DNA of 64,000 bases from positions 1 to 64,000 of the forward strand of contig NZ_JACCKA010000073.1 of NCBI RefSeq assembly GCF_013425525.1, written 5' to 3'. This DNA is from Luteimonas salinisoli (GTDB lineage: Bacteria > Pseudomonadota > Gammaproteobacteria > Xanthomonadales > Xanthomonadaceae). A program made the translations under genes and the position numbers. Below the pieces are notes generated by a model. That model searched no databases and was not told the origin of the DNA. It worked only from the letters and a program-made list of their open reading frames with translations. This document shows, in pieces, positions 1 through 64,000 of this stretch (its first letter is position 1; the number at the start of each line of letters is the position of its first letter).

Positions 1-1937
1 GCGCCCGCGTGCCCGGCCTGCGCAGCATCCCGCGCGCGCGCCACCGGGTCGCCATGCGGGCGTGCGGCCACCGCTTCGGTCTCGCCCTCCTCGAGCTCCG
101 GCATGGTGCCGAGGATCCAGGCGTCGAAGATCCGGCGCGCGATCGGCGCGGCGGTGACGCCGCCGTAGCCGCCGTGTTCCACCACCACCGCCACCGCGAT
201 GGTCGGCGCGTCCGCCGGCGCGTAGCCGACGAACAGCGCCTGGTGGCGCAGATGGTAGGGCAGCGAGCGCGGATCGGTACGGGCGTTGCCGCGGCGGCCG
301 ACCCGCTGCGCGGTGCCGGTCTTGCCGGCCATGGTGTATTCGGCGCCGCGCGCCAGGGCGGTGGCGGTGCCGCGACCGTGGATGGTGGCGACCATGCCCT
401 CCTGCACCGCACGCAGATGGTCGGGGCTGTCGGTGATGCGCGGCGGGCTGCCCGTGTCGGCGGCGCGCCACGGCTGGTCGTAGCCCTCGCGCATCCCGGA
501 AACCAGCCGCAACGGGTGCAGCTCGCCGCCGTTGGCGATCGCCGCGGTGCCGCGCGCCAGCTGCAGCGCCGTGGCGATCCAGTAGCCCTGGCCGATGCCG
601 GCGATCACGGTCTCGCCCGGATACCAGGGCTCGGGGCTGCGCCCGGCCTTCCACTGCGGCGAGGGCACCACGCCGGCGTTCTCGCCGACCAGGTCGATGC
701 CGGTCGGCTGCCCGAAGCCGTACCGCCCCATGTACTCGGCGAAGCGCGCGATCCCCATCTCGTAGGCGAGCTTGTAGTAGTAGAAGTTGATCGAGCGCGA
801 GATCGAGTCGCGCATGTCCACCCGGCCGGCGCCGCCCGCGGCGTCGCGGTAGCCGCGGCTCTGGCCGGGGATGAAGAACTCGCCGGTCGAGAACACCGTG
901 TCCTCGGGCCGGCGCATGCCGCTGTCGACGCCCGCCAGCGCCACGAACGGCTTGATCGTCGACCCCGGCGGGCCGCCGCCGAGCACGTTGCGGTTGAACA
1001 GCGGCTTGGCCGGGTCGTCCATCAGCCGCCGGTAGTCGGCGTGGGAGATGCCGTTGACGAACAGGTTGGCATCGAAGCTGGGCAGGCTGACCATGCCCAG
1101 CACCTCGCCGCTGGCCGGGTCCACCGCCACGGCAGAGCCGTGCAGGCCGGCGAAGGCGCGCACCATCGCCTGCTGCAGGTGCACGTCGATGCTCAGGCGC
1201 AAGTCGGTGCCGGCGGTCGCCGGCTGCCGGCCGACGGTGTCCAGTTCGCGGCCTTCGACGTTGGTCTCGACCTGCTCGTAGCCGATCGCGCCGCGCAGCA
1301 CGTCCTCGTAGGAGCGCTCCAGGCCGGTGCGGCCGGTATGCGGGAACAGCACGTGGTCGCGGCCGTAGCGGGCCACGTCGTCCTCGTCGGTGCGGCCGAC
1401 GTAGCCGACCACGTGCGCGAACAGCTGCCCGTAGGGGTAACGGCGGTTGAGATAGGGCACCACCTCGACGCCGGGGAAGCGCCAGCGGTCCACCGCGAAG
1501 CGCGCCGCCTCGTGTTCCTCGACCCGCAGCTTCAGGGTGATCGGGCGGAACCCGCGGTTGACCCGGCGCTGCTCGCGGAACCTGGCGATGTCCGCAGGGG
1601 CCAGCGCGAAGATCCGCGACAGCCCGTCGATCAGGGTTTCGGTATCACCGGCATCCTCCGGGGTGACCTCGAGCCGGTAGGCCGGCACGTTGTCGGCGAC
1701 GATCCGGCCCTGGCGGTCGTAGATCAGTCCGCGCCCGGGCACCACCGGCCGCAGCTTGATGCGGTTGGCCTCGGACTGGCGCGCGTAGTCGCTGTACTGC
1801 AGCACCTGCAGCCGGAAATACCAGGCCGCCAGCCCGCCCAGGGCCAGCACCACCGCGATGAAGCCGAGCAGCGCGCGCACGCGGAACTGCGCCGCCTCGG
1901 CCTTCGGGTTGCGCAGCCTGCGGGCGTGGCGGATCAC
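1..1937 (-). CDS. mrdA: Penicillin-binding protein 2 (peptidoglycan transpeptidase), 3' end cut by window
   Basis: This is the elongasome transpeptidase that cross-links peptidoglycan in the lateral wall. Translated from the GTG at 1937 it has a short cytoplasmic N terminus, one membrane anchor (about residues 24-42), a pedestal domain and a transpeptidase domain. The catalytic STIK box places the serine at residue 326, and the KTG triad follows at 539-541; both sit close to the spacing in E. coli PBP2. The frame is open to the window edge and ends in a family-like ARRIFDAW motif plus a polar tail, so only a short C-terminal piece is missing. The GTG lies one base after the mreD stop, so the two are surely co-transcribed and probably translationally coupled. 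No ATG is available nearby, which decides the GTG start. Confidence 0.93.
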   Translation of the reverse strand, partial: MIRHARRLRNPKAEAAQFRVRALLGFIAVVLALGGLAAWYFRLQVLQYSDYARQSEANRIKLRPVVPGRGLIYDRQGRIVADNVPAYRLEVTPEDAGDTETLIDGLSRIFALAPADIARFREQRRVNRGFRPITLKLRVEEHEAARFAVDRWRFPGVEVVPYLNRRYPYGQLFAHVVGYVGRTDEDDVARYGRDHVLFPHTGRTGLERSYEDVLRGAIGYEQVETNVEGRELDTVGRQPATAGTDLRLSIDVHLQQAMVRAFAGLHGSAVAVDPASGEVLGMVSLPSFDANLFVNGISHADYRRLMDDPAKPLFNRNVLGGGPPGSTIKPFVALAGVDSGMRRPEDTVFSTGEFFIPGQSRGYRDAAGGAGRVDMRDSISRSINFYYYKLAYEMGIARFAEYMGRYGFGQPTGIDLVGENAGVVPSPQWKAGRSPEPWYPGETVIAGIGQGYWIATALQLARGTAAIANGGELHPLRLVSGMREGYDQPWRAADTGSPPRITDSPDHLRAVQEGMVATIHGRGTATALARGAEYTMAGKTGTAQRVGRRGNARTDPRSLPYHLRHQALFVGYAPADAPTIAVAVVVEHGGYGGVTAAPIARRIFDAWILGTMPELEEGETEAVAARPHGDPVARARDAAQAGHAG

Positions 1938-1938
1938 C

Positions 1939-2421
1939 TCAGCGGGCCCGTCGGGAACGCCCGATCGCGTCGAGCAGCACGTACAGCGGCGCCCACAGCA
2001 GCATGCCCAGCACCGGCGCGAGCCAGTACATCCACGGCAGTTGCGGCTCGCCCAGGGCGACGTGGATCGCCGCGGCCACCACCCGGTCGTTGAGCAGCAG
2101 GCCGCCGATCGCCAGCGCCTGCTGGGCGATCGGGAAGAAGCGCAGCTGGTTGCGGAAACGCTGCAGGATGAAGGCCATCACCGTCAGCCGCAGCGCCTGC
2201 TCGCCGAGCAGGCCGCCGAAGGCGAGGTCGCCGATCAGCCCCACGGCGAACGCCAGGCCGAGGCCGGCGCGGTCGTGGTCCTCGATCACCCAGTACGCCA
2301 CCACCAGGGCCAGCCAGTAGGGGCGGAACGGCTGCAGCCCCGGCGGCAGCGGCAGCAGCCCGAGCAGCAGCGCGACCAGCACGCTCAGCGGCAGCAGCCA
2401 GGCGCGGGCTGGCCGCTTCAT
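1939..2421 (-). CDS. mreD: Rod shape-determining protein MreD
   Basis: A 160-residue integral membrane protein of the elongasome. It consists of four or five hydrophobic segments with short loops, starting MKRPARAWLLPLSVLV, and matches MreD in length and position. It acts in the inner membrane with MreC, RodA and PBP2 to guide lateral-wall synthesis. Its ATG overlaps the mreC stop codon in an ATGA arrangement, and its stop is one base from the mrdA GTG, so mreC-mreD-mrdA form a tightly coupled unit. Nothing about it looks unusual. Confidence 0.92.
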   Translation of the reverse strand: MKRPARAWLLPLSVLVALLLGLLPLPPGLQPFRPYWLALVVAYWVIEDHDRAGLGLAFAVGLIGDLAFGGLLGEQALRLTVMAFILQRFRNQLRFFPIAQQALAIGGLLLNDRVVAAAIHVALGEPQLPWMYWLAPVLGMLLWAPLYVLLDAIGRSRRAR

Positions 2422-3380
2422 GGCCGACCCTCCGGGGCTGCCGGCGGCTCGGGCAGCGCACCGCCAGCGGCGGGCTCCGCGCCGGCGTCCGCTTCCGCAT
2501 CGCCCGCCGGCCCCCCCGCCCCCCGGTTGCCGATCGCCGGATCCGCGCCCTCCTGCAGCAGCAGCACATCGCGGCCGCGGTCCAGCCGCGCGGCCGGCAC
2601 CACGTCGCCGACCAGGAAGGCGCGGCTGTCGTCGGGCGCGAGCGCGGCGATCCGGCCGACCGGGAAGCCGGGCGGGAAGCGCCCGCCCAGTCCAGACGTG
2701 ACCAGCTCGTCGCCGACCTCGACGTCGCTCGACAGCGGTACGTTCGGCACCCGCAGCCGGTCGCTGCGCCCCTGGCCGTAGACCACCAGCCGCACCCCGG
2801 TGCGCGCCACCACCACCGGGACCGCGTGGTCGGGGTCGGTCAGCAGCAGCACCGTGGCGGTGGTGGGGGTGGTCTCGATGATCTGCCCGACCACGCCTCC
2901 GGCGTCGATCACGCACTGGCCGATGGTGACGCCCTGGCGCGCGCCGGCGCTGAGCATCACCCGCTGGCGGGTGGGATCGAGGTCGACGTCGAGGATCGGC
3001 GCCAGGCGCACATCGAGGCCGCCGCGCTCGGCCGAGCCGAGCAGGCCGCGCAGGCGCGCGTTCTCGGTGGCGGCCACCTGCAGCCGCGCCAGGCGGGCGC
3101 GGCTGACCAGCAGCTCGTTGCGCAGGCGGCGGTTGTCATCGGCCAGCAGGGCGCGGGTCACGGCGTCCTCGCGCACGTTGCGGCCCAGTCGCGACGGCAG
3201 GCCCGCCAGCCACCAGACCGGCTGCATCGCCACCGAGGCGTAGCCGCGCACGCGGTCGAGCCAGTCGCCGCGGTGGTCGGCGACGATCAGGGCGATGGCG
3301 ATCGCCAGGTAGGCCAGCAGCCGCAGGGTTCCAGCGACATCGCCGGGGCGGGACGCGGCAGGACTGGCGTAGGAGGGCAT
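2418..3380 (-). CDS. mreC: Rod shape-determining protein MreC
   Basis: A 320-residue bitopic inner-membrane protein. A membrane segment lies at about residues 20-38, followed by a coiled-coil stretch (about 70-110, with ENARLRGLL) and the beta-rich periplasmic domain typical of MreC, including the GVVGQI and TDPDHAVPV stretches. The last 40 or so residues are an Ala/Pro/Glu-rich, low-complexity tail that is probably disordered. MreC links the MreB filament to PBP2 in the periplasm. It is separated from mreB by 160 bases that contain a repeat array rather than being closely packed, so mreC-mreD-mrdA may have a transcript level different from mreB. Confidence 0.93.
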   Translation of the reverse strand: MPSYASPAASRPGDVAGTLRLLAYLAIAIALIVADHRGDWLDRVRGYASVAMQPVWWLAGLPSRLGRNVREDAVTRALLADDNRRLRNELLVSRARLARLQVAATENARLRGLLGSAERGGLDVRLAPILDVDLDPTRQRVMLSAGARQGVTIGQCVIDAGGVVGQIIETTPTTATVLLLTDPDHAVPVVVARTGVRLVVYGQGRSDRLRVPNVPLSSDVEVGDELVTSGLGGRFPPGFPVGRIAALAPDDSRAFLVGDVVPAARLDRGRDVLLLQEGADPAIGNRGAGGPAGDAEADAGAEPAAGGALPEPPAAPEGRP

Positions 3381-3390
3381 TGAGGGCCGT

Positions 3391-3536
3391 GATTGGTGAT
3401 TCGTGATTGGTATTCGTCAGGAGCAGCCGTCCGCGCGGCGGCTCACGGCGAACTCAGCTCAAGCATAGGGCTTTGCGAATCACGAATCACGAATCACGAA
3501 CTACGAATCACCATCACCAATCACGAATCACCAATC
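3391..3536. repeat. Inverted repeat array between mreB and mreC
   Basis: The 20 bases at 3391-3410 are the exact reverse complement of 3517-3536, so the transcript can form a perfect 20-bp stem. Each arm is itself built from short direct repeats of the GATTCGTGATTGGTGATT type. The right arm continues leftwards to about 3477 as a degenerate tandem array of GAATCAC units. The element fills the mreB-mreC gap and is more AT-rich than its surroundings. Similar GATTCG/GATTGG extragenic arrays are, as far as I recall, common in Xanthomonadaceae; a role as a transcript attenuator or stabiliser is inference. Confidence 0.8.
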
Positions 3537-3540
3537 CCGG

Positions 3541-5007
<1,467 letters not shown>

Positions 5008-5940
5008 ATGTCCGTCCTGATCTGCGGTTCCCTGGCCTACGACACCATCATGGTGTTCCCCGACCAGTTCAAGAACCACATCCTCCCGGACAAGGTCCAT
5101 ATTCTCAACGTCTCGTTCCTGGTGCCGCGGATGCGTCGCGAGTTCGGGGGCTGCGCCGGCAATATCGCCTATAACCTCAAGCTGCTCGGCGGCGAGCCCA
5201 TCCCGATGGCTACCGTCGGCCAGGATTTCGGCCCCTACCGGGAATGGTTCGAGGAGATGGAGATCCGCCTGGACCAGGTGAAGGTGATCGAAGAGCTGTT
5301 CACCCCGCAGGCGTTCATCACCACCGACCACGACAACAACCAGATCACCGCCTTCCATCCCGGGGCGATGATGCGCAGCTACGAAAACCACGTGAAGCAG
5401 GTGGAGGGCGTGAAGTTCGGCATCGTCAGCCCGGACGGGCGCGAGGGCATGCTGCAGAACGCCGAGGAATTCGCCGAGGCCGGCATCCCCTTCATCTTCG
5501 ACCCCGGCCAGGCCATGCCGCTGTTCAACGGCGACGAGCTGCGTGCGTTCATCGACAAGGCCGACTACGTCACCGTCAACGACTACGAGTCCAACCTGCT
5601 GCAGGAGCGCACCGGCTGGAGCGAGGAACAGATCGCCGGCAAGGTGAAGGCCTACATCGCCACCCGCGGCCCCAAGGGCGCGATCATCCGCGCCGGCGAC
5701 AAGGTCTACGACATCCCGCCCGCGCACGAGCGCCGGGTCACCGACCCCACCGGCTGCGGCGATGCCTTCCGCGCCGGGCTGATCTTCGGCATCACCGGCG
5801 GCTACGACTGGATGACCACCGGCCGCATCGGCAACCTGATGGGGGCGCTGAAGGTGGAGCACCCCGGCACCCAGAACCAGCGCTTCGACTACGACGACTT
5901 CGCCGGCCAGTTCCGCCAGCAGTTCGGCTACGCGCTGTAG
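5008..5940 (+). CDS. PfkB-family carbohydrate/nucleoside kinase (adenosine-kinase type)
   Basis: A 310-residue ribokinase-fold kinase that transfers the ATP gamma-phosphate to a sugar or nucleoside hydroxyl. The first PfkB signature is the FGGCAGNIAYNL stretch at residues 46-57. The second is DPTGCGDAFRAGL at 246-258, in which D252 is the expected catalytic base and the GCG forms the anion hole. The N-terminal SLAYDTIM and overall layout resemble adenosine kinases and archaeal broad-range nucleoside kinases more than ribokinase; the substrate cannot be settled by reading. It is a single gene, convergent with the thioredoxin gene at 6014. Product class is confident, substrate is not. Confidence 0.88.
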   Translation: MSVLICGSLAYDTIMVFPDQFKNHILPDKVHILNVSFLVPRMRREFGGCAGNIAYNLKLLGGEPIPMATVGQDFGPYREWFEEMEIRLDQVKVIEELFTPQAFITTDHDNNQITAFHPGAMMRSYENHVKQVEGVKFGIVSPDGREGMLQNAEEFAEAGIPFIFDPGQAMPLFNGDELRAFIDKADYVTVNDYESNLLQERTGWSEEQIAGKVKAYIATRGPKGAIIRAGDKVYDIPPAHERRVTDPTGCGDAFRAGLIFGITGGYDWMTTGRIGNLMGALKVEHPGTQNQRFDYDDFAGQFRQQFGYAL

Positions 5941-6013
5941 GAGCCGGAAGCCACCACGGCCAGCCATGCACCACGGGTGCATGGTCCGCTCGCGTGGGGC
6001 GCCGCAATCAGCT

Positions 6014-7174
6014 TCACCTTTCCCGGCCTTCGCGCCTGTAGTGGGCCAGCGTCCGTTCCAGCTCCTCGGCCGTCTCGGCCGGCATCTCGCCGATTTCGCG
6101 TCCCAGCTCGATCGCGCGCTCCTGCGCTGCGATCGCCCGGTCGAGGTCGCCGAGCCGGTATCGCGCCTGCGCGAGCGCGAGCCAGTCCAGCATGCCGTCC
6201 GGATCGCCGGCCAGCGACGCCTGCAGGTAGTCGACCGCACGCTCGTATGCCTGGCCGGACAGGCCCTGCTCCCGCGCGATCGTCCGGCCGACCGTCCCCG
6301 AGGCCCGGGGCGCGGGAGCGGCGTCGGCGATTTCGCCGGCCCTTGCCTGCCGCACATGGCGATCGGCGAACGCCAGGGCCTCGCCCTCGTCGACATGCAG
6401 CATGGCCGCCAGCCGTTCCGCGAAGAGCCTGGCTTCGTACCGCGAATCGTGCGCCACGATCCTGTCCGCCTCGGCCAGTACCCCGCGATGATCTCCCCGG
6501 TCGCGCGCCTGGTGCAACGGCGCCAGCAAGGCCCGGTCCTTCAGGTACCACCGGGTCTGCTCGTTCACCTGCGCCTGCACGCTCCGCGCCGCTGCGAGGT
6601 CGCTGGTCCCCGCGAGCGCATCTTCGAGCGCCTGCTCGAAGGTGTAGGAGGCCTGCTGGTCGAGCGGGAAACCGACGTAGGCCAGCCTCCCGTCCCGGCC
6701 GATGATGAAGGCGGTGGGAATGGCGTAGGTGCCCGCGGCGGACATCCAGGCCTCGAACATGGTTTTCCGCTCCGGATCGTCCATCGCCACGATGTAGTCC
6801 ATCTGGTCGCCCCGGCGCTCCACGAGGTCCGCCACCGCCCCTGCATCGGCCTCGCCGTGCTCGGCCTCGCGGACGTTGACGCCGACCACCGTCAGCCTGC
6901 CCGCGTGCCTGCGGGCCAGCTCGCTCAACTGCGCCATCGATTCCCGGGAGGCCCCGCACCAGGTCGCGAAGAACTTGACCACGTAGACGTGCCCGGGCCT
7001 GAATTCGACGACCGGCCCGCCCTTGATCCAGGCGGCCATCGGCGCCAGCGCCGGCGGGCTGTCGCCGACGACGAAGGTCGGCGCGGCCGCCGCGGCGGCC
7101 GCGGGCGGCGCCCAGCCGGACAGTGCCAGGCATGCGGCCAGGCCCAGCGCGTACCACAGGCTCCTCGCGTCCAT
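6014..7174 (-). CDS. Exported thioredoxin-like (TlpA/ResA type) protein with TPR-like C terminus
   Basis: A 386-residue secreted or periplasmic protein. A signal peptide covers about residues 1-30 (hydrophobic core plus an alanine-rich stretch), a TlpA-like thioredoxin fold covers about 33-175, and helical TPR-like repeats fill about 215-380 (for example LAQARYRLGDLDRAIAAQERAIELG). The active-site motif is WCGAS, with C73 followed by S76, so the second cysteine of the usual CxxC pair is missing; the cis-proline loop AIPTAF is present. A one-cysteine thioredoxin would fit isomerase- or glutathione-type chemistry rather than dithiol reduction (inference). The ATG at 7174 is preferred over 7246 because the signal peptide starts there. 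It begins 7 bases after the TonB receptor stop, so it is in the same transcript. Confidence 0.82.
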   Translation of the reverse strand: MDARSLWYALGLAACLALSGWAPPAAAAAAAPTFVVGDSPPALAPMAAWIKGGPVVEFRPGHVYVVKFFATWCGASRESMAQLSELARRHAGRLTVVGVNVREAEHGEADAGAVADLVERRGDQMDYIVAMDDPERKTMFEAWMSAAGTYAIPTAFIIGRDGRLAYVGFPLDQQASYTFEQALEDALAGTSDLAAARSVQAQVNEQTRWYLKDRALLAPLHQARDRGDHRGVLAEADRIVAHDSRYEARLFAERLAAMLHVDEGEALAFADRHVRQARAGEIADAAPAPRASGTVGRTIAREQGLSGQAYERAVDYLQASLAGDPDGMLDWLALAQARYRLGDLDRAIAAQERAIELGREIGEMPAETAEELERTLAHYRREGRER

Positions 7175-7181
7175 CGCCCGC

Positions 7182-9854
7182 CTACCAGCGCTTGGCGACC
7201 TGCAGGGAGACCATGCGGCCCAGAGGGCTCGCGTTGGCAGCGTCATAGTTGGATCCTCCGCCTCCGAACTCGACGTAGGGCGGCTGTTCGTCGAGCAGGT
7301 TGGTCGCGGTGAACGACAGGGACAGGCCGTCCGTCAGCCCTCTCGCGTCCGCGTCGAACGTGTAGCGGGCGACGAGATCGACCGTGACATAGGCATCGAC
7401 GGGACGGTCAACCAGCCCCGAGGTGTCGGTGTAGGAATGGGTGTAGTTGACGTGCACATCGCTCGAAAGGCCGTCGCGCGACCAGGACAACAGCCCCCTG
7501 GCGCGCAGCTTCGGCGGGTTCGCGAACGTTCCCGCCAGGTCGTAGGGGAGCGCGGAGGGCGAGACGCGGTTGAGCATTCGGCGGATGTAGTTGGCGTTCA
7601 ACCCGACTTCGAACCGGTTGTCGCCGCGGCGGAACGGGTAGTCGATGCCCAGGTCGAAGCCGCTGACATCGACGCGGTCGGCGTTGGTCCACAGGTAGCT
7701 GTACGCGGCGGTGGCCTGGCTCAGCGGATCCGGCCCGAACAACCCCGAAGTGGCGTCCACCAGGAAGACCCCGCGGGCGACGCGTTCCTCGACCAGCGCG
7801 CGCAACTCCGCAGGCGAATCGTAGAAGCGCACGAAGGACTGCAGTTCTGGATTGCTCAGCGCGCCCCGGTCGAACGGGGGAAGGATGATGCGGTCGGAGT
7901 AGGCGATGTCGTAGTAGGTCAGCGCGACCGCGAGGCCCGGTGCGGACGGCGGTTTCCAGTCGAGTCCGAAGGTCCAGTTGTCCGACTCCTCGGGGCGCAG
8001 GTCCTCCGAACCCAGCCACATCACCACGGGCACCAGGTCGGTTCCGTCGGCCGCGTAGAACGGCAGGATCTCGATCCCGAAGAGTCCCTGCTCGCCGAAG
8101 CGGGCCTCCTCGCCGATCGAAGGCGCCCGGAACGAGGTGCTGTAGCTCGAGCGCAGGGTCAGCCCGGAGATGGGCGACCACGACAGCCCGATCCGCGGGT
8201 TGCGGGTGCTGCCGAAGTCGGAATAGTCGTCGTAGCGCCCGGCGATGGACAGGTCCAGGCGGCGGATGCCGGGGATCGCGTTGTCGCTGCCCACCAGCGG
8301 CAGGTGGAGCTCGGCGAACCCGGCGACGCTGTCGCGGCCCAGCGCCTGGTACAGATCGTAGAAATCGATCCGCCGGGAGTACTTCTCCTCCTTGTACGAG
8401 ACACCCAGGGCGAGCTTGGCCGGCCCGGCCGGAAGGTCGAACACGGAACCGGTGGCCCGCAGCTCGGCGCCCCACTGGTCCTGGGTCCGCAGCTGGGCAT
8501 AGTCGAAATTCGGCGCCCCATCCGGCGTATAGGCGAACAGGCGGTTCCTGGCGTCCTCGTCGCTGGCGAAAGCGTCCACCGAGAACGTCCAGTCGCCGAA
8601 TGCCCGGTACTCGAGCCCCAGGGCCGCGTTCCTGCGCGTGGGCCTGATGAAACTCTCGCTGCGGGCGACGCCGGTGGACACCGAATAGCGCTCGGCCTCG
8701 GAATACTGGATGTCGGCCTGCAGCGACAGCGCCTCGCCGATGCGCTGGCGGCCCGAGAACACGAGGCTGGTCAGCCTGTTGGAAGGAAATATCGAGGTCG
8801 GCGGGGGCACGTTGGCGGTGAAGCCGCGCTCGCTCGCGAGCAGATGGCCCTGGTGCAGGTATTCCGCGCCCAGCATCATGCTGCCGCCGCTCCACTGCCA
8901 GCCGTGATTGTGCGAGAGGCGATATTCGTCGCGCCCGCCTTCGGTGGTGAACCCATAGCTCGCCCGCGTCTCCGCGCCGTCGTAGTCCGACTTCAGGATC
9001 ACGTTCACCACCCCGGCGACCGCATCGGCGCCATAGATGGCCGAGGCGCCGTCGGTGAGGACTTCGATGCGCTCGATGGCGTCGATCGGGATCATCGAGA
9101 TATCGGTGAAGGTGCCGGCCGACGACGCCGCGACGCGCCGGCCGTTGATCAGCAGCAGCGTCGCCCTCGACCCCAGGCCGCGCAGGTTGACGCCGGAGCC
9201 GGCCGTGGCGTTGAAGCCGCGCTGCGAGCCGACGCTCATGTTGACGTCGGCCGATGCGCCCGCCTCCCCGCCGCGGAAGTTCTGCGGCAAGGACTGCATC
9301 AGCTGCTCGGTGCTGGAATAGCCGCTCGCGCGGATGTCCTCGGCGTCCAGGATCAGCACCGGGGCGCCGGCGGGGGCCACGTCGTGGATGTTGGTCCCCG
9401 TCACCACGATGGTCTCCCACTGCGCAACCCGGCCGGAGGCCGCCGGCGGCGGCTGCGCCGGCCCCACCATCCACACCCCGCGGACACCACGAGTGAAGAC
9501 GGCGCCGGAGCCTTCCAGCAGCCGCCGCAGCGCCTCCTCCGGGAGATAGTCGCCGGACAGCCCGCTGCTGGTCTTCCCCGCCAATGCGGCGCCGTCGAAG
9601 GACACCTGTTGCCGCGAGGCGCGCGCGAAGGCCTGCAGGGCATCGCCCAGCGGCTGGGCGGGGATGTCAAACCGGTAGGCGACTTCTTCCGCCCGGGGCG
9701 CCGCTAGGTCCTCCGCCACCTGCGCATTCGCCGCGCCCGCCGATCCGAGCGCGACCAGCACGACGGCGGCAAGCGCGCCGGGCGCGAACCGGCCGGACGG
9801 TCCGGCGATCGTGCGGCCTTTCCCTGGACATTGGCGATGGCGCTCTCTCGTCAT
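7182..9854 (-). CDS. TonB-dependent outer-membrane receptor with N-terminal STN domain
   Basis: An 890-residue outer-membrane transporter. It has a signal peptide ending near AGAANAQ, then an STN (secretin/TonB N-terminal) signalling domain beginning FDIPAQPLGDALQAFA, a TonB box-like ETIVVTG, a plug domain (LRGLGSRATLLLINGRR, ADAVAGVVNVILK) and a large beta-barrel ending in the aromatic-terminal LQVAKRW. The STN domain is the part that contacts a FecR anti-sigma, and fecR and fecI homologues lie just upstream, so substrate binding probably signals back to them. The cargo is unknown: no haem or siderophore-specific motif was recognised. The start at 9854 (MTRERHRQ) is preferred because upstream residues are low complexity and would overlap the promoter. 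The thioredoxin gene follows immediately. Confidence 0.92.
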   Translation of the reverse strand: MTRERHRQCPGKGRTIAGPSGRFAPGALAAVVLVALGSAGAANAQVAEDLAAPRAEEVAYRFDIPAQPLGDALQAFARASRQQVSFDGAALAGKTSSGLSGDYLPEEALRRLLEGSGAVFTRGVRGVWMVGPAQPPPAASGRVAQWETIVVTGTNIHDVAPAGAPVLILDAEDIRASGYSSTEQLMQSLPQNFRGGEAGASADVNMSVGSQRGFNATAGSGVNLRGLGSRATLLLINGRRVAASSAGTFTDISMIPIDAIERIEVLTDGASAIYGADAVAGVVNVILKSDYDGAETRASYGFTTEGGRDEYRLSHNHGWQWSGGSMMLGAEYLHQGHLLASERGFTANVPPPTSIFPSNRLTSLVFSGRQRIGEALSLQADIQYSEAERYSVSTGVARSESFIRPTRRNAALGLEYRAFGDWTFSVDAFASDEDARNRLFAYTPDGAPNFDYAQLRTQDQWGAELRATGSVFDLPAGPAKLALGVSYKEEKYSRRIDFYDLYQALGRDSVAGFAELHLPLVGSDNAIPGIRRLDLSIAGRYDDYSDFGSTRNPRIGLSWSPISGLTLRSSYSTSFRAPSIGEEARFGEQGLFGIEILPFYAADGTDLVPVVMWLGSEDLRPEESDNWTFGLDWKPPSAPGLAVALTYYDIAYSDRIILPPFDRGALSNPELQSFVRFYDSPAELRALVEERVARGVFLVDATSGLFGPDPLSQATAAYSYLWTNADRVDVSGFDLGIDYPFRRGDNRFEVGLNANYIRRMLNRVSPSALPYDLAGTFANPPKLRARGLLSWSRDGLSSDVHVNYTHSYTDTSGLVDRPVDAYVTVDLVARYTFDADARGLTDGLSLSFTATNLLDEQPPYVEFGGGGSNYDAANASPLGRMVSLQVAKRW

Positions 9855-9886
9855 TGCGATGACCACTCGATGATCCGGAACGATGG

Positions 9887-9916
9887 GTAAGACGCACCAG
9901 GAAGAAAAGTCCGTCA
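9887..9916 (-). promoter_or_regulatory. ECF (FecI-type) promoter of the TonB receptor gene
   Basis: On the minus strand the sequence reads TGAC, 12 bases, then CTGGTGCGTCTTAC, ending about 30 bases before the receptor ATG at 9854. The same arrangement with the same spacing occurs upstream of the sigma-factor gene at 11627-11656. CGTC-type -10 elements are typical of ECF sigma factors, so I read TGAC as part of the -35 and CGTCTTAC as the -10. Autoregulated recognition by the adjacent sigma factor is an inference. Confidence 0.72.
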
Positions 9917-10030
9917 GCCGCACGCGCCCGGTGCCCGCGTCCGCGCCCCTTCGTGCGTGCGATGCGGCGGGCGCTGGCCGTCGCTCTACGGACGCCGACA
10001 GGCCTCGATCCGTACGTCGGCCGCGCCTGG

Positions 10031-11083
10031 TCAGCGGGCGCTGACGAAGGTCAACCTGCCGTCGCTCTCGATCACGCGCACCGGGAAGATGCCGGTGACG
10101 CCCTCGACGAACGCGGCGGTATCGCCCGCCACGAACGCGCCGCTGACGCGGATCCGCCCGGCACCGGGATCGCCGATGGCGAGCGGGACCTCGGCGTAGC
10201 GGTTCATCCGCTCCACCGCCGACGACAAGGGCTCGTCGTTGAAGGCGAGCTGCCCGGCTTCCCACGCCAGCGAACGTACGGGGTCGGCGGCTTTCACCAG
10301 CGCCCGATCGGCGGCGATCCCGGCGACGAGCTCGGTCCCGGGCGTGAGCGCGCCGGCCGCCGCGCCGGCCGGCGTTTCCGGCTCCGGCGTCAATGACACC
10401 GGCCGCAGCGCACCGCCCCGCTCCCCGCCCAGCACTTCAACGCTCCCCTCGTACAGGATCACGTGCACCTGGGTGGCCAGCAATTCCACGCTGAACTCGG
10501 TGCCGGTCGCCACCACCGTCTTGTCCGCCACGCCGACGCTGAAGGGCCGCAGCGGATCCCGGGCCACCTGGAACTTGGCGCGGCCGCGCCTGAGCCGCAA
10601 TACCCGGCGATCGCCGGTATAGCGCACGTCGACGCGGCTCTGGGCATCGAGCGACAGTCTGGAACCGTCCGCCAGGACGACGACCTGCCGTTCGCCCAGC
10701 CCGGTCTGGTAGGCGCTCGGCACCAACCGGAGCCACGCCCCCGTTCCGATCGCCAAGAGCGCCAGAACGGCGGCGACGGCCGCCAGCGTTCGCCGGCTGC
10801 GCGAGGCGCCGCGACTCCACTGCGCCGCGTGGCCGCGGCGGAAGGCATCCAGTGCGCTGCGCCGCATGGCGATCAGCGCGGGCGACTGGTGGGTCTGCTC
10901 CAGCGACTGCCACGTGCACGCGACGTCGTCGAACGCCCGCGCATTGGCCGGATCGGCCGCCAGCCAGGCATCGAACCGCGCGCGCACCTCGGGCGACAGG
11001 CTGCCCTCGGCCAGGCGCAGGCACCAGGCGCTGGCCTGCTCGACGCGATCGGCACCGGGCGGGAGCGTCGACGGGGGGCTCAT
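10031..11083 (-). CDS. FecR-like transmembrane anti-sigma factor
   Basis: A 350-residue FecR-family protein that holds its cognate ECF sigma factor until the receptor STN domain signals. The N-terminal cytoplasmic DUF4880-like domain has the ARFDAWLAADPANARAF stretch. One membrane segment lies at about residues 98-114 (LAAVAAVLALLAIG). The periplasmic part carries the FecR motifs YQTGLGERQVVVLADGS and a LAWEAGQLAFNDEPL stretch near the C terminus, where STN contact is expected. Its ATG overlaps the sigma-factor stop (ATGA), giving strict coupling of sigma and anti-sigma synthesis. There is a 176-base gap to the receptor gene that holds the receptor's own promoter. Confidence 0.92.
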   Translation of the reverse strand: MSPPSTLPPGADRVEQASAWCLRLAEGSLSPEVRARFDAWLAADPANARAFDDVACTWQSLEQTHQSPALIAMRRSALDAFRRGHAAQWSRGASRSRRTLAAVAAVLALLAIGTGAWLRLVPSAYQTGLGERQVVVLADGSRLSLDAQSRVDVRYTGDRRVLRLRRGRAKFQVARDPLRPFSVGVADKTVVATGTEFSVELLATQVHVILYEGSVEVLGGERGGALRPVSLTPEPETPAGAAAGALTPGTELVAGIAADRALVKAADPVRSLAWEAGQLAFNDEPLSSAVERMNRYAEVPLAIGDPGAGRIRVSGAFVAGDTAAFVEGVTGIFPVRVIESDGRLTFVSAR

Positions 11084-11610
11084 CCGCTTCCCCTCACGCG
11101 GCGGGTCAGGTGCGCCATGACGCGGGTCAGTTCGCGCTCCACGGTGCTGAGCGAGATCTCGAAGGCCTGGGCGATGTCGCGCTTGTCCACGTTCTCGAGC
11201 CGATAGAGGATGAAGATCGTCCGGGCACGGCCGGGCAGTTCGCCCAGCGCCGCCGCCAGCCCCGCCAGCGATTCGCGGTCGGCGGCGACCCGGAGCGGGT
11301 CGAGCAGATCGACACCGGCATCCGCGGCCACCATCGCCTCGGCCCGGTAGTCGAACCGCACCTTCTCGCGGCGGCTGCGATCGCGCAGCAGATTGGCGGC
11401 CATCTGGAAGATGTAGGCCTCCGCCGACTGCACCCGCGCCGCATCCACGCCGGCCAACCGGATGAACACCTCCTGGGTCAGGTCCTCGGCCTCGGCGTGG
11501 TTGCCCAGGCGACGCAGGAAGAACGCCATCAGGCCGGGCCGGAAGCGCCGGTTCAGCTGTTCGAACGCCTGCTCGGATTCGGTTCGCGGACTCGTGCCGG
11601 ACACGGGCAC
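11080..11610 (-). CDS. FecI-like ECF RNA polymerase sigma factor
   Basis: A 176-residue sigma-70 family protein with region 2 (FFLRRLGNHAEAEDLTQEVF) and region 4 (IFILYRLENVDKRDIAQAF followed by an HTH) and no other domain, which is the ECF layout. Together with the next two genes it forms a cell-surface signalling trio. I chose the GTG at 11610, preceded by an AGGGA ribosome site. The longer frame from 11679 would place the shared promoter motif inside the coding region and adds residues with no resemblance to sigma factors. Confidence 0.9.
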   Translation of the reverse strand: MPVSGTSPRTESEQAFEQLNRRFRPGLMAFFLRRLGNHAEAEDLTQEVFIRLAGVDAARVQSAEAYIFQMAANLLRDRSRREKVRFDYRAEAMVAADAGVDLLDPLRVAADRESLAGLAAALGELPGRARTIFILYRLENVDKRDIAQAFEISLSTVERELTRVMAHLTRRVRGSG

Positions 11611-11626
11611 TCCCTGGACTCCCCCT

Positions 11627-11656
11627 GTAAGACGCACCAGCGTCCGGAATCGGTCA
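11627..11656 (-). promoter_or_regulatory. ECF (FecI-type) promoter of the sigma-factor gene
   Basis: On the minus strand TGAC is followed after 12 bases by CTGGTGCGTCTTAC. All 14 bases of the downstream block and the spacing are identical to the element at 9887-9916 in front of the TonB receptor. It lies about 17 bases before the GTG start at 11610, giving a short leader. The match supports positive autoregulation of the sigma gene, which is an inference. Confidence 0.7.
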
Positions 11657-11820
11657 CGCTGCGCCCGCCGGCGGGCCATCGGGACCGACCGCCGGTCCGT
11701 GCGCCTCCGCGCCGTCGCCGTGCCAACGCCCGGGCTTCCGGCGCGTTTCCGGCCATGCGCCGAGGCTCCACGTCACGGCGGCCGGCCGCTGGCGCGGCCG
11801 TCGCTGTCGCGATCCCGGCA

Positions 11821-12549
11821 TCAATCCCAGCCGGGCATCCGGGCGCGGTCCAGGCCGGCGACCTCGAACACCGCGGTGCGGGTGCCACCGGCCTTGACCG
11901 GGAACTCGATCGACAGCGTCTTCGCGCCCTCGGTCATCCGCCATAGCGCCGCCTCGTCCTCGATGAACATGGCGATCGCCTCGTCGGTGACCGGGCGGTT
12001 GGCGGCCATGCGCCGGGGCTCGCCATCGTCGACGCTCACCGGCACGCGGCAGGCGCGGCCGCAGGCGAAGTCGCCGGCCTGCAGTACCAGATAGCTGCTG
12101 CGGCCCCAGGACGGGTGGTCGCGGAAGATCAGCCGCACCTGTTTCGCGCCGCTGCCGTCGGTGTCGACATCGTCGCGGGCGAAGATCGCGGCCGAGCGCT
12201 GCTGTCCGCCTTTCACTTCCTGCACGTTGTACTGCCACAGCGCGGCGGCGCGTGCGTCCTCGCGGATCGCGTCGGCCTTCGCCTTCACCGCGTCGAACTC
12301 GCCGCGCACGCGCGCGGCGACCTCGGTGTCCGGCCAGCGCGCCAGCAGCACGTCGGCCTGGGCCTTCGCCAGTGCCCAGTTCTCCTCGGCCACCGCCGCA
12401 TCGAAGCCGGCGGCGGCCTCGCCGGCGGCGCGCTCGGCGGCGGCGGCCTGGGCCTCGGCGCGTGCCTGCGCCTCGGCTTCGGGATCGCTGCAGGCGCCCA
12501 GCGCCAGCGTCGACAGCAGCAGTGCAAGGGCCAGGGTACGCGGAATCAT
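11821..12549 (-). CDS. Exported lipoprotein of unknown function
   Basis: A 242-residue lipoprotein: MIPRTLALALLLSTLALGAC gives a signal peptide with an LGAC lipobox. The mature N terminus is a strongly helical Ala/Glu-rich stretch (about residues 25-90, probable coiled coil). It is followed by a mixed domain with one cysteine pair (DFACGRACRVPVSVD) and acidic residues. No family was recognised; coiled-coil lipoproteins of this size occur in many Xanthomonadaceae. Its ATG overlaps the stop of the hydrolase gene (ATGA), so it ends the operon M1 peptidase-hydrolase-lipoprotein. The ATG at 12549 is chosen because it begins the lipoprotein signal. Confidence 0.8.
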   Translation of the reverse strand: MIPRTLALALLLSTLALGACSDPEAEAQARAEAQAAAAERAAGEAAAGFDAAVAEENWALAKAQADVLLARWPDTEVAARVRGEFDAVKAKADAIREDARAAALWQYNVQEVKGGQQRSAAIFARDDVDTDGSGAKQVRLIFRDHPSWGRSSYLVLQAGDFACGRACRVPVSVDDGEPRRMAANRPVTDEAIAMFIEDEAALWRMTEGAKTLSIEFPVKAGGTRTAVFEVAGLDRARMPGWD

Positions 12550-13511
12550 GCGGGTGCCTCCTCGATCAGGGCCGTCACCGCGGCGGCGACGGCGTCGGGT
12601 TGTTCCATCAGGGTCATGTGGCCGCTGTCCTCGAGCAACAGCCGGCGCGCCTGCGGAATGCGCGCGCCGAACATCTCCAGGGCGCTGGGATCGATCACCC
12701 GGTCGTGCGCGCCCCAGACCAGCAGCGTCGGCTGGCGGATCCGCGCCGCCTCTTCGCCGGGCAGGAAGCGCTCCGGGCCACGGCCGATGCGGTCGAGCAC
12801 CGACTGTTCGAACCCGCCCTGGCGGCGGCGGAAGGCGATCACCGCATGCGCCGCGGGCCACGGGATCGGCGGCCGCGCCGCGCGCTGGTGGAACAGCAGC
12901 GAAAGATAGCGCTCCAGCGAATCGGCATCCTCGACGCCGAACGGATTGCCGCCGTCGAGCACCTCGAGCCCGAAACGGTTCTCGCCGAACTCGACGCCCG
13001 AGGCGTTGAGCAGCACCAGGCGTTCGACCAGTTCCGGATACCGCGCCGCCGCCACCGCGGCGATGCCGCCTCCCATCGAGTGGCCCAGCAGCACCACCGG
13101 CCCGCCGGCGACCGCACGGATGAAGCCGACCGCCATCTCGGCCTCGGCGGCGTAGCCGTGGTCGCCGTCGCCGCGGCGCTGGCTGTCGCCCCAGCCGGGC
13201 AGGTCCGGGATCAGCAGCCGGTAGCGGCCGCGCAGCCGCGCAGCCAGCCGGTACCAGTTCTCCTTGCTGCCGGTGTAGCCGTGCAGCATCACCAGGCTAG
13301 GCGCACCGGGCCGGGCGGCATCGCGCTCGGCCCAGGTCCAGCGCAGGCCGTCGATCGTGCGTCGCCGCCGGCGCAGGCCCAGCGCACGGCGCTGACGCGC
13401 GTACTCGGCGCGTACCAGCCGCCAGGGATCGCGCCACAGCGCGATCGCCGTGGCGAGGGCCGCGGCCAGCGCCGCGGCGGCCCCCGCGGTCGCGACCGTC
13501 GCCGTGCCCAT
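12546..13511 (-). CDS. Alpha/beta-fold hydrolase
   Basis: A 321-residue serine hydrolase with an N-terminal hydrophobic segment (about residues 5-26) that probably anchors it in the inner membrane. The core begins LVMLHGYTGSKENWYRLA, with the oxyanion HGY. The nucleophile elbow is GHSMGG, and an acid (GAHDRVIDP) and the histidine (DSGHMTLMEQP) follow in the usual order, so the triad is complete. Such enzymes cleave esters, lipids or amides, and the substrate is not evident. It starts 3 bases after the stop of the M1 peptidase gene and overlaps the next lipoprotein gene, so the three are one transcription unit. Confidence 0.88.
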   Translation of the reverse strand: MGTATVATAGAAAALAAALATAIALWRDPWRLVRAEYARQRRALGLRRRRRTIDGLRWTWAERDAARPGAPSLVMLHGYTGSKENWYRLAARLRGRYRLLIPDLPGWGDSQRRGDGDHGYAAEAEMAVGFIRAVAGGPVVLLGHSMGGGIAAVAAARYPELVERLVLLNASGVEFGENRFGLEVLDGGNPFGVEDADSLERYLSLLFHQRAARPPIPWPAAHAVIAFRRRQGGFEQSVLDRIGRGPERFLPGEEAARIRQPTLLVWGAHDRVIDPSALEMFGARIPQARRLLLEDSGHMTLMEQPDAVAAAVTALIEEAPA

Positions 13512-13514
13512 GCC

Positions 13515-15575
13515 TCAACCGGCCGGCGTCGGCGTTTCGGCCGGCGGCGCATCGGGGTCGGTGCCGGTCCTGCCGTCGGCACCGGTTTCCGGGATGTCCG
13601 GCTCGGCGGGCGCGGCGGGCGTCACCCGCGAGCCGGGCGGCGGGCTCGCCTCGTCCAGGGCCTTCTCCGCCGAAGCGGTGGTGATCGGGTGGTAGCCGGG
13701 CCGCGCCAGCCGCAGGGCGCTGCGCGCCAGCGCCAGGCCCTCCTCGGTCGTCGCCAGCGCCTCGTACACCGGCATGATCAGCTTGCGCCGCCCGATCCGC
13801 TGCAGGAACTCGTTCATCGGCTCGAAGGCGATGGCATAGCCGCTGCGCACCGCCAGCGGGTACCAGCGCATCGCCAGCTCGCCGTTGGACGTGCCGGTGA
13901 ACCCATAGGCGGTGTCGAGCTGCGACATCTGCTCCAGGGTCAGGGTGTCCGGCATGCCCTCGAGGAAGTGGATCCACTCCTGGGTGGTCCAGTCGGCGGT
14001 CATCGCCTGCGGCGGCAGCTGGGCGCTGCCCAGCCAGGCCAGCCGCGCCGAGTCCACCAGTCCCAGCCGCGGCGACAGCGCCATCGGCGCGGAGGCCGGG
14101 ATGCCGGGCGCGTAGAGCCATTCCTCGATCTCCGCCTTCGTCACCGCGTCGGGCTTCTTCGGCAGCAGCTCCGCCTCCAGGTGCTCGACGAAGGTGGCGG
14201 TGGAGATGCTCTGGAAGGCGAATGCGTCGAAGTAGCCGCGCAGGAAGGCATCGAGGGTGTCGCGGCCGAAGCGTTCCTCCAGGAACTGCAGGAACCAGGC
14301 GCCCTTGTCGTAGGCCACGGCGCCGAAGGTGTCGTCCGGGTCGCGCGCGTCGCCCGGCCGCACCGCCAGCACCTGCAGCTGCGCGGGCGTGTCGGCCAGG
14401 GCCTTCTGCAGGCCGTCGCGCGCGATCACGTATTCCATGTCGGCGACCTCCCTGCCGTACAGTGCCTCGACGATGCGGTTCTCCACGTACGAGGTGAAAC
14501 CCTCGTTGAGCCACATGTCCTTCCAGCTGGCGTTGGTGACCAGGTTGCCCGACCAGCTGTGCGCCAGCTCGTGGGCGATCAGCGACACCAGCGACTTGTC
14601 GCCGACGATCACCGTCGGGGTGATGAACGACAGCCGCGGGTTCTCCATCCCGCCGTAGGGGAACGAGGGCGGCAGGATCAGCAGATCGTAGCGCTCCCAG
14701 CGGTACGGGCCGTACAGCCGCTCGGCGGTGACGATCATCTCCTCGGTGTCGGCGAACTCCTCCACCGCGGCGTCCACGGTGGCCGGCTCGGCCCACACGC
14801 CCGAGCGCGTCGAGATCGGCTTGAACACCAGGTCGCCCGCGGCGATCGCCATCAGATAGGACGGGATCTTCTGCGGCATGCTGAAGCGGTACTCGCCGTC
14901 GCGCACCGCATCGGGGTCGTTGTCGGCACTCATCAGCACCATCACGTCAGGTCGCGAGCGCACGGTGGCGCCGTAGGTGTAGCGCACCGACGGCGAGTCC
15001 TGCAGCGGCACCCAGCTGCGCGCATGGATCGCCTGCGACTGGCTGAACATGAAGGGCAGCTCGCCGCCCGCGGTCATCGACGGCTCCAGCCACTGCAGGC
15101 CGGAGGCGTTCGGCGAGGTGCGATAGGCCACGCGCACCCTGGCATTGCGCTCCGGGGTCGAGATCACCAGGCGGCTGCCGAAACGCTCGTCCGCCGGATC
15201 GAGGGCGTGCTGCAGCGGCTGCCAGGCGCCGTCGGTCTCGCCCTCGACGCGCTCGATGGCGAGGTCGCGGGTATCCAGCACCAGTTCGCCGGCGCCGTCG
15301 TCCTTCCACTCCAGGGTGTAGGTGGCGGTACCGGCCAGGGTCCTGGTTTCAAAGTCGAGATCGAGATCGAGGGCGAGATCGGCGATGACCACCTTGTCGG
15401 GTTCCGCGTAGGAATGCTCGTCGCGGTCTTCTGCTGCCACGGGGGCCTCCCGGCTGGCGATCGGAGTGGACGTTTCGGGCGTGGGTTCGCGCTGGCAGCC
15501 GACGGCGAGCAGGGCCAGCAGCGACAGCACCGCCAGGGGGAACAGGCGGCCGGATCGGGTCGGGGGAACGCGCAT
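13515..15575 (-). CDS. M1-family zinc metallopeptidase lipoprotein
   Basis: A 686-residue aminopeptidase of the leukotriene-A4-hydrolase-like M1 family. The lipoprotein signal peptide ends in LLAVGC, so the enzyme is probably anchored in the cell envelope. An N-terminal beta domain (about residues 60-240) precedes the catalytic domain, which carries the exopeptidase motif GGMEN and the zinc motif HELAHSWSGN (HELAH at 335-339), with the downstream glutamate in NEGFTSYVE. The C-terminal part is helical and ends in a Pro/Thr-rich tail. It would trim N-terminal residues from peptides in the periplasm. It is the first gene of a three-gene operon. Confidence 0.92.
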   Translation of the reverse strand: MRVPPTRSGRLFPLAVLSLLALLAVGCQREPTPETSTPIASREAPVAAEDRDEHSYAEPDKVVIADLALDLDLDFETRTLAGTATYTLEWKDDGAGELVLDTRDLAIERVEGETDGAWQPLQHALDPADERFGSRLVISTPERNARVRVAYRTSPNASGLQWLEPSMTAGGELPFMFSQSQAIHARSWVPLQDSPSVRYTYGATVRSRPDVMVLMSADNDPDAVRDGEYRFSMPQKIPSYLMAIAAGDLVFKPISTRSGVWAEPATVDAAVEEFADTEEMIVTAERLYGPYRWERYDLLILPPSFPYGGMENPRLSFITPTVIVGDKSLVSLIAHELAHSWSGNLVTNASWKDMWLNEGFTSYVENRIVEALYGREVADMEYVIARDGLQKALADTPAQLQVLAVRPGDARDPDDTFGAVAYDKGAWFLQFLEERFGRDTLDAFLRGYFDAFAFQSISTATFVEHLEAELLPKKPDAVTKAEIEEWLYAPGIPASAPMALSPRLGLVDSARLAWLGSAQLPPQAMTADWTTQEWIHFLEGMPDTLTLEQMSQLDTAYGFTGTSNGELAMRWYPLAVRSGYAIAFEPMNEFLQRIGRRKLIMPVYEALATTEEGLALARSALRLARPGYHPITTASAEKALDEASPPPGSRVTPAAPAEPDIPETGADGRTGTDPDAPPAETPTPAG

Positions 15576-15660
15576 GTCAGGGCAAATCCTCGGCGGATCG
15601 GGCCTGCGAGTCTAACGTTCCGGGGCGGCGCCCGGGGTGCCCGGAACCCGCTGGTGCCCG

Positions 15661-16263
15661 CTATCGACCCGCGACGGCGTCCCAGGCGTGCATCGCGTGG
15701 TCGATGATCCGCTGCAGCCGCCGCCGCGAAACGCCCGCACGCGCCTGCAGCGACAGCCCCTGCAGCAACGCATCGTAGTAGCCGGCCAGGGCGCCGACGT
15801 CGGTCTCGCCCGGGAGTTCGCCCTCGGCCACCGCGCGCCGTATCCGCCGCAGCAGCGCTTCGGACACCGCGCGCTGGCTGGCGGCCAGGCGGGCGCGTAC
15901 GGAAGTGTGCTCCGGGGCGCAGTTGACCGCGGCGGTCACCACCAGGCAACCGCGCGGCGTGGCCGGGTCGCAGTAGGCATCGGCGTTGTCGCGCAGCACC
16001 GCCTCGACCGCGGCGCGCGCAGTCGGCCGGTCGCGCAGCGCCCGGGCGGTGGCGTTCTCCTCGCGTTCGTAGCGCGCCACCGCCTCGGCGAACAGCGTCT
16101 CCTTGTCGCCGAAGGCCGAGTACAGGCTTGGCCGGTTGATGCTCATCGCCCGGGTCAGTTCGCCGATCGAGGCGCCCTCGTAGCCGCGCTCCCAGAACAC
16201 GTGCATCGCCGCGCGCAGTGCGTCGTCGCGATCGAAGCCGCGCGGGCGGCCCCTGACATTCAT
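15661..16263 (-). CDS. TetR-family transcriptional regulator
   Basis: A 200-residue TetR/AcrR regulator. The N-terminal HTH runs through ALRAAMHVFWERGYEGASIGELTRAM and NRPSLYSAFGDKETLF, and the ligand-binding half is helical with the RGCLVV motif seen in this branch of TetR proteins. It is divergent from an SDR-MFS-SMR gene set with about 100 bases between, so it most likely represses those genes and itself. I use the ATG at 16263 (MNVRGRPRG); another in-frame ATG three codons upstream is possible. The inducer is unknown. Confidence 0.88.
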   Translation of the reverse strand: MNVRGRPRGFDRDDALRAAMHVFWERGYEGASIGELTRAMSINRPSLYSAFGDKETLFAEAVARYEREENATARALRDRPTARAAVEAVLRDNADAYCDPATPRGCLVVTAAVNCAPEHTSVRARLAASQRAVSEALLRRIRRAVAEGELPGETDVGALAGYYDALLQGLSLQARAGVSRRRLQRIIDHAMHAWDAVAGR

Positions 16264-16301
16264 GGAACACACATTTTCATACCGATTGGAACATAACTCC
16301 C

Positions 16302-16346
16302 TTGACCCGCGGAATCAAGCGGGCATGATTTACCTACCACAAGGTA
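16302..16346 (+). promoter_or_regulatory. Promoter and palindromic operator of the SDR gene
   Basis: TTGACC at 16302-16307 and ATGATT at 16325-16330 are separated by 17 bases and make a plausible sigma-70 promoter. It is followed immediately by TACCT, 6 bases, AGGTA (16331-16346), a perfect 5+5 inverted repeat over the expected transcription start. The location between a divergent TetR gene and its target makes the repeat a good operator candidate. TetR sites are usually longer, so the real site may extend beyond it. Confidence 0.55.
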
Positions 16347-16363
16347 CATAAAAGGAAAACAAC

Positions 16364-17104
16364 ATGGCGGATTTGATCGGCAAGGTCGCGCTGGTGACCG
16401 GCGGCAGCCGCGGCATCGGCGCGGCCATCGCCAAGCGGCTGGCGCGCGAAGGCGCGGATGTCGCACTGACCTACGTCAGCTCGGCCAAGGGCGCCAGCGC
16501 AGTCGTCGCGGCGATCGAGGCCAACGGCCGCAGGGCGCTGGCGATCGCCGCCGACAGCGCCGATCCGCAGGCCGTGGCGGCGGCGGTCGAGCGCACCGTG
16601 GCCGAGTTCGGGCGGATCGATATCCTGGTCAACAACGCCGGCATCTTTCCGTACGAGCCGCTGGAGGCGGTGACCCTGGATAGCTTCGACCGCACCATGG
16701 CGATCCACGTGCGCGCCGCGTTCGTCGCCGCACAGGCGGCAGCGCGACACATGGGCACGGGCGGGCGGATCATCAATATCGGCAGTTGCCTGGCCGACCG
16801 CACGGGCGGCCCCAACATGACCGTCTACGCAGCCAGCAAGGCGGCGCTGACCGGGTTGAGCAAGGGACTGGCGCAGGATCTCGGGCCGCGTGGGATCACC
16901 GCCAACGTCGTCCATCCCGGCCCGACCGATACCGACATGAACCCGGCGCAGGCGGAAGGCGCGGACCTGCAGCGGCAAGGTCTGCCGCTGGGCCGGTTCG
17001 GGGACGCCGACGACGTCGCGGCGACGGTCGCGCACCTGGCGGGCCAGGGTGGACGCTTCATTACCGGTGCGGCGATCGCGGTGGATGGCGGCTTCGCTGC
17101 GTGA
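16364..17104 (+). CDS. SDR-family NAD(P)-dependent oxidoreductase
   Basis: A 246-residue classical short-chain dehydrogenase. The Rossmann motif TGGSRGIG starts near residue 13, NNAG (in LVNNAGIF) follows, and the catalytic serine (NIGSC), YAASK tyrosine/lysine pair and the VHPGPTDTDM loop are all present. Similar proteins reduce 3-oxoacyl or aldehyde/ketone substrates with NAD(P)H. A good ribosome site (AAAAGGA) precedes the ATG. Its stop overlaps the GTG start of the MFS gene (GTGA), and it is divergent from tetR, so it belongs to an inducible cassette. Confidence 0.9.
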   Translation: MADLIGKVALVTGGSRGIGAAIAKRLAREGADVALTYVSSAKGASAVVAAIEANGRRALAIAADSADPQAVAAAVERTVAEFGRIDILVNNAGIFPYEPLEAVTLDSFDRTMAIHVRAAFVAAQAAARHMGTGGRIINIGSCLADRTGGPNMTVYAASKAALTGLSKGLAQDLGPRGITANVVHPGPTDTDMNPAQAEGADLQRQGLPLGRFGDADDVAATVAHLAGQGGRFITGAAIAVDGGFAA

Positions 17105-18378
17105 ATGGAACGCCGCGGCCGCAGCCGACATCCGCGGTTGCCGCGTCGGCATCGCGGACTCCGGTCGTCGCGATGCTCGCGTTCGCCGCCATGGTGGCCG
17201 TGACCACCGAATTCATCGTGGTGGGACTGCTGCCGCAAATGGCGCGCGATCTCGGCCTGCCGATCGCTTCGGCCGGCACGCTGGTCTCGGGGTTCGCGCT
17301 GGCCGCGGCGCTGTTCGGCGCGCCGCTGACCCTGCTGGGCGCCAGGCTGGCGCCGCATCGGGTCCTGGCCACGGTGATGCTGTGCTTCGCGGCCGGCAAC
17401 CTGGCGATCGCGATCTGGCCGGGCTACCCACTCGTGCTCGCGGTGCGCGTGGTCGAGGGGGCGGGCCTGCCGGTACTGATCAGCGTGGGCAGCGCCGCGG
17501 CGGCGCGGTTGGCCGCCGCGGGACAGGCCGGCCGGGCGGTGGCCGGCCTCTACTTCGGCGTGGCGGCGGCGATCGCGCTGGCGATTCCCGCAGGCGTGCT
17601 ACTCGCCGACTGCATCGGATGGCGCGGCAGCTTCGCCGCGCTGGCGCTGGCGGCGGCCGGGGCCGCGGCATGGCTGGTTACGGCGTTCCCACGGCTGCAG
17701 GCCTCCGCGTCGGGCCCGATCCTGGCGCAGGCGGCGATCCTGCGGCAAAGCCGGTTCGCGCTTCATCTGCTGCTGTCCGCATGCCTGACCGCCGCGACCT
17801 TCTCGGCCTACTCCTATCTCGCGGCCTGGCTGCACGTAGTCGCCGGCTACGGCAGCGCCGGCATCGCCCTCGCGTTGATGGGATTCGGAGCGATGGGCGT
17901 TCCCGGCACCTGGATCGCAGGACGCCTGGCCGAGCGCGGGCCGGTCGCCGCCAGCCTCGGCGCGGCGCTGCTGCTCGTGCCCATCCTCGCCGGCCTGACG
18001 CTGGCGGGCCCCGACCCCCGGCTGCTCGCGCCGCTCCTGGCCGCCTGGGGGATGACGCAGGCCGCGGTGCTGTTGCTGTGCCAGGTGCGGACGATGCTGG
18101 CGGCTCCGGCGGCGCCGGCCTTCGCCGGCGCGCTCAACCTGTCGGCGTGCAACCTTGGCATCGCCGCCGGCGCGATCGCCGGCGGCTGGACGATCACGCG
18201 ATTCGGCATCGGCGCCCTCGGGCTCACCGCGGCGGCACTGGCGTGCTGCGCGGTCGCGGTAGCCGTCCTGCTGCCCTTCGGCGGGTCGAATGAAACCGCA
18301 CGATCTGCACGGCACCCGCCCGGCGCCCGAATACACTGGGGTGGTCGCGCCCGCACTCGGCAACTGCCCTCCCAATAG
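17101..18378 (+). CDS. MFS drug/sugar efflux transporter (DHA1 type)
   Basis: A 425-residue major-facilitator protein with about 12 hydrophobic segments. It begins around VAMLAFAAMVAVTTEFIVVG, the TTEFIVVGLLP motif typical of the AraJ/YdhP-like DHA1 exporters, and shows the loop 2-3 GARLAPHR motif A variant. It exports small molecules by proton antiport. The GTG start at 17101 overlaps the SDR stop by four bases. The last 30 or so residues after the final membrane segment are polar and run up to the next gene, so the C-terminal tail is longer than usual. Substrate unknown; together with the SDR and SugE-like genes it suggests detoxification. Confidence 0.87.
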   Translation: MNGTPRPQPTSAVAASASRTPVVAMLAFAAMVAVTTEFIVVGLLPQMARDLGLPIASAGTLVSGFALAAALFGAPLTLLGARLAPHRVLATVMLCFAAGNLAIAIWPGYPLVLAVRVVEGAGLPVLISVGSAAAARLAAAGQAGRAVAGLYFGVAAAIALAIPAGVLLADCIGWRGSFAALALAAAGAAAWLVTAFPRLQASASGPILAQAAILRQSRFALHLLLSACLTAATFSAYSYLAAWLHVVAGYGSAGIALALMGFGAMGVPGTWIAGRLAERGPVAASLGAALLLVPILAGLTLAGPDPRLLAPLLAAWGMTQAAVLLLCQVRTMLAAPAAPAFAGALNLSACNLGIAAGAIAGGWTITRFGIGALGLTAAALACCAVAVAVLLPFGGSNETARSARHPPGARIHWGGRARTRQLPSQ

Positions 18379-18391
18379 AAACGAGCGACCC

Positions 18392-18733
18392 ATGCATACG
18401 CCGTCGACCACCACGCTGGCCTGGATCCTGTTGATCGTCGCCGGGTTGCTCGAGATCGTCTGGGCGATCGCACTCAAGCAAAGCGATGGATTCACCCGGC
18501 TCTGGCCCAGCGTGCTCGGGCTGGTCACCGCGGCGATCAGCTTCGTCATGCTCACCCTGGCACTGAAGGACCTGCCTGCCGGCACCGCCTACGCGATCTG
18601 GGTGGGCATCGGCGCGCTCGGCGTGGCGGCGGTCGGCATCCTCGCGCTGGGCGAGAGCGCCTCGCCGCTGCGCCTCGCCTGCCTGCTGCTGATCCTGCTC
18701 GGCGTCGTCGGCCTCAGGCTGGTCGAAGGCTGA
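18392..18733 (+). CDS. sugE: Small multidrug resistance exporter, SugE/Gdx type
   Basis: A 113-residue, four-helix inner-membrane exporter. After an 8-residue leader it matches SugE along its length: WILLIVAGLLEIVWAIALK in helix 1 carries the essential membrane glutamate. GTAYAIWVGIGALG in helix 3 and LGESASPLRLACLLLI in helix 4 are hallmark stretches. SugE-type proteins (Gdx) export guanidinium; some are described as quaternary ammonium exporters. It sits 13 bases after the MFS gene. No guanidine riboswitch is visible upstream because that sequence codes for the MFS tail, so expression probably follows the TetR-controlled operon. The ATG at 18392 is chosen over the in-frame 18290 because the extra residues are inside the MFS gene. 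Confidence 0.88.
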   Translation: MHTPSTTTLAWILLIVAGLLEIVWAIALKQSDGFTRLWPSVLGLVTAAISFVMLTLALKDLPAGTAYAIWVGIGALGVAAVGILALGESASPLRLACLLLILLGVVGLRLVEG

Positions 18734-18743
18734 GTTTCGGCCC

Positions 18744-19502
18744 TCAGGCCTTGTAGCCGTCGTGGATCGCGACGATGCCGCCGGTGAGGTTGCGGTAGCC
18801 GCAGCGGGCGAACCCGGCCGCTTCCATCATCGACTTCAGCTCGTCCTGCGGCGGATGCCTGCGGATCGATTCGGCCAGGTAGCGGTAGCTGTCGGCATCG
18901 CTGGCGAACAGCGCGCCCAGCCGCGGCAGCACCTGGAAGGAGTGGAAGTCGTAGACGGGCCGGAACCAGTCCGCCCGCACCCGCGAGAACTCCAGCACTC
19001 GCGCCTGCCCGCCCACCTTGAGCACCCGCAGCATCTCGCGCAGCGCGGCGTCCTTGTCGGTGACGTTGCGCAGGCCGAATGCGATCGTGACCAGGTCGAA
19101 GCTGGCATCGGGGAACGGCAGGGTCTCGGCGTTGCACTGCACGTAGTCGAAGCCGCGCACCAGGCCGCGGTCGGTCATGCGGTCGCGGCCGGTGCGCAGC
19201 ATGGCGCCGTTGATGTCGCCCAGCACCAGCGCGCCGTCCTCGCCGACCCGCTCGCGCAGCAGCGCGGCGATGTCGCCGGTGCCGCCTGCCAGGTCCAGCA
19301 CCCGGTCGCCGCGTTTGGCCTGCGCGGTGGCGACGAAGTAGCGCTTCCAGACCCGATGGATGCCCAGGCTCATCAGATCGTTCATCAGGTCGTAGCTGCC
19401 GGCCACCGAGGAGAACACTTCGCCCACCAGCTTCTGCTTCTCGGCCGCGGGGACCTCGCGGTAGCCGAAATGGGTGGTGCCGGTCTTGTCGGATGCGCTC
19501 AT
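18744..19502 (-). CDS. ubiE: Ubiquinone/menaquinone biosynthesis C-methyltransferase UbiE
   Basis: A 252-residue SAM-dependent methyltransferase that C-methylates the benzoquinol ring in ubiquinone (and demethylmenaquinol) synthesis. Motif I is VLDLAGGTGDIAALL, and the UbiE signature stretches YDLMNDLMSLGIHRVWK and GFDYVQCNAETLPFPDASFD are present, as is the C-terminal RNLTGGIVAIHDGYKA. Length is normal. It is convergent with the sugE gene, with 10 bases between stops, and divergent from the GNAT gene at 19616. Confidence 0.95.
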   Translation of the reverse strand: MSASDKTGTTHFGYREVPAAEKQKLVGEVFSSVAGSYDLMNDLMSLGIHRVWKRYFVATAQAKRGDRVLDLAGGTGDIAALLRERVGEDGALVLGDINGAMLRTGRDRMTDRGLVRGFDYVQCNAETLPFPDASFDLVTIAFGLRNVTDKDAALREMLRVLKVGGQARVLEFSRVRADWFRPVYDFHSFQVLPRLGALFASDADSYRYLAESIRRHPPQDELKSMMEAAGFARCGYRNLTGGIVAIHDGYKA

Positions 19503-19615
19503 GGGCGGATTATCGCATCACGGGTCCGGCCGCGCCGGCGCGCGGCGCCGGACGCTCGGCGTCCAGCGCCGAGACGGAGCGCTCGCCAGCCGCCGGCGGC
19601 TGGCATCATGCGCGC

Positions 19616-20104
19616 ATGGACCCGTCGCCCTCCCTGCGCTGGCAGACCCGGCGCTTTCGCGAACTCGACCTCGATGCGCTGTATGCCGTGCTGCGCCTGC
19701 GCGCCGAGGTGTTCGTGGTCGAGCAGCGCTGCGCCTATCTCGACCCCGACGGCAAGGACCGCCATCCCGACGCCCTGCATCTGCTGGGACTGGCGGCCGA
19801 CGGCGCCCTGGCGGCCTATCTGCGCATCCTGCCGGCGGGCGTGTCGTACCCCGAGCCCAGCATCGGCCGGGTGGTCACCGCGCCCGGCCATCGCGGCCGC
19901 GGCCTGGGCGACCCGCTGCTGCGCGAGGCCCTGCGCGAAATCGAACGCCGCTGGCCGGGCACGGACGTGCGGATCGGCGCGCAGGCGCACCTGGGCGACT
20001 ATTACGGCCGCCACGGCTTCGTGGCGGATTCCGAACCGTATCTGGAAGACGGCATCGCGCACATCGACATGATGCGCCGCGCCGGTGGAGAATCGAGTCC
20101 ATGA
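19616..20104 (+). CDS. GNAT-family N-acetyltransferase (ElaA type)
   Basis: A 162-residue GNAT-fold acyltransferase resembling ElaA: it contains LDALYAVLRLRAEVFVVEQ and the DGKDRHPDALHLLG stretch. The acetyl-CoA loop is VVTAPGHRGRGLGDPLL, and the C-terminal YYGRHGFVADSEPYLEDGI closes the fold. The natural substrate of ElaA-type enzymes is not established. I use the ATG at 19616 because it begins the conserved region. The stop overlaps the ATG of the cytosine deaminase gene (ATGA), so the two are co-translated. Confidence 0.9.
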   Translation: MDPSPSLRWQTRRFRELDLDALYAVLRLRAEVFVVEQRCAYLDPDGKDRHPDALHLLGLAADGALAAYLRILPAGVSYPEPSIGRVVTAPGHRGRGLGDPLLREALREIERRWPGTDVRIGAQAHLGDYYGRHGFVADSEPYLEDGIAHIDMMRRAGGESSP

Positions 20105-20553
20105 ACGCGCCCGACTACGCCGCGATGCTCGAGGTCGCCATCGCCGAGGCCCGCCAGGGCCTGGCCGAGGGCGGCATCCCGATCGGCGCCGCCCTGTTCC
20201 ATCGCGACGGCCGCCTGCTCGGCCGTGGCCGCAACCGCCGCGTGCAGGAGAGCGACCCGTCGGTGCACGGCGAGACCGACGCTTTCCGCAAGGCCGGCCG
20301 CCAGCGCAGCTACCGCGACACCATCATGGTGACCACCCTGGCGCCGTGCTGGTACTGCAGCGGCCTGGTCCGGCAATTCGGCATCGGCACCGTGGTGATG
20401 GGCGAATCGGTGAACTTCCAGGGCGGGGCGGACTGGCTGCGCGAGCACGGGATCGACGTGGTCGACCTCGACGACGGAACCTGCATCCGCATGCTCGGCG
20501 ACTGGATCGCCGCCCACCCCGAGGTGTGGAACGAGGACATCGGCGAGGACTGA
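20101..20553 (+). CDS. Cytosine deaminase-like nucleobase deaminase (yeast FCY1 type)
   Basis: A 150-residue zinc deaminase of the cytidine-deaminase fold. Zinc ligands and the proton shuttle are H56 and E58 in HGETD and C83/C86 in PCWYC. The C-terminal half (GESVNFQGGADWLREHG, then a terminal NEDIGED) resembles the small fungal cytosine deaminase, not the larger amidohydrolase-type bacterial CodA. It would convert cytosine to uracil plus ammonia in pyrimidine salvage; isocytosine or related bases are also possible. It overlaps the GNAT gene by four bases. Confidence 0.83.
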   Translation: MNAPDYAAMLEVAIAEARQGLAEGGIPIGAALFHRDGRLLGRGRNRRVQESDPSVHGETDAFRKAGRQRSYRDTIMVTTLAPCWYCSGLVRQFGIGTVVMGESVNFQGGADWLREHGIDVVDLDDGTCIRMLGDWIAAHPEVWNEDIGED

Positions 20554-20637
20554 GGCGCTGCGGCGCCCGGTCCTCGTTTGCAATCCGCTTCACATCGCGT
20601 GCGCAGACTCGGCGCCGGTCTTTCACTGGAGTCTCCG

Positions 20638-21771
20638 ATGCCGTTCGCCCGATTCGCATCACCGTTCGTCCTGGTCGCCATGCTGATCCTGGCCGCGCTC
20701 CCGCCCGTCAACGCCACTGCCGACGGCAGGGTCCTCATCGTCGTCAGCGGGGAAGGCCGCGACCAGGGCAGGAGCCGCCCCGGTTTCGAGATGGAGGAGC
20801 TCTCGCAGGCCTGGGCGATCTTCCGCGACAACGGCCTGGAGGCGGACATCGCCAGTCCCCGCGGCGGCGCCGTCGAAGCCGACCGGTTCGACCCCGCCGA
20901 GGCCTTCAACGCGCGCTTCCTGGCCGATGCGACGGCCCAGGCGAGGCTGGCCGACACCCTTCCGACGGCCGCCGCGCGCGCGGAAGACTACGCCGCGATC
21001 TACATCGTCGGCGGCAAGGGGGCGATGTTCGACCTGCCGCGCGACCCGTCGCTCGCCATGCTGGTGGCCGCGATCCACGACCGTGGCGGCGTCGTCGCGG
21101 CGGTCTGCCATGGCCCGGCGGCGCTGATCGACGTGCGCCTGGCGGATGGCAGCCCGCTGGTTGCCGGCCGCGCGCTCACCGGCTTCACCAACGAGGAGGA
21201 AGCGGTGTTCGGCAAGCGCTGGGCCGCGGAGTTCCCGTTCCTGCTCGAGGACGCCATGCGCGAGCGCGGCGCCCGCTGGCAGGAAGCGCCGTTGATGATG
21301 CCGAAGCTGGTCGTCGACGGCCGCCTGATCACCGGGCAGAACCCCTACTCCACCATCGCGGTGGCCGAGGCGATCGTCGGCGCCACCGGCCGCGTCCCGG
21401 TAGCGCGCACGCCATCGCGCGACGAACGCAGCATGGCGCTGGTGGAACGCCTGCTGGCAGGCGATGGCGAGGCCGCCCGCACGGCACTGGCGGCCGACCC
21501 CGCCGGCCACCACGTCGAGCTGATCGCGCTGCTGGGGTTCTACCAGTTGCAGTCGGCGCAGGACCAGGCCGCGGTCCGCGATGCGCTGACGGTGATGGAG
21601 CTGGCCGTCCCGCACTTCAGCGACCCGCGCCTGATGGTCGGCATCGCCGAGGGGCACTGGCGGCTCGGGCGCGCCGGGCAGGCGCGGGAGCTGCTGCGCG
21701 GGGTGCTCTCGGACGATCCGGCGATGACCGAAGCCAGCGAACTGCTGGCGCGCATCGACGGCGAGCGATGA
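20638..21771 (+). CDS. Exported DJ-1/PfpI-like protein with helical C-terminal extension
   Basis: A 377-residue protein. A signal peptide (about residues 1-29, ending near NATA) precedes a DJ-1/PfpI fold of the Hsp31-like class. VLIVVSGEG begins the fold, and the nucleophile elbow AAVCHGPAA carries C157 and H158. YIVGGKGAMFDLP and NEEEAVFGKRWAAEFPFLLED are typical of this class. Residues from about 265 form a TPR-like helical tail (YQLQSAQDQ, LMVGIAEGHWRLGRAGQARELL) not normally found in the family. Hsp31-class proteins act as glyoxalase III or chaperones; an exported, helically extended form suggests envelope stress handling (inference). Its stop overlaps the response-regulator ATG, so it is translationally coupled to a two-component system. 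Confidence 0.82.
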   Translation: MPFARFASPFVLVAMLILAALPPVNATADGRVLIVVSGEGRDQGRSRPGFEMEELSQAWAIFRDNGLEADIASPRGGAVEADRFDPAEAFNARFLADATAQARLADTLPTAAARAEDYAAIYIVGGKGAMFDLPRDPSLAMLVAAIHDRGGVVAAVCHGPAALIDVRLADGSPLVAGRALTGFTNEEEAVFGKRWAAEFPFLLEDAMRERGARWQEAPLMMPKLVVDGRLITGQNPYSTIAVAEAIVGATGRVPVARTPSRDERSMALVERLLAGDGEAARTALAADPAGHHVELIALLGFYQLQSAQDQAAVRDALTVMELAVPHFSDPRLMVGIAEGHWRLGRAGQARELLRGVLSDDPAMTEASELLARIDGER

Positions 21772-22457
21772 CCCGGGAACCGCTGCGGATCCTGGTGATC
21801 GAGGACAGCCACGGGCTGCGCGCTTCGATCGGCGCGCTGCTCGAGGCCCACGGCCATCGTGCCGACTTCGCCGCCGATGGCCGTGGCGGCCTGGAACTGG
21901 CCCTGGCCGATCCGCCGGACGTGCTGGTGCTCGACCTCGGGCTGCCGGGACTGGACGGCCTGCGCGTGTGCGCGGCGCTGCGCGAACGCGCCGACCGCCA
22001 CGTGCCGGTACTGATGCTGACCGCGCGCGATGCGCTCGACGACCGCCTGCGCGGGTTCGAGGCCGGCGCCGACGACTACCTGGTCAAGCCGTTCGCGGGC
22101 GAGGAACTGCTGGCGCGCTGCCTGGCGCTGTCGCGCCGGCATCGGGCCGGCGAGCCGCATCTGCTGCGCGTGGGTCCGCTCGCCATCGACCGCCGCAGCG
22201 CCACCGCCCATCGCGACGGGCGACCGCTGGAGCTGCAGCAGACGCCCTACCGGATTCTGCTCGCACTGGCCGAGGCCTGGCCGCGCACACTGACGCGCTC
22301 GGAACTGGTGCAGCGGCTGTGGGGCGACGAGGTGCCGCCGTCCGACCCCCTGCGCTCGCATCTGTACCTGCTGCGCCAGGCGCTCGACCGGCCCTTCGAC
22401 ACGCCGATGCTCAAGACGGTCCACGGCGTCGGCTTCAAGCTGGATGCAGACGCATGA
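21768..22457 (+). CDS. OmpR/PhoB-type response regulator
   Basis: A 229-residue response regulator. The receiver domain (residues 7-118) has the acidic pocket IED, the phospho-acceptor D56 in VLVLDLGLPG, the conserved LTARD threonine and the lysine in DYLVKPF. The C-terminal winged helix (about 135-226) carries ELQQTPYRILLAL and VHGVGFKL. It overlaps the preceding DJ-1/PfpI gene and the following histidine-kinase gene by four bases each, so the three form one tight unit. Its targets are unknown. Confidence 0.92.
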   Translation: MTREPLRILVIEDSHGLRASIGALLEAHGHRADFAADGRGGLELALADPPDVLVLDLGLPGLDGLRVCAALRERADRHVPVLMLTARDALDDRLRGFEAGADDYLVKPFAGEELLARCLALSRRHRAGEPHLLRVGPLAIDRRSATAHRDGRPLELQQTPYRILLALAEAWPRTLTRSELVQRLWGDEVPPSDPLRSHLYLLRQALDRPFDTPMLKTVHGVGFKLDADA

Positions 22458-23749
22458 GCGCGCCGCGCCGCGGCCTGCACCGGCGGGTGATGCTCATGCT
22501 CACCGGCTTCACTCTCGGCGTGGCGGCGCTGTTCGGCGCCTACGCGATCACGTTCATGTACGCGGTCGAGGACCGTTTCTTCGAGGCGCAACTGGAGGAC
22601 GAAGCCGCCTGGCAGCTGCGCCAGCGCGCCGCGACCGGCGCCTGGGCCGTCCCGCGCAGCGCGCACGTCCGGCTGCACGAGGACGCGGCCGAGCTGCCGG
22701 ACGAGGTGCGGACGGTGCTGGAGCGCGAACCGCGGCGAGTCGAGTTCCCGGGACGCGACGGCCGCCACTACCATCTGCACGCGCTCGACGACCGCAGCGG
22801 CGCGCGCGCCTGGCTGGTGGCCGAGGTGAGCGGCCAGCTGGTGGTGCGACCGATGCGCGGACGGATCCTGCAGCTGCTGGGCTGGAGCGCTGCGGCCGTC
22901 GTGCTGCTCGCGCTGCTGGCCGGCCATCGCCTGGCGCGCCGCACCACCGCGCCGCTGTCGCGGCTGGCCGCGGCGGTCGCGGACATGCGCCCCGACCGTC
23001 TGCCCGAGGCGGTCCCGGGCGGCTTCGGCGACGAAGAGACCGCCGTGCTGGCGCGCGGCCTCGACGACCTGGTGGGCCGCATCCGCGAGTTCATCGCCCG
23101 CGAACAGGAGTTCACCCGCGACGCCAGCCACGAGCTGCGCACGCCGCTGGCGGTGATCCGCAGCGCCGGCGAGCGCCTGGCGCGCGAGCCCGGCCTCGGC
23201 GACGCCGCCCGGACCCAGCTCGACCACATCCGGCAGTCGGCCGCACAGCTCGAGCAGACCGTGGACATGCTGCTGGCGCTCGCGCGGGAGGGCGACGCGC
23301 AGCCCGCCGCACCCGCCCCGCCGGCGCGCGTGCTGCCGGTGCTGGAACGGGTGGTGGTGGAGCAGGCGCCGCTGCTCGAGGACAAGGCGGTCTCCGTGGA
23401 CGTGCAGGTGGCGCCGGACGCGTCGATGCCGGTGCCGCAAGCGGTACTGCACGTGCTGCTCTCGAACCTGGTCGGCAATGCCTTCGCACATACCGCGGCC
23501 GGCGAGGTGGGCATCGCCATGGACGCCGGCACCCTGCGCATCTTCAACACCGGCCATGCGATCGAACCGGCCTTGCGCGACTCGCTGTACCAGCCCTTCG
23601 CGCGGCGCGAGGGCAGTGCGGGCTTCGGCCTCGGCCTGGCCATTGCTCGGCGGCTGTGCGCGCGCCATGGACTGGAGCTGCACGTCGACGGCGACGCCCG
23701 GGGAATCACCACGACCCTGGCGGCGGCCGGCACGCCGCCGCCCCCGTAG
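22454..23749 (+). CDS. Sensor histidine kinase
   Basis: A 431-residue membrane sensor kinase. Membrane helices lie at about residues 14-36 and 137-157 and bracket a roughly 100-residue periplasmic sensor region. A HAMP-like segment (TTAPLSRLAAAVADMR) and the dimerisation/phospho-acceptor helix with H226 in ASHELRTPLAVI follow. The ATPase domain has an N-box LLSNLVGNAFAHT, a short D-box region and a G-box GFGLGLAIARRL. It is the partner of the response regulator it overlaps. The sensed signal is unknown; the exported DJ-1/PfpI protein made from the same transcript is a possible clue. Confidence 0.92.
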   Translation: MSAPRRGLHRRVMLMLTGFTLGVAALFGAYAITFMYAVEDRFFEAQLEDEAAWQLRQRAATGAWAVPRSAHVRLHEDAAELPDEVRTVLEREPRRVEFPGRDGRHYHLHALDDRSGARAWLVAEVSGQLVVRPMRGRILQLLGWSAAAVVLLALLAGHRLARRTTAPLSRLAAAVADMRPDRLPEAVPGGFGDEETAVLARGLDDLVGRIREFIAREQEFTRDASHELRTPLAVIRSAGERLAREPGLGDAARTQLDHIRQSAAQLEQTVDMLLALAREGDAQPAAPAPPARVLPVLERVVVEQAPLLEDKAVSVDVQVAPDASMPVPQAVLHVLLSNLVGNAFAHTAAGEVGIAMDAGTLRIFNTGHAIEPALRDSLYQPFARREGSAGFGLGLAIARRLCARHGLELHVDGDARGITTTLAAAGTPPPP

Positions 23750-23850
23750 GGGCGCGCCACGCGCGCTAAAGCCGGCGCCGTCGGGCGCGCCCGGAATCGC
23801 CGCCCGTCCCGCCGGAGACCCCCGCGGGCTTCTCGGCCAATGGGCCGCTT

Positions 23851-24708
23851 CTACGAGGGAGGATGGACGGCGCTTCGACCGGCGCGAATCGGGCGGTCCG
23901 CTCCGCGCCAGAACCAGGCGCGACCTCGGATGGCGAGACCGCCGCGGCGGCGCGCGACCGCCACGGTGACGGCCACCGACAGCACGACCACGCCCAGCCG
24001 CAGCAGCGTCGCAGCCAGCGGCCCGAGGGCGTTGTCGGCGACCGCGAACAGTTCCCAGTACAGGTTCATCAGCACATGGAAGGCCACCGGCACCCACAGG
24101 TCGTAGCCCCATTCGACGTACAGCCAGGCGAACCACAGCGCGCCGAACGCGGTGAGCGCGAAGATCGCCGCCGCTTCGCCCAGCCCGTGTCCCTGCGAGA
24201 AGTGCGCCGCGCCGAAGAACGCCGCCCCTGCCAGCGCCGCCGGCAGGAATCCCCAGCCGGCGAAACGGAACAGGAACCCGAACAGGAACGCCCGGTACAG
24301 CACCTCCTCGCCGATCCCCGGCACCAGCGCGGCGCGCATCGCCGCCAGCAGCGGCCGCTCGGGCGGCGCGAACTCCGCGATCGCCATGAAACCCAGCGGC
24401 AGCACCGCGGTGCAGGCCAGCGCCAGCGCCAGCGCCGGCAGGGGCGAACGGTCCAGGCCCAGCGCGGCGAACGCGCGCCGCGGCCCGGCCAGCAGCGCGG
24501 CCAGCCCCAGCGGCACCAGCAACTGGGCGCCGTAGCCCAGCACCGCCAGCGCGCCCAGGCGCGGCCAGCCCTGCCAGTCTCCCGCTGCCTGGCGGAACAG
24601 GTCCAGATGGAAGGTGTCCAGCCACAGGAACGCGGCGAGGACGAGCAGCGCCACGCGCCATGGCAGCACGACGCGGACGGCGGATAGCGGTGCAGGCGAT
24701 GCGCTCAT
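23851..24708 (-). CDS. CPBP-family intramembrane metalloprotease
   Basis: A 285-residue polytopic membrane protein of the CPBP (CAAX protease/bacteriocin-processing, ABI) family. The three catalytic motifs are present: EE in GIGEEVLYRAFLFG, the histidine in FFGAAHFSQGH, and AFHVLMNLYWELF. Such proteins cleave peptides within membranes or act in bacteriocin self-immunity. The start is uncertain: the ATGs at 24708 and 24717 are both possible. It is convergent with the histidine-kinase gene and downstream of the AraC-type regulator on the same strand; no bacteriocin precursor was seen nearby. Confidence 0.85.
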   Translation of the reverse strand: MSASPAPLSAVRVVLPWRVALLVLAAFLWLDTFHLDLFRQAAGDWQGWPRLGALAVLGYGAQLLVPLGLAALLAGPRRAFAALGLDRSPLPALALALACTAVLPLGFMAIAEFAPPERPLLAAMRAALVPGIGEEVLYRAFLFGFLFRFAGWGFLPAALAGAAFFGAAHFSQGHGLGEAAAIFALTAFGALWFAWLYVEWGYDLWVPVAFHVLMNLYWELFAVADNALGPLAATLLRLGVVVLSVAVTVAVARRRGGLAIRGRAWFWRGADRPIRAGRSAVHPPS

Positions 24709-24767
24709 GCCCGGCATTCTGCAGGCGTCTCGTCCCATCGGCCTCTCAAAAGCCGTGGAATCGCTGC

Positions 24768-25964
24768 TCAGAACCCGGGGTCGAGGCGCGATGCGCCGGC
24801 CGCACCGGCGCCGTCCCGCACCGCCTCCCTGCCCGCACCGCCCACGCGCGCCAGCGCGGCGGCGCGGTATGCGCTCGGCGAGACGCCCTCGGCCAGCTTG
24901 AACGCGCGGTTGAACGAGGCCAGCGAGGCGAACCCGGCATCGAAGGCGATCGCCACCATCTTCTCGCCGGCGCGCGACGGATCGGCCAGCGCCTGGCGCG
25001 CGTCGGCCACGCGCCAGGCGTTGAGAAAGCTGCGGAAATGGCGCGCGCCCAGCCGATGGTTGACCAGCCGCCGCACCTCGGCCTCGGGTGCGCCCATCCG
25101 CGCGGCGAACGCCGCGAAGGTGAGTTGCGGATCGCGATGGATGCGCTCGATTTCCATCAGCTGCGTCAGCCGCGCCAGCAGGCCGCCGTCCGAGGCGTCC
25201 CCGCCGTCGAGGGACGGCGGCTCCCGTGCCGTCTCCGCGGCCGGCTCCGGCACTGCCGGGCCACGGAAAGCCAGTACGCCGGCATCGCCGCGCAGCAGCC
25301 GCCGCGCCAACTGCACGGCCAGCAGCAGGATCGCGGCGTTCTGCGTCAGCGTGAACCAGTGCGGCTTCCAGTCGAAGCCGAGCACCACGTCCACGCCCAG
25401 ATCGACCAGCAACAGCAGGGCGAACGCCGCCGACAGCCGCATCCGCGCGCGCCGGCGCGACTCGACCAGGTCGCCGTCCAGGTCGCGCCACAGGCGAAAG
25501 CCGACGTGCGCGACCATCGCGATGCCCATCGTCACCAGAACCCAGGTCGACCCGTTCCCCACCTGGCCGGGGAGCAGCAGGCCGCGGTCGAGCAGCGCGA
25601 CCAGAACCCACGCGGCCCCGCCGCCGGACTCGAGCGGCCCGAAGCGGAAATCGTCGTCGAACACGGCCAGGCAGAACCACCATAGCGGCACCGCCGCCGT
25701 ACCGCTGAGCACGCTGGCCGCCATGGCGGCGGGGCCGGAGAGCTTCAGCGCGGCATCGGGCGTATTGCCGGCCAGAAACCCGCACAGCCCCAGCGCCAGC
25801 GGCAGGAACATCCAGGCGATTCTCTCGCGCCCGGCATCGCGCACCAGCACTATCGCCACGGTGAGCAGCAGCGTGGCCGCGGCCACGCGGAGCACGACGT
25901 CCAATTCCTGCACCGGATCCCCCGCATCGCCCGCCGAAACAGCGGCATGCCGACACGTTAGCAT
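24768..25964 (-). CDS. Membrane-anchored AraC-family regulator
   Basis: A 398-residue protein. The first 235 or so residues hold about six or seven hydrophobic helices. A soluble linker and a C-terminal AraC DNA-binding domain follow, with two HTH motifs (LTFAAFAARMGAPEAEVRRL, then MVAIAFDAGFASLASFNRAF ending GVSPSAYR). Membrane-helix plus AraC proteins of this kind sense signals at the membrane and regulate nearby genes, so the CPBP gene is one possible target. The tail after the HTH is a low-complexity Ala/Gly stretch. The start is uncertain: the ATG at 25964 is listed, but a GTG at 25913 directly before the first helix is also plausible. Confidence 0.85.
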   Translation of the reverse strand: MLTCRHAAVSAGDAGDPVQELDVVLRVAAATLLLTVAIVLVRDAGRERIAWMFLPLALGLCGFLAGNTPDAALKLSGPAAMAASVLSGTAAVPLWWFCLAVFDDDFRFGPLESGGGAAWVLVALLDRGLLLPGQVGNGSTWVLVTMGIAMVAHVGFRLWRDLDGDLVESRRRARMRLSAAFALLLLVDLGVDVVLGFDWKPHWFTLTQNAAILLLAVQLARRLLRGDAGVLAFRGPAVPEPAAETAREPPSLDGGDASDGGLLARLTQLMEIERIHRDPQLTFAAFAARMGAPEAEVRRLVNHRLGARHFRSFLNAWRVADARQALADPSRAGEKMVAIAFDAGFASLASFNRAFKLAEGVSPSAYRAAALARVGGAGREAVRDGAGAAGASRLDPGF

Positions 25965-26150
25965 CGCGCCGCCGGTCGTTCCCGGGGCCCGACCCGTCGC
26001 ACCAGCGGATCGCCGACAGCACCGCCGCAGCGCGGCGCCGCGTTGACCGCGATCACACTCGACGGCCCCGCCTGCTCCATCCGCCGCCGCCGTGACGCCA
26101 ACTGCGGTACAACCGCAGGTCCGCCCGCGCCGCCAGAAGGAGACCGGCCG

Positions 26151-27878
26151 ATGCAACCTCGCCCCCAAGCGCGCAGGAAACCGCGTGCGCACCTGGCCCA
26201 CCGCGCAGCATGGCTGCTGCCGCTGGTGCTTCTGGCCACCGCCTGCACGCCGCGGGCGCGGCCCGCGCCGCCGCCGGCCGCAATCGAGACGGCCACTGCC
26301 GGACAAGGCGCAGCCGCAGCGCAGCGCAATCCCCGGGCGAAGCCGCTGCCCCCGGATGCCGCCTATCCGGAACTGTTCGCCGCGGTGCAATCGGCATGGC
26401 TGTTCGAGGACCAGAAGCTGTTCGCCGACGCGGTGCCGCGGCGCGCGCCGGCGGCGATCGAGGCCGACTACCTCGCACGGCGCGCGGAGCCGGGCTTCGA
26501 CCTCGCGCGCTTCGTCGCCACCCACTTCATCCTGCCGCAGCCCGTCGAGGCCACCGCGGTGGAACGGCACGACACCCTGCGCGCGCACATCGATGCGCTG
26601 TGGCCGCTGCTCACCCGCCGCAGCGCGCAACCGGACGCGCACGACAGCCTGCTGCCGCTGCCGCAGCCGTACGTGGTGCCGGGCGGACGCTTCCGCGAGG
26701 TGTACTACTGGGATTCGTACTTCACCATGCTGGGGCTGGTGGAGAGCGGCGAGCGCGCGCTGTCGCGGCAGATGCTCGACAACTTCGCGCATCTCATCGA
26801 TGCGTGGGGTCACGTGCCCAACGGCAACCGCAGCTACTACCTCAGCCGCTCGCAGCCACCGTTCTTTTCGCACATGGTGGCGCTGGAGGCGCGCGACGAT
26901 CCCGCGGTGCTGGTGCGCTACCTGCCGCAACTGCGGCGCGAGCACGCCTTCTGGATGGACGGCGCCGGCGAGCTCGCCCCCGGCCAGGCCGCACGGCGCG
27001 CGGTGCGCCTGCGCGACGGTAGCCTGCTCAACCGCTACTGGGACGACCGCGAGGTCCCGCGCCCCGAGTCCTTCATGCAGGACCGCGAGACCGCGGCCGA
27101 GTCCGAGCGGCCCGCCGCCGAGGTCTACCGCGATTTGCGCGCCGGCGCCGAGAGCGGCTGGGACTATTCCAGCCGCTGGCTGGACGACGGCATGCGCCTG
27201 CATACCATCCGCACCACCGCGATCGTTCCGGTGGATCTCAACAGCCTGCTGCACCACCTCGAGACCACCATCTCCACCGGCTGCGCGCGCGCCGGGGACG
27301 ATGCCTGCGAACGCGACTACCGCGAACGGGCCGAGCGGCGCGCGGCGGCCATGGCCGTGCACTTGTGGCACCCGGACGGGTACTACACCGACTACGACCA
27401 CGTGCGCGGCCGACCCCGCGACGCCCTCACCGCTGCCGCGCTGTTTCCGCTGCATGCCGCCATCGCCTCGCCGGCGCGCGCACGCAGCACAGCGGCTGCG
27501 ATGCGTAGCCACCTGCTGCAGCCGGGCGGCCTGGTCACCACCGCCGTCGACACCGGCCAGCAGTGGGACGCGCCGAACGTGTGGGCGCCGCTGCAGTGGA
27601 TCGCCGTGGACGGCCTGCACCGCTACGGCGAGGAAGCACTGGCCCGCGACATCGCCCGCCGCTTCCTGCTCAACGTGCAGACCGTTTTCGACCGCGAGCG
27701 CAAGCTGGTGGAAAAGTACGACGCCGATGGCGCGCTGCAGGGCGGCGGCGGTGGCGAATATCCCCTGCAGGACGGGTTCGGCTGGACCAACGGGGTGGTG
27801 CTGAAGCTGTTCGCGCAGTATCCCGATCTGGAGCAGACGGTCCCGTCTGAGGTCGCCCCAACCGGATCGCGGCGCTGA
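26151..27878 (+). CDS. treA: Periplasmic trehalase (glycoside hydrolase family 37)
   Basis: A 575-residue enzyme that hydrolyses trehalose to two glucose units. Family signatures are PGGRFREVYYWDSYFT and QWDAPNVWAPLQ; the second usually reads QWDxPNGWAP, so there is a Gly-to-Val change. The RAGAESGWDYSSRW stretch contains the expected catalytic aspartate, and GGGGGEYPLQDGFGWTNGV gives the C-terminal glycine-rich loop. The N terminus has a signal peptide ending in LLATAC, suggesting a lipoprotein or exported form. The ATG at 26151 is used because the upstream in-frame residues are arginine-rich and lack a signal. It is a single gene. Confidence 0.93.
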   Translation: MQPRPQARRKPRAHLAHRAAWLLPLVLLATACTPRARPAPPPAAIETATAGQGAAAAQRNPRAKPLPPDAAYPELFAAVQSAWLFEDQKLFADAVPRRAPAAIEADYLARRAEPGFDLARFVATHFILPQPVEATAVERHDTLRAHIDALWPLLTRRSAQPDAHDSLLPLPQPYVVPGGRFREVYYWDSYFTMLGLVESGERALSRQMLDNFAHLIDAWGHVPNGNRSYYLSRSQPPFFSHMVALEARDDPAVLVRYLPQLRREHAFWMDGAGELAPGQAARRAVRLRDGSLLNRYWDDREVPRPESFMQDRETAAESERPAAEVYRDLRAGAESGWDYSSRWLDDGMRLHTIRTTAIVPVDLNSLLHHLETTISTGCARAGDDACERDYRERAERRAAAMAVHLWHPDGYYTDYDHVRGRPRDALTAAALFPLHAAIASPARARSTAAAMRSHLLQPGGLVTTAVDTGQQWDAPNVWAPLQWIAVDGLHRYGEEALARDIARRFLLNVQTVFDRERKLVEKYDADGALQGGGGGEYPLQDGFGWTNGVVLKLFAQYPDLEQTVPSEVAPTGSRR

Positions 27879-27893
27879 TCGGCGGCCCCGGCG

Positions 27894-28385
27894 CTACTCG
27901 CGTGGCGACACCCGATAGGCGCAGTCCGCGGTGGCGTACGCGGTCCTGCAGGAGAACGACGCACCCGCCTGCCAGGTTCCACTGATCCGGGCACCGGCGT
28001 TGCGCAGGCTGCGTTCGAACCTGGCGGCCGCTGCCGCGTCGTCGAAACCGTAGTGCAGTTCCTCGCCATAGCTGGGGTAGGCCTTGCCCAGGCCGCCATC
28101 CGCGCGGGTTTGGACGTAGGTCCACTCCGACTCGTCGTATTCAACGATGGCACAGTCGTCCTCCGCACTGCACAGCCAGAGTTCGAGTCGTGGTGGGGGC
28201 CCCTGCCAAGCAATCGTCGTCTGGCGACCGCCCCACAGCGAAAAGCCGTGTCTTGCCGCAGCCTTCTGCGCAAGCAGCATCGCCGCCAACGCCGGATCGA
28301 TGTCGACAGGGCAGTCATCGCTGTAAAGGCAGTCCCTGGCCGAACCCCGGAACCTGCGATAGGCACTGCTCCTTTGTGCGTCCAG
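27894..28385 (-). pseudogene. Truncated member of the exported cysteine-pair family
   Basis: This frame encodes the C-terminal half of the family whose full members are at 28601-29479 and 29582-30463. From about 28380 it reads AYRRFRGSARDC and then DIDPALAAML, GFSLWGG, LCSAEDDC and ending SCRTAYATADC, aligning with the neighbour's AYGRFNDAVGRC, AFAAML, GFSLFRG, LCSDNRDC and SCETAHATASC. There is no ATG at a sensible place, an in-frame stop occurs near 28412, and the signal peptide and first 150 residues are missing. A translation start at the TTG at 28289 would give a 131-residue cytoplasmic fragment. I judge it a 5'-truncated paralogue; three of the four cysteine pairs remain intact, so decay may be recent. 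Confidence 0.7.
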
Positions 28386-28600
28386 AGACCGTAGTAGGAG
28401 GGTAGCCGATCATCCGCAGCCGGCGTCGCGAGCGCATGATTCGGGTCCGCATGGAGTCGCCAGGGAGGATCGCTACATACCCGCGCCGACGCTTCTCGCC
28501 GGCGGGCGCGCAAGTGTGGAAGGTCGGAGGCTCGAAGCCGCCGCGGGAATTGCTGGCACGCCTACCGCGCAGCGCTGACACGCTTGTCAGCGGCAAGGAG

Positions 28601-29479
28601 TCACCGCAGGGGCGGCGTCCGGTAGACGCAGCTCGCGGTAGCATGCGCCGTCTCGCACGACAGCTCGGACCCGGCCTGCCAGGCACCCTCGACCTGTGCG
28701 CCCGCGTTGCGCAGGCTGCGCTCGAACCTGGAGGCCGCCGCCGCGTCGTCGAAGCCGTAGCCCGCACGCTCCCCGTAGCTGGGATAGCGCTGGCCCCGGC
28801 CACCCTCGGAGCGCGTCTCCGTATAGGTCCATCCAGGTTCTCGATACTTGACCACCGCACAATCCCGGTTGTCGCTGCACAGGCGGGCCTCGATCCGTGG
28901 CGCCGGACCCTCCCAGGCCACCGCGCTCCAGGGTCCGCGGAACAGCGAGAATCCGTGCGTCAGCGCCCGCTCTTCCGCACTCAGCATCGCCGCGAACGCC
29001 GGAGCGATGGCATTGGCGCATGGCTCGTCCTCAAAACACCGCCCCACAGCGTCGTTGAACCGGCCGTAGGCACTGTCGTGCTCGCCACGGATCGCGACTG
29101 CGACCGGATCGTGCGTCCCGCCGATCGCGGCCACGGGGGCCTCGAACACCTGCGACCCGGCGAACGCGCCGGGCCGGCTGGCGTGCGCATCCAGCATGTG
29201 GCCGAACATTTGCGCGATACCATCCTGCGAGGCGACGGGCGTGGCGATCCACTGCTGGCCGGCACGATCGTAGTCCACCCAATACCGCGCCAGGGCCTTT
29301 TGCCCCAGGCTGAAAACGTAGAAGGATCCGCCGGCCGTCTGCCCGATCGCGATGGCGAGTTCCTCCCGTTGCCCGGGGGTACATTCCTCGCATTGGAGGA
29401 TGCGCGGCACCGACTGGGCCAGGGCCGCGGGCGCTGCAGCCATGACTCCGAGCAGAATCAGCAGAGACATCGTTCGCAT
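28601..29479 (-). CDS. Exported protein of an unrecognised cysteine-pair family (copy 2)
   Basis: A 292-residue secreted or periplasmic protein with a clear signal peptide (MRTMSLLILLGVMAAAPAALA). The mature part begins with ILQCEECTPGQREELA and contains four cysteine pairs: CEEC, CFEDEPC, CSDNRDC and CETAHATASC. These correspond one-to-one with pairs in the neighbouring paralogue. Shared stretches are GGTHDPVAVAIRG, AYGRFNDAVG and WTYTETRSEGG. I do not recognise the family and give no function; the disulphide-rich layout suggests an envelope or extracellular role. It is preceded on the same strand by the related gene 29582-30463, with about 100 bases between. Confidence 0.78.
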   Translation of the reverse strand: MRTMSLLILLGVMAAAPAALAQSVPRILQCEECTPGQREELAIAIGQTAGGSFYVFSLGQKALARYWVDYDRAGQQWIATPVASQDGIAQMFGHMLDAHASRPGAFAGSQVFEAPVAAIGGTHDPVAVAIRGEHDSAYGRFNDAVGRCFEDEPCANAIAPAFAAMLSAEERALTHGFSLFRGPWSAVAWEGPAPRIEARLCSDNRDCAVVKYREPGWTYTETRSEGGRGQRYPSYGERAGYGFDDAAAASRFERSLRNAGAQVEGAWQAGSELSCETAHATASCVYRTPPLR

Positions 29480-29581
29480 CGTACTTCCCTCACTGGTGGG
29501 TGCGCGGCCGCGGCCGCCGATCTCCTCGATTCGTCCGGGCCTTCGCCAAGGCCCGGACGAGAACCTGCCGCAGCCGAACCG

Positions 29582-30463
29582 CTATTGCGGCACGACGAGG
29601 TATTCGCAACGGGTGGTGACGCCGGTGGAAGTGCACGCCAGCACCGATCTCAGGTTCCAGTTGCCGATGACGGCAGCACCTGCCTCTGTCAGGCCGCGCT
29701 CGATAATCCCGGCCTCGCCGGAGTTGGCGAAGTCATATTCGGCGTATTCCGGGTTCTTCGGGTATTTCATCCCCGTGCCCCCCTCAGCGCGGGTCTCCAC
29801 GAACACCCATTCGCCGTTCTTGTACTTGACGATGGCGCAGTCGTTGTTCTGGTTGCACAGCCGCAGCGTGACCGTTGGCGGCGTACTCTGCCAGGAGAAC
29901 CCTCCCCCGATGATACGGAACAGGGACCAGGTGAACGATTTGGCCTTGTTCTCAGCGAGGTTCAATTGTGCGAGGGCCGGGCTGATCCCGCGGACGCAGG
30001 CAGTCACTGCCATGCAGCTCTGCAGATTGTCCATGAAGCGCCCGTACGCACCATCATTCGGGCCCCTGATCGAGATTCCCACCGGATCATGGGTACCGCC
30101 GATGTCGCCGATATTGCCGCGGAACACCTGCTGCCCAACGAAGACGTTCGGCTTGAGTTCGTAGGCATTCAGCATATGCGCGAACATGTCCACCACGCCA
30201 TCCTGGACCTCCGTGGACGAAGCGGACCAGCGCCGGACGTCAGGTTCGTACTGTACCCAGAAGCCCAGCATCAGCTGCTTCTTCAGGCTGAACACGTAGT
30301 AGGTTCCGCTCAAGCCTGCTCCCTGTCCCTGAGACAGCGCGCGGCTTCGCATCTGAGGCACCGTGCAGTCCTCGCATTGGATCACTCTTGCCGTCGCCTG
30401 TGCCGGCGTTGGCGATGCCCATGCCGCCAGGCCGAACATCAACATCAAAATGAAGATACGCAT
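29582..30463 (-). CDS. Exported protein of an unrecognised cysteine-pair family (copy 1)
   Basis: A 293-residue exported protein. The signal peptide MRIFILMLMFGLAAWA ends near PAQA, and the mature part starts RVIQCEDCTVPQMRSRA. It carries the same four cysteine pairs as the downstream paralogue (CEDC, CMAVTAC, CNQNNDC and CTSTGVTTRC) plus the shared GGTHDPVGISIRG and WVFVETRAEGGTG stretches. Its codon use is less GC-biased than that of the other copies. The ATG at 30463 is used because the signal peptide begins there and an AGGA-type ribosome site precedes it. Function unknown. It is the first of three tandem copies. Confidence 0.8.
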   Translation of the reverse strand: MRIFILMLMFGLAAWASPTPAQATARVIQCEDCTVPQMRSRALSQGQGAGLSGTYYVFSLKKQLMLGFWVQYEPDVRRWSASSTEVQDGVVDMFAHMLNAYELKPNVFVGQQVFRGNIGDIGGTHDPVGISIRGPNDGAYGRFMDNLQSCMAVTACVRGISPALAQLNLAENKAKSFTWSLFRIIGGGFSWQSTPPTVTLRLCNQNNDCAIVKYKNGEWVFVETRAEGGTGMKYPKNPEYAEYDFANSGEAGIIERGLTEAGAAVIGNWNLRSVLACTSTGVTTRCEYLVVPQ

Positions 30464-31017
30464 AGTCCTTGTCCTCAGTTGTTTTGCGGGATTCATTCCC
30501 GGTTCCATGCAAGACCACCGCAACGGCAGACGCCCACGGCGGACGCCGGGGGCGTCGCGCCCCGGTGCGGTGTCGTCGATGGGCCGCAGCTGCGGCGGAC
30601 GGAGCCGCGGGGCCGGACGGCCTGCGGCGGTGTTGCCCCGGCGGGCGGTCGAGGCGGCCTTGCGGCCAGGCTTGCGATGCCCGATCGAGGCGCCGGCGAG
30701 GGTCTTGTCCGTTGACCACGCGGGTTGGACGGCCACGATGGCCCCGCGCCCGGCAAAACTGTTGCGCCACGGCGGCTGCGTCAGCGGGCGCGGCCGGCGC
30801 ACGGCGCCGGTAGCCTCCGGGCGCCGCGTTGGAAATCCGTTCCGGCTGTCAGCCACGATGGCCTGCCTCCCTGTCCGTGGAGTCCCCGTCCGCGCACCCT
30901 GGCGCGGACATCCCATGCAGCCCGCGGGCCAGCCCGGGGCCATTTCCTCATGAGATGTATATACGGTAGATCGATAATCTGTAGATTGTCAAGCAGTGGC
31001 GTCCGAGTCTGGGCGCC
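30464..31017. other. 554-bp intergenic region with no convincing gene
   Basis: This region separates the cysteine-pair family genes (minus strand) from the XRE gene (plus strand). Most of it (30530-30950) is very GC-rich, with open frames on several strands that look like composition artefacts. The AT-rich end (30953-30990) is the likely promoter zone for the XRE gene. On the minus strand a TTGACA occurs there too, so a leftward promoter is possible. I saw no RNA gene or terminator. Confidence 0.5.
30976..30987 (+). promoter_or_regulatory. Palindrome in the XRE promoter region
   Basis: AATCT-GT-AGATT is a perfect 5+5 inverted repeat with a 2-base centre; one more pair of matching bases lies at each side beyond a mismatch. 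It lies 31 bases before the XRE start codon in a short AT-rich stretch. Small XRE proteins usually bind such short palindromes in their own promoter, so self-regulation is a reasonable inference. Confidence 0.45.
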
Positions 31018-31257
31018 ATGCCCAAGCCGTCGCCAGCGCCGCCGCCTCCGGGTCCCGCCCGGCGCCGGATCGCAGCCAACGTGAAGCGCCATCGCGCCGA
31101 GCGCGGCCTCAGCCAGGAGAAGCTGGCCGAGCTGGCATCGTTCCATCGCACCTACGTCTCCCAGCTGGAGCGGTGCGTCACCAACATCACCATCGACGGC
31201 CTGGAGCGCCTTGCCGTGGCGCTGGACGTCGACGTCACGGATCTGCTCAGGCCCTGA
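31018..31257 (+). CDS. Small XRE-family transcriptional regulator (copy 1)
   Basis: A 79-residue protein that is essentially one Cro/C1-type HTH domain: VKRHRAERGLSQEKLAELAS gives helices 1-2, FHRTYVSQLERCVTN the recognition helix, and TIDGLERLAVALDVDVTDLL closes the fold. The first 15 residues are proline-rich. Size and layout resemble restriction-modification controller proteins and phage repressors. It faces a small conserved protein gene (31487-31747, opposite strand), and the same XRE/small-protein pairing recurs at 44727-45759, which suggests the two work together. Confidence 0.85.
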   Translation: MPKPSPAPPPPGPARRRIAANVKRHRAERGLSQEKLAELASFHRTYVSQLERCVTNITIDGLERLAVALDVDVTDLLRP

Positions 31258-31486
31258 GCGCCCCGGCGTCCGTCCGGGCGGAAGGGCCCTTCATCGCTCG
31301 CCGGAAAGCGGTTGCCCCGGACCTGGTCCGAGAAGGCCCCGGATGTCCGCGGGTCGGCGCCCGCGCGGGGAGCGGCAACATGGATGCCCGCCGCCGCGCA
31401 CCGGGAACCATCGCTCGTTCTGCCCGGCGACCGCGCGGGAGCGGCGGTGCGGGCGACCGAGCCGCGCGCAGCGGACACTCCGGGGC

Positions 31487-31747
31487 TCAGGTCTTCGGCG
31501 GTTCCGGCCAGCGGGCTTCCGCCAGGCTGTGATCGAGGCGCTCGGCCAGCTCCTGGAAGCAATGCGCCAATGCCGCGGGCTTGAGCGGCAGTTCGGCGCC
31601 GGGCAGGTCGTCCTGCGTGGAGCGCGGCGCGGCCAAGCGCGCCAGCAGGTGCAGGCGGTCGCGGGTCTGCGCGAGCGCCAGGTGCGCCTCCTCGGGGAGC
31701 TGGTAGCAGCCCGAGGCTGCGTCGGGGCGAGCGGTTCCTTTGCTCAT
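31487..31747 (-). CDS. Small conserved protein, XRE-associated family (copy 1)
   Basis: An 86-residue soluble protein with the core GCYQLPEEAHLALAQTRDRL, LLARLAAPRS, DDLPGAELPLKPAALAHC and FQELAERLDHSL. Two paralogues in this window (44727-45038 and 45469-45759) share this core at roughly 70-80%. It appears all-helical. It reminds me of the small Xanthomonas family annotated XAC0095-like, but I cannot confirm this. Function is unknown. The repeated association with a small XRE regulator is the only functional clue. Confidence 0.75.
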   Translation of the reverse strand: MSKGTARPDAASGCYQLPEEAHLALAQTRDRLHLLARLAAPRSTQDDLPGAELPLKPAALAHCFQELAERLDHSLAEARWPEPPKT

Positions 31748-31880
31748 GCTGTCTTCCTCTGCGTATCGGGAGCGTCGCCACGCCGATGCGTCGCGGGCAC
31801 CTGCGGCGCGGTGCCGTCCCGGGGTGCCGGTCCGGCCTCGTGCAGCGGATCGCTGCGAGCGCCCGACAGGCCGGGTGCCG

Positions 31881-32096
31881 TCATGGTCCTGGCTTGTCCA
31901 CCGCCGACAGCAGCGGCCACTGCTCCTTGATGTACTGCTCGGTCGCCTCGCGGACGACCCAGGCCACGGACACCTTCTTGCCCCTGGCGATCTGCTCGAC
32001 CGTCGCGTAGATCTCCTGCGGAAAGCTGATGGACGCCCGGGTGGTCCTGGGTTCCGGCGCGGCCTTGTCCGGCCCCTCGCTGCGCTTTGCTGGCAT
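31881..32096 (-). CDS. Ribbon-helix-helix (CopG/Arc-type) DNA-binding protein
   Basis: A 71-residue protein whose TRASISFPQEIYATVEQIA and VSVAWVVREATEQYI stretches form the beta-strand and two helices of an RHH dimer fold. Such proteins act as antitoxins or local repressors. No toxin-like gene is adjacent, so an orphan antitoxin or a simple regulator are both possible. I use the ATG at 32096 (MPAKRSEG) because the upstream in-frame extension is unsupported. AT-rich sequence with CACCACTGTGGTG (32136-32148), a perfect palindrome around a central base, lies just upstream and may be its operator. Confidence 0.75.
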   Translation of the reverse strand: MPAKRSEGPDKAAPEPRTTRASISFPQEIYATVEQIARGKKVSVAWVVREATEQYIKEQWPLLSAVDKPGP

Positions 32097-32135
32097 GACG
32101 CCTCCGAATCGGCTGCCCGACGTGCACCATCTTAC

Positions 32136-32148
32136 ACCACTGTGGTGC
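32136..32148 (-). promoter_or_regulatory. Palindrome upstream of the RHH gene
   Basis: CACCACTGTGGTG is a perfect 6+6 inverted repeat around one central base. It lies 40-52 bases before the RHH start codon, in the likely promoter. RHH proteins commonly bind such short inverted repeats in front of their own genes; binding here is inferred, not shown. Confidence 0.45.
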
Positions 32149-32225
32149 AGTCGCAAGCGTCCTCCCTGGGTGGGGCGGCGGCGTGCGGCCAGGCGATTCT
32201 CCGGCGGCGGGCTTCTGGCGGCGCG

Positions 32226-33107
32226 TCAGTACGCCGCCGCGGCGGCGTCGCGGCGGGGCGGGGCGCCGAACATGCGGCCGTACTCGCGGGTGAATTGCGG
32301 GACGCTGGCGTAGCCGACCTCGGCCGCGGCCCTGCTGGCGGTGCAGCCCATGGCCAGCATCAGCCGGCGCGCCTCGATCAGGCGCAGCTGCTTCTGGAAC
32401 TGCAGCGGCGACAGCGACGTGGTGGCCTTGAAATGACGGCGGAACGCCGAGGGGCTCATGTTGGCGACGTCCGAAAGCCGCTCCACCGGGAGTGGTTGCC
32501 GGAACTCCTGGCGGATGAGCTCGATGGCGGTCGCGATCCGCCGGGCGCCCCCGCCCGGCAGCGACAGCCGGCGCAGCTCGGGCCCGTGGCGGCTGGCGAG
32601 CAGCCAGTAGTGCAGCTCCTGCAGGATCGCGGGACGCACGACCGAATCGGCGGCGGGATGGTCGAGCAGGCGGACCAGCCGCGAGGCGCAGCTGACCATC
32701 GTGTCGTCCAGGTCGTCGGCGAACACGCGCGCGATCCCCGCCTGCCCCGGCGGCGGGCCGGCAGCGGTGCGCAACGCCAGGTCGTGCAGGATCGCCATGT
32801 CGAGCTCGATCGCGACGGCGAGATACGGCGCGTCGCGGCGGGCCTCGACGATGTAGCCGATCACCGGCGCGTCGACGCCGACGATGGCGGTCTGCCCCGC
32901 CCGGAACAGCCGCCGCTCGCCGCCGACCGTCATCTGCTTGGCACCCTGCAGGATCAGGCACACCAGTGGCCGGTACAGCGACCTCATGGGGCCACGCGGC
33001 GCACGGGCGCACATCATCCGCAACCCCGGGACGGGCGTGCGCACGATGCCGTCGGCGTCCGCGTGCGCATCGGCGTGGCGGAACACGGCCTGCTTGAGCG
33101 CTTCCAT
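32226..33107 (-). CDS. AraC-family transcriptional regulator
   Basis: A 293-residue regulator. The N-terminal AraC_N-type cupin domain (about residues 20-170) contains YRPLVCLILQGAKQMTVGG. The C-terminal domain has two HTH motifs: PLPVERLSDVANMSPSAFRRHF, then a second with ASRAAAEVGYASVPQFTREYG. This subfamily often sits divergent from an oxidoreductase gene that it controls, and here the Tat-signal SDR at 33393 is divergent with 285 bases between. The ATG at 33107 is used. Effector unknown. Confidence 0.9.
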   Translation of the reverse strand: MEALKQAVFRHADAHADADGIVRTPVPGLRMMCARAPRGPMRSLYRPLVCLILQGAKQMTVGGERRLFRAGQTAIVGVDAPVIGYIVEARRDAPYLAVAIELDMAILHDLALRTAAGPPPGQAGIARVFADDLDDTMVSCASRLVRLLDHPAADSVVRPAILQELHYWLLASRHGPELRRLSLPGGGARRIATAIELIRQEFRQPLPVERLSDVANMSPSAFRRHFKATTSLSPLQFQKQLRLIEARRLMLAMGCTASRAAAEVGYASVPQFTREYGRMFGAPPRRDAAAAAY

Positions 33108-33285
33108 ATCGGGCCTCCTGTCGCCGCGCAGTCTAAGCGCCGAGCCGCACGCCTCGGGCGAAACCGGTCGGTTCGGGCAAGGTTGCGGTCGGAATGGACA
33201 AGTCCGCGCGCGCCGGCTCGCGTCTACTGAAGGTCCCCGGCCGCCAAGCCCCGCCTGGAACCGACCGGCGACGCCAACCTCGCCA

Positions 33286-33313
33286 CCGGAGCCGGAGCCG
33301 GAGCCGGAGCCGG
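33286..33313. repeat. Tandem CCGGAG hexamer repeat
   Basis: About 4.7 copies of CCGGAG run from 33286 to 33313 in the gap between the AraC gene and the SDR gene, about 80 bases before the SDR start. Such short arrays can change length by slippage. It lies in the probable promoter or leader, so it could tune expression (inference). Confidence 0.6.
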
Positions 33314-33392
33314 CATCAGCCTGCCGCGCGGTATGCGGCACCGGGCGGATATCCACCTTCGATCCCTTTGCGCCGACACCAGAGGCCCCGCC

Positions 33393-34274
33393 ATGTCCAG
33401 CAACCAGGACCACCATCCCCCACGCCTCGCGCGCCGCGATCTGCTCGTGGCCGCGGCCTCCATCGTGCCCGCAGTCGTCGCCGGCGGCGCGCTCGCCCAG
33501 TCCGCCGGTACCGGGGCGGCGCCGCTCGCCGTCGACCGCCACGCCGACGGCAAGGCGGCGCTGGTGACCGGATCCTCGCGCGGCATCGGCGCCGCCATCG
33601 CCAGGCGCCTGGCGCGCGACGGCTTCCGCGTCACCGTCAACTACGTGCGCAGCCAGGCTCGGGCCGAAGAGGTCGTGCGCGAGATCGAGACCGGCGGCGG
33701 GCAGGCGATCGCCGTGCAGGCGGACGTGAGCGATGCCGACGCCGTGCGGCGCCTGTTCGACGTCGGCGAGGCGGCCTTCGGCGGCGTCGACGTGGTGGTC
33801 GCCAACGCCGGGGTCATGCGCCTGGCCCCGTTCGGCGAGATGGCCGACGGCGATTTCCAGCACATGATCGGCGTCAACATGCAGGGTAGCTTCAACACCC
33901 TGCGCGAGGCCGCGCGCCGCGTGCGCGACGGCGGCCGCATCGTCACTCTCTCGTCCAGCATCACCCGGCTGCGCACCGCCACCTACGGCCCGTACGCGGC
34001 CACCAAGGCCGCGCAGGACATTTACGCCAGCGTGCTGGCCAAGGAACTGGCGGGACGGATGATCTCGGTGAACGCGGTGGCGCCCGGCGTGGTGGACACT
34101 CCGCTGTTCACCGACGGCAAGACGCCGCAGCAGATCGAGGGCTTCGTGCAGCGCACCCCGCACCGGCGGCTGGGCGAGCCGGAGGACATCGCCAATGTCG
34201 TTTCGGCGCTGTGCGGCCCCGACGGCGACTGGATCAACGGCGAGGTGGTGTACGCCAACGGCGGCATCGTCTAG
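33393..34274 (+). CDS. SDR-family oxidoreductase with an N-terminal Tat-like signal
   Basis: A 293-residue protein. Residues 1-36 form an export signal with a twin-arginine motif (ARRDLLVAAA followed by a hydrophobic core and AGGALAQ). The rest is a classical SDR: TGSSRGIG cofactor loop, VVANAGVM, the catalytic TLSSS serine and YAATK tyrosine/lysine, and the VAPGVVDTPLF loop. Tat export of a folded, cofactor-loaded SDR is plausible because Tat moves folded proteins, but NAD(P)-dependent SDRs in the periplasm are uncommon. It is divergent from the AraC regulator that probably controls it. Substrate unknown. Confidence 0.85.
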   Translation: MSSNQDHHPPRLARRDLLVAAASIVPAVVAGGALAQSAGTGAAPLAVDRHADGKAALVTGSSRGIGAAIARRLARDGFRVTVNYVRSQARAEEVVREIETGGGQAIAVQADVSDADAVRRLFDVGEAAFGGVDVVVANAGVMRLAPFGEMADGDFQHMIGVNMQGSFNTLREAARRVRDGGRIVTLSSSITRLRTATYGPYAATKAAQDIYASVLAKELAGRMISVNAVAPGVVDTPLFTDGKTPQQIEGFVQRTPHRRLGEPEDIANVVSALCGPDGDWINGEVVYANGGIV

Positions 34275-34313
34275 GCGGTGCCCGGCATTCCCATCGCGCG
34301 CATGGAGGTGATT

Positions 34314-34347
34314 CCCGGTGCATCCACCGGCGTCGGCTTTCGCGCGC
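34314..34347 (+). repeat. Direct repeat (left copy) flanking the RND genes
   Basis: These 34 bases match 38717-38750 at 29 of 34 positions, in the same orientation, and the two copies bracket the RND efflux genes. Both contain CCCGGTGCA and TTCGCGCGC. It may be a dispersed extragenic element of this genome, or a trace of how the cassette was inserted. Confidence 0.5.
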
Positions 34348-34393
34348 GGCGCGCCATGCTAGTTTCACCGCAATGGGACGACGACCGGACGAC

Positions 34394-35506
34394 ATGATCG
34401 CCAGGACCCGATTCTTCTTCCCCGCCCTGCTGCTGCTCGCCGCCTGTGGAGCACCGGAGGAGGACGGCGGCGATGCCGAAGCGGTGCGGGTCGCCGTGGC
34501 CGTGGCGGAGGAGGCGACGTTCGGCGAGCGCTTCTCCCTGACCGGCACGCTGACGGCCGAACGCCATGCGCAGCTGTCGCCGCGCGTCGACGGCCTGGTG
34601 GCGCGCGTGCACGTGGACGCCGGCGACCGCGTCGAGGCCGGCCAGGTGCTGGTCGAGCTCGATCCCGCCGTGGGCCGGCAGGCGCTCGCGCGCGTGCGCG
34701 CGCAGATGGCGGAAGCGGAAGCCGCGGTGCGCGAATCCGAGCGCCTGTTCGCCGAGGCGCGGCGCCTGGGCGAAGACCAGTACATCGCCGCCAGCCAGAT
34801 CGAGGCGCGCGAGTCGGAACTGCGCCTGGCGCAGGCCGCACTGGAGTCGGCCCACGCCAGCGCGCGCGAGCAGGCCGAGCTGGTCGAGCGCCACGCGCTG
34901 CCGGCGCCGTTCGACGGCGTGGTGGCCGAAAAGCTCACCGAGGCCGGCGAATGGGTGCAGCGCGGCACGCCGGTGCTGTCGCTGGTCGCCACCGACCGCG
35001 TGCGCCTGGACCTGCGCGTGCCGCAGGAGCGCTTCGCGCAGCTCGACGACGACGCCCAGGTCCGCGCCTACGCCGACGCGCTCGGCGACACGCCGCTGCC
35101 GGCTCGGATCGGCGCGCGCGTACCGGTCACCGATCCGGGCGCGCGCACCTTCCTGCTGCGCCTGCTGATCCACGATCCCGAAGCGCGCCTGGTGCCGGGC
35201 ACCTCCGCACGCGCCGAGATCGACCTGCCGGCGCAGGAGCAGGCGCTCGCGGTCAGCCGCGACGCGCTGCTGCGCCAGCCCGACGGCGGCTACAGCCTGT
35301 TCGTCCTCGAGGAAGCCGTGGTCCAGGAGGCTGCCGTCGAGAACGACGAAGCCCGCCCGGTGGCGCGCCGGCGTAGCGTGCGGGTGCTGCACGAGCGCGA
35401 CGACCTGGTCGCGGTCGCGGGCGACCTGCAGCCCGGCCAGCGCGTGGTGGTGCGCGGCAACGAGGCGCTGACGGACGGCCAGCCGGTGGACGTGGCCGAG
35501 CCCTGA
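34394..35506 (+). CDS. RND efflux periplasmic adaptor (membrane fusion) lipoprotein
   Basis: A 370-residue HlyD/AcrA-type adaptor. The lipoprotein signal ends in LLLAACG. The lipoyl half-motifs are VARVHVDAGDRVEAGQVLVELD and LPAPFDGVVAEKLTEAGEWV, which bracket a coiled-coil hairpin (about residues 90-150). Beta-barrel and membrane-proximal domains follow. The adaptor links the inner-membrane RND pump to an outer-membrane channel. No channel gene lies in this operon, so a TolC-like protein from elsewhere is expected. The pump gene follows after 3 bases. The ATG at 34394 is chosen for the signal peptide; an ATG at 34373 is less likely. Confidence 0.9.
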   Translation: MIARTRFFFPALLLLAACGAPEEDGGDAEAVRVAVAVAEEATFGERFSLTGTLTAERHAQLSPRVDGLVARVHVDAGDRVEAGQVLVELDPAVGRQALARVRAQMAEAEAAVRESERLFAEARRLGEDQYIAASQIEARESELRLAQAALESAHASAREQAELVERHALPAPFDGVVAEKLTEAGEWVQRGTPVLSLVATDRVRLDLRVPQERFAQLDDDAQVRAYADALGDTPLPARIGARVPVTDPGARTFLLRLLIHDPEARLVPGTSARAEIDLPAQEQALAVSRDALLRQPDGGYSLFVLEEAVVQEAAVENDEARPVARRRSVRVLHERDDLVAVAGDLQPGQRVVVRGNEALTDGQPVDVAEP

Positions 35507-35509
35507 CCG

Positions 35510-38500
35510 GTGGGATTCGACCGCATCCTCCGCCACGGCACCCTGATCGCGGTCGCGGTGCTGATCCTCTGCGTGTTGGGCATCGCCGCCGCGCTGCGGG
35601 TGCCGGTGCAGATGATCCCCGACCTGGAGGTGCGCACCATCGGCGTCGACACGCGCTGGCCCGGCGCCACGCCGCAGGACGTCGAGAAGGAGATCCTGAT
35701 CGAGCAGGAGCAGTACCTGCGCACCCTGCCCGACCTGCGCCGCATGGTCTCCACCGCCGGCACCGGACGCGCCAGCATCGAGCTCGAGTTCCCGTTCGGC
35801 GTCGACGTCAACGAGGCGCTGATCCGCACCAACAACGCGCTCAGCCAGGTCTCCGACTACCCGGAGAACGTCGACGAACCGGCACTGACCACCAGCTCGT
35901 TCTCCGAAAACGCGTTCATGTACTTCCGGATCGGCGCACGCGAGGACAGCACGCTGGATCTCGACCTGGACATGATGCGCGACTACGTCGAGGACCAGGT
36001 GCGCCCGCGGCTGGAACGCGTGGCCGGCGTGTCGCTGGTGCAGGTGGGCGGCGCCGCCGAGCGCCAGGTCCGCATCGAGGTGGACCCGGACCGCCTGGCC
36101 GAACGCGGCCTGGGCATGCGCGACGTGCGCGATGCGCTGCGGGCGCGCAACGTCGACAGCTCCGGCGGCGACCTCGACAGCGGCAAGCGGCGCTTCCTGG
36201 TGCGCACGGTGGGCCGCTTCCGCGAAGCCGGCGACATCGGCGGCCTGATCGTCGCCGAACGCGACGGCGCGCTGGTGCGGCTGTCCGACCTGGCGGAGAT
36301 CCGCCTCGACCATTTCGAGCGCCGCGACCTGTCGTTCAACAACGGCAAGCCGGCGCTCAGCCTGTCGCTGCGACGCGAACCGGGTTCCAACGTCGTCCAG
36401 ATCAAGTACGCGGTGCTGCCCGAGGTCGAGGCGATCAACGAAGAGCTGCTGGCGCCGCTCGGACTGGAGATGACTCTCACCAGCGACGATGTACGCTACG
36501 TCGAAGACTCGATCGCCAACGTCTGGCGCAATCTCATCCTCGGCGCGCTGCTCGCCACGCTGGTCATGTTCGCCTTCCTGCGCTCGGCGCGCTCGACGCT
36601 GACCGGCGTGGTCGCGATCCCGATCTGCACCATCGCCGCCTTCGTCGGGCTGCTGCTGGCCGGACGCACGCTCAACGTGATCTCGATGGCCGGGGTGGCG
36701 TTCGCGATCGGCATGACGGTGGACAACACCATCGTGGTGCTGGAAAGCATCGACCAGGCGCGGCGACGTGGACTGCGGCGGCTCGAGGCGGCGGTGGCGG
36801 GCGTGAGCCGGGTGTGGCCGGCCGTGCTGGCCTCCACCCTGACCACGGTGCTGGTGTTCGCGCCGATCCTGTTCGTGCAGGAAGAAGCCGGGCAACTGTA
36901 CTCGGACGTCGCGATCGCCATTTCCGCCTCGATCCTCGCCTCGATGGCCGTGGCGGTGACGGTGGTGCCCGCCCTGAGCGCGCGTCTGGCGCCCGCGTAC
37001 GACAGCCGGCAGCACGCGCCCGGCGAGGAACTCTTCGGTCGCATCGGCGAGCGCATCGGCTGGCTCGGCCGGGGACCGCGGCGCCGGGCGCTGGTGCTGG
37101 GCGGCACGGTCGCGGCCGCAGTGCTCGCACTGGTCTTGCTCACGCCGCCGGCCGAATACCTGCCCGAAGGCGAGGAGCCGAAGACGTTCTCGCGCATGAT
37201 CGCGCCGCCCGGCTACAACCTCACCGAGATGGAATCGATCGCGCGCGAGCTGACGCAGGGCCTGCTGCCGCACCTGGACGACCCACCCGAGCGCTTCGCC
37301 GACGGCGACACCGACATGCCGGCGCTGGACTACTTCAACCTCTCGGTAGACCCGCAGGGGCTGCGGATCATCGCCGAGCCGAAGGCGCCGGGCGACATCG
37401 ACGCGCTGATGGACGCACTGGACGCGCGCTTCCTCGCCTGGCCCGGCATGCGCGCGTTCTCCTCGCGCGGCTCGATCATCTCCAGCAACGACGGCGGGAC
37501 CCGCAGCATCAACCTCGACATCTCCGGTGCGGATCTCGCCGAGATCTACCGGGTGGCCGAACGCGCCTTCGCGCGGGCCGAGGCGCTGTTCGACGGCGCC
37601 CGCATCGGCTCCGACCCCTCCACGCTCAGCCTCGACCAGCCGCTGCTGGAACTGCAGCCGCGCTGGGAGCGCCTGGCCGAGGTGGGACTGGACGCGGATG
37701 GGTTCGGCTATTCGGTGGCGGCGCTCAGCGACGGTGCGTTCGCCGACGAGATGATCCTGGACGACCGCAAAGTCGACATCTTCCTGTTCAGCAGCGCCGG
37801 CAGCGAGCAGCGCCTGGACCGCCTGCGCGACCTGCCGGTCGCCACGCCCTCCGGCGCGGTGCTGCCGGTCTCGGCGCTGGCCGAACTGCGCGAGTCCGCC
37901 GGCACCGACAGCATCCGCCGGCTCGACGGCCGCCGCACCGTGACCCTCAACATCATCCCGCCGCGGTCGGTCGCGCTGGAGACCGGCGTGGCGCGCGTGC
38001 GCGAGGAACTGATCGCGGCGATGCGCAGCGACGGCGAGATCCCGGCGGACGTCTCGATCGACATCTCCGGCGCCAGCGACCAGCTCGACGCCACCCGCGA
38101 GGCGGTGGCCGGCAACTTCGCCATCGCACTGCTGCTGTCGTACCTGCTGCTGGTGGCGATCTTCCGCCACTGGGGCCGGCCGCTGTTCGTGATGGCGACG
38201 GTGCCGCTGGGCATCGCCGGCGGCATCGTCGGGCTGGCGCTGCTCAACGGGCTGGGCGCGTTGCTCGGCGCGCTCGGCCTGGGGCGGATCGAGCAGTCCT
38301 TCGACATGATCACCCTGCTGGGTTTCCTGGTGCTGCTCGGCACCGTGGTCAACAACCCGATCCTGATCGTGCTCGAGACCTACAAGCGGCTCGAGGAAGG
38401 CGCGGCATCGACCGTGGCGGCCGTGAACGACGCCGTGCGCACCCGGCTGCGGCCGATCCTGATGTCCACCTGCACCACCATCTTCGGCCTCTCGCCGCTG

Positions 38501-38668
38501 GTGCTGATCCCGGGCGCCGGCACCGAGCTGTACCGCGGCCTCGGCGCGATCGTGCTGTTCGGCATCGCCACCTCCGCGGTGGTCACGCTCACCTTCCTGC
38601 CCTGCCTGCTGGTCGCGGTGCTCGCGCTGCGCGAGCGTGCCGCCGGGCTGCTGCGCGGCCGCGCCTGA
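35510..38668 (+). CDS. RND efflux inner-membrane pump
   Basis: A 1052-residue AcrB-like transporter driven by the proton gradient. It has the usual duplicated layout: a membrane helix near residue 10, a large periplasmic porter domain, a helix bundle from about 340, a second porter domain from about 555 and a final bundle from about 865. The conserved helix-4 stretch GVAFAIGMTVDNTIVVLESI has the key aspartate of the proton relay (D in TVDNT). FGLSPLVLIPG near the end is also typical. The GTG at 35510 is the only start compatible with the first membrane helix. Substrates cannot be told; the class resembles multidrug/HAE-type pumps. Confidence 0.92.
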   Translation: MGFDRILRHGTLIAVAVLILCVLGIAAALRVPVQMIPDLEVRTIGVDTRWPGATPQDVEKEILIEQEQYLRTLPDLRRMVSTAGTGRASIELEFPFGVDVNEALIRTNNALSQVSDYPENVDEPALTTSSFSENAFMYFRIGAREDSTLDLDLDMMRDYVEDQVRPRLERVAGVSLVQVGGAAERQVRIEVDPDRLAERGLGMRDVRDALRARNVDSSGGDLDSGKRRFLVRTVGRFREAGDIGGLIVAERDGALVRLSDLAEIRLDHFERRDLSFNNGKPALSLSLRREPGSNVVQIKYAVLPEVEAINEELLAPLGLEMTLTSDDVRYVEDSIANVWRNLILGALLATLVMFAFLRSARSTLTGVVAIPICTIAAFVGLLLAGRTLNVISMAGVAFAIGMTVDNTIVVLESIDQARRRGLRRLEAAVAGVSRVWPAVLASTLTTVLVFAPILFVQEEAGQLYSDVAIAISASILASMAVAVTVVPALSARLAPAYDSRQHAPGEELFGRIGERIGWLGRGPRRRALVLGGTVAAAVLALVLLTPPAEYLPEGEEPKTFSRMIAPPGYNLTEMESIARELTQGLLPHLDDPPERFADGDTDMPALDYFNLSVDPQGLRIIAEPKAPGDIDALMDALDARFLAWPGMRAFSSRGSIISSNDGGTRSINLDISGADLAEIYRVAERAFARAEALFDGARIGSDPSTLSLDQPLLELQPRWERLAEVGLDADGFGYSVAALSDGAFADEMILDDRKVDIFLFSSAGSEQRLDRLRDLPVATPSGAVLPVSALAELRESAGTDSIRRLDGRRTVTLNIIPPRSVALETGVARVREELIAAMRSDGEIPADVSIDISGASDQLDATREAVAGNFAIALLLSYLLLVAIFRHWGRPLFVMATVPLGIAGGIVGLALLNGLGALLGALGLGRIEQSFDMITLLGFLVLLGTVVNNPILIVLETYKRLEEGAASTVAAVNDAVRTRLRPILMSTCTTIFGLSPLVLIPGAGTELYRGLGAIVLFGIATSAVVTLTFLPCLLVAVLALRERAAGLLRGRA

Positions 38669-38716
38669 GACCCGCCCTGGGCTGGACAACGTGCTCCGGC
38701 AGGCCGGGCGGCCACT

Positions 38717-38750
38717 CCCGGTGCACCCGATGGCGTCGGCCTTCGCGCGC
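38717..38750 (+). repeat. Direct repeat (right copy) flanking the RND genes
   Basis: Partner of 34314-34347, 29 of 34 bases identical. It lies between the RND stop and the convergent MFS gene, and is followed by GCGCGC-AT-GGCGCGC, which can fold into a short hairpin and might serve as a bidirectional terminator. Confidence 0.5.
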
Positions 38751-38836
38751 ATGGCGCGCTCTTACATCAGCCGCGTCGCCCGCCGACCGCGAGCGGCCGA
38801 TGCGCGTAGGACACGAGTCGCCGCCGGACGGCCATC

Positions 38837-40081
38837 CTAGACACAGTCGGTTCGGGCCGCGCGGCCCGCCTGCCCGGGCGAACCGCTCCGCCGCAGGTCC
38901 CGGCGCGCCCACGCATAGACCAGCAGCCCGGCGACCGCGGTGGCAGCGCCCACGTAGCCCGTCGACGTCCACCCCCAGCCGGCGGTGATCGCCATTCCGC
39001 CCAGCCACGGGCCCAGCGCGTTGGCGGCGTTGAACGCGGAATGGTTGGACGCCGCGGCCAGCGTCTGCGCACCGCGCGCCACGTCCATCAGGTGCGATTG
39101 CAGCACCGGCGCCAAAGCGCCCATCGTGCCCACCGCCACCACCGCGGGCAGCGCCGTCCACGCCGACAGCGCCGCCAGCGGGAACGCCAGCAACAGCAGC
39201 ACGGACCAGGCCAGGACGATCGCCGCCGCCCGGAACCCGTAGCGGTCGAACAGCCAGCCGCCGCCCAGCGTGCCGAGGATGCCGCCGGCGCCGAACGCCA
39301 TCAGCCCGAGCGGGATGAAGCCCTCGCCCACGCCCGTCACCTGCACCAGCGTCGGCGAGAGATAGCTGAAGACGCAGAACATGCCGGCGAAGCCGATCGC
39401 TCCGATCCCCAGCGCCAGCCACACCGGCCTGCGGTTGAAATCGCGCAGCTCGCGCGCCGCGTCGGTGCGCGGCGCACCCAGCCCCGCCGGCAGCACCACC
39501 GCGGTCATCGCCACCGTGGCCAGCGCGATGACCGAGACCAGCGCGAAGGCGTAGCGCCACTCCAGCGCCTGCCCCAGCCAGGTGGCCAGCGGATTGCCGA
39601 CCAGTAGCGCCACCGACAGCCCCAGCATCACCCGCCCCACCGCCCGCCCGCGCTGCGCCGGCGGGCTGATGTGCGCGGCCACCAGCGCCGCCACGCCGAA
39701 GTAGGCGCCGTGCGGCAGCCCGGCGATGAAGCGGAACGCCAGCATCGCGTGATAGTCGGGCGACAGCGCGCTGGCGAAGTTGCCCAGCGCGTAGAACCCC
39801 ATCAGCGCCAGCAGCAGCGTGCGCCGCGGCAGGCGCGCGCCGAGGATCGCCAGCGACGGCGCGCCCACCACCACGCCCAGCGCGTACGCGCTGATCACGT
39901 GCCCCACCTGCGGCTCGGTGACGCCCAGTCCGCGCGCGATCTCGAGGATCAGCCCCATCACCACGAATTCGCTGGTGCCGATGGCGAAGCCGCCCATCGC
40001 CAGCGCGAACAGGATCAGCGCCACCTGGCGCGGCGTCAGACGGGCGGCGGGAGCCGGTGCGGCGGCGGGAAGCGACGACAT
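38837..40081 (-). CDS. MFS efflux transporter (DHA1 type)
   Basis: A 414-residue major-facilitator exporter with about 12 membrane helices. GGFAIGTSEFVVMGLIL in helix 1 and the GHVISAYALGVVVGAPSLAIL stretch are typical of the AraJ/YdhP-like group; motif A is GARLPRRTLLLAL. It probably exports sugars or drugs. I prefer the ATG at 40081 (MSSLPAAA) because two palindromes (40092-40127) would otherwise be coding; other in-frame ATGs lie at 40099 and 40141. It is convergent with the RND genes and downstream, on the same strand, of the SRPBCC gene, with 110 bases between. Confidence 0.88.
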   Translation of the reverse strand: MSSLPAAAPAPAARLTPRQVALILFALAMGGFAIGTSEFVVMGLILEIARGLGVTEPQVGHVISAYALGVVVGAPSLAILGARLPRRTLLLALMGFYALGNFASALSPDYHAMLAFRFIAGLPHGAYFGVAALVAAHISPPAQRGRAVGRVMLGLSVALLVGNPLATWLGQALEWRYAFALVSVIALATVAMTAVVLPAGLGAPRTDAARELRDFNRRPVWLALGIGAIGFAGMFCVFSYLSPTLVQVTGVGEGFIPLGLMAFGAGGILGTLGGGWLFDRYGFRAAAIVLAWSVLLLLAFPLAALSAWTALPAVVAVGTMGALAPVLQSHLMDVARGAQTLAAASNHSAFNAANALGPWLGGMAITAGWGWTSTGYVGAATAVAGLLVYAWARRDLRRSGSPGQAGRAARTDCV

Positions 40082-40107
40082 CCGACATTGTTGCTGCATT
40101 GCAGCAT

Positions 40108-40127
40108 CCCTGTCGACGTCGACAGGG
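40108..40127 (-). promoter_or_regulatory. Perfect 20-bp palindrome upstream of the MFS gene
   Basis: CCCTGTCGACGTCGACAGGG reads identically on both strands over all 20 bases. It lies 27-46 bases before the MFS start, just upstream of a second repeat, TGCTGC-ATT-GCAGCA (40092-40106). A symmetric site of this size in a promoter is a strong operator candidate. No regulator gene is adjacent, so the protein that binds it is probably encoded elsewhere. Confidence 0.6.
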
Positions 40128-40192
40128 AAACGCTGCGTCACATGCCGGCCCGGGCCCGGCCTCGGTGCTCCGTAACGCCCCTCCGCTCGACC

Positions 40193-40699
40193 CTACGTGC
40201 CGGAGCGCTCCGCCAGCAGCTCGTCCAGGCGCCGGTAGCCCATTTCCATGCCGTCGGTCATGCCGGTGGAGAGGGCTCCGTCGCGTGCTTCCCGGGTGCG
40301 GAAATCGATCACCGTGGTCACCGTGGTGATGCCCTCCGCCTCGGACAGCGCGAGCGCGACCAGCGCGGCCTCGCCCATGTCCCCGCCGACGTCGCCGGCG
40401 TCGTAGTGCTGGGTGTGCGCCAGCCGCGCGGGTGCATCCACTTCGGTGAAGCTGCCGTGGAAACCGAACTCGGAGCCGTCCGCCTGGTTGCGCCAGCGCC
40501 AGCGGTACTCGCCGCCCACGCGCACGTCCATCTCGCATACCGGCATGTCCCAGCCCGGCGGCCCCAGCATCCAGCGCTTGACCAGTTCCGGCCTGGTGTA
40601 GGCCTGGTACACCAGTTCGCGCGGCGCCCTGAACTGCCGCGTCACCTTGACCTCGCTCTCGCCGGGCAGGCTCACTTCGGCTTTCGGCATCGTCTTCAT
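40193..40699 (-). CDS. SRPBCC (AHSA1-type) domain protein
   Basis: A 168-residue protein of the START/Bet v 1 fold. EVKVTRQFRAPRELVYQAYTRPELVKRWMLGP is the typical AHSA1-like start, with GGEYRWRWRN and FHGSFTEVDAPARLAHTQ forming the beta-sheet. A C-terminal helix follows (GMEMGYRRLDELL). These proteins bind hydrophobic ligands; the exact function is generally unknown. It lies downstream of an ArsR regulator in one operon, a very common pairing. The ATG at 40699 starts the conserved region. Confidence 0.87.
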   Translation of the reverse strand: MKTMPKAEVSLPGESEVKVTRQFRAPRELVYQAYTRPELVKRWMLGPPGWDMPVCEMDVRVGGEYRWRWRNQADGSEFGFHGSFTEVDAPARLAHTQHYDAGDVGGDMGEAALVALALSEAEGITTVTTVIDFRTREARDGALSTGMTDGMEMGYRRLDELLAERSGT

Positions 40700-40773
40700 T
40701 GCTGTTCTCCTGTGGATGACGGGGTGGCAGCGCCGCGGGCCAGCGGGGCCAGCGTGCGTGGATGGAAGCGGGG

Positions 40774-41157
40774 CTAGGCCCGGGAGCCGCGACGCCCGCG
40801 CCCCTTGGCCGGCTTCCCCTGCGCGGACTTCGGCTGCTGCAGTTCGTCGAGCAGCGCGTCGAGGCGGGTGAAGTTCGCCTCCCAGATGTCGCGGTAGCGC
40901 TCCAGCCAGCCGCTGGCCTCGGCCAGCGGCGCGGCCTCGATGCGCCGCGGCCGTCGCGGCCCCTCCCGCGCCACCGACACCAGCCGCGCCCGCTCGAGGA
41001 TCTTCAGGTGCTTGGAGATGGCCGGCTGGCTGATCTCGAAGGGCTCGGCCAGTTCCGCCACCGACGCCTCGCCCCGCGCCAGCCGCGCCAGGATCGCGCG
41101 GCGCGTAGGGTCGGCCAGGGCCAGGAAGGTCGCGTCGAGGTGGGCTGAGGCGTTCAT
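40774..41157 (-). CDS. ArsR-family transcriptional regulator
   Basis: A 127-residue winged-helix repressor. FLALADPTRRAILARLARGEASVAELAEPFEISQPAIS spans the first helices and the HTH, followed by KHLKILERARLVSV and the wing. The cysteine pair used by metal-sensing ArsR proteins is absent, so it is probably not a metal sensor. This branch is routinely paired with SRPBCC proteins, as here. The C-terminal tail is a basic Lys/Gly/Arg stretch. Two matching inverted repeats just upstream (41161-41193) are its likely operator. Confidence 0.9.
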   Translation of the reverse strand: MNASAHLDATFLALADPTRRAILARLARGEASVAELAEPFEISQPAISKHLKILERARLVSVAREGPRRPRRIEAAPLAEASGWLERYRDIWEANFTRLDALLDELQQPKSAQGKPAKGRGRRGSRA

Positions 41158-41160
41158 TGC

Positions 41161-41193
41161 ATAACCATGCAGTTATGATAACTGAAAGGTTAT
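41161..41193 (-). promoter_or_regulatory. Twin ATAAC-N6-GTTAT operator of the ArsR operon
   Basis: ATAAC, 6 bases, GTTAT occurs twice (41161-41176 and 41178-41193), separated by a single base, so that the inner arms also form GTTAT-G-ATAAC. The three AT-rich arms begin 3 bases before the arsR start codon. Two adjacent symmetric sites in the promoter strongly suggest binding of two ArsR dimers and self-repression (inference). Confidence 0.68.
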
Positions 41194-41278
41194 TCATCTT
41201 CCGGCCGCTGTCAAGTGCCGGGCCGCGCCGCCCGGGACCGGGCAATACGGGCGATACCACGGACGAGGCCCAAAACGG

Positions 41279-41305
41279 ACACGGGCGCCCAGTGGGCGCC
41301 CGTGT
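41279..41305 (-). terminator. Intrinsic terminator after the OmpA-like gene
   Basis: A perfect 12-bp GC stem (ACACGGGCGCCC and its complement) with a 3-base loop is followed on the minus strand by GTCCGTTTTGGG. The stem begins 39 bases after the barrel gene's stop at 41345. Stem quality is excellent; the U-run is short (four). Confidence 0.8.
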
Positions 41306-41344
41306 GCGGGTCAGGTCCGACCGTGCCGGCCGATGGCGGTCGGG

Positions 41345-42055
41345 TCAGAACACGTACTCGCCGGTCAGCCCGAGCAGCGCGGTCGAACGCTTGGGGCCCT
41401 CGACCTCCTGCCCGGTGTCGGTATCGCGGAGCGTGCCCGACTTGGCGCGGAAGTAGTCGTAGTGCACGCCGATGCTGAAGTTCTCAGTCGCGTTCCAGCC
41501 GGTGCCGACGCCGGCGTACCAGCTGTTGCGGCCCGCGCGGCGGCCGCTCTCGATGCCGAGTTCCTCGCCGATGGTGTCGTAGTAATCGGCGCTGTTGTCC
41601 GAAGCGCGGAAGTAGCCGCCGCGCGCACCGAGGTACCAGGCCGGGGTCAGGTTGACGCGGGCGTTGGCGCCCGCCAGCCAGCCGCGCAGCGCGTCGTTCG
41701 CCTCGCGCTGGTCCACCGGGTCGTCGTTGAACACGTTGCGCACGCGCAGGTTGCCCAGGTCGGTGTAACCGACCTCGGCGCCGAGACCCCAGCGCTCGCC
41801 CAGCTTCCAGCGGTAGCCGCCGGTCAGGCCATAGCCGGTCTGACGGTCGTCGTTGCTTTCCAGGAAATCGAAGTCGCCGGTCCCGAAGCGGCCCGCGGTG
41901 CCGCCGTCGGTGCGGCCCACGTTCCCGGCCACGAACCAGTTGCCGTCGCCCACCTGCTGGCCGGGACGGTAGGCATCGCTTCCTGCGCTCTGCGCGAATG
42001 CGGCCGGGGCGAACAGGGCAGCCGCCAATGCGGCGGGATAACAGATCTTGTTCAT
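41345..42055 (-). CDS. Outer-membrane beta-barrel protein (OmpA/OprF-barrel type)
   Basis: A 236-residue protein with a signal peptide (MNKICYPAALAAALFAPAAFA). The mature part has alternating amphipathic strands typical of a small eight-strand barrel: NWFVAGNVGRTD, GYGLTGGYRWKL, WGLGAEVGYTDLG, WYLGARGGYFRA, WYAGVGTGWNAT, FSIGVHYDYFRA. The terminal residues are GLTGEYVF, with the C-terminal Phe recognised by BAM. The OmpA peptidoglycan-binding domain is absent, so this is a barrel-only form. A strong terminator follows, suggesting high expression. The ATG at 42055 begins the signal peptide. Confidence 0.87.
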   Translation of the reverse strand: MNKICYPAALAAALFAPAAFAQSAGSDAYRPGQQVGDGNWFVAGNVGRTDGGTAGRFGTGDFDFLESNDDRQTGYGLTGGYRWKLGERWGLGAEVGYTDLGNLRVRNVFNDDPVDQREANDALRGWLAGANARVNLTPAWYLGARGGYFRASDNSADYYDTIGEELGIESGRRAGRNSWYAGVGTGWNATENFSIGVHYDYFRAKSGTLRDTDTGQEVEGPKRSTALLGLTGEYVF

Positions 42056-42221
42056 GCGGATCTCCTTCTTCTTGGTCTTGGGCATGCGAAACGGGCTGGC
42101 ACATGCCTGATGAGCGGCAACCGGCACGGTGCAGGCCGGAAGCGCGGTGGCAGTAGAGACGACCGACACTGAAGCCACGGCAAACGTTCACCCCAGGAAC
42201 ACGCGAAACCAGCGTCGGAGT

Positions 42222-42496
42222 TCAACGCGCGTTTATCCCGCGGGCGCATCGCGATTCGCCACACCGTTGCGCGCCTCCTCCGGCCATCCTTTGCTTGTCG
42301 GCGACGGCGAGCGACTCTGGCGTGCCCTGCGTGCCTTCGGTGACGATCATGTCCGGGTTCAGCGCGTTGACGCAGATCCTGCGCGGGCCCAGCTCCTGCA
42401 CGAGCACGCCGGTGATCGCGTCCACCGCGCCCTTGGTGCCGCTGTAGACCGCGCTGCCCGCCGGCACGACGTGGGTGACCACCGAGCCGATCACGT
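42222..42496 (-). pseudogene. Fragment of a short-chain dehydrogenase
   Basis: On the minus strand the frame reads VIGSVVTHVVPAGSAVYSGT, then GAVDAITGVLVQELGP and NALNPDMIVTEGT, which is the middle of a classical SDR including the catalytic YxxxK. The Rossmann N terminus is absent upstream (the sequence there belongs to the next gene's end), and after TEGT the similarity fades into a non-SDR tail before the stop. It cannot make a working enzyme. It looks like a remnant left by deletion. Confidence 0.72.
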
Positions 42497-42544
42497 CTCT
42501 CGATCCTCCAGGCCTCGCCGGCACGCGGGGCGCTGCGCGAGCGA

Positions 42545-43636
42545 TCAGTCCCCGAGCCCGAGAAAGACGCGCATCCGCGCGAGCTCGGCTTCCAGCCCGG
42601 CCTCGAACCCCGCATCGCGCGGGGCGCGGCCGTCGACGTAGCGGATCTCGCTCGCCAACGCGCCCCCGGCGACGGCCAGGTTGCCCCAGCCGACGACCCG
42701 GTCCCGCCACAGCAGCGGCAGCGCGTAGTAGCCGAGCTTGCGCTTCGCCGCGGGCGTATAGGCCTCGAAGCGGTAGCGCCAGCCCCACAGCAGCTCGAAG
42801 CGGCGGCGGTCCCAGACGATCGGGTCGAAGGGCGTGAGCAGCCGCACGGAGTCGTCGGGTTTCCAGCGCCGGCCGGCCGGGGTTTCGTCGGCCGGCCAGA
42901 ACCACTCGACACCGGCTACCCGCGCCTGCCCGAGACGCTGCCTGGCGCGCGCCAGCGCTGGTGCGCGCGCGTCGTTCCACTGCGGCACGGCATTGCGCAG
43001 ATACAGCACCAGCTGCCGCAGGCTGGCGAGCGGCAGCGGCGCGTACTTGCGCACCGCCAGCTCCAGCAGCGCGTCCATGCGCGCGTCGATGGCGGCGGCG
43101 TCCACCGGGGCGTCGGGCTCGCGCACGGCGTAGACCCGCGTCCCGCCCTCGCGGCGCGCGACCCGCAGCAGGCCGCGGTAGTGCATGCCATCGAGCAGCT
43201 GCGTGCTGGCGTTGGACGAGCCGCCGAACCAGTTGGTGGTCTTGCCGTGCGCGAAGTGCGCATCGACCTCGCGCGGATGCACCGCGCCGCGCGCCGCCAC
43301 GAATTCCCGCACCGCGTGCGCCTGCTTCCAGCGCGCCACCGTCCACGCCTGGCGCGCGGTGCGCGGATGCATCAGCGCCTGGTGCGCGCGCGGCAGGAAG
43401 CCGTAGTTGACGAAGAAGTCTTCTTCCAGCGCCAGGCGCGGATAGCGCCGCTCGAGGTCGCCCGCGCGATAGTCGCGGACGCGGTGGCGCAAGGTGAGGT
43501 CCTGCGCGCGGGCCGGCGCGCGGATCGGATCGGCCTGCACGAAACCCAGCCGCGCGATCGCGCGCATGAGCGTGGTCGGCCGCAACAGCGTGCGCGCGAC
43601 GGCGTAGCGGCGCAGGTGGTCGAGGGTGACGGGCAT
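42545..43636 (-). CDS. AlkX/YcaQ-type DNA glycosylase (winged-helix HTH_42 family)
   Basis: A 363-residue protein of the family that unhooks bulky alkylated bases and interstrand crosslinks. The N-terminal region carries the catalytic QxD motif (GFVQADPIRAPARAQ, Q34 and D36), which I associate with the YcaQ/AlkX branch. HRVRDYRAGDLERRYPRL and the C-terminal FDPIVWDRRRFELLWGWRYRFEAYTPAAKRKLGYYALPLLW stretch, seen in pieces across about residues 270-315, are strongly conserved in this family. The ATG at 43636 begins the conserved winged-helix region. A single gene; DNA repair role is by family. Confidence 0.85.
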   Translation of the reverse strand: MPVTLDHLRRYAVARTLLRPTTLMRAIARLGFVQADPIRAPARAQDLTLRHRVRDYRAGDLERRYPRLALEEDFFVNYGFLPRAHQALMHPRTARQAWTVARWKQAHAVREFVAARGAVHPREVDAHFAHGKTTNWFGGSSNASTQLLDGMHYRGLLRVARREGGTRVYAVREPDAPVDAAAIDARMDALLELAVRKYAPLPLASLRQLVLYLRNAVPQWNDARAPALARARQRLGQARVAGVEWFWPADETPAGRRWKPDDSVRLLTPFDPIVWDRRRFELLWGWRYRFEAYTPAAKRKLGYYALPLLWRDRVVGWGNLAVAGGALASEIRYVDGRAPRDAGFEAGLEAELARMRVFLGLGD

Positions 43637-43686
43637 GGCGCGATGATGCCAGCTCGCCGCCCGGGATGGCTGCCGCCGCTTTGCGG

Positions 43687-44622
43687 TCAGCTCCCCGGCA
43701 TTGGCGCTCCGCCCGTCGCCGGTGGTTCCGTCCCGTCCGGCGCTTCGGCCGCGCCGGTCGTCCATGGCCTCCATATCGCGCCCATCATCAGGGCGAGGTC
43801 GGGCAGGCCGACCTCATCGGGCGGCGTAGCGCTTCCGAGTGCGTACGCGCGGCCGGCAAGACCGGCCGCCAGCAGTGCGACCACCAGGACGACCGCGGCG
43901 ACCGCCCATGCGATGTTGCGTTGGCTACGCATGACGGCAATCTCCTGCTCGCCATCGCGGCGCGCCCTGTCGGCGCGTGCGGCATCGGCTTTCGCGTCCC
44001 ATGCCTTCCCGACCAGTTCCCGCAGGCCGGGCAGCATTTCCAGCACACGCACGCCGTGCACTTCGCGCTTCGAGTGGAGATCGGCCGTGGTCAGGGCGTC
44101 CCTGGACCGGCCGCTGGCATGCGCGATCCCGTCGACCGGCGGCCCCCAGTCGAACGCGATTCCGAACTGCTCGTAGAACCGGTTGCGGCGGTCCCGCTGC
44201 ACCTCGGTCCGCGCATCGACTTCGCTCAGGCGGATCGGCTTGATCCTGCCCGGGCGGTGCTGCGACTTGTCCAGCACCCAGCGCACCACCTCGTTCTGCA
44301 GGTACGAGCCCAGGCGCAATCCGCGCACGTCCTCGTCGAGCAGCATGTTGCCGCCGGTAAGCACGTAGACGACGCCGCCCGTCCCGCAATCCTCGTACGA
44401 CCCGCCGAAGCTGCCGACGAAGCGCCCCCGCCGGCCGGGCGCATCCGCCCCAGGGCCGCCCACCAGGTGCGCCGCCAGGTCCAGCCGCCCACCCGTGTCC
44501 GGCCCCGCGCGCCACTCGCGGCTGCGGCGCTCGATGGCGAATACGTACGTCCCGGAGCGATCCGCTTGCCTGATTTCGAGCAGGGTCCATTCCCTGCTGG
44601 TGCATTCCTTGTCCTGGCTCAT
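43687..44622 (-). CDS. Uncharacterised protein with a C-terminal membrane segment
   Basis: A 311-residue protein. The first 210 or so residues are soluble, with a glycine-rich stretch (GRFVGSFGGSYEDCGTGG) and GLRLGSYLQNEVVRWVL. RRNRFYEQFGIAFDW resembles the end of a GNAT-type fold, but the acetyl-CoA loop is not convincing. A charged, probably coiled-coil segment (about 195-240) leads to one membrane helix (about 241-262, AWAVAAVVLVVALLAAGLAG) and a Pro/Ala-rich tail. I do not recognise it and assign no function. It stands alone between the glycosylase gene and the small-protein gene. Confidence 0.65.
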   Translation of the reverse strand: MSQDKECTSREWTLLEIRQADRSGTYVFAIERRSREWRAGPDTGGRLDLAAHLVGGPGADAPGRRGRFVGSFGGSYEDCGTGGVVYVLTGGNMLLDEDVRGLRLGSYLQNEVVRWVLDKSQHRPGRIKPIRLSEVDARTEVQRDRRNRFYEQFGIAFDWGPPVDGIAHASGRSRDALTTADLHSKREVHGVRVLEMLPGLRELVGKAWDAKADAARADRARRDGEQEIAVMRSQRNIAWAVAAVVLVVALLAAGLAGRAYALGSATPPDEVGLPDLALMMGAIWRPWTTGAAEAPDGTEPPATGGAPMPGS

Positions 44623-44726
44623 GACACTCCTATCGACCCGTCTACGCTTCGGCGCTCACACCCGATACGGCGGGAGCGTCCGCTCCTTCAAATTCGGCTC
44701 GCGCAACAGCTTGACCTTGCATGCGA

Positions 44727-45038
44727 TCAGTCGCCCCTCGGGATCACCTTCTTCGTACGTGTGGGGATCGTCTCCTGGTCGGGCCGCGGCGTGCTCGGCC
44801 AATGGATCTGCTGCAGGCTGCGATCGAGCCGATCGGCCAGTTCCTGGAAGCAGTGCGCCAGCGCGGCGGGCTCGAGCGACAGCTCGGCCGCGGGCAGGTC
44901 GTCGTGCGGGGAGCGCGGCGCGGCCAGGCAGGCCAGCAGGCGCAGGCGGTCGCGGGTCTGCTGCAGTGCCAGGTACGCCTCCTCGGGCAGCTGGTAGCAG
45001 CCGGGGGTGGCGATGGGTCGAGCGGGTCCGTTGCTCAT
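44727..45038 (-). CDS. Small conserved protein, XRE-associated family (copy 2)
   Basis: A 103-residue paralogue of the proteins at 31487 and 45469. The shared core is GCYQLPEEAYLALQQTRDRL, LLACLAAPRS, AAELSLEPAALAHC and FQELADRLDRSL. It differs in a 20-residue charged C-terminal extension ending TRTKKVIPRGD. It is divergent from the second XRE gene (45182) with about 140 bases between, containing an ACTATAGT palindrome. Function unknown. Confidence 0.75.
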   Translation of the reverse strand: MSNGPARPIATPGCYQLPEEAYLALQQTRDRLRLLACLAAPRSPHDDLPAAELSLEPAALAHCFQELADRLDRSLQQIHWPSTPRPDQETIPTRTKKVIPRGD

Positions 45039-45181
45039 GGGTCGTCCTCGCGTGATCAGGATCCCTGCCGGTCGATACGTCGCGCGTGCCTGCAAGGCCG
45101 CCAACCCGGAACCGCCGGGTTCGCGCAACTCATACTATAGTCTGTCGACGGTCTTGGCGACGGGGAGGGACCCTTTCGCCG

Positions 45182-45421
45182 ATGAACGGAACCCCGCGCG
45201 TGCTCACCAAGGCCTTCGGCCGCGTCGTCAGCCAGGCCCGACGCGAGGCCGGGTGGACGCAGGAAGAACTGGCGCACCGCGCCGGCGTGCATCGCACCTA
45301 CGTGGGCGACCTGGAGAACGGCCGCAAATCGCCGACGCTCGACGTGGTGGAGACCCTCGCCCGGGCCTTCGGCCGGCCGGCGAACGAGCTGATCGCGGCT
45401 GCGGAAGCGCTCGGGGGCTAG
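45182..45421 (+). CDS. Small XRE-family transcriptional regulator (copy 2)
   Basis: A 79-residue Cro/C1-type HTH protein: FGRVVSQARREAGWTQEELA, HRAGVHRTYVGDLENGRKSP and TLDVVETLARAFGRPANEL make up the five-helix domain. It differs clearly from the XRE protein at 31018 outside the HTH core. It is flanked on both sides by paralogues of one small protein (divergent on the left, convergent on the right). The ATG at 45182 is chosen since the upstream in-frame residues are unsupported. Confidence 0.85.
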   Translation: MNGTPRVLTKAFGRVVSQARREAGWTQEELAHRAGVHRTYVGDLENGRKSPTLDVVETLARAFGRPANELIAAAEALGG

Positions 45422-45468
45422 TCGCGAGGCTCAAGGCCGCCCGCCACGGATGGCATAGCGCGGGCCAA

Positions 45469-45759
45469 TCACAAGGACGGTTCTGCGTGCGGGGCTTCCG
45501 CCGTGCGACCGGCTCCCGACCAATGCGTCTGCCGCAGGCTGTGATCGAGCTGGCCGGCCAATTCCATGAAGCAATGCGCCAGCGCCGCGGGCTTGAGCGG
45601 CAACTCGGCCACGGGCAGGTCGTCCTGCGGAGAGCGCGGCGCGGCCAGGCACGCCAGCAGGCGCAGGCGGTCGCGGGTCTGCTCCAGCGCCAGGTGTGCA
45701 TCCTCGGAAAGCTGGTAGCAGCCGGGAGTCGGAGCGAACGAGCCGGGTCCTTTGCTCAT
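45469..45759 (-). CDS. Small conserved protein, XRE-associated family (copy 3)
   Basis: A 96-residue paralogue. The core reads GCYQLSEDAHLALEQTRDRL, LLACLAAPRS, VAELPLKPAALAHC and FMELAGQLDHSL, closer to copy 1 in the DDLP-to-AHC part and to copy 2 in the LLACLAAPRS part. It is convergent with the XRE gene that ends 47 bases away. A helical fold is expected. Function unknown. Confidence 0.75.
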   Translation of the reverse strand: MSKGPGSFAPTPGCYQLSEDAHLALEQTRDRLRLLACLAAPRSPQDDLPVAELPLKPAALAHCFMELAGQLDHSLRQTHWSGAGRTAEAPHAEPSL

Positions 45760-45948
45760 GGGATCTTCCTTTGATGAAGAAGGAAAAAGTCCGTGTGATG
45801 TCGCGTCAGGATGACACCTCGCATCGACCCTGTATGCAACATTTCCTGTAGCAGCCCGGACTTGCCGACGTCTTTGTGTGTCCCCTGTGTCCTCAATGGC
45901 ACAGCTCGTGCGTGTCAGAAAGGAAGTCCTGCTTGTGAGCAATCGACC

Positions 45949-46311
45949 ATGCGGCCAACTCTGTTCGGAGTCGGGTTCTGGATAGCGCTGGCCTGCAGCG
46001 CGCAGGTGCAAGCCCACGGCGGGGGATTGAACAAGGACGGCTGCCACAACGACCGCAAATCAAGCGGCTATCACTGCCATCGCGGTCAAAGCGCACCGCC
46101 GCCTCTATCGCCGATGCCCCCGCCGCAGAACACCCCAGCGCGGCATGATCTGACCCCCGGTGGCGGATCAAGCCCCAGTCGCGCGTTCAGGAATTGCGAC
46201 GAGGCCAGAGCAGCCGGTGCCGCGCCCGTGCGCAGAGGCGATCCCGGCTACGGCCCGCATCTGGACCGCGACAACGACGGCATAGGCTGCGAGCCCTATC
46301 GCGGGCGCTGA
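45949..46311 (+). CDS. Exported Excalibur calcium-binding domain protein
   Basis: A 120-residue secreted protein. A signal peptide (about 1-22, ending VQAHG) is followed by a YHYH-like metal motif region (GGLNKDGCHNDRKSSGYHCH) and a proline-rich linker. A C-terminal Excalibur domain begins FRNCDEARAAG and ends DRDNDGIGCE, matching the EF-hand-like calcium loop. It probably binds calcium in the envelope or outside the cell; its role is unknown. The ATG at 45949 begins the signal peptide. Directly after it GC content drops as the defence island starts. Confidence 0.83.
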   Translation: MRPTLFGVGFWIALACSAQVQAHGGGLNKDGCHNDRKSSGYHCHRGQSAPPPLSPMPPPQNTPARHDLTPGGGSSPSRAFRNCDEARAAGAAPVRRGDPGYGPHLDRDNDGIGCEPYRGR

Positions 46312-46495
46312 CGCTCGGTACTCTGGAACCGAAGGAAGTGATCTTGACTCCGTTCCTGAGTACGCTCGATTCACGGCCTGACCGAACTTGCATTCGGGGC
46401 ACGAGTCTGGTCCCGCGGAAGAACTCGGACATGCAACTGGGTTTGGTTTACCCTCGAACGAGGGGCGGGGCTTTGAGTTCCGAGTAGGGGGTGAC

Positions 46496-47440
46496 ATGCG
46501 CTTCTGGTGGGTGAACCACAAACAGACGGTCAAGGAAGAAGTCGCTGGAAGCTATCTGTGGTCGCCGCAAACTGAAGCGAACGGGAAGCGCAGCCAGTTC
46601 TACGAGAACATGCGGCGCGCCGCTCCAGGCGACAGGGTTCTGTCCTTCGCCTTCGCCCAAATTATGTATGTCGGAACCGTTCAAGATTTCGCCCGAGTAG
46701 CGCCAAGACCGCCAGAATTCCAGGAGCGCGGCAGGCAGTGGAGCGAGATCGGATGGCTCCTACCGGTGGATTGGACGTCGTTAGAAGAACCGGTTCGTCC
46801 CAAGGATCACATCACGCGGCTCCGGCCGCTTTTGCCCGGAAAGTACTCGCCAATTCAACCCGTCTCTGGAAATGGAAATCAGAAGGCATACTTCGCAGAG
46901 ATCGATCCTCGGATCTTCGAAATACTCGCTCGCTCAGCCGAAGCGAGTTCTATTCCCGCGGCGACCCAAGGGCAAGATGCGATCATTCAGATAGACAATG
47001 CACTGGAATCGGCCATCTCAAGAGATCAGCGTTTCGACGTGACGACAAGGCGACAGCTCATTCTCGCGCGGCATGGCCAAGGGCAGTTCCGCTTGCGCGT
47101 GATGTCCAAGCACAAGTCTTGTTGGCTAACCGGCGTTCGGTCGCCAGCGCTGTTGGTCGCCAGCCACATCAAGCCATGGCGTGCATGTACCGAAGCTGCC
47201 GAGCGGCTGGATGGCGCCAATGGTCTGCTCTTGGCGCCACATGCCGATCGCTTGTTCGATCGCGGCCTCCTGACTTTCGAGGACGATGGGAGTGCTCTCC
47301 TCTCAGAAGAGCTTCCCGTAGGAGAGATCGAGCGACTTGGCCTCGCCGAAGCGTGTTCCAGGCCTAGTCAGAGTTTTCCAGAAGCGACTTGCAGGTACCT
47401 CTCTTTCCATCGGAAGCACGTGTTTCTTGCGAAGCGGTGA
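46496..47440 (+). CDS. EVE-domain HNH endonuclease (putative modification-dependent nuclease)
   Basis: A 314-residue two-domain protein. The N-terminal EVE (PUA-like) domain begins MRFWWVNHKQTVKEEVAGSY and runs to about residue 145 (WLLPVDWTSLEEP, LSFAFAQIMYVGTVQDF). The C-terminal HNH domain (about 190-310) has CWLTGVRSPALLVASHIKPW, GANGLLLAPHADRLFDRG and an FEDDG stretch. EVE domains bind modified cytosines or related bases, and EVE-HNH fusions are thought to cut modified phage DNA (family knowledge). It ends 4 bases before the next large gene and is the first gene of a likely three-gene defence operon. The ATG at 46496 follows an AGGGGG ribosome site. Confidence 0.82.
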   Translation: MRFWWVNHKQTVKEEVAGSYLWSPQTEANGKRSQFYENMRRAAPGDRVLSFAFAQIMYVGTVQDFARVAPRPPEFQERGRQWSEIGWLLPVDWTSLEEPVRPKDHITRLRPLLPGKYSPIQPVSGNGNQKAYFAEIDPRIFEILARSAEASSIPAATQGQDAIIQIDNALESAISRDQRFDVTTRRQLILARHGQGQFRLRVMSKHKSCWLTGVRSPALLVASHIKPWRACTEAAERLDGANGLLLAPHADRLFDRGLLTFEDDGSALLSEELPVGEIERLGLAEACSRPSQSFPEATCRYLSFHRKHVFLAKR

Positions 47441-47444
47441 TCGA

Positions 47445-50339
47445 ATGAGACAAGACGCAGTAGGCAACGACTTCGAATGGAGCTCGTGGGGCATCGAGCA
47501 CTGGAATGAACGCCTCTTGGAACATTTTTTCTCGAACCGTTGCGATGAGCCTCCCGTTGCTGTGCTGCTCGTAACATCGGATGAGCTCGCCAGAGCGACC
47601 GGCGACCCGTTGGCCACGGCCGACGCAGCGCGCACCTCTTTCGTCGAGGCAGTGAATCGAGCAATCGGATCCAAGGGGCTGCTGGAGGACGCATCCAACT
47701 ATCGGGGGTTCCCTATGCATCCACCGCTGACGCGTCCAAGGTTCATCGCTCATCTCATTTTGACCTGCCTGGCGGCGTCGGAGTCCTCGGAGGAGCTCGC
47801 CGATGAAAGCTCGTTCATAGCGAGACTGCGTAAGCTTGCCGAGCTACACGCAAACTCACTCTCCATGCTCCCCATACTCTGGACTCACCTCCAGACCTGG
47901 CTCAGCAATCACGACGTTTCGTATCGGCGCCTGGTGCTACCGGACCCCGGCGGCCTGACGCGCATCGGCTACACCGTCAGGCTGACCTTTCCCGACCGCA
48001 GGGATCAGCAACGCTTATCGCGGTTGCTCGATGACGCCGGGTTCTCGGGAGCCGTACCGCCTATCGCACGGACCTTGTCGTTGGTCGCATCACAACGGTC
48101 CCAGTTTAGCGTCACATTCCAGCGCGCATTCGATGACTTCAGGCGAAAGTTGGAATCCACAAGCGAAGCGGAGTCCAAGAAGCTTTCCACGCATCGGCTC
48201 TGGGCAGCAGTAGTCGATGCGGCGCTGCGGGGGCGAGGCCACCAGCATTCAGAGTCGCTCACTCACTACTCAGTTCTCGCAGAAGACGCCGAGGACATAC
48301 TAAGTCTCTTCGTCACCAGCGACAGGGACGAGCCCCTGCCGCGCACGCAACCGGTCGAACTGTTCACCGCCTACGGACCGTGGAAGTTCGGGCTGGTCCC
48401 CGAGGACGGAGCACTGGACACGGGAGGGTTACACGCAATTGCCGGCGCAGTGCTGAGTGGAGCCCTTCGGCTGCCTCGCGTATCTGCCCTAGTGGATCAG
48501 GGCGTATTGCCCTTTGCCCTGCGCTCTCATGGTCTCCTGGAGCTGGTCGGCCGTTCTGAGTTGGACGCGGCGACTTACGCTCTAGTTCGCCAAGACAAGC
48601 TCGCCGATACACGCAGGATCTATTCGGATGGAACCGACATACCTTCGGCGTATCCCGGCTGGGCGCAGATCAGAGCCCCTGGCCTGAAAGCTGCACCAGC
48701 GTCCACGTTTCATGGAACGACACTGGCAGAGACATGGATTCTTCATGAATCGCTATCCCTTCCGGCAATTGGTATTCGAGGCGGAGTGCGTACCGAAGAA
48801 GGCTGGCTCGGGCTGGCAGAAGTCCTGCCCAAAGTGGTCGCTGATGATGCCAACCGAGTATGGATGGAAGCTGAAGACCGCGTCGTCGAGTTGGCCCGTG
48901 ACGAGAACGGTCTGTGGTTGCTGCCCCCGGACGACTGGTCCGGGCTGGTAGTGCTGAAAGCGACCTGGAGCGAGTACGAACGCCAGCGTGACGTTCGTTT
49001 CAATTCGACCGTCGTCACCGAAAACTTCAAGGCGCCGAACGACCCGGATGCTTGGCTCATCGAGGGAATGTCCAACGGTTCTAATCTTGGCTCCGCGGAC
49101 TCCGAAGAGACGTCGCTGATCGGTGACCGGGATGGCGTAGAGTTGGTGAACCCAATTCTGCTCGGCGCCGGGGTAGGAGAATTCGTCAGCGAGCCGGTGA
49201 AGTCGGCGTGGGCAGTTACACCGCTTGGTAGGAAATTCATCGGCCGCTGCGGTAGTCTGCGGGGCGACGATGCCATTCCGACATTTCGTGTCGACTCTGC
49301 GAACGCCCGTCGCCGTTGGCGGAAGCTTCTTCTAAAGTCGGACCCTGCAGATTCGGAATTCGCAGCGAATCGAGATCGAGTGAAAGGGAAGGTCGCATCC
49401 GACGCGCTGCCGAGTCAAGCCGTGTCGCAAATGATTCCAGATCTGACACCCCGCAAATTCCAAGCCGTCAAACCAACCGTCGATCGGCTCGTTAGAGTGA
49501 TCTCTGGACGCGCGGCGACTCGCGCGGGCATCCCTTGGCGTGAATGGAAGGAACTAACGCTCGGCACCCTCGATATCGATGCGAGGAATCTGGCTCATGT
49601 CACACGGGCCTGGATGGAAGCGGGCTTCATCGACGTCGCGTCGTTCGCTCGATGGAGGAGGCGTTGCGTATTCGCGCGAGCGCCGAAGCTACTCGCTTAC
49701 CGAGCAGGAGGTGTCGTTAACGCAATCGTCTCAGGATTGTCGCTCCCGGCCACGCAAGCTGCAATTCTTGATGCATCGGCCCGATTGGAGATGCTCGTCC
49801 TCACGCGCAGATCAATATCCGCCCTCGTACCGCCCGTCCTGCGAATCGTTGGCAATGATGAAGAGTCAATTTCGCTCGTTGCGCGACAGGTCTCTATGCC
49901 GATCACCTGGCTCAGGGCGGATATGTTGGGGCGAATGTTCGGTACGCTACCGAGCGGGGCGGCCGCGCCAACACAGTACGATTCGGCGGGAGAATGGCAT
50001 CGATGGTCGCTTAAGGAAGGCCCGGTTCCGGGCATCCGAGTCGAGCATTTCGTTAGAGCAGATCGGCCGGACTATTGGCTTGCAACGCATGAGAGTGGTT
50101 CGAGCTGGGCTTTCGAGCTCAACCCGCTACGACAATGGGCGGCAGCCGTACTTGGGGAGCCTCTCGTGGTGACAGACGGCCCCCATGATCTCGTCGCGCA
50201 TCACGGGTATCTTCCGCTGTCGGTGGCTCGGCTGGCCGGCGTGCTTGGACAAGGGCTCGCCGGCCCATCAGGCTCCGGAGAGTATCGATACCCGGTAGGC
50301 GCGGTCGTTCGTGCGAACATCCTCGCGATGTTGCGATGA
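47445..50339 (+). CDS. Large uncharacterised defence protein (DruH-like by position and size)
   Basis: A 964-residue soluble protein with no motif that I recognise: no Walker box, nuclease or membrane segment was seen. It is mixed alpha/beta with many Arg/Asp residues and some WSSWGIEHWNERLLEHFF-type aromatic clusters at the N terminus. It sits directly before a DruE-type helicase (32 bases), the arrangement of Druantia type III (druH-druE), in which DruH is likewise about 1000 residues of unknown function. Assignment rests on context and length, not on sequence signature. It starts 4 bases after the EVE-HNH stop, so the three genes are co-transcribed. Confidence 0.6.
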   Translation: MRQDAVGNDFEWSSWGIEHWNERLLEHFFSNRCDEPPVAVLLVTSDELARATGDPLATADAARTSFVEAVNRAIGSKGLLEDASNYRGFPMHPPLTRPRFIAHLILTCLAASESSEELADESSFIARLRKLAELHANSLSMLPILWTHLQTWLSNHDVSYRRLVLPDPGGLTRIGYTVRLTFPDRRDQQRLSRLLDDAGFSGAVPPIARTLSLVASQRSQFSVTFQRAFDDFRRKLESTSEAESKKLSTHRLWAAVVDAALRGRGHQHSESLTHYSVLAEDAEDILSLFVTSDRDEPLPRTQPVELFTAYGPWKFGLVPEDGALDTGGLHAIAGAVLSGALRLPRVSALVDQGVLPFALRSHGLLELVGRSELDAATYALVRQDKLADTRRIYSDGTDIPSAYPGWAQIRAPGLKAAPASTFHGTTLAETWILHESLSLPAIGIRGGVRTEEGWLGLAEVLPKVVADDANRVWMEAEDRVVELARDENGLWLLPPDDWSGLVVLKATWSEYERQRDVRFNSTVVTENFKAPNDPDAWLIEGMSNGSNLGSADSEETSLIGDRDGVELVNPILLGAGVGEFVSEPVKSAWAVTPLGRKFIGRCGSLRGDDAIPTFRVDSANARRRWRKLLLKSDPADSEFAANRDRVKGKVASDALPSQAVSQMIPDLTPRKFQAVKPTVDRLVRVISGRAATRAGIPWREWKELTLGTLDIDARNLAHVTRAWMEAGFIDVASFARWRRRCVFARAPKLLAYRAGGVVNAIVSGLSLPATQAAILDASARLEMLVLTRRSISALVPPVLRIVGNDEESISLVARQVSMPITWLRADMLGRMFGTLPSGAAAPTQYDSAGEWHRWSLKEGPVPGIRVEHFVRADRPDYWLATHESGSSWAFELNPLRQWAAAVLGEPLVVTDGPHDLVAHHGYLPLSVARLAGVLGQGLAGPSGSGEYRYPVGAVVRANILAMLR

Positions 50340-50371
50340 ATATGTGACACAACCAGGAGGGTAGCAGGGAC

Positions 50372-53300
50372 ATGTTCGACCCTATCGGCGGTTTCCTCAG
50401 GATTCGAGAGTTGTATCTAACCTATCTAGAGACGGCATTTCGAATTGGTAACGAGGCGGTAAGCAAAGAGCGCCGAGCTTTGCTGGAGTCGGCAGGAGCC
50501 TTGTGCACCCTACCGTTGATCGAGCCCGTTCCTCGCTATGTGCGGAGCACGACATCACTTCGTGAACTGGCGGCCGATCCTGGCGAAGCGCTTTCGGACT
50601 TCGAGCCAAGAGTTCGATCTGCGTTCATCCGATTGATCTCCGCAGGGCTGTTCGACGACTCCAGCGTGCGCTTGTTCAAACATCAGATGCAGATGCTGGC
50701 AAGAGGCACGGTACTGGGCCGCCCCGGCATCGTGACCTCCGGCACAGGGTCGGGAAAAACAGAGTCCTTCTTGCTGCCGGTGTTCGCCGAGATAATGCGC
50801 GAGGCATCGCAATGGTCGGCGCCAACGAATGGTTACCTGTGCACGCCCTGGTGGCACGACGACAACGGTAGACCCTATGAATCGTTTACGGCGATTCCGA
50901 AGTCCAGACGACCGTTGAAACAGAACCCCAGCGCAGATCCGTTCGTATCGCATCGCGCCGGAGAACGTCGCCCAGCTGCAGTTCGCTGCCTGCTGCTCTA
51001 TCCGATGAACGCGCTTGTCGAAGATCAGCTAACTCGACTGCGAAAGGCGCTCGATTCGGATGCGGCGAGGCGCGTTCTGGCGGAAGAGATTGGAGGCAAC
51101 CGAATATTCTTTGGGCGATACACCAGCGCCACCCCGGTCACCGGTTTCAACGTTCACCCACGGATTGCTGCGGAGGACGACCGTGAGCGTCGCACTAGAC
51201 AGCTTCGCGCATTGTTCAATGAAATGATCGATTTCGAGCGCACCCAGCGCGAGATAGAGAGGCGTTGCCGCGAAGTCCCGCCGACACTCAATGCCGAGGA
51301 CCGGTTCCTCTTCCCGGCAGTTGACGGCGCGGAGATGCTGACGCGGTGGGACATGCAAGTGCAGCCACCTGACATCCTCATCACCAATGTGAGCATGTTG
51401 GGGGCGATGCTAAACCGTGAAGTCGAGGATCCACTCTTCGAGGCGACCAAGCGATGGCTGGTAGAGAACGAAGACGCCTACTTCTATCTCGTGCTCGACG
51501 AGTTGCACCTTCAGCGTGGCGCAGCTGGCACCGAAGTCGCTTACTTGCTGAGATTGCTATTGGCTCGGCTGGGGCTAGACAGTCCGGCGCATCGGCACAA
51601 GCTGAGAATTCTAGCGTCTAGCGCGTCACTGCCAGTAGACGGGGAACAGGGCCTAAGGAGCCAGGAGTATCTGTGGGACATGTTCGGCAGCTTCGGCCAC
51701 TGGACTCCACAGAAGAACATGGCAACTTCTCCTGCGGACTGGCGTAATGCGATCGTCGCAGGAGAGCCCGAGGCAGAACGCAAAGTCATTCGGCCGCGAC
51801 TTGAGCCCGGGCCGTTCATCGAGTTCCTGACGCGTCATGGAGGTGGAGCGCGTGAGCCGGCGTGCGCGGCTGATGGTGAGACCCCGCCGCTGTTGGCAAA
51901 TGCATGGCCTGCCTTGGGCGACGCCATGGGCGTGAGCACTACCGGCCCCATCGCAAGCGTCGTTCGAGAGGTGATCGGAGAGGCGGGGCGCCATCTCGCA
52001 GCCGCGTGCTGGGCGCCGGAGGAGGGTCGTTCACGGGCGACTCCCATCGACGAACTGACTCGGCGAATCTTCGGTGATGAGTGCAAGGATGAATCCGCCC
52101 TTCGTGGGCTATTGCTCGCGCGAGGACTCGGAGACGTTTTCCACAAGTGGTTCGAAGCCGAGGCCGCGACCGTGCCACTCGACGCACCATCCTTCCGAGT
52201 GCATACGTTCTTCCGGAGCATTGAAGGGCTGTTCACACCCCTGGACCGGGGAGCGAGCGCAGCTGAAGACTTCAGAGATGGTGTGCGCAAAGTAGGCCGG
52301 CTCACGCTGGAGCGCGCTATCAGTACCGGCCTACACGATGGCGGGTCCTCCCCTCCGGCACGGTTGCTTGAGCTCCTGTACTGCGAGTGTTGCGGAGAGC
52401 TCTTCGTTGGCGGCATGCGCCGGAAGCAGGGCGACGTGGAATTGGAGCTGTTGCCCGGCGAGCCCGAGTTGGATGGACTGCCCGATGGCGCAACCGGACG
52501 GCGCTTCGAGGATCTTTCATTCGACGAGTACGCGGTCTTCTGGCCAACAGATCGATCAGACCCACCGCAGCCGCAGCTTCCGGCATCGGCCCCCGATGGC
52601 TGGAGCAGAAAGCGATTGGATCCCTTGACAGCGGTGTTGCGGCCGATCCCGCCGACTGGGCAGTTCCCGGCCGATCATGTCCTTGGCTGGTTGTTCACCC
52701 GAACGAACGCTCAGGACCGTCACGGACGAAGCAATCGCGATAGGGGCAGCAACGTCCCGTACTCGTGCCCCGCCTGCGGGACCGACTACTCACCGCGACA
52801 AGCGCGTAGCGGCGTGCGGCTCTCTCCGGTTCGTCACTTCCGAACTGGCTTCGCGAAGACGACGCAACTGCTCGCCAGTGAGCTGTTCCATCTTCTCAAG
52901 TTGGTGGTTCCATCACCGAAGCTGGTGTCGTTCTCGGACAGCCGGCAAGACGCGGCCAAAGCATCTCTTGAGGTCGAGAAGCGGCACCACGAGGACTTGC
53001 GCCGAGATGTCCTGGTGAACGAACTCCGGCGGGCACAGCGGGACCTGCCCACGGCCGATCAGGTGCGCGAGGCGATGGATATGCTCCGCGCTCAACGAAA
53101 CGAGGCGGGCAACCGGGGCGATTCGGAAGAGGAGCAGCGACTCAGTGATGAACTGAGATCCCGCGGCCCGATGCTCCAGGATGCGCTGGACGGAACGATT
53201 CGCATCGGCTACGTGCTGGAAAACCCCGAAGAGAAGAGCTCGTATCTGGGATACGCCGGGGGGACGCGGCTACCACTGAAGCCATTGATTAGATCGTTCG

Positions 53301-56300
53301 TGACGCTCGGCGTACATCCGACGAACCCGACGGGTGCGGGATTCTTTCGACCGGACGTGAATGGAGTCAAGCATTCATTCGAGTGGCCGAAGCTTTTTGA
53401 ACGGCGTGATGGGCAGATCGATTGGCGCGACGACGTGGTGGAGCAAGCTTGGTTGGATCAAGCGCGCATCCAGGTGGTCGACCGCATGCAATCGCTGGTG
53501 ACTGAAATTCTTCTGAGTAGAACCTACTTCTCGCTTGAGGAGGCTGGCATCGGATATCTGTGTCTTCCGAGATTTGCTCTCGGCTCCGAGATCGATTTCA
53601 ACCTGGCTGCCGCTTTCGCACGCGTCTTCGGTGATTCGTATCGACTCAACAGCACGGATTTCGATCGGCCCGCGCCCTGGCACGACGTGTCCAACGTCTC
53701 GGATCGCAGTCGGGTCTACCGCTTCGCCAAGGCAGTATGGGGTGTGAACACAAGACAGAATTTGGCCGATCTGCTAAAGGCATTTACGCAAGCGGGTCAT
53801 CTCGGAGGATACTTGTCCACGGCCTCCCTACGTGTCCGTCTAGCGAAGGAAGACGATCCGCTCTGGAGATGCGACAAATGCGCACGCGTCCATCTTCACA
53901 GTGGTGCGGGCATATGTACACGCTGTCTCTCGCCGCTAGCTGAATCTCCAAACGGTCGAGTAGCCGAGGTCGTTGCAAGCAACTTCCTGTCCAAGCGGTT
54001 GAACCGATCCGGCTCGGGAGAGTTTCGGCTGCATTGCGAGGAGCTCACCGGACAAACCGACGACGGCGCGGTGCGGCAGCGGAAGTTTCGCGGCATCCTA
54101 TTCCCCGACCTTCGCCAGAAGCGCGATGCAAATGGAGCGCCCGTTCGCGACGACGACGGAGAGCTCGTCTTCGAATCCGACCCTCACTTTCACCGAGAAC
54201 GGGAGGAAATCGACCTCCTTGCAGTCACCACTACCATGGAGGTGGGCATTGATATTGGCCCTCTCCAGGCCGTCCTCCAAGCAAATATGCCGCCACAGCG
54301 CTTCAATTATCAGCAGCGTGTGGGACGGGCTGGGCGTCGCCGACAGGCGTTTTCGCTAGTCCTAACCGTCTGCCGAACAAAGAGTCACGACCTCTATTAC
54401 TTCCGAGAGCCGCGCAAGATAACGGGTGACGTGCCGCCGCCACCGTTTCTGACGAAGCAAATGCCGAGCATCGCCCGTCGGTTCCTACGCAAGCGATGGC
54501 TGAATGCGGCGTTTGCACTACTTCGAGGGTCACACGATCCGTGGCAGGGAGACGGAATGCGGCCGCCGGACATCCACGGCGAGTTCCTGCCTACGAATGA
54601 GTACTTCAGCGGCGGCTGGGAAGACCGCCTGAGCGTTGCCTTACAGGCAACCGAAACCCAAGCGCGGGACTTCGCTCGGTTGCTGTGCGAGGAGTCCGCA
54701 CTGCTCTTCGAAGACATCTGGATCAGCCCTACCAAGCTGCTCGAGGAGGTTCGCCAAATCAACGTACGGCAGGAATCCAAGCAGCTCGGACTCGCCCACT
54801 CACTGGCCGAGCAGGGCAGTCTTCCCATGTATGGCATGCCTACACGAGTACGCAACCTCTACTGCGGCATCAAGAGCTCTAGTGGATCATCAGGACGGCC
54901 GGCCGAATGGAATACGATCGACCGAGATTTGGATTTGGCGATCTACGAGTTCGCCCCGGGCTCGGTAATCGTCAAGGACAAGTTGGAGCACCTCTGTGTA
55001 GGGTTCACTGGGCCATTGCCTGATGTGCGCTTCTCATCACCAGCGATCGACATGCGCGTGCAGCCGAGGTCGGCTGCCTTCGGTGAGCCGTTCTGGATGC
55101 TTGAGTGCCCACGGTGTGGCTCTTGGTTCCGACGCGACACGCGGCCATCCGAGAACGTGGGTGACTGCAACTCGTGCGGCGATCAATTGATCCCGAATCG
55201 CGCCAAGGAATGTCGCGAGCCGCTGGGGTTTCGGACCAACTTTAGACCTTTGTCTAACGTCGAGAGCGATGCACCAAGCGGACGTCATCGTTCGATTCAA
55301 TCCGAGGCACGTGATTTGAACTTTCGCAAGTGTGCGAGTTCCAATCTAGAGGTGTTCGCCGACTCCATCCGCACCTATCGGCTGAACCGCGGCGCCCCTG
55401 ATCCCGATCAACCGGGCCGTCACGTCGGATTTAGTGGTTCCGCCGGCGATCAAGTCTTGCATCGATCTGGCAAGACGGTGACGTTGGAACAACAGATTAT
55501 AACTGATGAGATCATTGAGCAGCGGCGTCAACCGTCGCACTACACGTCTTTGGGAGCGGGTCCAAACTCCATAGATCGCGCTTGGTTGGCAGCCCCCAAA
55601 ACCACCGACGCCTTGTATCTCGCTCCAGCGGCGTTGCCGCTTGGATTGAGCATCGAGCGCGTGGTAGGCCCCAGGTTCCTCGGAAACGGCGTCCAGCCTC
55701 TCGATGCACTCAGTCGGACCGCTGTGCGTGCCGCTGCGCTATCAGCGACGTTCATCCTGGTCAATCGAGCCGCACTCGAATTGGACGTAGATCCGGAAGA
55801 GTTCGACGTCATCGATCCCAGGGTGATGCGAATCGCCGGTGGCGTAGCCAAGCCGGTCCTCCAGATTGTCGATCATCTCGTCAATGGAGCCGGATTCTGT
55901 GTAGCACTTGGTACGCCCGTCGAGAATCCTCGGATTAACGGCATTGTCGGTTCCATCCTGCGCGATCAGACCGAGTATCCCTTGAACGAGTTGCTCAGGG
56001 ACGATCATGAGCATTCTTGCGAACACGCGTGCTACCGATGCCTCATGCGTTATCGCAATCAGCCGTACCACGGACTCCTCGATTGGCGCCTGGGCCTGTC
56101 CTTCCTGCACGCGCTCCACGATGACTCGTTTCGGTGCGGCCTGGATGGGCGATTCGAAGCTCCTGCCTTGAGGACCTGGCCGCAACTCGTTGATGCCGAT
56201 GTTCAGCGGGTCAAGCGGCAATTCAACCGGGTGCAAATTAAGCGAACCGGGGCCGTTTCCGCTGTCAAGTTCGACCGTGCGTCGAAATGGGCGGTCATTG

Positions 56301-56446
56301 CCCACCCGCTTTGGGATCCCATCGAGCCCACAGGTTGTCTTCTGGAAGCGATTCAGGAATTGGACGGGGATGCAGTCGTGGTCGATTCATTCAATTTCTC
56401 GCGACGGGCGGGGACCATTCGTACCGCAATCCTCGATGGGGCGTAA
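50372..56446 (+). CDS. druE: Giant DEAD-like helicase with DUF1998-type C terminus (Druantia DruE-like)
   Basis: A 2024-residue helicase. Superfamily-2 motifs are seen in order: Walker A TSGTGSGKT (residues 122-130), motif Ia PMNAL (about 211), Walker B DELH (376-379), motif III SSAS (about 415), motif V VGIDIG (from 1291) and motif VI QRVGRAGRR (from 1315). Cysteine-pair zinc-like sites occur at CPACGTDYS, CDKCARVH with CTRCL, CPRCGSWF with CNSCG, and CEHACYRC (from about 1883). The last, with its MRYRNQPYHGLLDWRLGL stretch, marks the DUF1998-like C-terminal domain. A helicase fused to DUF1998 at about 2000 residues is the hallmark of DruE. A strong AGGAGG ribosome site precedes the ATG. It probably translocates on invading DNA (inference). 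Confidence 0.82.
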   Translation: MFDPIGGFLRIRELYLTYLETAFRIGNEAVSKERRALLESAGALCTLPLIEPVPRYVRSTTSLRELAADPGEALSDFEPRVRSAFIRLISAGLFDDSSVRLFKHQMQMLARGTVLGRPGIVTSGTGSGKTESFLLPVFAEIMREASQWSAPTNGYLCTPWWHDDNGRPYESFTAIPKSRRPLKQNPSADPFVSHRAGERRPAAVRCLLLYPMNALVEDQLTRLRKALDSDAARRVLAEEIGGNRIFFGRYTSATPVTGFNVHPRIAAEDDRERRTRQLRALFNEMIDFERTQREIERRCREVPPTLNAEDRFLFPAVDGAEMLTRWDMQVQPPDILITNVSMLGAMLNREVEDPLFEATKRWLVENEDAYFYLVLDELHLQRGAAGTEVAYLLRLLLARLGLDSPAHRHKLRILASSASLPVDGEQGLRSQEYLWDMFGSFGHWTPQKNMATSPADWRNAIVAGEPEAERKVIRPRLEPGPFIEFLTRHGGGAREPACAADGETPPLLANAWPALGDAMGVSTTGPIASVVREVIGEAGRHLAAACWAPEEGRSRATPIDELTRRIFGDECKDESALRGLLLARGLGDVFHKWFEAEAATVPLDAPSFRVHTFFRSIEGLFTPLDRGASAAEDFRDGVRKVGRLTLERAISTGLHDGGSSPPARLLELLYCECCGELFVGGMRRKQGDVELELLPGEPELDGLPDGATGRRFEDLSFDEYAVFWPTDRSDPPQPQLPASAPDGWSRKRLDPLTAVLRPIPPTGQFPADHVLGWLFTRTNAQDRHGRSNRDRGSNVPYSCPACGTDYSPRQARSGVRLSPVRHFRTGFAKTTQLLASELFHLLKLVVPSPKLVSFSDSRQDAAKASLEVEKRHHEDLRRDVLVNELRRAQRDLPTADQVREAMDMLRAQRNEAGNRGDSEEEQRLSDELRSRGPMLQDALDGTIRIGYVLENPEEKSSYLGYAGGTRLPLKPLIRSFVTLGVHPTNPTGAGFFRPDVNGVKHSFEWPKLFERRDGQIDWRDDVVEQAWLDQARIQVVDRMQSLVTEILLSRTYFSLEEAGIGYLCLPRFALGSEIDFNLAAAFARVFGDSYRLNSTDFDRPAPWHDVSNVSDRSRVYRFAKAVWGVNTRQNLADLLKAFTQAGHLGGYLSTASLRVRLAKEDDPLWRCDKCARVHLHSGAGICTRCLSPLAESPNGRVAEVVASNFLSKRLNRSGSGEFRLHCEELTGQTDDGAVRQRKFRGILFPDLRQKRDANGAPVRDDDGELVFESDPHFHREREEIDLLAVTTTMEVGIDIGPLQAVLQANMPPQRFNYQQRVGRAGRRRQAFSLVLTVCRTKSHDLYYFREPRKITGDVPPPPFLTKQMPSIARRFLRKRWLNAAFALLRGSHDPWQGDGMRPPDIHGEFLPTNEYFSGGWEDRLSVALQATETQARDFARLLCEESALLFEDIWISPTKLLEEVRQINVRQESKQLGLAHSLAEQGSLPMYGMPTRVRNLYCGIKSSSGSSGRPAEWNTIDRDLDLAIYEFAPGSVIVKDKLEHLCVGFTGPLPDVRFSSPAIDMRVQPRSAAFGEPFWMLECPRCGSWFRRDTRPSENVGDCNSCGDQLIPNRAKECREPLGFRTNFRPLSNVESDAPSGRHRSIQSEARDLNFRKCASSNLEVFADSIRTYRLNRGAPDPDQPGRHVGFSGSAGDQVLHRSGKTVTLEQQIITDEIIEQRRQPSHYTSLGAGPNSIDRAWLAAPKTTDALYLAPAALPLGLSIERVVGPRFLGNGVQPLDALSRTAVRAAALSATFILVNRAALELDVDPEEFDVIDPRVMRIAGGVAKPVLQIVDHLVNGAGFCVALGTPVENPRINGIVGSILRDQTEYPLNELLRDDHEHSCEHACYRCLMRYRNQPYHGLLDWRLGLSFLHALHDDSFRCGLDGRFEAPALRTWPQLVDADVQRVKRQFNRVQIKRTGAVSAVKFDRASKWAVIAHPLWDPIEPTGCLLEAIQELDGDAVVVDSFNFSRRAGTIRTAILDGA

Positions 56447-56868
56447 TCATTGGAGCCATTATTCGCGGCCCTCTGTACGGTGGAGGTGCGGGCCCTCTAT
56501 TCGCCGCCGGCGCTGATCACCGCCGGCGGATGCGTGCTGAAGACGACACTCGGCTCCTCCCGTGTGGCGAGCGACTAGGATCGGGACCGAAAGCCGCGAT
56601 CGGTACGATCGCTGCTTCGGATCTTGGAGCGCACATGGGGCCGAGAAGGCGTCGAGGTGGACTCCATCTTCGATACGGAGTACGAACGCATCGCCCCTGA
56701 GTTGCAAGGAGACCCTCGGCGCCGTCATTTCGCGGATCAGAGGGCCACGCTAGCTGAGATTTCGACGGCAAGCGATTCCATCCTCAGTCCTTTCACGAGT
56801 TTTCTCGCAATCGCCTGGAGCGAAGAGCGTGGACAATCTGCGTATTCTCCGGCGAGCTGGTCTGACTG
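56447..56868. other. 422-bp interval after the helicase gene
   Basis: This lies between the helicase stop and the convergent vsr gene. A 9-bp GC hairpin (CCGCCGGCG, 8-base loop, CGCCGGCGG; 56504-56529) could terminate the helicase transcript, though no U-run follows. The rest has a weak plus-strand frame (56624-56872, EGVEVDSIFDTEYERIAPEL) without recognisable family. I do not call a gene here. Confidence 0.45.
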
Positions 56869-57318
56869 CTAGGAGAAGGTCGCATTCTTGCCTCTGACCG
56901 GACGAAGAAGTCTCGATATCCGATCAGCCGCCACCTCCACTGATTCGTGCTCCCATACGCGAACGACTCGCCACCCGCTGGCTTCGAGTCGGATCGCCGT
57001 GTCATGATCGCGTGCGACGTTGGCATCGATCTTGCGACGCCACCATGCTGCGTTGTTCTTCGGCGCCGAACCGTGAACCGGACAACCGTGCCAGAAGCAA
57101 CCGTCCACGAACACGGCGAGCCGTTTCGATACGAATGCAATGTCAATAGTCCGGCGGGTTCCCTCTACGGGCCTGTGCAGCCGATACCGAAAACCTCGTT
57201 TATGTAAAGCGCTTCGGAGTGCTCGCTCACATGCATTGTCTCGTTGTGCCACTCGCGCCATGCGCTCGCTCGTGGCAGCGGAAACGTCAGATAGGGATTT
57301 ATTCCGCTTGCTTGGCAT
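56869..57318 (-). CDS. vsr: Very short patch repair endonuclease Vsr
   Basis: A 149-residue nuclease that nicks next to T:G mismatches arising from deamination of 5-methylcytosine. Family stretches are ACERALRSALHKRGFRYRLH, the metal-site aspartate in TIDIAFVSKR, VFVDGCFWHGCPVHGS with the conserved histidines and cysteine, and WWRRKIDANVARD. It overlaps the end of the methyltransferase gene by 20 bases when started at the ATG at 57318 (MPSKRNKS); an upstream in-frame ATG at 57351 is possible. The dcm-vsr overlap mirrors the E. coli arrangement. Confidence 0.9.
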   Translation of the reverse strand: MPSKRNKSLSDVSAATSERMARVAQRDNACERALRSALHKRGFRYRLHRPVEGTRRTIDIAFVSKRLAVFVDGCFWHGCPVHGSAPKNNAAWWRRKIDANVARDHDTAIRLEASGWRVVRVWEHESVEVAADRISRLLRPVRGKNATFS

Positions 57319-58525
57319 GCTGCGCCAGGGCTTCCGCGAACTGAGGATCATAGTTCAGAGTGCTGCGCATCAATCGAGAGAGGAATCCGTTCGTGGCGCG
57401 TTTCGACAACGGTTGGAGCGGGTGTTTGAGGAATGGCGCCAAGTGCAGCTGTTCCATCGCCACCGGCCAATCTGACACATCGGCAGCCCGGCGCTTGCGC
57501 CCATAGCACCACGCAGCGCTTGGCCAGCTGCCGGTCTCGGGAAGGGAGGTCTCGCCCGAAGCCTGAAACTTGCTCAAGGGGCGGGCAAGTCTACCGGCGA
57601 GCCAAGTTGCCATGGGGACGCTGACTGCGTTTCCAACCATGCGCCATCGCTTTCCCCGCGATTCGCGAGAGCCGTCTTGCAAGACAGATGTCCAATCGGC
57701 ATCGAAACCCTGCAGTCGTTCTGCATCCTCAATGGACGGCATTGCGATCAGCCCGCTGCGAGGGAACCAGATGGCAGGAGGGGACGGAATATGCAGCGCC
57801 GATCCCCCCTTGAGAGGAGGAACCGCGTTGACTGCCCAGCCGAGCCCGGTATTGCCCTCAGTCCAATAGAATCCACACGCGTGCGATCCGCGTGATCTCG
57901 TCTCAGGTGCACCGACGTCTTGGGCCAGCAGCGAAGGGCGTGGGTCATGCACGCGTGAAGCGACCAGGAGGACGCGTCGCCGGCGCTGCGGCAAGCCGAA
58001 CGCTCGCGCATCTACGGTGCGATAAGCCCAAGCGAATCCCATCGATTCGAGAGCCGACGTGATGTATCGAATAGCCAGCCCGCCGTGCAGATTGAGCATG
58101 AAGGGAACGTTTTCGATAACGACCCATTCCGGACCGACCTTTCGATCCTTGAGCAAGCCCAGCAGCACCCCGATCAACCCGGAATTCGGACCGGTGATCC
58201 CTTGTCGTCGGCCCACCTGACTGAGGTCCTGACACGGAAAACCCGCCGTTAGTACCGTGCAGGCTGGCAAGCGGGCGAGTGCTCGGACATCGCTCTCGAT
58301 GGCGGCTCCGGGGAAGCGGGTCTGAAGCACCTGGCGCGCCGTCGAGTCGATTTCGCACAGCAATGACGTTTCGAAGCCGGCCTCATGAAAGCCGGCTTCG
58401 AGACCGCCGACGCCGGCAAACAACCCCACCACCGTGGGACGAGATGCTAGCTCGCCGGATATGGCACGCCGGGACTGCTTAGAGTTCGTCTGGGCAGCGG
58501 GCAGCTTCCGTTTGGTCTTGCTCAC
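57299..58525 (-). CDS. DNA (cytosine-5) methyltransferase (Dcm family)
   Basis: A 408-residue C5-methyltransferase. Motif I is LFAGVGGLEAGF (SAM binding), motif IV GFPCQDLSQVG has the catalytic C98, motif VI is IENV (138-140), motif VIII QRRRRVLLVA and motif X GNAVSVPMA. The target-recognition region (about 190-280) is short. Its sequence specificity cannot be told by reading. It sits on the opposite strand from the EVE-HNH/helicase operon and overlaps vsr. It may mark self DNA for the neighbouring defence genes, or stand as an orphan methyltransferase with its own repair partner. The C-terminal 90 residues extend beyond motif X. Confidence 0.9.
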   Translation of the reverse strand: MSKTKRKLPAAQTNSKQSRRAISGELASRPTVVGLFAGVGGLEAGFHEAGFETSLLCEIDSTARQVLQTRFPGAAIESDVRALARLPACTVLTAGFPCQDLSQVGRRQGITGPNSGLIGVLLGLLKDRKVGPEWVVIENVPFMLNLHGGLAIRYITSALESMGFAWAYRTVDARAFGLPQRRRRVLLVASRVHDPRPSLLAQDVGAPETRSRGSHACGFYWTEGNTGLGWAVNAVPPLKGGSALHIPSPPAIWFPRSGLIAMPSIEDAERLQGFDADWTSVLQDGSRESRGKRWRMVGNAVSVPMATWLAGRLARPLSKFQASGETSLPETGSWPSAAWCYGRKRRAADVSDWPVAMEQLHLAPFLKHPLQPLSKRATNGFLSRLMRSTLNYDPQFAEALAQHAKQAE

Positions 58526-58625
58526 CGCACTGAATCCGAGGCGTGCAACTGAGGTGGCAAGAGTACCAGGGTCAATCCAACTAGATGGCAGCCGGGTTGT
58601 CGGCTTGAGCCGGCGCAGCTACCCC

Positions 58626-58914
58626 TCATTCCGGGAGCGACCGCGAAAGCCGCAATCGGATGCCCGGGCTCTCCGCCTCCTCCGCATCCATAGACGCATG
58701 GCAGCGGTCGAGGACCGGGCGCGTGTCCTCCAGCGTGCTCTAGCTGAGGCGGCGACCCACTTCTTGGCGAGTCCAGGGTGCGGACCAGCGGCTCGGGATT
58801 CTCCGTGCGGGACAACGCCTTGAGCGCGCTGAGGTAGCTAGCGCGGTAGTCCGTCGGTACGACAATGCGCTCCTCCCCGGCCGCCTCCAGTGTCATCATG
58901 ATCCATGGTGGCAA
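58626..58914 (-). pseudogene. Frameshifted C-terminal remnant of a Fic-like protein
   Basis: On the minus strand one frame reads ERIVVPTDYRASYLSALKAL and PEPLVRTLDSPRSG. After about 58760 the similarity jumps to another frame reading LEDTRPVLDRCHASMDAEEA then RLRLSRSLPE and a stop. Together these resemble the C terminus of bacterial Fic-family proteins, as I recall that family (VPTxYRxxYLxALxALS, PEPxVRxLD). The catalytic HPFxxGNGR core is absent. It is both frameshifted and 5'-truncated, marking decay at the edge of the defence island. Confidence 0.55.
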
Positions 58915-58947
58915 CCGCGATCAGCCGCCCTGGTCCAATGATGGGCG

Positions 58948-59271
58948 ATGAGGATGAACAGCCTGCTCCTGCGTACGATCTCGATCCTGCTCTTGCTCGC
59001 CGCCGGAGCATGTAGTGCGCCGCCTGTGGCCAGCCCCGCTTCGCCGGAAGACGTGCAAAGCTTCATGGCCGAAAGAGATCTCTGCGACCATTTCCGGGGC
59101 GAGATCCCGGACCCGGAAGACAGCCAGAGAATGGATGAGGTGATCTCCGCCATCGACCGGCACTGCACGGGCACCGACGCACGGCTAGATGCGCTGAGGG
59201 CCAAGTACGCGGACCGCGCGGAGATCCTGTCCAGGCTGGCGCCCTACGAAAGTGGGGTCGAGGCGCGGTGA
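58948..59271 (+). CDS. Small exported lipoprotein (copy 1)
   Basis: A 107-residue lipoprotein: the signal ends in LLLAAGAC. The mature part is helical and acidic: SPEDVQSFMAERDLCDHFRG, MDEVISAIDRHCTGTDARLD and KYADRAEILSRLAPYESG, with two cysteines that may pair. A nearly identical copy lies at 61879-62196. Function unknown. An in-frame ATG two codons further in (58954) aligns with the other copy's start. Its location beside a putative effector and immunity pair makes a protective role conceivable, but nothing in the sequence shows it. Confidence 0.75.
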   Translation: MRMNSLLLRTISILLLLAAGACSAPPVASPASPEDVQSFMAERDLCDHFRGEIPDPEDSQRMDEVISAIDRHCTGTDARLDALRAKYADRAEILSRLAPYESGVEAR

Positions 59272-59303
59272 GCGTTACGGGCCTTCGCGGGTCGGGCTGG
59301 TGT

Positions 59304-59349
59304 CCTGGGTGCGCTGGCTCGTGTTGCGTAAACGCGCAACGTGCCCAGG
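59304..59349 (+). terminator. Hairpin between convergent genes
   Basis: CCTGGG (59304) pairs with CCCAGG (59344-59349), and within it GTTGCG-TAAACG-CGCAAC forms a 6-bp inner stem. It sits between the convergent lipoprotein and immunity-candidate genes. No U-run follows on either strand, so termination is only a suggestion. Confidence 0.4.
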
Positions 59350-59368
59350 ACGTTGGTGATGAATCGTC

Positions 59369-59893
59369 CTACTGCGACGGCTGGGCTGCCTGCGGCCAGT
59401 CCGGCGGCGGTACGCCGGGCTCGCGAATCCAGCGCAGCGAATGGATGTCGAGGCTGCCCGTCTCCGGATGGTAGATGCCGAAGACGCTGACCGGTCTGCC
59501 CACCATCGCCAAGACATCGCGCTCGCTCAGGTCCTGGTCGTTCAGTGCCCCAACTGGGACCGCCGTGCCGGAACCATCCCGGGCGCTGGCGAGGGCGAAC
59601 CCGTCGCCGCTGCGTACGAGGAAACCGTTATCGATAGCCACGGGCGTGCGGTTCTCGATCTCGGGCAACTCAACGAGCTGAAAGGGGCACAGCCGTTCGC
59701 TCATTCCTCCCACCCGGAAACACTTCTGCGGCTCTTCGGGCACCTCCTTGCCCGGCAGGACCAGCGCTTCTTTCCACGCGGCGGCGGGCTGCTCGGCGGC
59801 CTGCGGCGGCGCCCCGCCGGCAGCGGCGGCGGGCGCCGGGCGTTCGCCACAACCGGCAATGGCGAGCGCGACGAGCAGTAGCATCGACTTCAT
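59369..59893 (-). CDS. Lipoprotein, candidate immunity protein for the PAAR effector
   Basis: A 174-residue lipoprotein: MKSMLLLVALAIAGC gives a short signal with an IAGC lipobox. An Ala/Pro-rich linker (residues 17-40) leads to a small globular domain with one Cys pair (KCFRVGGMSERLC) and ending LDIHSLRWIREP. No family recognised. Its ATG overlaps the PAAR gene's stop by one base, and a small periplasmic lipoprotein directly downstream of an effector gene is the usual layout of T6SS immunity genes. The role is therefore inferred from context alone. Confidence 0.68.
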   Translation of the reverse strand: MKSMLLLVALAIAGCGERPAPAAAAGGAPPQAAEQPAAAWKEALVLPGKEVPEEPQKCFRVGGMSERLCPFQLVELPEIENRTPVAIDNGFLVRSGDGFALASARDGSGTAVPVGALNDQDLSERDVLAMVGRPVSVFGIYHPETGSLDIHSLRWIREPGVPPPDWPQAAQPSQ

Positions 59894-60837
59894 CAGAAGC
59901 TCCGATAGCCTTCGCGAAGCGGTACGGCGCGGGTTCGGTCCTGGAGCTGGATTTTCACGTAGTCGTCGTAGATCCAGCCGTGGAGACCCTCGGAGTCCGC
60001 GATGTAGACGTTGATCTCGTGATAGTAGCCGTAGACGAAATCGCCGGCCTGGATGTCACCTTCACCGCCGTAGCCGCCGGTGCCGTCCGGACCCGGCCGG
60101 TCGTAGCGGGAGAACGCCCGATCGCCGCCGCCCCACCCGTGTGGCGCAGGATGGGTGTGGACCGCCGCGGTCAGTCGACCTGCTGACCTTGGAGCGAGAC
60201 TCACGATGTCCTCGATGGTGGCCCGCTCGCCGCTGCTCCAGGGGGCGCCGAGGCGGTACTTTCCGTTGGCTGTTTGCGCGATCAGCGCGCCCACCTCCAC
60301 GCCATGACGATCCGCAACCGGCAACACGTGCTGCCGCCACTCCCTTGCTGCCTCAGCTTCGGTGTCGTACTCGCGGTAGGCACCGGCTGCCATCAGTGCA
60401 GCGTGCGAGTCGACGATGACATCGCGGGCGACGTTCCAGTTCGGCTCGGTGGGCGGGCTGGCGCCCTGCAAATGCTGAAGATCCAGTTCCGGCGGTTCGA
60501 CCTGGGTCCCGGCCACTGCGGCCGCGGCCATCGCTGCCGTCATTGGCCCTCGAGCTGGTGTTCCGGCACTCGTCCCGATATCAGCGAATACCCTGAACTG
60601 GCTGGAGAACAGCGTGGCACCGCAGGCGGTCTTGTCGCCGTGGCGGGCGACCGGCTGTCCGTCGATGATCATCGTGGCGTCCCCGGTCACGATCGATGTC
60701 GCACCATGCTGGCTGCACACCACGCGATCCGTGACACGCGCCACGGGCTTGCCGTCGATATCGGTGAACGGCGATCCGCTGACGACCGCACCTCCATGGT
60801 CTATACGGTCGCCCACTACAATGAAATTCTGGGCCAC
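59893..60837 (-). CDS. PAAR-domain protein with C-terminal DUF4329/JAB-like domain (putative T6SS effector)
   Basis: A 314-residue protein. The PAAR domain (residues 1-90) has the repeated beta-hairpin signature: GDRIDHGGAVVSGSP, the histidine in CSQHGATSIVTG, IIDGQPVARHGDKTACG. This caps the T6SS VgrG spike. After an Ala-rich linker the C-terminal domain (about 135-314) has an HTHP motif (227-230) and an FSxxD-like segment followed by GDIQAGDFVYGYYHE, resembling DUF4329/JAB-type domains seen at the ends of secreted toxins. It probably acts in the target cell, with the downstream lipoprotein as antidote. No T6SS structural genes lie in the window. Confidence 0.8.
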   Translation of the reverse strand: MAQNFIVVGDRIDHGGAVVSGSPFTDIDGKPVARVTDRVVCSQHGATSIVTGDATMIIDGQPVARHGDKTACGATLFSSQFRVFADIGTSAGTPARGPMTAAMAAAAVAGTQVEPPELDLQHLQGASPPTEPNWNVARDVIVDSHAALMAAGAYREYDTEAEAAREWRQHVLPVADRHGVEVGALIAQTANGKYRLGAPWSSGERATIEDIVSLAPRSAGRLTAAVHTHPAPHGWGGGDRAFSRYDRPGPDGTGGYGGEGDIQAGDFVYGYYHEINVYIADSEGLHGWIYDDYVKIQLQDRTRAVPLREGYRSF

Positions 60838-61041
60838 ACACGCCTCCTGCTCCCTGTGCCTGGACCTGCTATACCCTACCGTTGCCCCGGCTGCAATGTC
60901 ATTGAGCCCTGTTGGGGTCGCGCGCCGTCTCGGGTCGCAACTCGTTCCGTCTACGCCCGCGGAAACGCAGCCGGATGTTTCGAAATCGCCGCGTCCTCGG
61001 CGTCCCTAGTGGACACACTTGGCACTGAGGGGAGTTCTCCC

Positions 61042-61338
61042 ATGAACAACACCATCACGATCGCCGAGATCAAGCGCCGCGGCATGGTGGCGATCGAAGA
61101 AGGGCTTCGCCGCGGTCCTGTGCGGATCCTCAAGCGCAACCGGGCTGCCGCGGTGGTGCTGACCGAAGAGGAGTACCTGCGCCTCACCGGGGAGCAGCCG
61201 CAGGCCCGCCCGGGCGTTACGGCGTTGCAGTGGCTGCTGTCGCAGCCTGCCACTGGCACGCGCGACAAAGCGGACATCGACGCGGCGCTGGCCGATGAGC
61301 GCAACTGGCGATCGCGTTCTTCGACGCGAACGCCCTGA
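61042..61338 (+). CDS. Phd/YefM-like antitoxin (copy 1, stop codon lost, extended by 9 residues)
   Basis: The first 89 residues match the antitoxin at 62339 almost exactly (ITIAEIKRRGMVAIEEGL, AAVVLTEEEYLRLTGEQ). In copy 2 the gene stops after ERNW; here the codon that would be TGA is CGA because of a T-to-C change at 61309, so the protein continues to RSRSSTRTP, 98 residues in all. The N-terminal DNA-binding half is intact, so it may still bind DNA. Partner-toxin binding may be altered by the extension. It probably acts as a repressor and antidote, if the paralogous toxin is made. Confidence 0.8.
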   Translation: MNNTITIAEIKRRGMVAIEEGLRRGPVRILKRNRAAAVVLTEEEYLRLTGEQPQARPGVTALQWLLSQPATGTRDKADIDAALADERNWRSRSSTRTP

Positions 61339-61718
61339 TCTATCTCATCGAGGGCAGCGAGTCGTTCGCATGGCGGGTGCGGGACCAACTCGCACGCCTA
61401 TCGGAAGCGCATCCCGATCTTGGTGCCGCCGTCAGCCGCCTCTCCTGGCTGGAATGCCGCGTGGGACCGATGAAGCGCAACGATGCGGCCGCGCTGGCCT
61501 CGTTCGATGCCTTTTTCGCCCGGCCGGATCTCGTATGGGTGGAATTGAACCGTGACGTCGTGGAATTGGCTGCCGTCATCCGCGCGCGCCATGGGCTTCG
61601 CACTCCGGACGCCCTGCAGGCCGCCAGTTGCCTGCAGCTGGGGCCCGACCATCTGCTGTTGACCGGGGATGCCGCGTTCCGGCGAGTGCCTGGGCTTAAT
61701 GTCGCGGTCCTGGCTTGA
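61308..61718 (+). pseudogene. PIN-domain toxin copy 1, start codon destroyed
   Basis: This frame encodes a protein nearly identical to the PIN toxin at 62605, but the GTG start of copy 2 is GCG here (61308-61310), the same single-base change that removes the antitoxin stop. The next usable start is the GTG at 61377, which would lack the first 23 residues, including the catalytic aspartate equivalent to D6. The remaining acidic positions (E49, D101, D121 equivalents) are kept and no other lesion is seen, so inactivation looks recent. An extension by read-through from the antitoxin is not possible, because the two genes are in different frames. Confidence 0.8.
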
Positions 61719-61878
61719 GCGGACCTGGCGAGGCGGCGTTCTGCCGCGACAGCGCGGTTGGAAGCCGTAACTCGATGCCCGACGGCGGGCGGCCTCCGCC
61801 CGAGGGAACTGGCCCACCGGCGGGCTATTGTTTTCGTGCTCATATCGTGCACGATTCGTGCACCGCTCCACCGGAAGA

Positions 61879-62196
61879 ATGAACAGCCTGCTCCTGCACG
61901 CGATCTCGATCCTGTGTTTGCTCGTCACTGGAGCATGCAGCGCGCCGCCTGTCGCCAGCCCCACTTTGCCGGAAGACGTGCGGAGCTTCGTGGCCGAAAG
62001 AGATCTTTGCGACCACTTCCGGGGCGAGGTTCCTGACCCGGAAGACCGCCAAAGAATGGATGAGGTGATCTCCGCCATCGACAGGCACTGCACGGGCACC
62101 GACGCACGGCTCGATGCGCTCAGGGCGAAGTACGCGGACCGCGCGGAGATCCTGTCCAGGCTGGCGCCCTACGAGAGCGGGATCGAGGCGCGCTGA
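61879..62196 (+). CDS. Small exported lipoprotein (copy 2)
   Basis: A 105-residue paralogue of the lipoprotein at 58948: the signal ends LLVTGAC and the mature part keeps the ERDLCDHFRGEVPDPEDRQR and RHCTGTDARLDALRAKYADR stretches with both cysteines. It is embedded between the two toxin-antitoxin copies. Function unknown. The ATG at 61879 is used because it aligns with copy 1 and starts the signal peptide. Confidence 0.75.
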   Translation: MNSLLLHAISILCLLVTGACSAPPVASPTLPEDVRSFVAERDLCDHFRGEVPDPEDRQRMDEVISAIDRHCTGTDARLDALRAKYADRAEILSRLAPYESGIEAR

Positions 62197-62240
62197 AGCC
62201 TGGAAATGACGATCACCGGCTTTCGCGCAGGATTGCCACG

Positions 62241-62272
62241 CCAGGCCAGGCCAGGCCAGGCCAGGCCAGGCC
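62241..62272. repeat. Tandem CCAGG pentamer repeat
   Basis: Six perfect copies of CCAGG followed by CC lie in the gap between lipoprotein copy 2 and the second antitoxin gene. CCAGG is a CCWGG site, the target of E. coli Dcm and Vsr; a Dcm-family enzyme is encoded 4 kb to the left, but its specificity is unknown. A perfect 5-bp array is likely to vary in length by slippage. Confidence 0.7.
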
Positions 62273-62288
62273 GTCAGTATTGCTGTTT

Positions 62289-62306
62289 AGTACCAATAAC
62301 GGTACT
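62289..62306 (+). promoter_or_regulatory. Operator palindrome of the intact toxin-antitoxin operon
   Basis: AGTACC-AATAAC-GGTACT is a perfect 6+6 inverted repeat, with a further AGTACT half-site at 62321-62326 close to the start codon. It lies 33-50 bases before the antitoxin ATG. Phd-type antitoxins repress their own operons at such sites. The equivalent region of copy 1 (61009-61025) keeps only a degenerate AGTG...CACT pair. Confidence 0.6.
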
Positions 62307-62338
62307 TTTACTCCACATTCAGTACTGAAGGTGCCGCC

Positions 62339-62608
62339 ATGAGCAATACCATCACCGCCGCCGAGATCAAGCGCCGCGGCATGGCGGCGATCGAAGAAGG
62401 GCTTCGCCGCGGGCCGGTGCGGATCCTCAAGCGCAACCGGGCTGCGGCGGTGGTGCTGACCGAGGAAGAGTATCTGCGCCTGACCGGGGAGCAGCCGCAG
62501 GCCCGCCCGGGCGTTACGGCGTTGCAGTGGCTGCTGTCGCAGCCTGCCACCGGCACGCGCGACAAGGCGGACATCGACGCGGCGTTGGCAGATGAGCGCA
62601 ACTGGTGA
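62339..62608 (+). CDS. Phd/YefM-like antitoxin (copy 2, intact)
   Basis: An 89-residue type II antitoxin: ITAAEIKRRGMAAIEEGL forms the Phd-type DNA-binding half, RGPVRILKRNRAAAVVLTEEEYLRL closes the fold, and the C-terminal GTRDKADIDAALADERNW is the likely toxin-binding tail. It neutralises the adjacent PIN toxin and represses the operon. The stop codon TGA overlaps the toxin GTG start (GTGA), ensuring coupled translation. A palindromic operator lies just upstream. Confidence 0.87.
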   Translation: MSNTITAAEIKRRGMAAIEEGLRRGPVRILKRNRAAAVVLTEEEYLRLTGEQPQARPGVTALQWLLSQPATGTRDKADIDAALADERNW

Positions 62609-63015
62609 TCGCGTTCTTCGATGCGAACGCCCTGATCTATCTCATCGAGGGCAGCGAGCCGTTCGCAGGGCGGGTGCGGGATCAGCTCGCTCGCGTAGAG
62701 GAAGCGCATCCGGATCTCGATGCCGCCGTCAGCCGCCTCTCCTGGCTGGAATGCCGCGTGGGGCCGATGAAGCGCAACGATGCGGCCGCGCTGGCCTCGT
62801 TCGATGCCTTTTTCGCCCGGCCGGATCTCGTATGGGTGGAATTGAACCGTGACGTCGTGGAATTGGCTGCCGTCATCCGCGCGCGCCATGGGCTTCGCAC
62901 ACCGGACGCCCTGCAGGCCGCCAGTTGCCTGCAGCTGGGGCCCGACCATCTGCTGTTGACCGGGGACGCCGCGTTCCGGCGAGTGCCGGGGCTTAATGTC
63001 GCGGTCCTGCCTTGA
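62605..63015 (+). CDS. PIN-domain (VapC-type) toxin ribonuclease
   Basis: A 136-residue PIN nuclease. The acidic metal-binding residues are all present: D6 in FFDANALIY, E49 in SWLECRVG, D101 in RTPDALQAA and D121 in TGDAAF. VapC-type toxins cleave structured RNA such as tRNA or rRNA and arrest growth when the antitoxin is degraded. It starts with GTG at 62605, overlapping the antitoxin stop. This is the intact member of a duplicated module. Confidence 0.88.
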   Translation: MIAFFDANALIYLIEGSEPFAGRVRDQLARVEEAHPDLDAAVSRLSWLECRVGPMKRNDAAALASFDAFFARPDLVWVELNRDVVELAAVIRARHGLRTPDALQAASCLQLGPDHLLLTGDAAFRRVPGLNVAVLP

Positions 63016-63183
63016 GCGGACCTGGCGAGGCGGCGTTCTGCCGCGACAGCGCGGTTGGAAGCCGTAGCGCGATGTCCGACGGCGGGCGGCCTCCACCCGA
63101 GTAAAGAATTGGCCACCAGCGAGCTATTGTTTTCGTGCCCAATCGTACACTGCTCCACCGGAACCGAGCACTTGAACGCCGTC

Positions 63184-63612
63184 ATGGCCCCCCAGGGCAG
63201 TCTTGCCGAAGCCTTCCGGGAGCCCGGCCGACCCTACCTGTCGCCGCACCGGATCGGCGAGGCCCTGGGTCTTCAGATCGAGAGCCTGGCGGAGCGCGCC
63301 CGCGTCAGCCGCAACACGCCTGCGGCCCGGCCGCAGAACGAGAGCCTGCAGCACTATCTCCGCGAGGTGCTGCGCGTGCTGGCCGCGGCCGAGGATGCGG
63401 CCGGCGGCGACCGCACCCGGGCGATCTTCTGGTTCATGAACGAGCCACTGCCGGACTTCGACTACCAGACACCGGATGCGCTGGTCCGGGCGGGCAAGGC
63501 CCAAGCGATCATCGACTACATCGAGTCCATCGCCGACGGCGCCACGACTGGTCGCGCTGATCGCGATCCGTCGCGGCCGGGTGTGGCCGCACCGGCGCTG
63601 GATGATCCGTAA
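63184..63612 (+). CDS. Xre/MbcA/ParS-type antitoxin (DUF2384)
   Basis: A 142-residue protein. The N-terminal HTH-like part (LSPHRIGEALGLQIESLAER) is followed by the MbcA/ParS toxin-binding domain: LREVLRVLAAAEDAAGGD, then AIFWFMNEPLPDF and DALVRAGKAQAIIDYIESI, which corresponds to the conserved end of DUF2384 proteins. Such proteins neutralise RES-domain toxins. No RES toxin follows within the window, so it looks orphaned. The C-terminal tail is a short Pro/Asp-rich extension. The ATG at 63184 is used; an in-frame TTG lies 12 bases upstream. Confidence 0.75.
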   Translation: MAPQGSLAEAFREPGRPYLSPHRIGEALGLQIESLAERARVSRNTPAARPQNESLQHYLREVLRVLAAAEDAAGGDRTRAIFWFMNEPLPDFDYQTPDALVRAGKAQAIIDYIESIADGATTGRADRDPSRPGVAAPALDDP

Positions 63613-64000
63613 CTATTTCGTGACGCTCTCTCCGATCACCTTCCGGATATTGCTTCAGGCGCAGATCGCGATGGAACCGATGCCGTCGCCGGCAACGATT
63701 ACGACATTGCTCTGGCTGAGCTGGCTGCTTCCGCTGCTCATCTATGAGGGGGGCTATCGCATCGTCGACCTGGTGCGTGCGGCATCCGCGCAGCGAGTAC
63801 GAATGGGCGCACTCTCTCGCCGCGCATCGATGCAGGGTTCGCTCGCAGCTGCTCGGGCGAGATCACCAGGCTGGCGACGAACGTTTCCGCCGAACGCAGG
63901 CGGGCGAATCCTCACGGGTGGACGTTCCAGCCCAGCGCGTAGGACCCTGTGGGCGCGTCGTGCAGTTTGTGCCAGTTGGCCTGCGCGAGCAGCGTTTGCG
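63602..64000 (+). CDS. Possible membrane protein, cut by window edge
   Basis: From the ATG at 63602 the frame stays open to the edge. The first 65 or so residues look protein-like: MIRNYFVTLSPITFRILLQA, then a membrane helix (TLLWLSWLLPLLIYEGG) and YRIVDLVRAASAQ. Beyond about 63800 the translation becomes Arg/Ala-rich and overlaps an opposite-strand hydrolase-like frame, so the real end is uncertain. It overlaps the end of the DUF2384 gene by 11 bases. No family recognised. Confidence 0.35.
   Translation, partial: MIRNYFVTLSPITFRILLQAQIAMEPMPSPATITTLLWLSWLLPLLIYEGGYRIVDLVRAASAQRVRMGALSRRASMQGSLAAARARSPGWRRTFPPNAGGRILTGGRSSPARRTLWARRAVCASWPARAAFA
63912..64000 (-). CDS. C-terminal fragment of a serine beta-lactamase-like hydrolase, partial
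   Basis: Reading in from the right edge on the minus strand, 29 residues (QTLLAQANWHKLHDAPTGSY, then ALGWNVHP and a TGA) resemble the C-terminal region of beta-lactamase-family serine hydrolases, where a YALGW motif is common. In that family more sequence normally follows (an HxG box), so the stop at 63912-63914 looks premature and the gene may be broken. The rest lies outside the window. Confidence 0.4.
   Translation of the reverse strand, partial: QTLLAQANWHKLHDAPTGSYALGWNVHP

Follow-up and report, generated by a model that had tools for sequence, protein, structure and literature searches.

The window analysed here, a 64-kb stretch of the Luteimonas salinisoli contig NZ_JACCKA010000073.1, carries, by profile matches, a Druantia II-type core in which no DruG was found, accompanied by a C5-cytosine methyltransferase and Vsr. 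The core is led by an EVE-HNH nuclease. The locus consists of the following genes:

46496..47440, + strand: EVE-HNH nuclease, VcaM4I-like, 314 aa (phmmer to 6yex, HNH_2); heads the operon, 4 bases before druF
47445..50339, + strand: DruF-type protein, 964 aa, no DruG part detectable (PADLOC DruF2 PDLC00019)
50372..56446, + strand: DruE2 helicase, 2024 aa, YprA/MrfA family (PADLOC DruE2 PDLC00014)
56869..57351, – strand: Vsr, very short patch repair endonuclease (TIGR00632)
57299..58525, – strand: C5-cytosine methyltransferase, proposed DruM role (DNA_methylase PF00145, 6.1e-42)

In the ORF list of the window, the first three genes are co-directional and separated by gaps of 4 and 32 bases, a spacing that supports the single operon proposed in an earlier, sequence-only reading of this DNA; the gene positions, gaps and overlap given there are all as found here. 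The vsr and methyltransferase genes overlap by 53 bases, and the EVE-HNH gene lies 9.9 kb from the methyltransferase gene, within the same gene cluster. As that reading had also claimed, the GC content of the block (0.59–0.62) is lower than on either side (0.68–0.73 on the left, 0.65–0.67 on the right). No tRNA was found in the 64-kb window, none of the seven window proteins scanned matched an integrase, and neither flank led to a clear intact empty site in 52 genomes of the genus, where matches were mostly short.

The core had been assigned to Druantia type III, with the 964-aa protein taken as DruH. DruE matches the DruE2 model with 1981 bits over residues 1–2018, while the DruE3 model reaches 237 bits; PADLOC matches of the 964-aa protein up to E 0.1 include DruF models only and no DruH, the DruF2 match (3.5e-35) falling chiefly in its first 270 residues. 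The type III label therefore fails. DruF4 and DruE4 models score below the type 2 models. The druF ORF encodes 964 aa from an ATG (the longest ORF, from a TTG, encodes 1000 aa). A profile of eight DruG-less DruFs, including that of the window, matched DruFs of other loci over most of their length (7e-88, 5e-52) and gave no match to DruG, so that a DruG hidden inside the 964-aa protein was rejected; a custom DruG profile had no hit in window positions 36001–64000. In the PADLOC scan, which covered part of the surrounding ORFs, DruL matched neither DruF nor DruE, and 46496–56446 has no room for an extra gene. With no separate DruL, and with a DruL profile similar to the C-terminal portion of DruF, DruF is unsplit here. 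The AlphaFold2 model of DruF (pLDDT 75.3) had no Foldseek match at E 0.001; its best VIA row, an Ig-like sandwich at residues ~438–522 (Z 8.1, rmsd 2.4, 82 aligned), is near the tool's stated background. Scans for relatives returned none of DruF in genome contigs and none of the DruE N-terminus in viral contigs.

In structure comparison, the C-terminal 470 aa of DruE resemble MrfA (6znp; Z 11.7, rmsd 4.0, 177 aligned) and DrmAB (7s9v; Z 10.3, rmsd 5.1, 241 aligned). Across 25 DruE sequences, (D/E)xK is not conserved within the last 90 residues, and the C-terminal domain has no conserved nuclease motif, in agreement with the inactivated Vsr domains reported in the YprA helicases of Druantia I and II (PMC12458937). 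VIA-align paired the tail (372–462) with TSEN too weakly for an assignment (Z 3.5, rmsd 3.9, 84 aligned), and there was no Vsr structure among its rows for this tail.

The EVE-HNH protein is a full-length relative of VcaM4I, its residues 1–310 aligning with 1–306 of structure 6yex (phmmer, E=1.2e-69); Pfam reported HNH_2 only and missed the N-terminal EVE domain. VcaM4I is a solved EVE-HNH enzyme, a 5mC/5hmC-dependent nuclease whose pocket and HNH residues have known roles (PMC7897488). Comparison with it revealed that both the pocket residues (Q10, T11, E15, W22, P24, W82, Q129 and Y132) and the catalytic HNH residues (H224, N242 and D251) are kept, and the window enzyme is predicted to cut DNA with modified cytosine. 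The base-flipping loop is altered to K130-A131 in the group to which it belongs, at a place where standalone relatives have G-C. In phages, EVE-HNH matches came from just two records, as partial HNH matches at 1e-8.

The best PADLOC model for the methyltransferase is MTase_II (PDLC03324, 435.8 bits); its DruM2 match reaches at most 114.5 bits, with the best stretch in the N-terminal half. Motifs GFPCQ, ENV and GNAV are present, and relatives with 42–60% identity occur in eight further Druantia II-type loci. Vsr scores 110.8 bits against TIGR00632 (cut-off 97.85) and matches E. coli Vsr (1cw0) at 3.9e-14.

Further Druantia II-type loci were picked by DruE, not by EVE-HNH. After removal of L042 (same record as L015), the near-copies L027 and L070, and the type IV loci L030 and L031, 44 remained; in the 32 that were counted, DruE is intact and flanked by 5 kb in front and 3 kb behind. 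DruE plasmid hits H15–H18 (4/15 records) lie outside this survey. C5 methyltransferases were detected in 26/32 loci, Vsr in 21/32, DruK in 16/32 and EVE-HNH in 5/32, making EVE-HNH an optional component. Vsr, missing from 11 of the 32 loci, is accompanied by a methyltransferase in 20 of the 21 loci that have it, the exception being L045, whose examined stretch ends inside a Dcm-like gene; six loci gave no methyltransferase hit in the examined stretch. The sequence-only reading is partly borne out by these data: its calls of EVE-HNH, helicase, Dcm-type methyltransferase and Vsr are all upheld by profile or sequence matches, and the operon by its spacing, while type III and DruH have to be given up; the methyltransferase and Vsr, described there as facing the operon, are no unrelated pair, such genes commonly accompanying these cores.

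EVE-HNH also lies beside a Druantia core in L027 (=L062), L028, L029 and L051, so this adjacency, which that reading had left to a survey, is not confined to one genome. Among the EVE-HNH-bearing loci examined, the co-directional, operon-leading position is found only in the window; elsewhere the gene is on the strand opposite druF. Modification-dependent nucleases have been described as orphans without a methyltransferase partner (PMC7897488), the reason being that with 5mC in host DNA they would damage their own cell. This absence, a genomic habit rather than a biochemical definition, is not seen here: all five EVE-HNH-bearing Druantia loci counted have a C5 methyltransferase.

We analysed DruE relationships in a quick tree (LG+G4, with SH-aLRT as the sole support measure), in which 10/40 rows have an unusual composition. 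EVE-HNH-bearing loci fall on four separate DruE branches, and grouping them in one clade fails the AU test (p 3e-113). The EVE-HNHs of Druantia loci come from one clade (support 98/97), indicating that the gene was either acquired by Druantia cores several times or passed from one core to another. A first EVE-HNH tree of 15 rows had placed six Druantia-locus rows and a Brevundimonas row in one set; confinement of the clade to Druantia was rejected when a wider sample placed inside it the standalone member G604, from a genome without a DruE match.

The most likely reading, to which we would give an even chance, is that the locus defends with two arms. The methyltransferase, in the role of DruM, would put a 5-methylcytosine mark on its own site in host DNA; Vsr would repair T:G mismatches left by 5mC deamination, and DruF-DruE, as sensor/adaptor and YprA-type helicase, would attack DNA without the mark. 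Protection of self from DruF-DruE by DruM is what we infer from the composition of type II; that PADLOC ranks a type II R-M model, not DruM, highest for the methyltransferase speaks against this role. Phage DNA with hypermodified cytosines would evade the first arm or lead it astray. EVE-HNH, encoded in the same operon, would be the second: it would flip and bind modified cytosine and cut hypermodified phage DNA (e.g. with 5hmC). In most assays reported for VcaM4I, 5mC and 5hmC were bound about equally (PMC7897488), which means that, without a shift in specificity, a C5 methyltransferase in the same cell could do harm; VcaM4I cuts 5hmC DNA faster than 5mC DNA (PMC7897488). To coexist with its own methyltransferase, EVE-HNH would have to spare the 5mC of DruM by preferring 5hmC, perhaps via the altered base-flipping loop, although K130-A131 is only a correlate in one clade. 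In favour of this reading are the gene identities, the survey counts of methyltransferase and Vsr, the four DruE branches served by one EVE-HNH clade, the three methyltransferase families found with EVE-HNH, and further modification-dependent types by name: in L051, EVE-HNH lies between methyltransferase/vsr and druF, and its sister DruE locus, L024, has GmrSD_N plus HEPN at the corresponding place; L016 carries a GmrSD_N-HEPN pair, and L017 and L070 carry McrBC. Against it stand the optional presence of EVE-HNH, the standalone G604 within its clade, and the loci without Vsr or without a methyltransferase hit. More tentatively, Druantia II-type cores may possess an exchangeable nuclease slot, filled by DruK, EVE-HNH, GmrSD_N-HEPN or McrBC; EVE-HNH might have been retuned through its loop to ignore 5mC of its own DruM, the locus would then read both absence of a self-mark and foreign modification, and EVE-HNH would perhaps act as cutting subunit of a nuclease-less DruE.

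The main rival, which we consider rather unlikely, is that EVE-HNH is the cutting subunit of this Druantia, replacing DruK (a PD-(D/E)XK nuclease behind druE in relatives) and supplying the nuclease that DruE lacks. The absence of a conserved nuclease motif from the DruE C-terminal domain fits this, and so do the eight DruG-less loci with enough flank: seven have DruK, and the window alone is without DruK and alone has EVE-HNH. In L041, whose DruE is the nearest relative, DruK is present and EVE-HNH absent. DruK never occurs together with EVE-HNH, GmrSD_N or McrBC in 40 DruE rows (0/18 vs 10/22), but the Fisher p of 0.0008 ignores relatedness; with relatedness considered, only five independent pairs remain (two opposite, none the same, three without difference), so the exclusion is not significant and was rejected as a statistical rule. 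Against replacement of DruK, too, EVE-HNH stands outside the druF-druE operon in other loci, and nine DruG-bearing loci (L025, L026, L043, L054, L065, L072, L073, L074, L075) show none of DruK, EVE-HNH and GmrSD_N in the examined stretch (McrBC and other nucleases being outside this search), so DruE may do without these nucleases.

That position outside the operon, like the optional presence of EVE-HNH, would also suit plain defence-island neighbours, both mobile and without joint function, an explanation we find improbable. A whole-genome search of 43 Druantia records (L070 excluded) gave nine with an EVE-HNH match at 1e-20: five in Druantia loci (W07, W08, W09, G830, G841; W07 and G841 are near-copies), two full-length elsewhere (G829, G839, with DruE and EVE-HNH on different contigs) and two partial (G847, G848). 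No DruE match at 1e-40 was obtained in the six other genomes of the class and phylum samples that have a full-length EVE-HNH (G225, G316, G433, G440, G604, G730), which fits independent neighbours. Yet full-length VcaM4I-type genes are rare (3 of 274 genomes in the class sample and, at 1e-40, 6 of 398 in the phylum sample, with the genome of the window and G225 counted in both) for genes found in 5/32 Druantia II-type loci; the 20/274 class genomes matching at 1e-15 do so mostly via the HNH part. The 4-base spacing to druF in the window and the service of one EVE-HNH clade to four DruE branches likewise argue against mere neighbourhood. Least probable is a type II R-M unit of EVE-HNH, methyltransferase and Vsr, in which EVE-HNH would cut the methyltransferase's site when unmethylated, inserted around an independent Druantia core. 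It would be consistent with Vsr adjoining EVE-HNH in L027 (=L062), L051 and the decayed L098, and with the match of the HNH part of EVE-HNH to the PADLOC model for a type II HNH enzyme. However, unlike cognate R-M pairs, the EVE-HNH clade pairs with three methyltransferase families (22–29% identity between families), on which ground such a pairing was rejected; the closest solved relative, with the same pocket, is modification-dependent; and the methyltransferase family of the window is also present in Druantia loci that lack EVE-HNH and carry DruK or GmrSD_N (L024, L041, L052, L053, L061).

For Druantia II, whose mechanism is little described in the literature consulted, the locus offers a candidate slot for an effector and a possible logic of self-marking. 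The pairing of EVE-HNH with methyltransferase-bearing Druantia II recurs in several lineages, and a group of EVE-HNH enzymes that has the known pocket residues shares its loci with C5 methyltransferases belonging to three families. How the cell avoids self-cutting, and how the EVE domain tells own 5mC from phage cytosine modification, are testable questions.

Compared with known systems, the locus shares with Druantia type II (DruM, DruF, DruG, DruE) a DruE2-type helicase, a DruF2-type protein and a C5 methyltransferase; it differs in that no DruG was found, in a methyltransferase on the opposite strand whose best model is not DruM, in EVE-HNH as first gene, and in Vsr, a component missing from the PADLOC definition. 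DruE and DruF without DruG are shared with type IV (DruE, DruF, DruL), from which the window is set apart by its lower type 4 scores and an unsplit DruF without separate DruL. Type III (DruH, DruE) likewise combines a large YprA-family helicase with a ~1000-aa partner, but the lack of a DruH match and the DruE2-over-DruE3 scores separate the two. Of the EVE-HNH modification-dependent nucleases VcaM4I and TspA15I, the former shares whole length, pocket and HNH residues with the window enzyme, which differs from both in sharing its gene cluster with a C5 methyltransferase, with Vsr and with Druantia genes, and in its K130-A131 loop. The DruG-less loci L041 and L015 likewise have DruF-DruE, a methyltransferase and Vsr; they carry DruK behind druE and no EVE-HNH, the reverse of the window.

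The five genes of the block lie where the sequence-only reading had placed them. Those of the forward operon are 4 and 32 bases apart, and on the opposite strand vsr and the methyltransferase gene share 53 bases:

46496-47440, forward strand, EVE-HNH nuclease gene
47445-50339, forward strand, druF (964 aa)
50372-56446, forward strand, druE (2024 aa)
56869-57351, reverse strand, vsr
57299-58525, reverse strand, C5-cytosine methyltransferase gene

The lower GC content of the block was also borne out (about 0.60, with 0.68-0.73 in the left flank and 0.65-0.67 in the right). PADLOC profiles identified the 2024-aa protein as DruE2 (1981 bits over nearly full length; DruE4, DruE1 and DruE3 gave 1279, 465 and 237 bits) and the 964-aa protein as DruF2 (3.5e-35). 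The latter had been taken for DruH, an assignment that was not upheld: no DruH model appears among PADLOC matches up to an E-value of 0.1. Immediately left of the block there is a 213-base direct repeat (44796-45729, 87%), near an XRE-type regulator (45086-45421). To the right, two 300-base direct repeats (58951-62636, 90% and 94%) consist of small lipoprotein-like gene copies and the stretch 3′ of the gene. A PAAR-motif protein (59893-60837), with a DUF4329 match under its cut-off, adjoins a small lipoprotein-like ORF; the two are a possible effector pair of type VI secretion.

Residues 1-310 of the leading-gene protein, for which HNH_2 was the sole Pfam match, align with VcaM4I (6yex), a solved EVE-HNH nuclease dependent on 5mC/5hmC (E-value 1.2e-69). 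The protein retains every 5mC/5hmC pocket residue of VcaM4I, as given in the available text of PMC7897488, together with the H-N-D of the HNH site; its pocket tyrosine is Y132. The intercalating glutamine is followed by K-A in all seven EVE-HNHs located in a Druantia locus or coming from Brevundimonas, and by lysine in none of the remaining 12, including the one from G839, a genome with DruE on another contig. Judging by sequence, this loop is a lead for changed EVE-HNH specificity; its carriers are a single clade and may reflect one event. In the accessible passages of mainly open-access Druantia papers, EVE-HNH is not described as part of Druantia loci, and the main text of an EVE-domain survey (PMC7641849) leaves Druantia unmentioned.

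Loci were sampled by DruE, not by EVE-HNH, from 11 of 15 plasmid records and 37 contigs (one duplicating a record). Removal of near-copies and type IV loci left 44, and counts were made on the 32 with intact DruE, 5 kb before it and 3 kb after. DruF is present in 32, DruG in 24, C5 methyltransferase in 26, Vsr in 21, DruK (the PADLOC name for a PD-(D/E)XK nuclease gene behind druE) in 16, and GmrSD_N in three, one of these copies (L058) lying at the stretch edge without HEPN. EVE-HNH was detected in five, the window and the following.

Other EVE-HNH-bearing Druantia loci
L028, Agrobacterium pusense
L029, Sinorhizobium medicae; EVE-HNH gene broken by a stop, transposon between it and vsr
L051, Mesorhizobium
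L062, Rhizobium; near-copy of L027

A search across the complete records or genomes from which 43 of the loci come gave two more full-length EVE-HNHs (G829 and G839), both off the DruE contig. Below the flank limit are L016, with GmrSD_N-HEPN, and L017, with McrBC; between its methyltransferase and druF the latter encodes a 646-aa HATPase protein (5697-7637) that matches a type II restriction enzyme and, weakly, the C-terminal part of Shedu. A decayed Druantia II locus on a Rhizobium phaseoli plasmid (L098, 12001-19297), found via EVE-HNH and therefore excluded from the counts, retains EVE-HNH, vsr and methyltransferase beside one fused druF-druE remnant, with no druG match. A Druantia II locus on a Pectobacterium chromosome (L064, 3283-16976) is split into many frames, and on a Rubrobacter plasmid (L015, 12001-15157) the DruF match is distributed across three ORFs.

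In a quick DruE tree with 40 rows, the distribution of EVE-HNH over its five hosts requires four changes, each forced by starred branches; a single clade of hosts was rejected (quick tree, AU P-value 3.4e-113). The sister of the window DruE comes from an Actinomycetota MAG (L041), whose locus carries druF-druE-druK and vsr and no EVE-HNH; its methyltransferase shares 48% identity with that of the window. L051 and L024, whose DruEs are sisters, share a common layout, with EVE-HNH in the former and GmrSD_N plus HEPN in the latter. In the EVE-HNH tree (17 rows), six Druantia-locus rows fall inside one set of eight (support 98/97), together with the Brevundimonas gene (G829) and a standalone gene from G604, a genome with no DruE match at 1e-40. 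Support is only 47/22 for the six rows alone and 98/97 for the five of them that are rhizobial. Since the hosts occupy four DruE branches and their EVE-HNHs one supported set, repeated joining of EVE-HNH to Druantia cores is supported. A clade dedicated exclusively to Druantia is unsupported, the standalone G604 gene lying within the set.

Modification-dependent nucleases are described, in the accessible text of PMC7897488, as having no methyltransferase partner. In each of the five Druantia loci that bear EVE-HNH, a C5 methyltransferase and vsr accompany it. EVE-HNH loci outside Druantia conform to the description: neither gene was found in 14 of 14 (L099-L107, L130, L136-L139, of which two are nearly identical and one is a fragment; fetched stretches of 7 to 24 kb), nor in the 9-kb stretch with the Brevundimonas gene. 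The five methyltransferases belong to three families (window and L051, 60% identical; L029 and L062, 92%; L028) with 22-29% identity between them, and we regard a cognate type II restriction-modification pair of EVE-HNH and methyltransferase as highly improbable. A NUDIX nucleotide pyrophosphatase gene adjoins EVE-HNH in three loci, from Sphingomonas and two Priestia plasmids:

L099, 7570-7980
L103, 5331-5717
L104, 5330-5716

It could keep modified dCTP from entering host DNA. The two Priestia EVE-HNHs differ at three pocket positions; a single-query search found no NUDIX relative in the Druantia locus set.

The reading we judge best, with confidence evenly balanced, is that DruM would put a mark on self DNA, DruF-DruE would target unmarked DNA, and EVE-HNH would target modified cytosine and leave the cell's own 5mC alone. 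Its main rival, which we find doubtful, places EVE-HNH in the position of DruK, as a nuclease for a helicase without one. The EVE-HNH/DruK swap between the window and its sister L041 speaks for this, but nine DruG-bearing loci show no DruK, EVE-HNH or GmrSD_N in the fetched stretches, and the mutual exclusion of DruK with EVE-HNH, GmrSD_N or McrBC is lost after correction for relatedness (five pairs: two opposite, none the same, three without difference). A chance neighbourhood of EVE-HNH and Druantia seems rather improbable.

The last 470 residues of DruE gave a good model (pLDDT 86.8), and the predicted fold is similar to the DUF1998 region of MrfA (6znp; Z 11.7, rmsd 4.0, 177 aligned) and DrmAB (7s9v; Z 10.3, rmsd 5.1, 241 aligned). 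In the last 90 residues one His is kept in 25 of 25 sequences and one Asp in 20 of 25, and there is no conserved (D/E)xK motif. Such a tail fits the inactivated Vsr domains of Druantia I and II helicases reported in section 8 of PMC12458937. In DruF, residues 438-522 are predicted to form an Ig-like sandwich, for which the best structural match (Z 8.1, rmsd 2.4, 82 aligned) is close to background; Ig-like domains are also reported for Druantia III DruH.

According to the accessible text of the PADLOC paper (PMC8565338), DruM and DruG are required alongside DruE and DruF in Druantia type II; in type IV DruL replaces them. The window has a C5 methyltransferase but lacks DruG, for which a profile search gave no match at the locus; profile comparison of the DruG-less DruF group with DruG gave none either. 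The DruL profile is similar to the C-terminal region of DruF (E-values 9e-7 to 3e-5, versus 0.14-0.85 for four control families), and in a PADLOC scan a DruL query also weakly matches DruF2 tails. This likeness was seen with DruL of two loci, L030 and L031, against DruF alignments. Given the resemblance, type IV may be a system with a split DruF and no DruG, and the window core looks like an unsplit relative lacking DruG.
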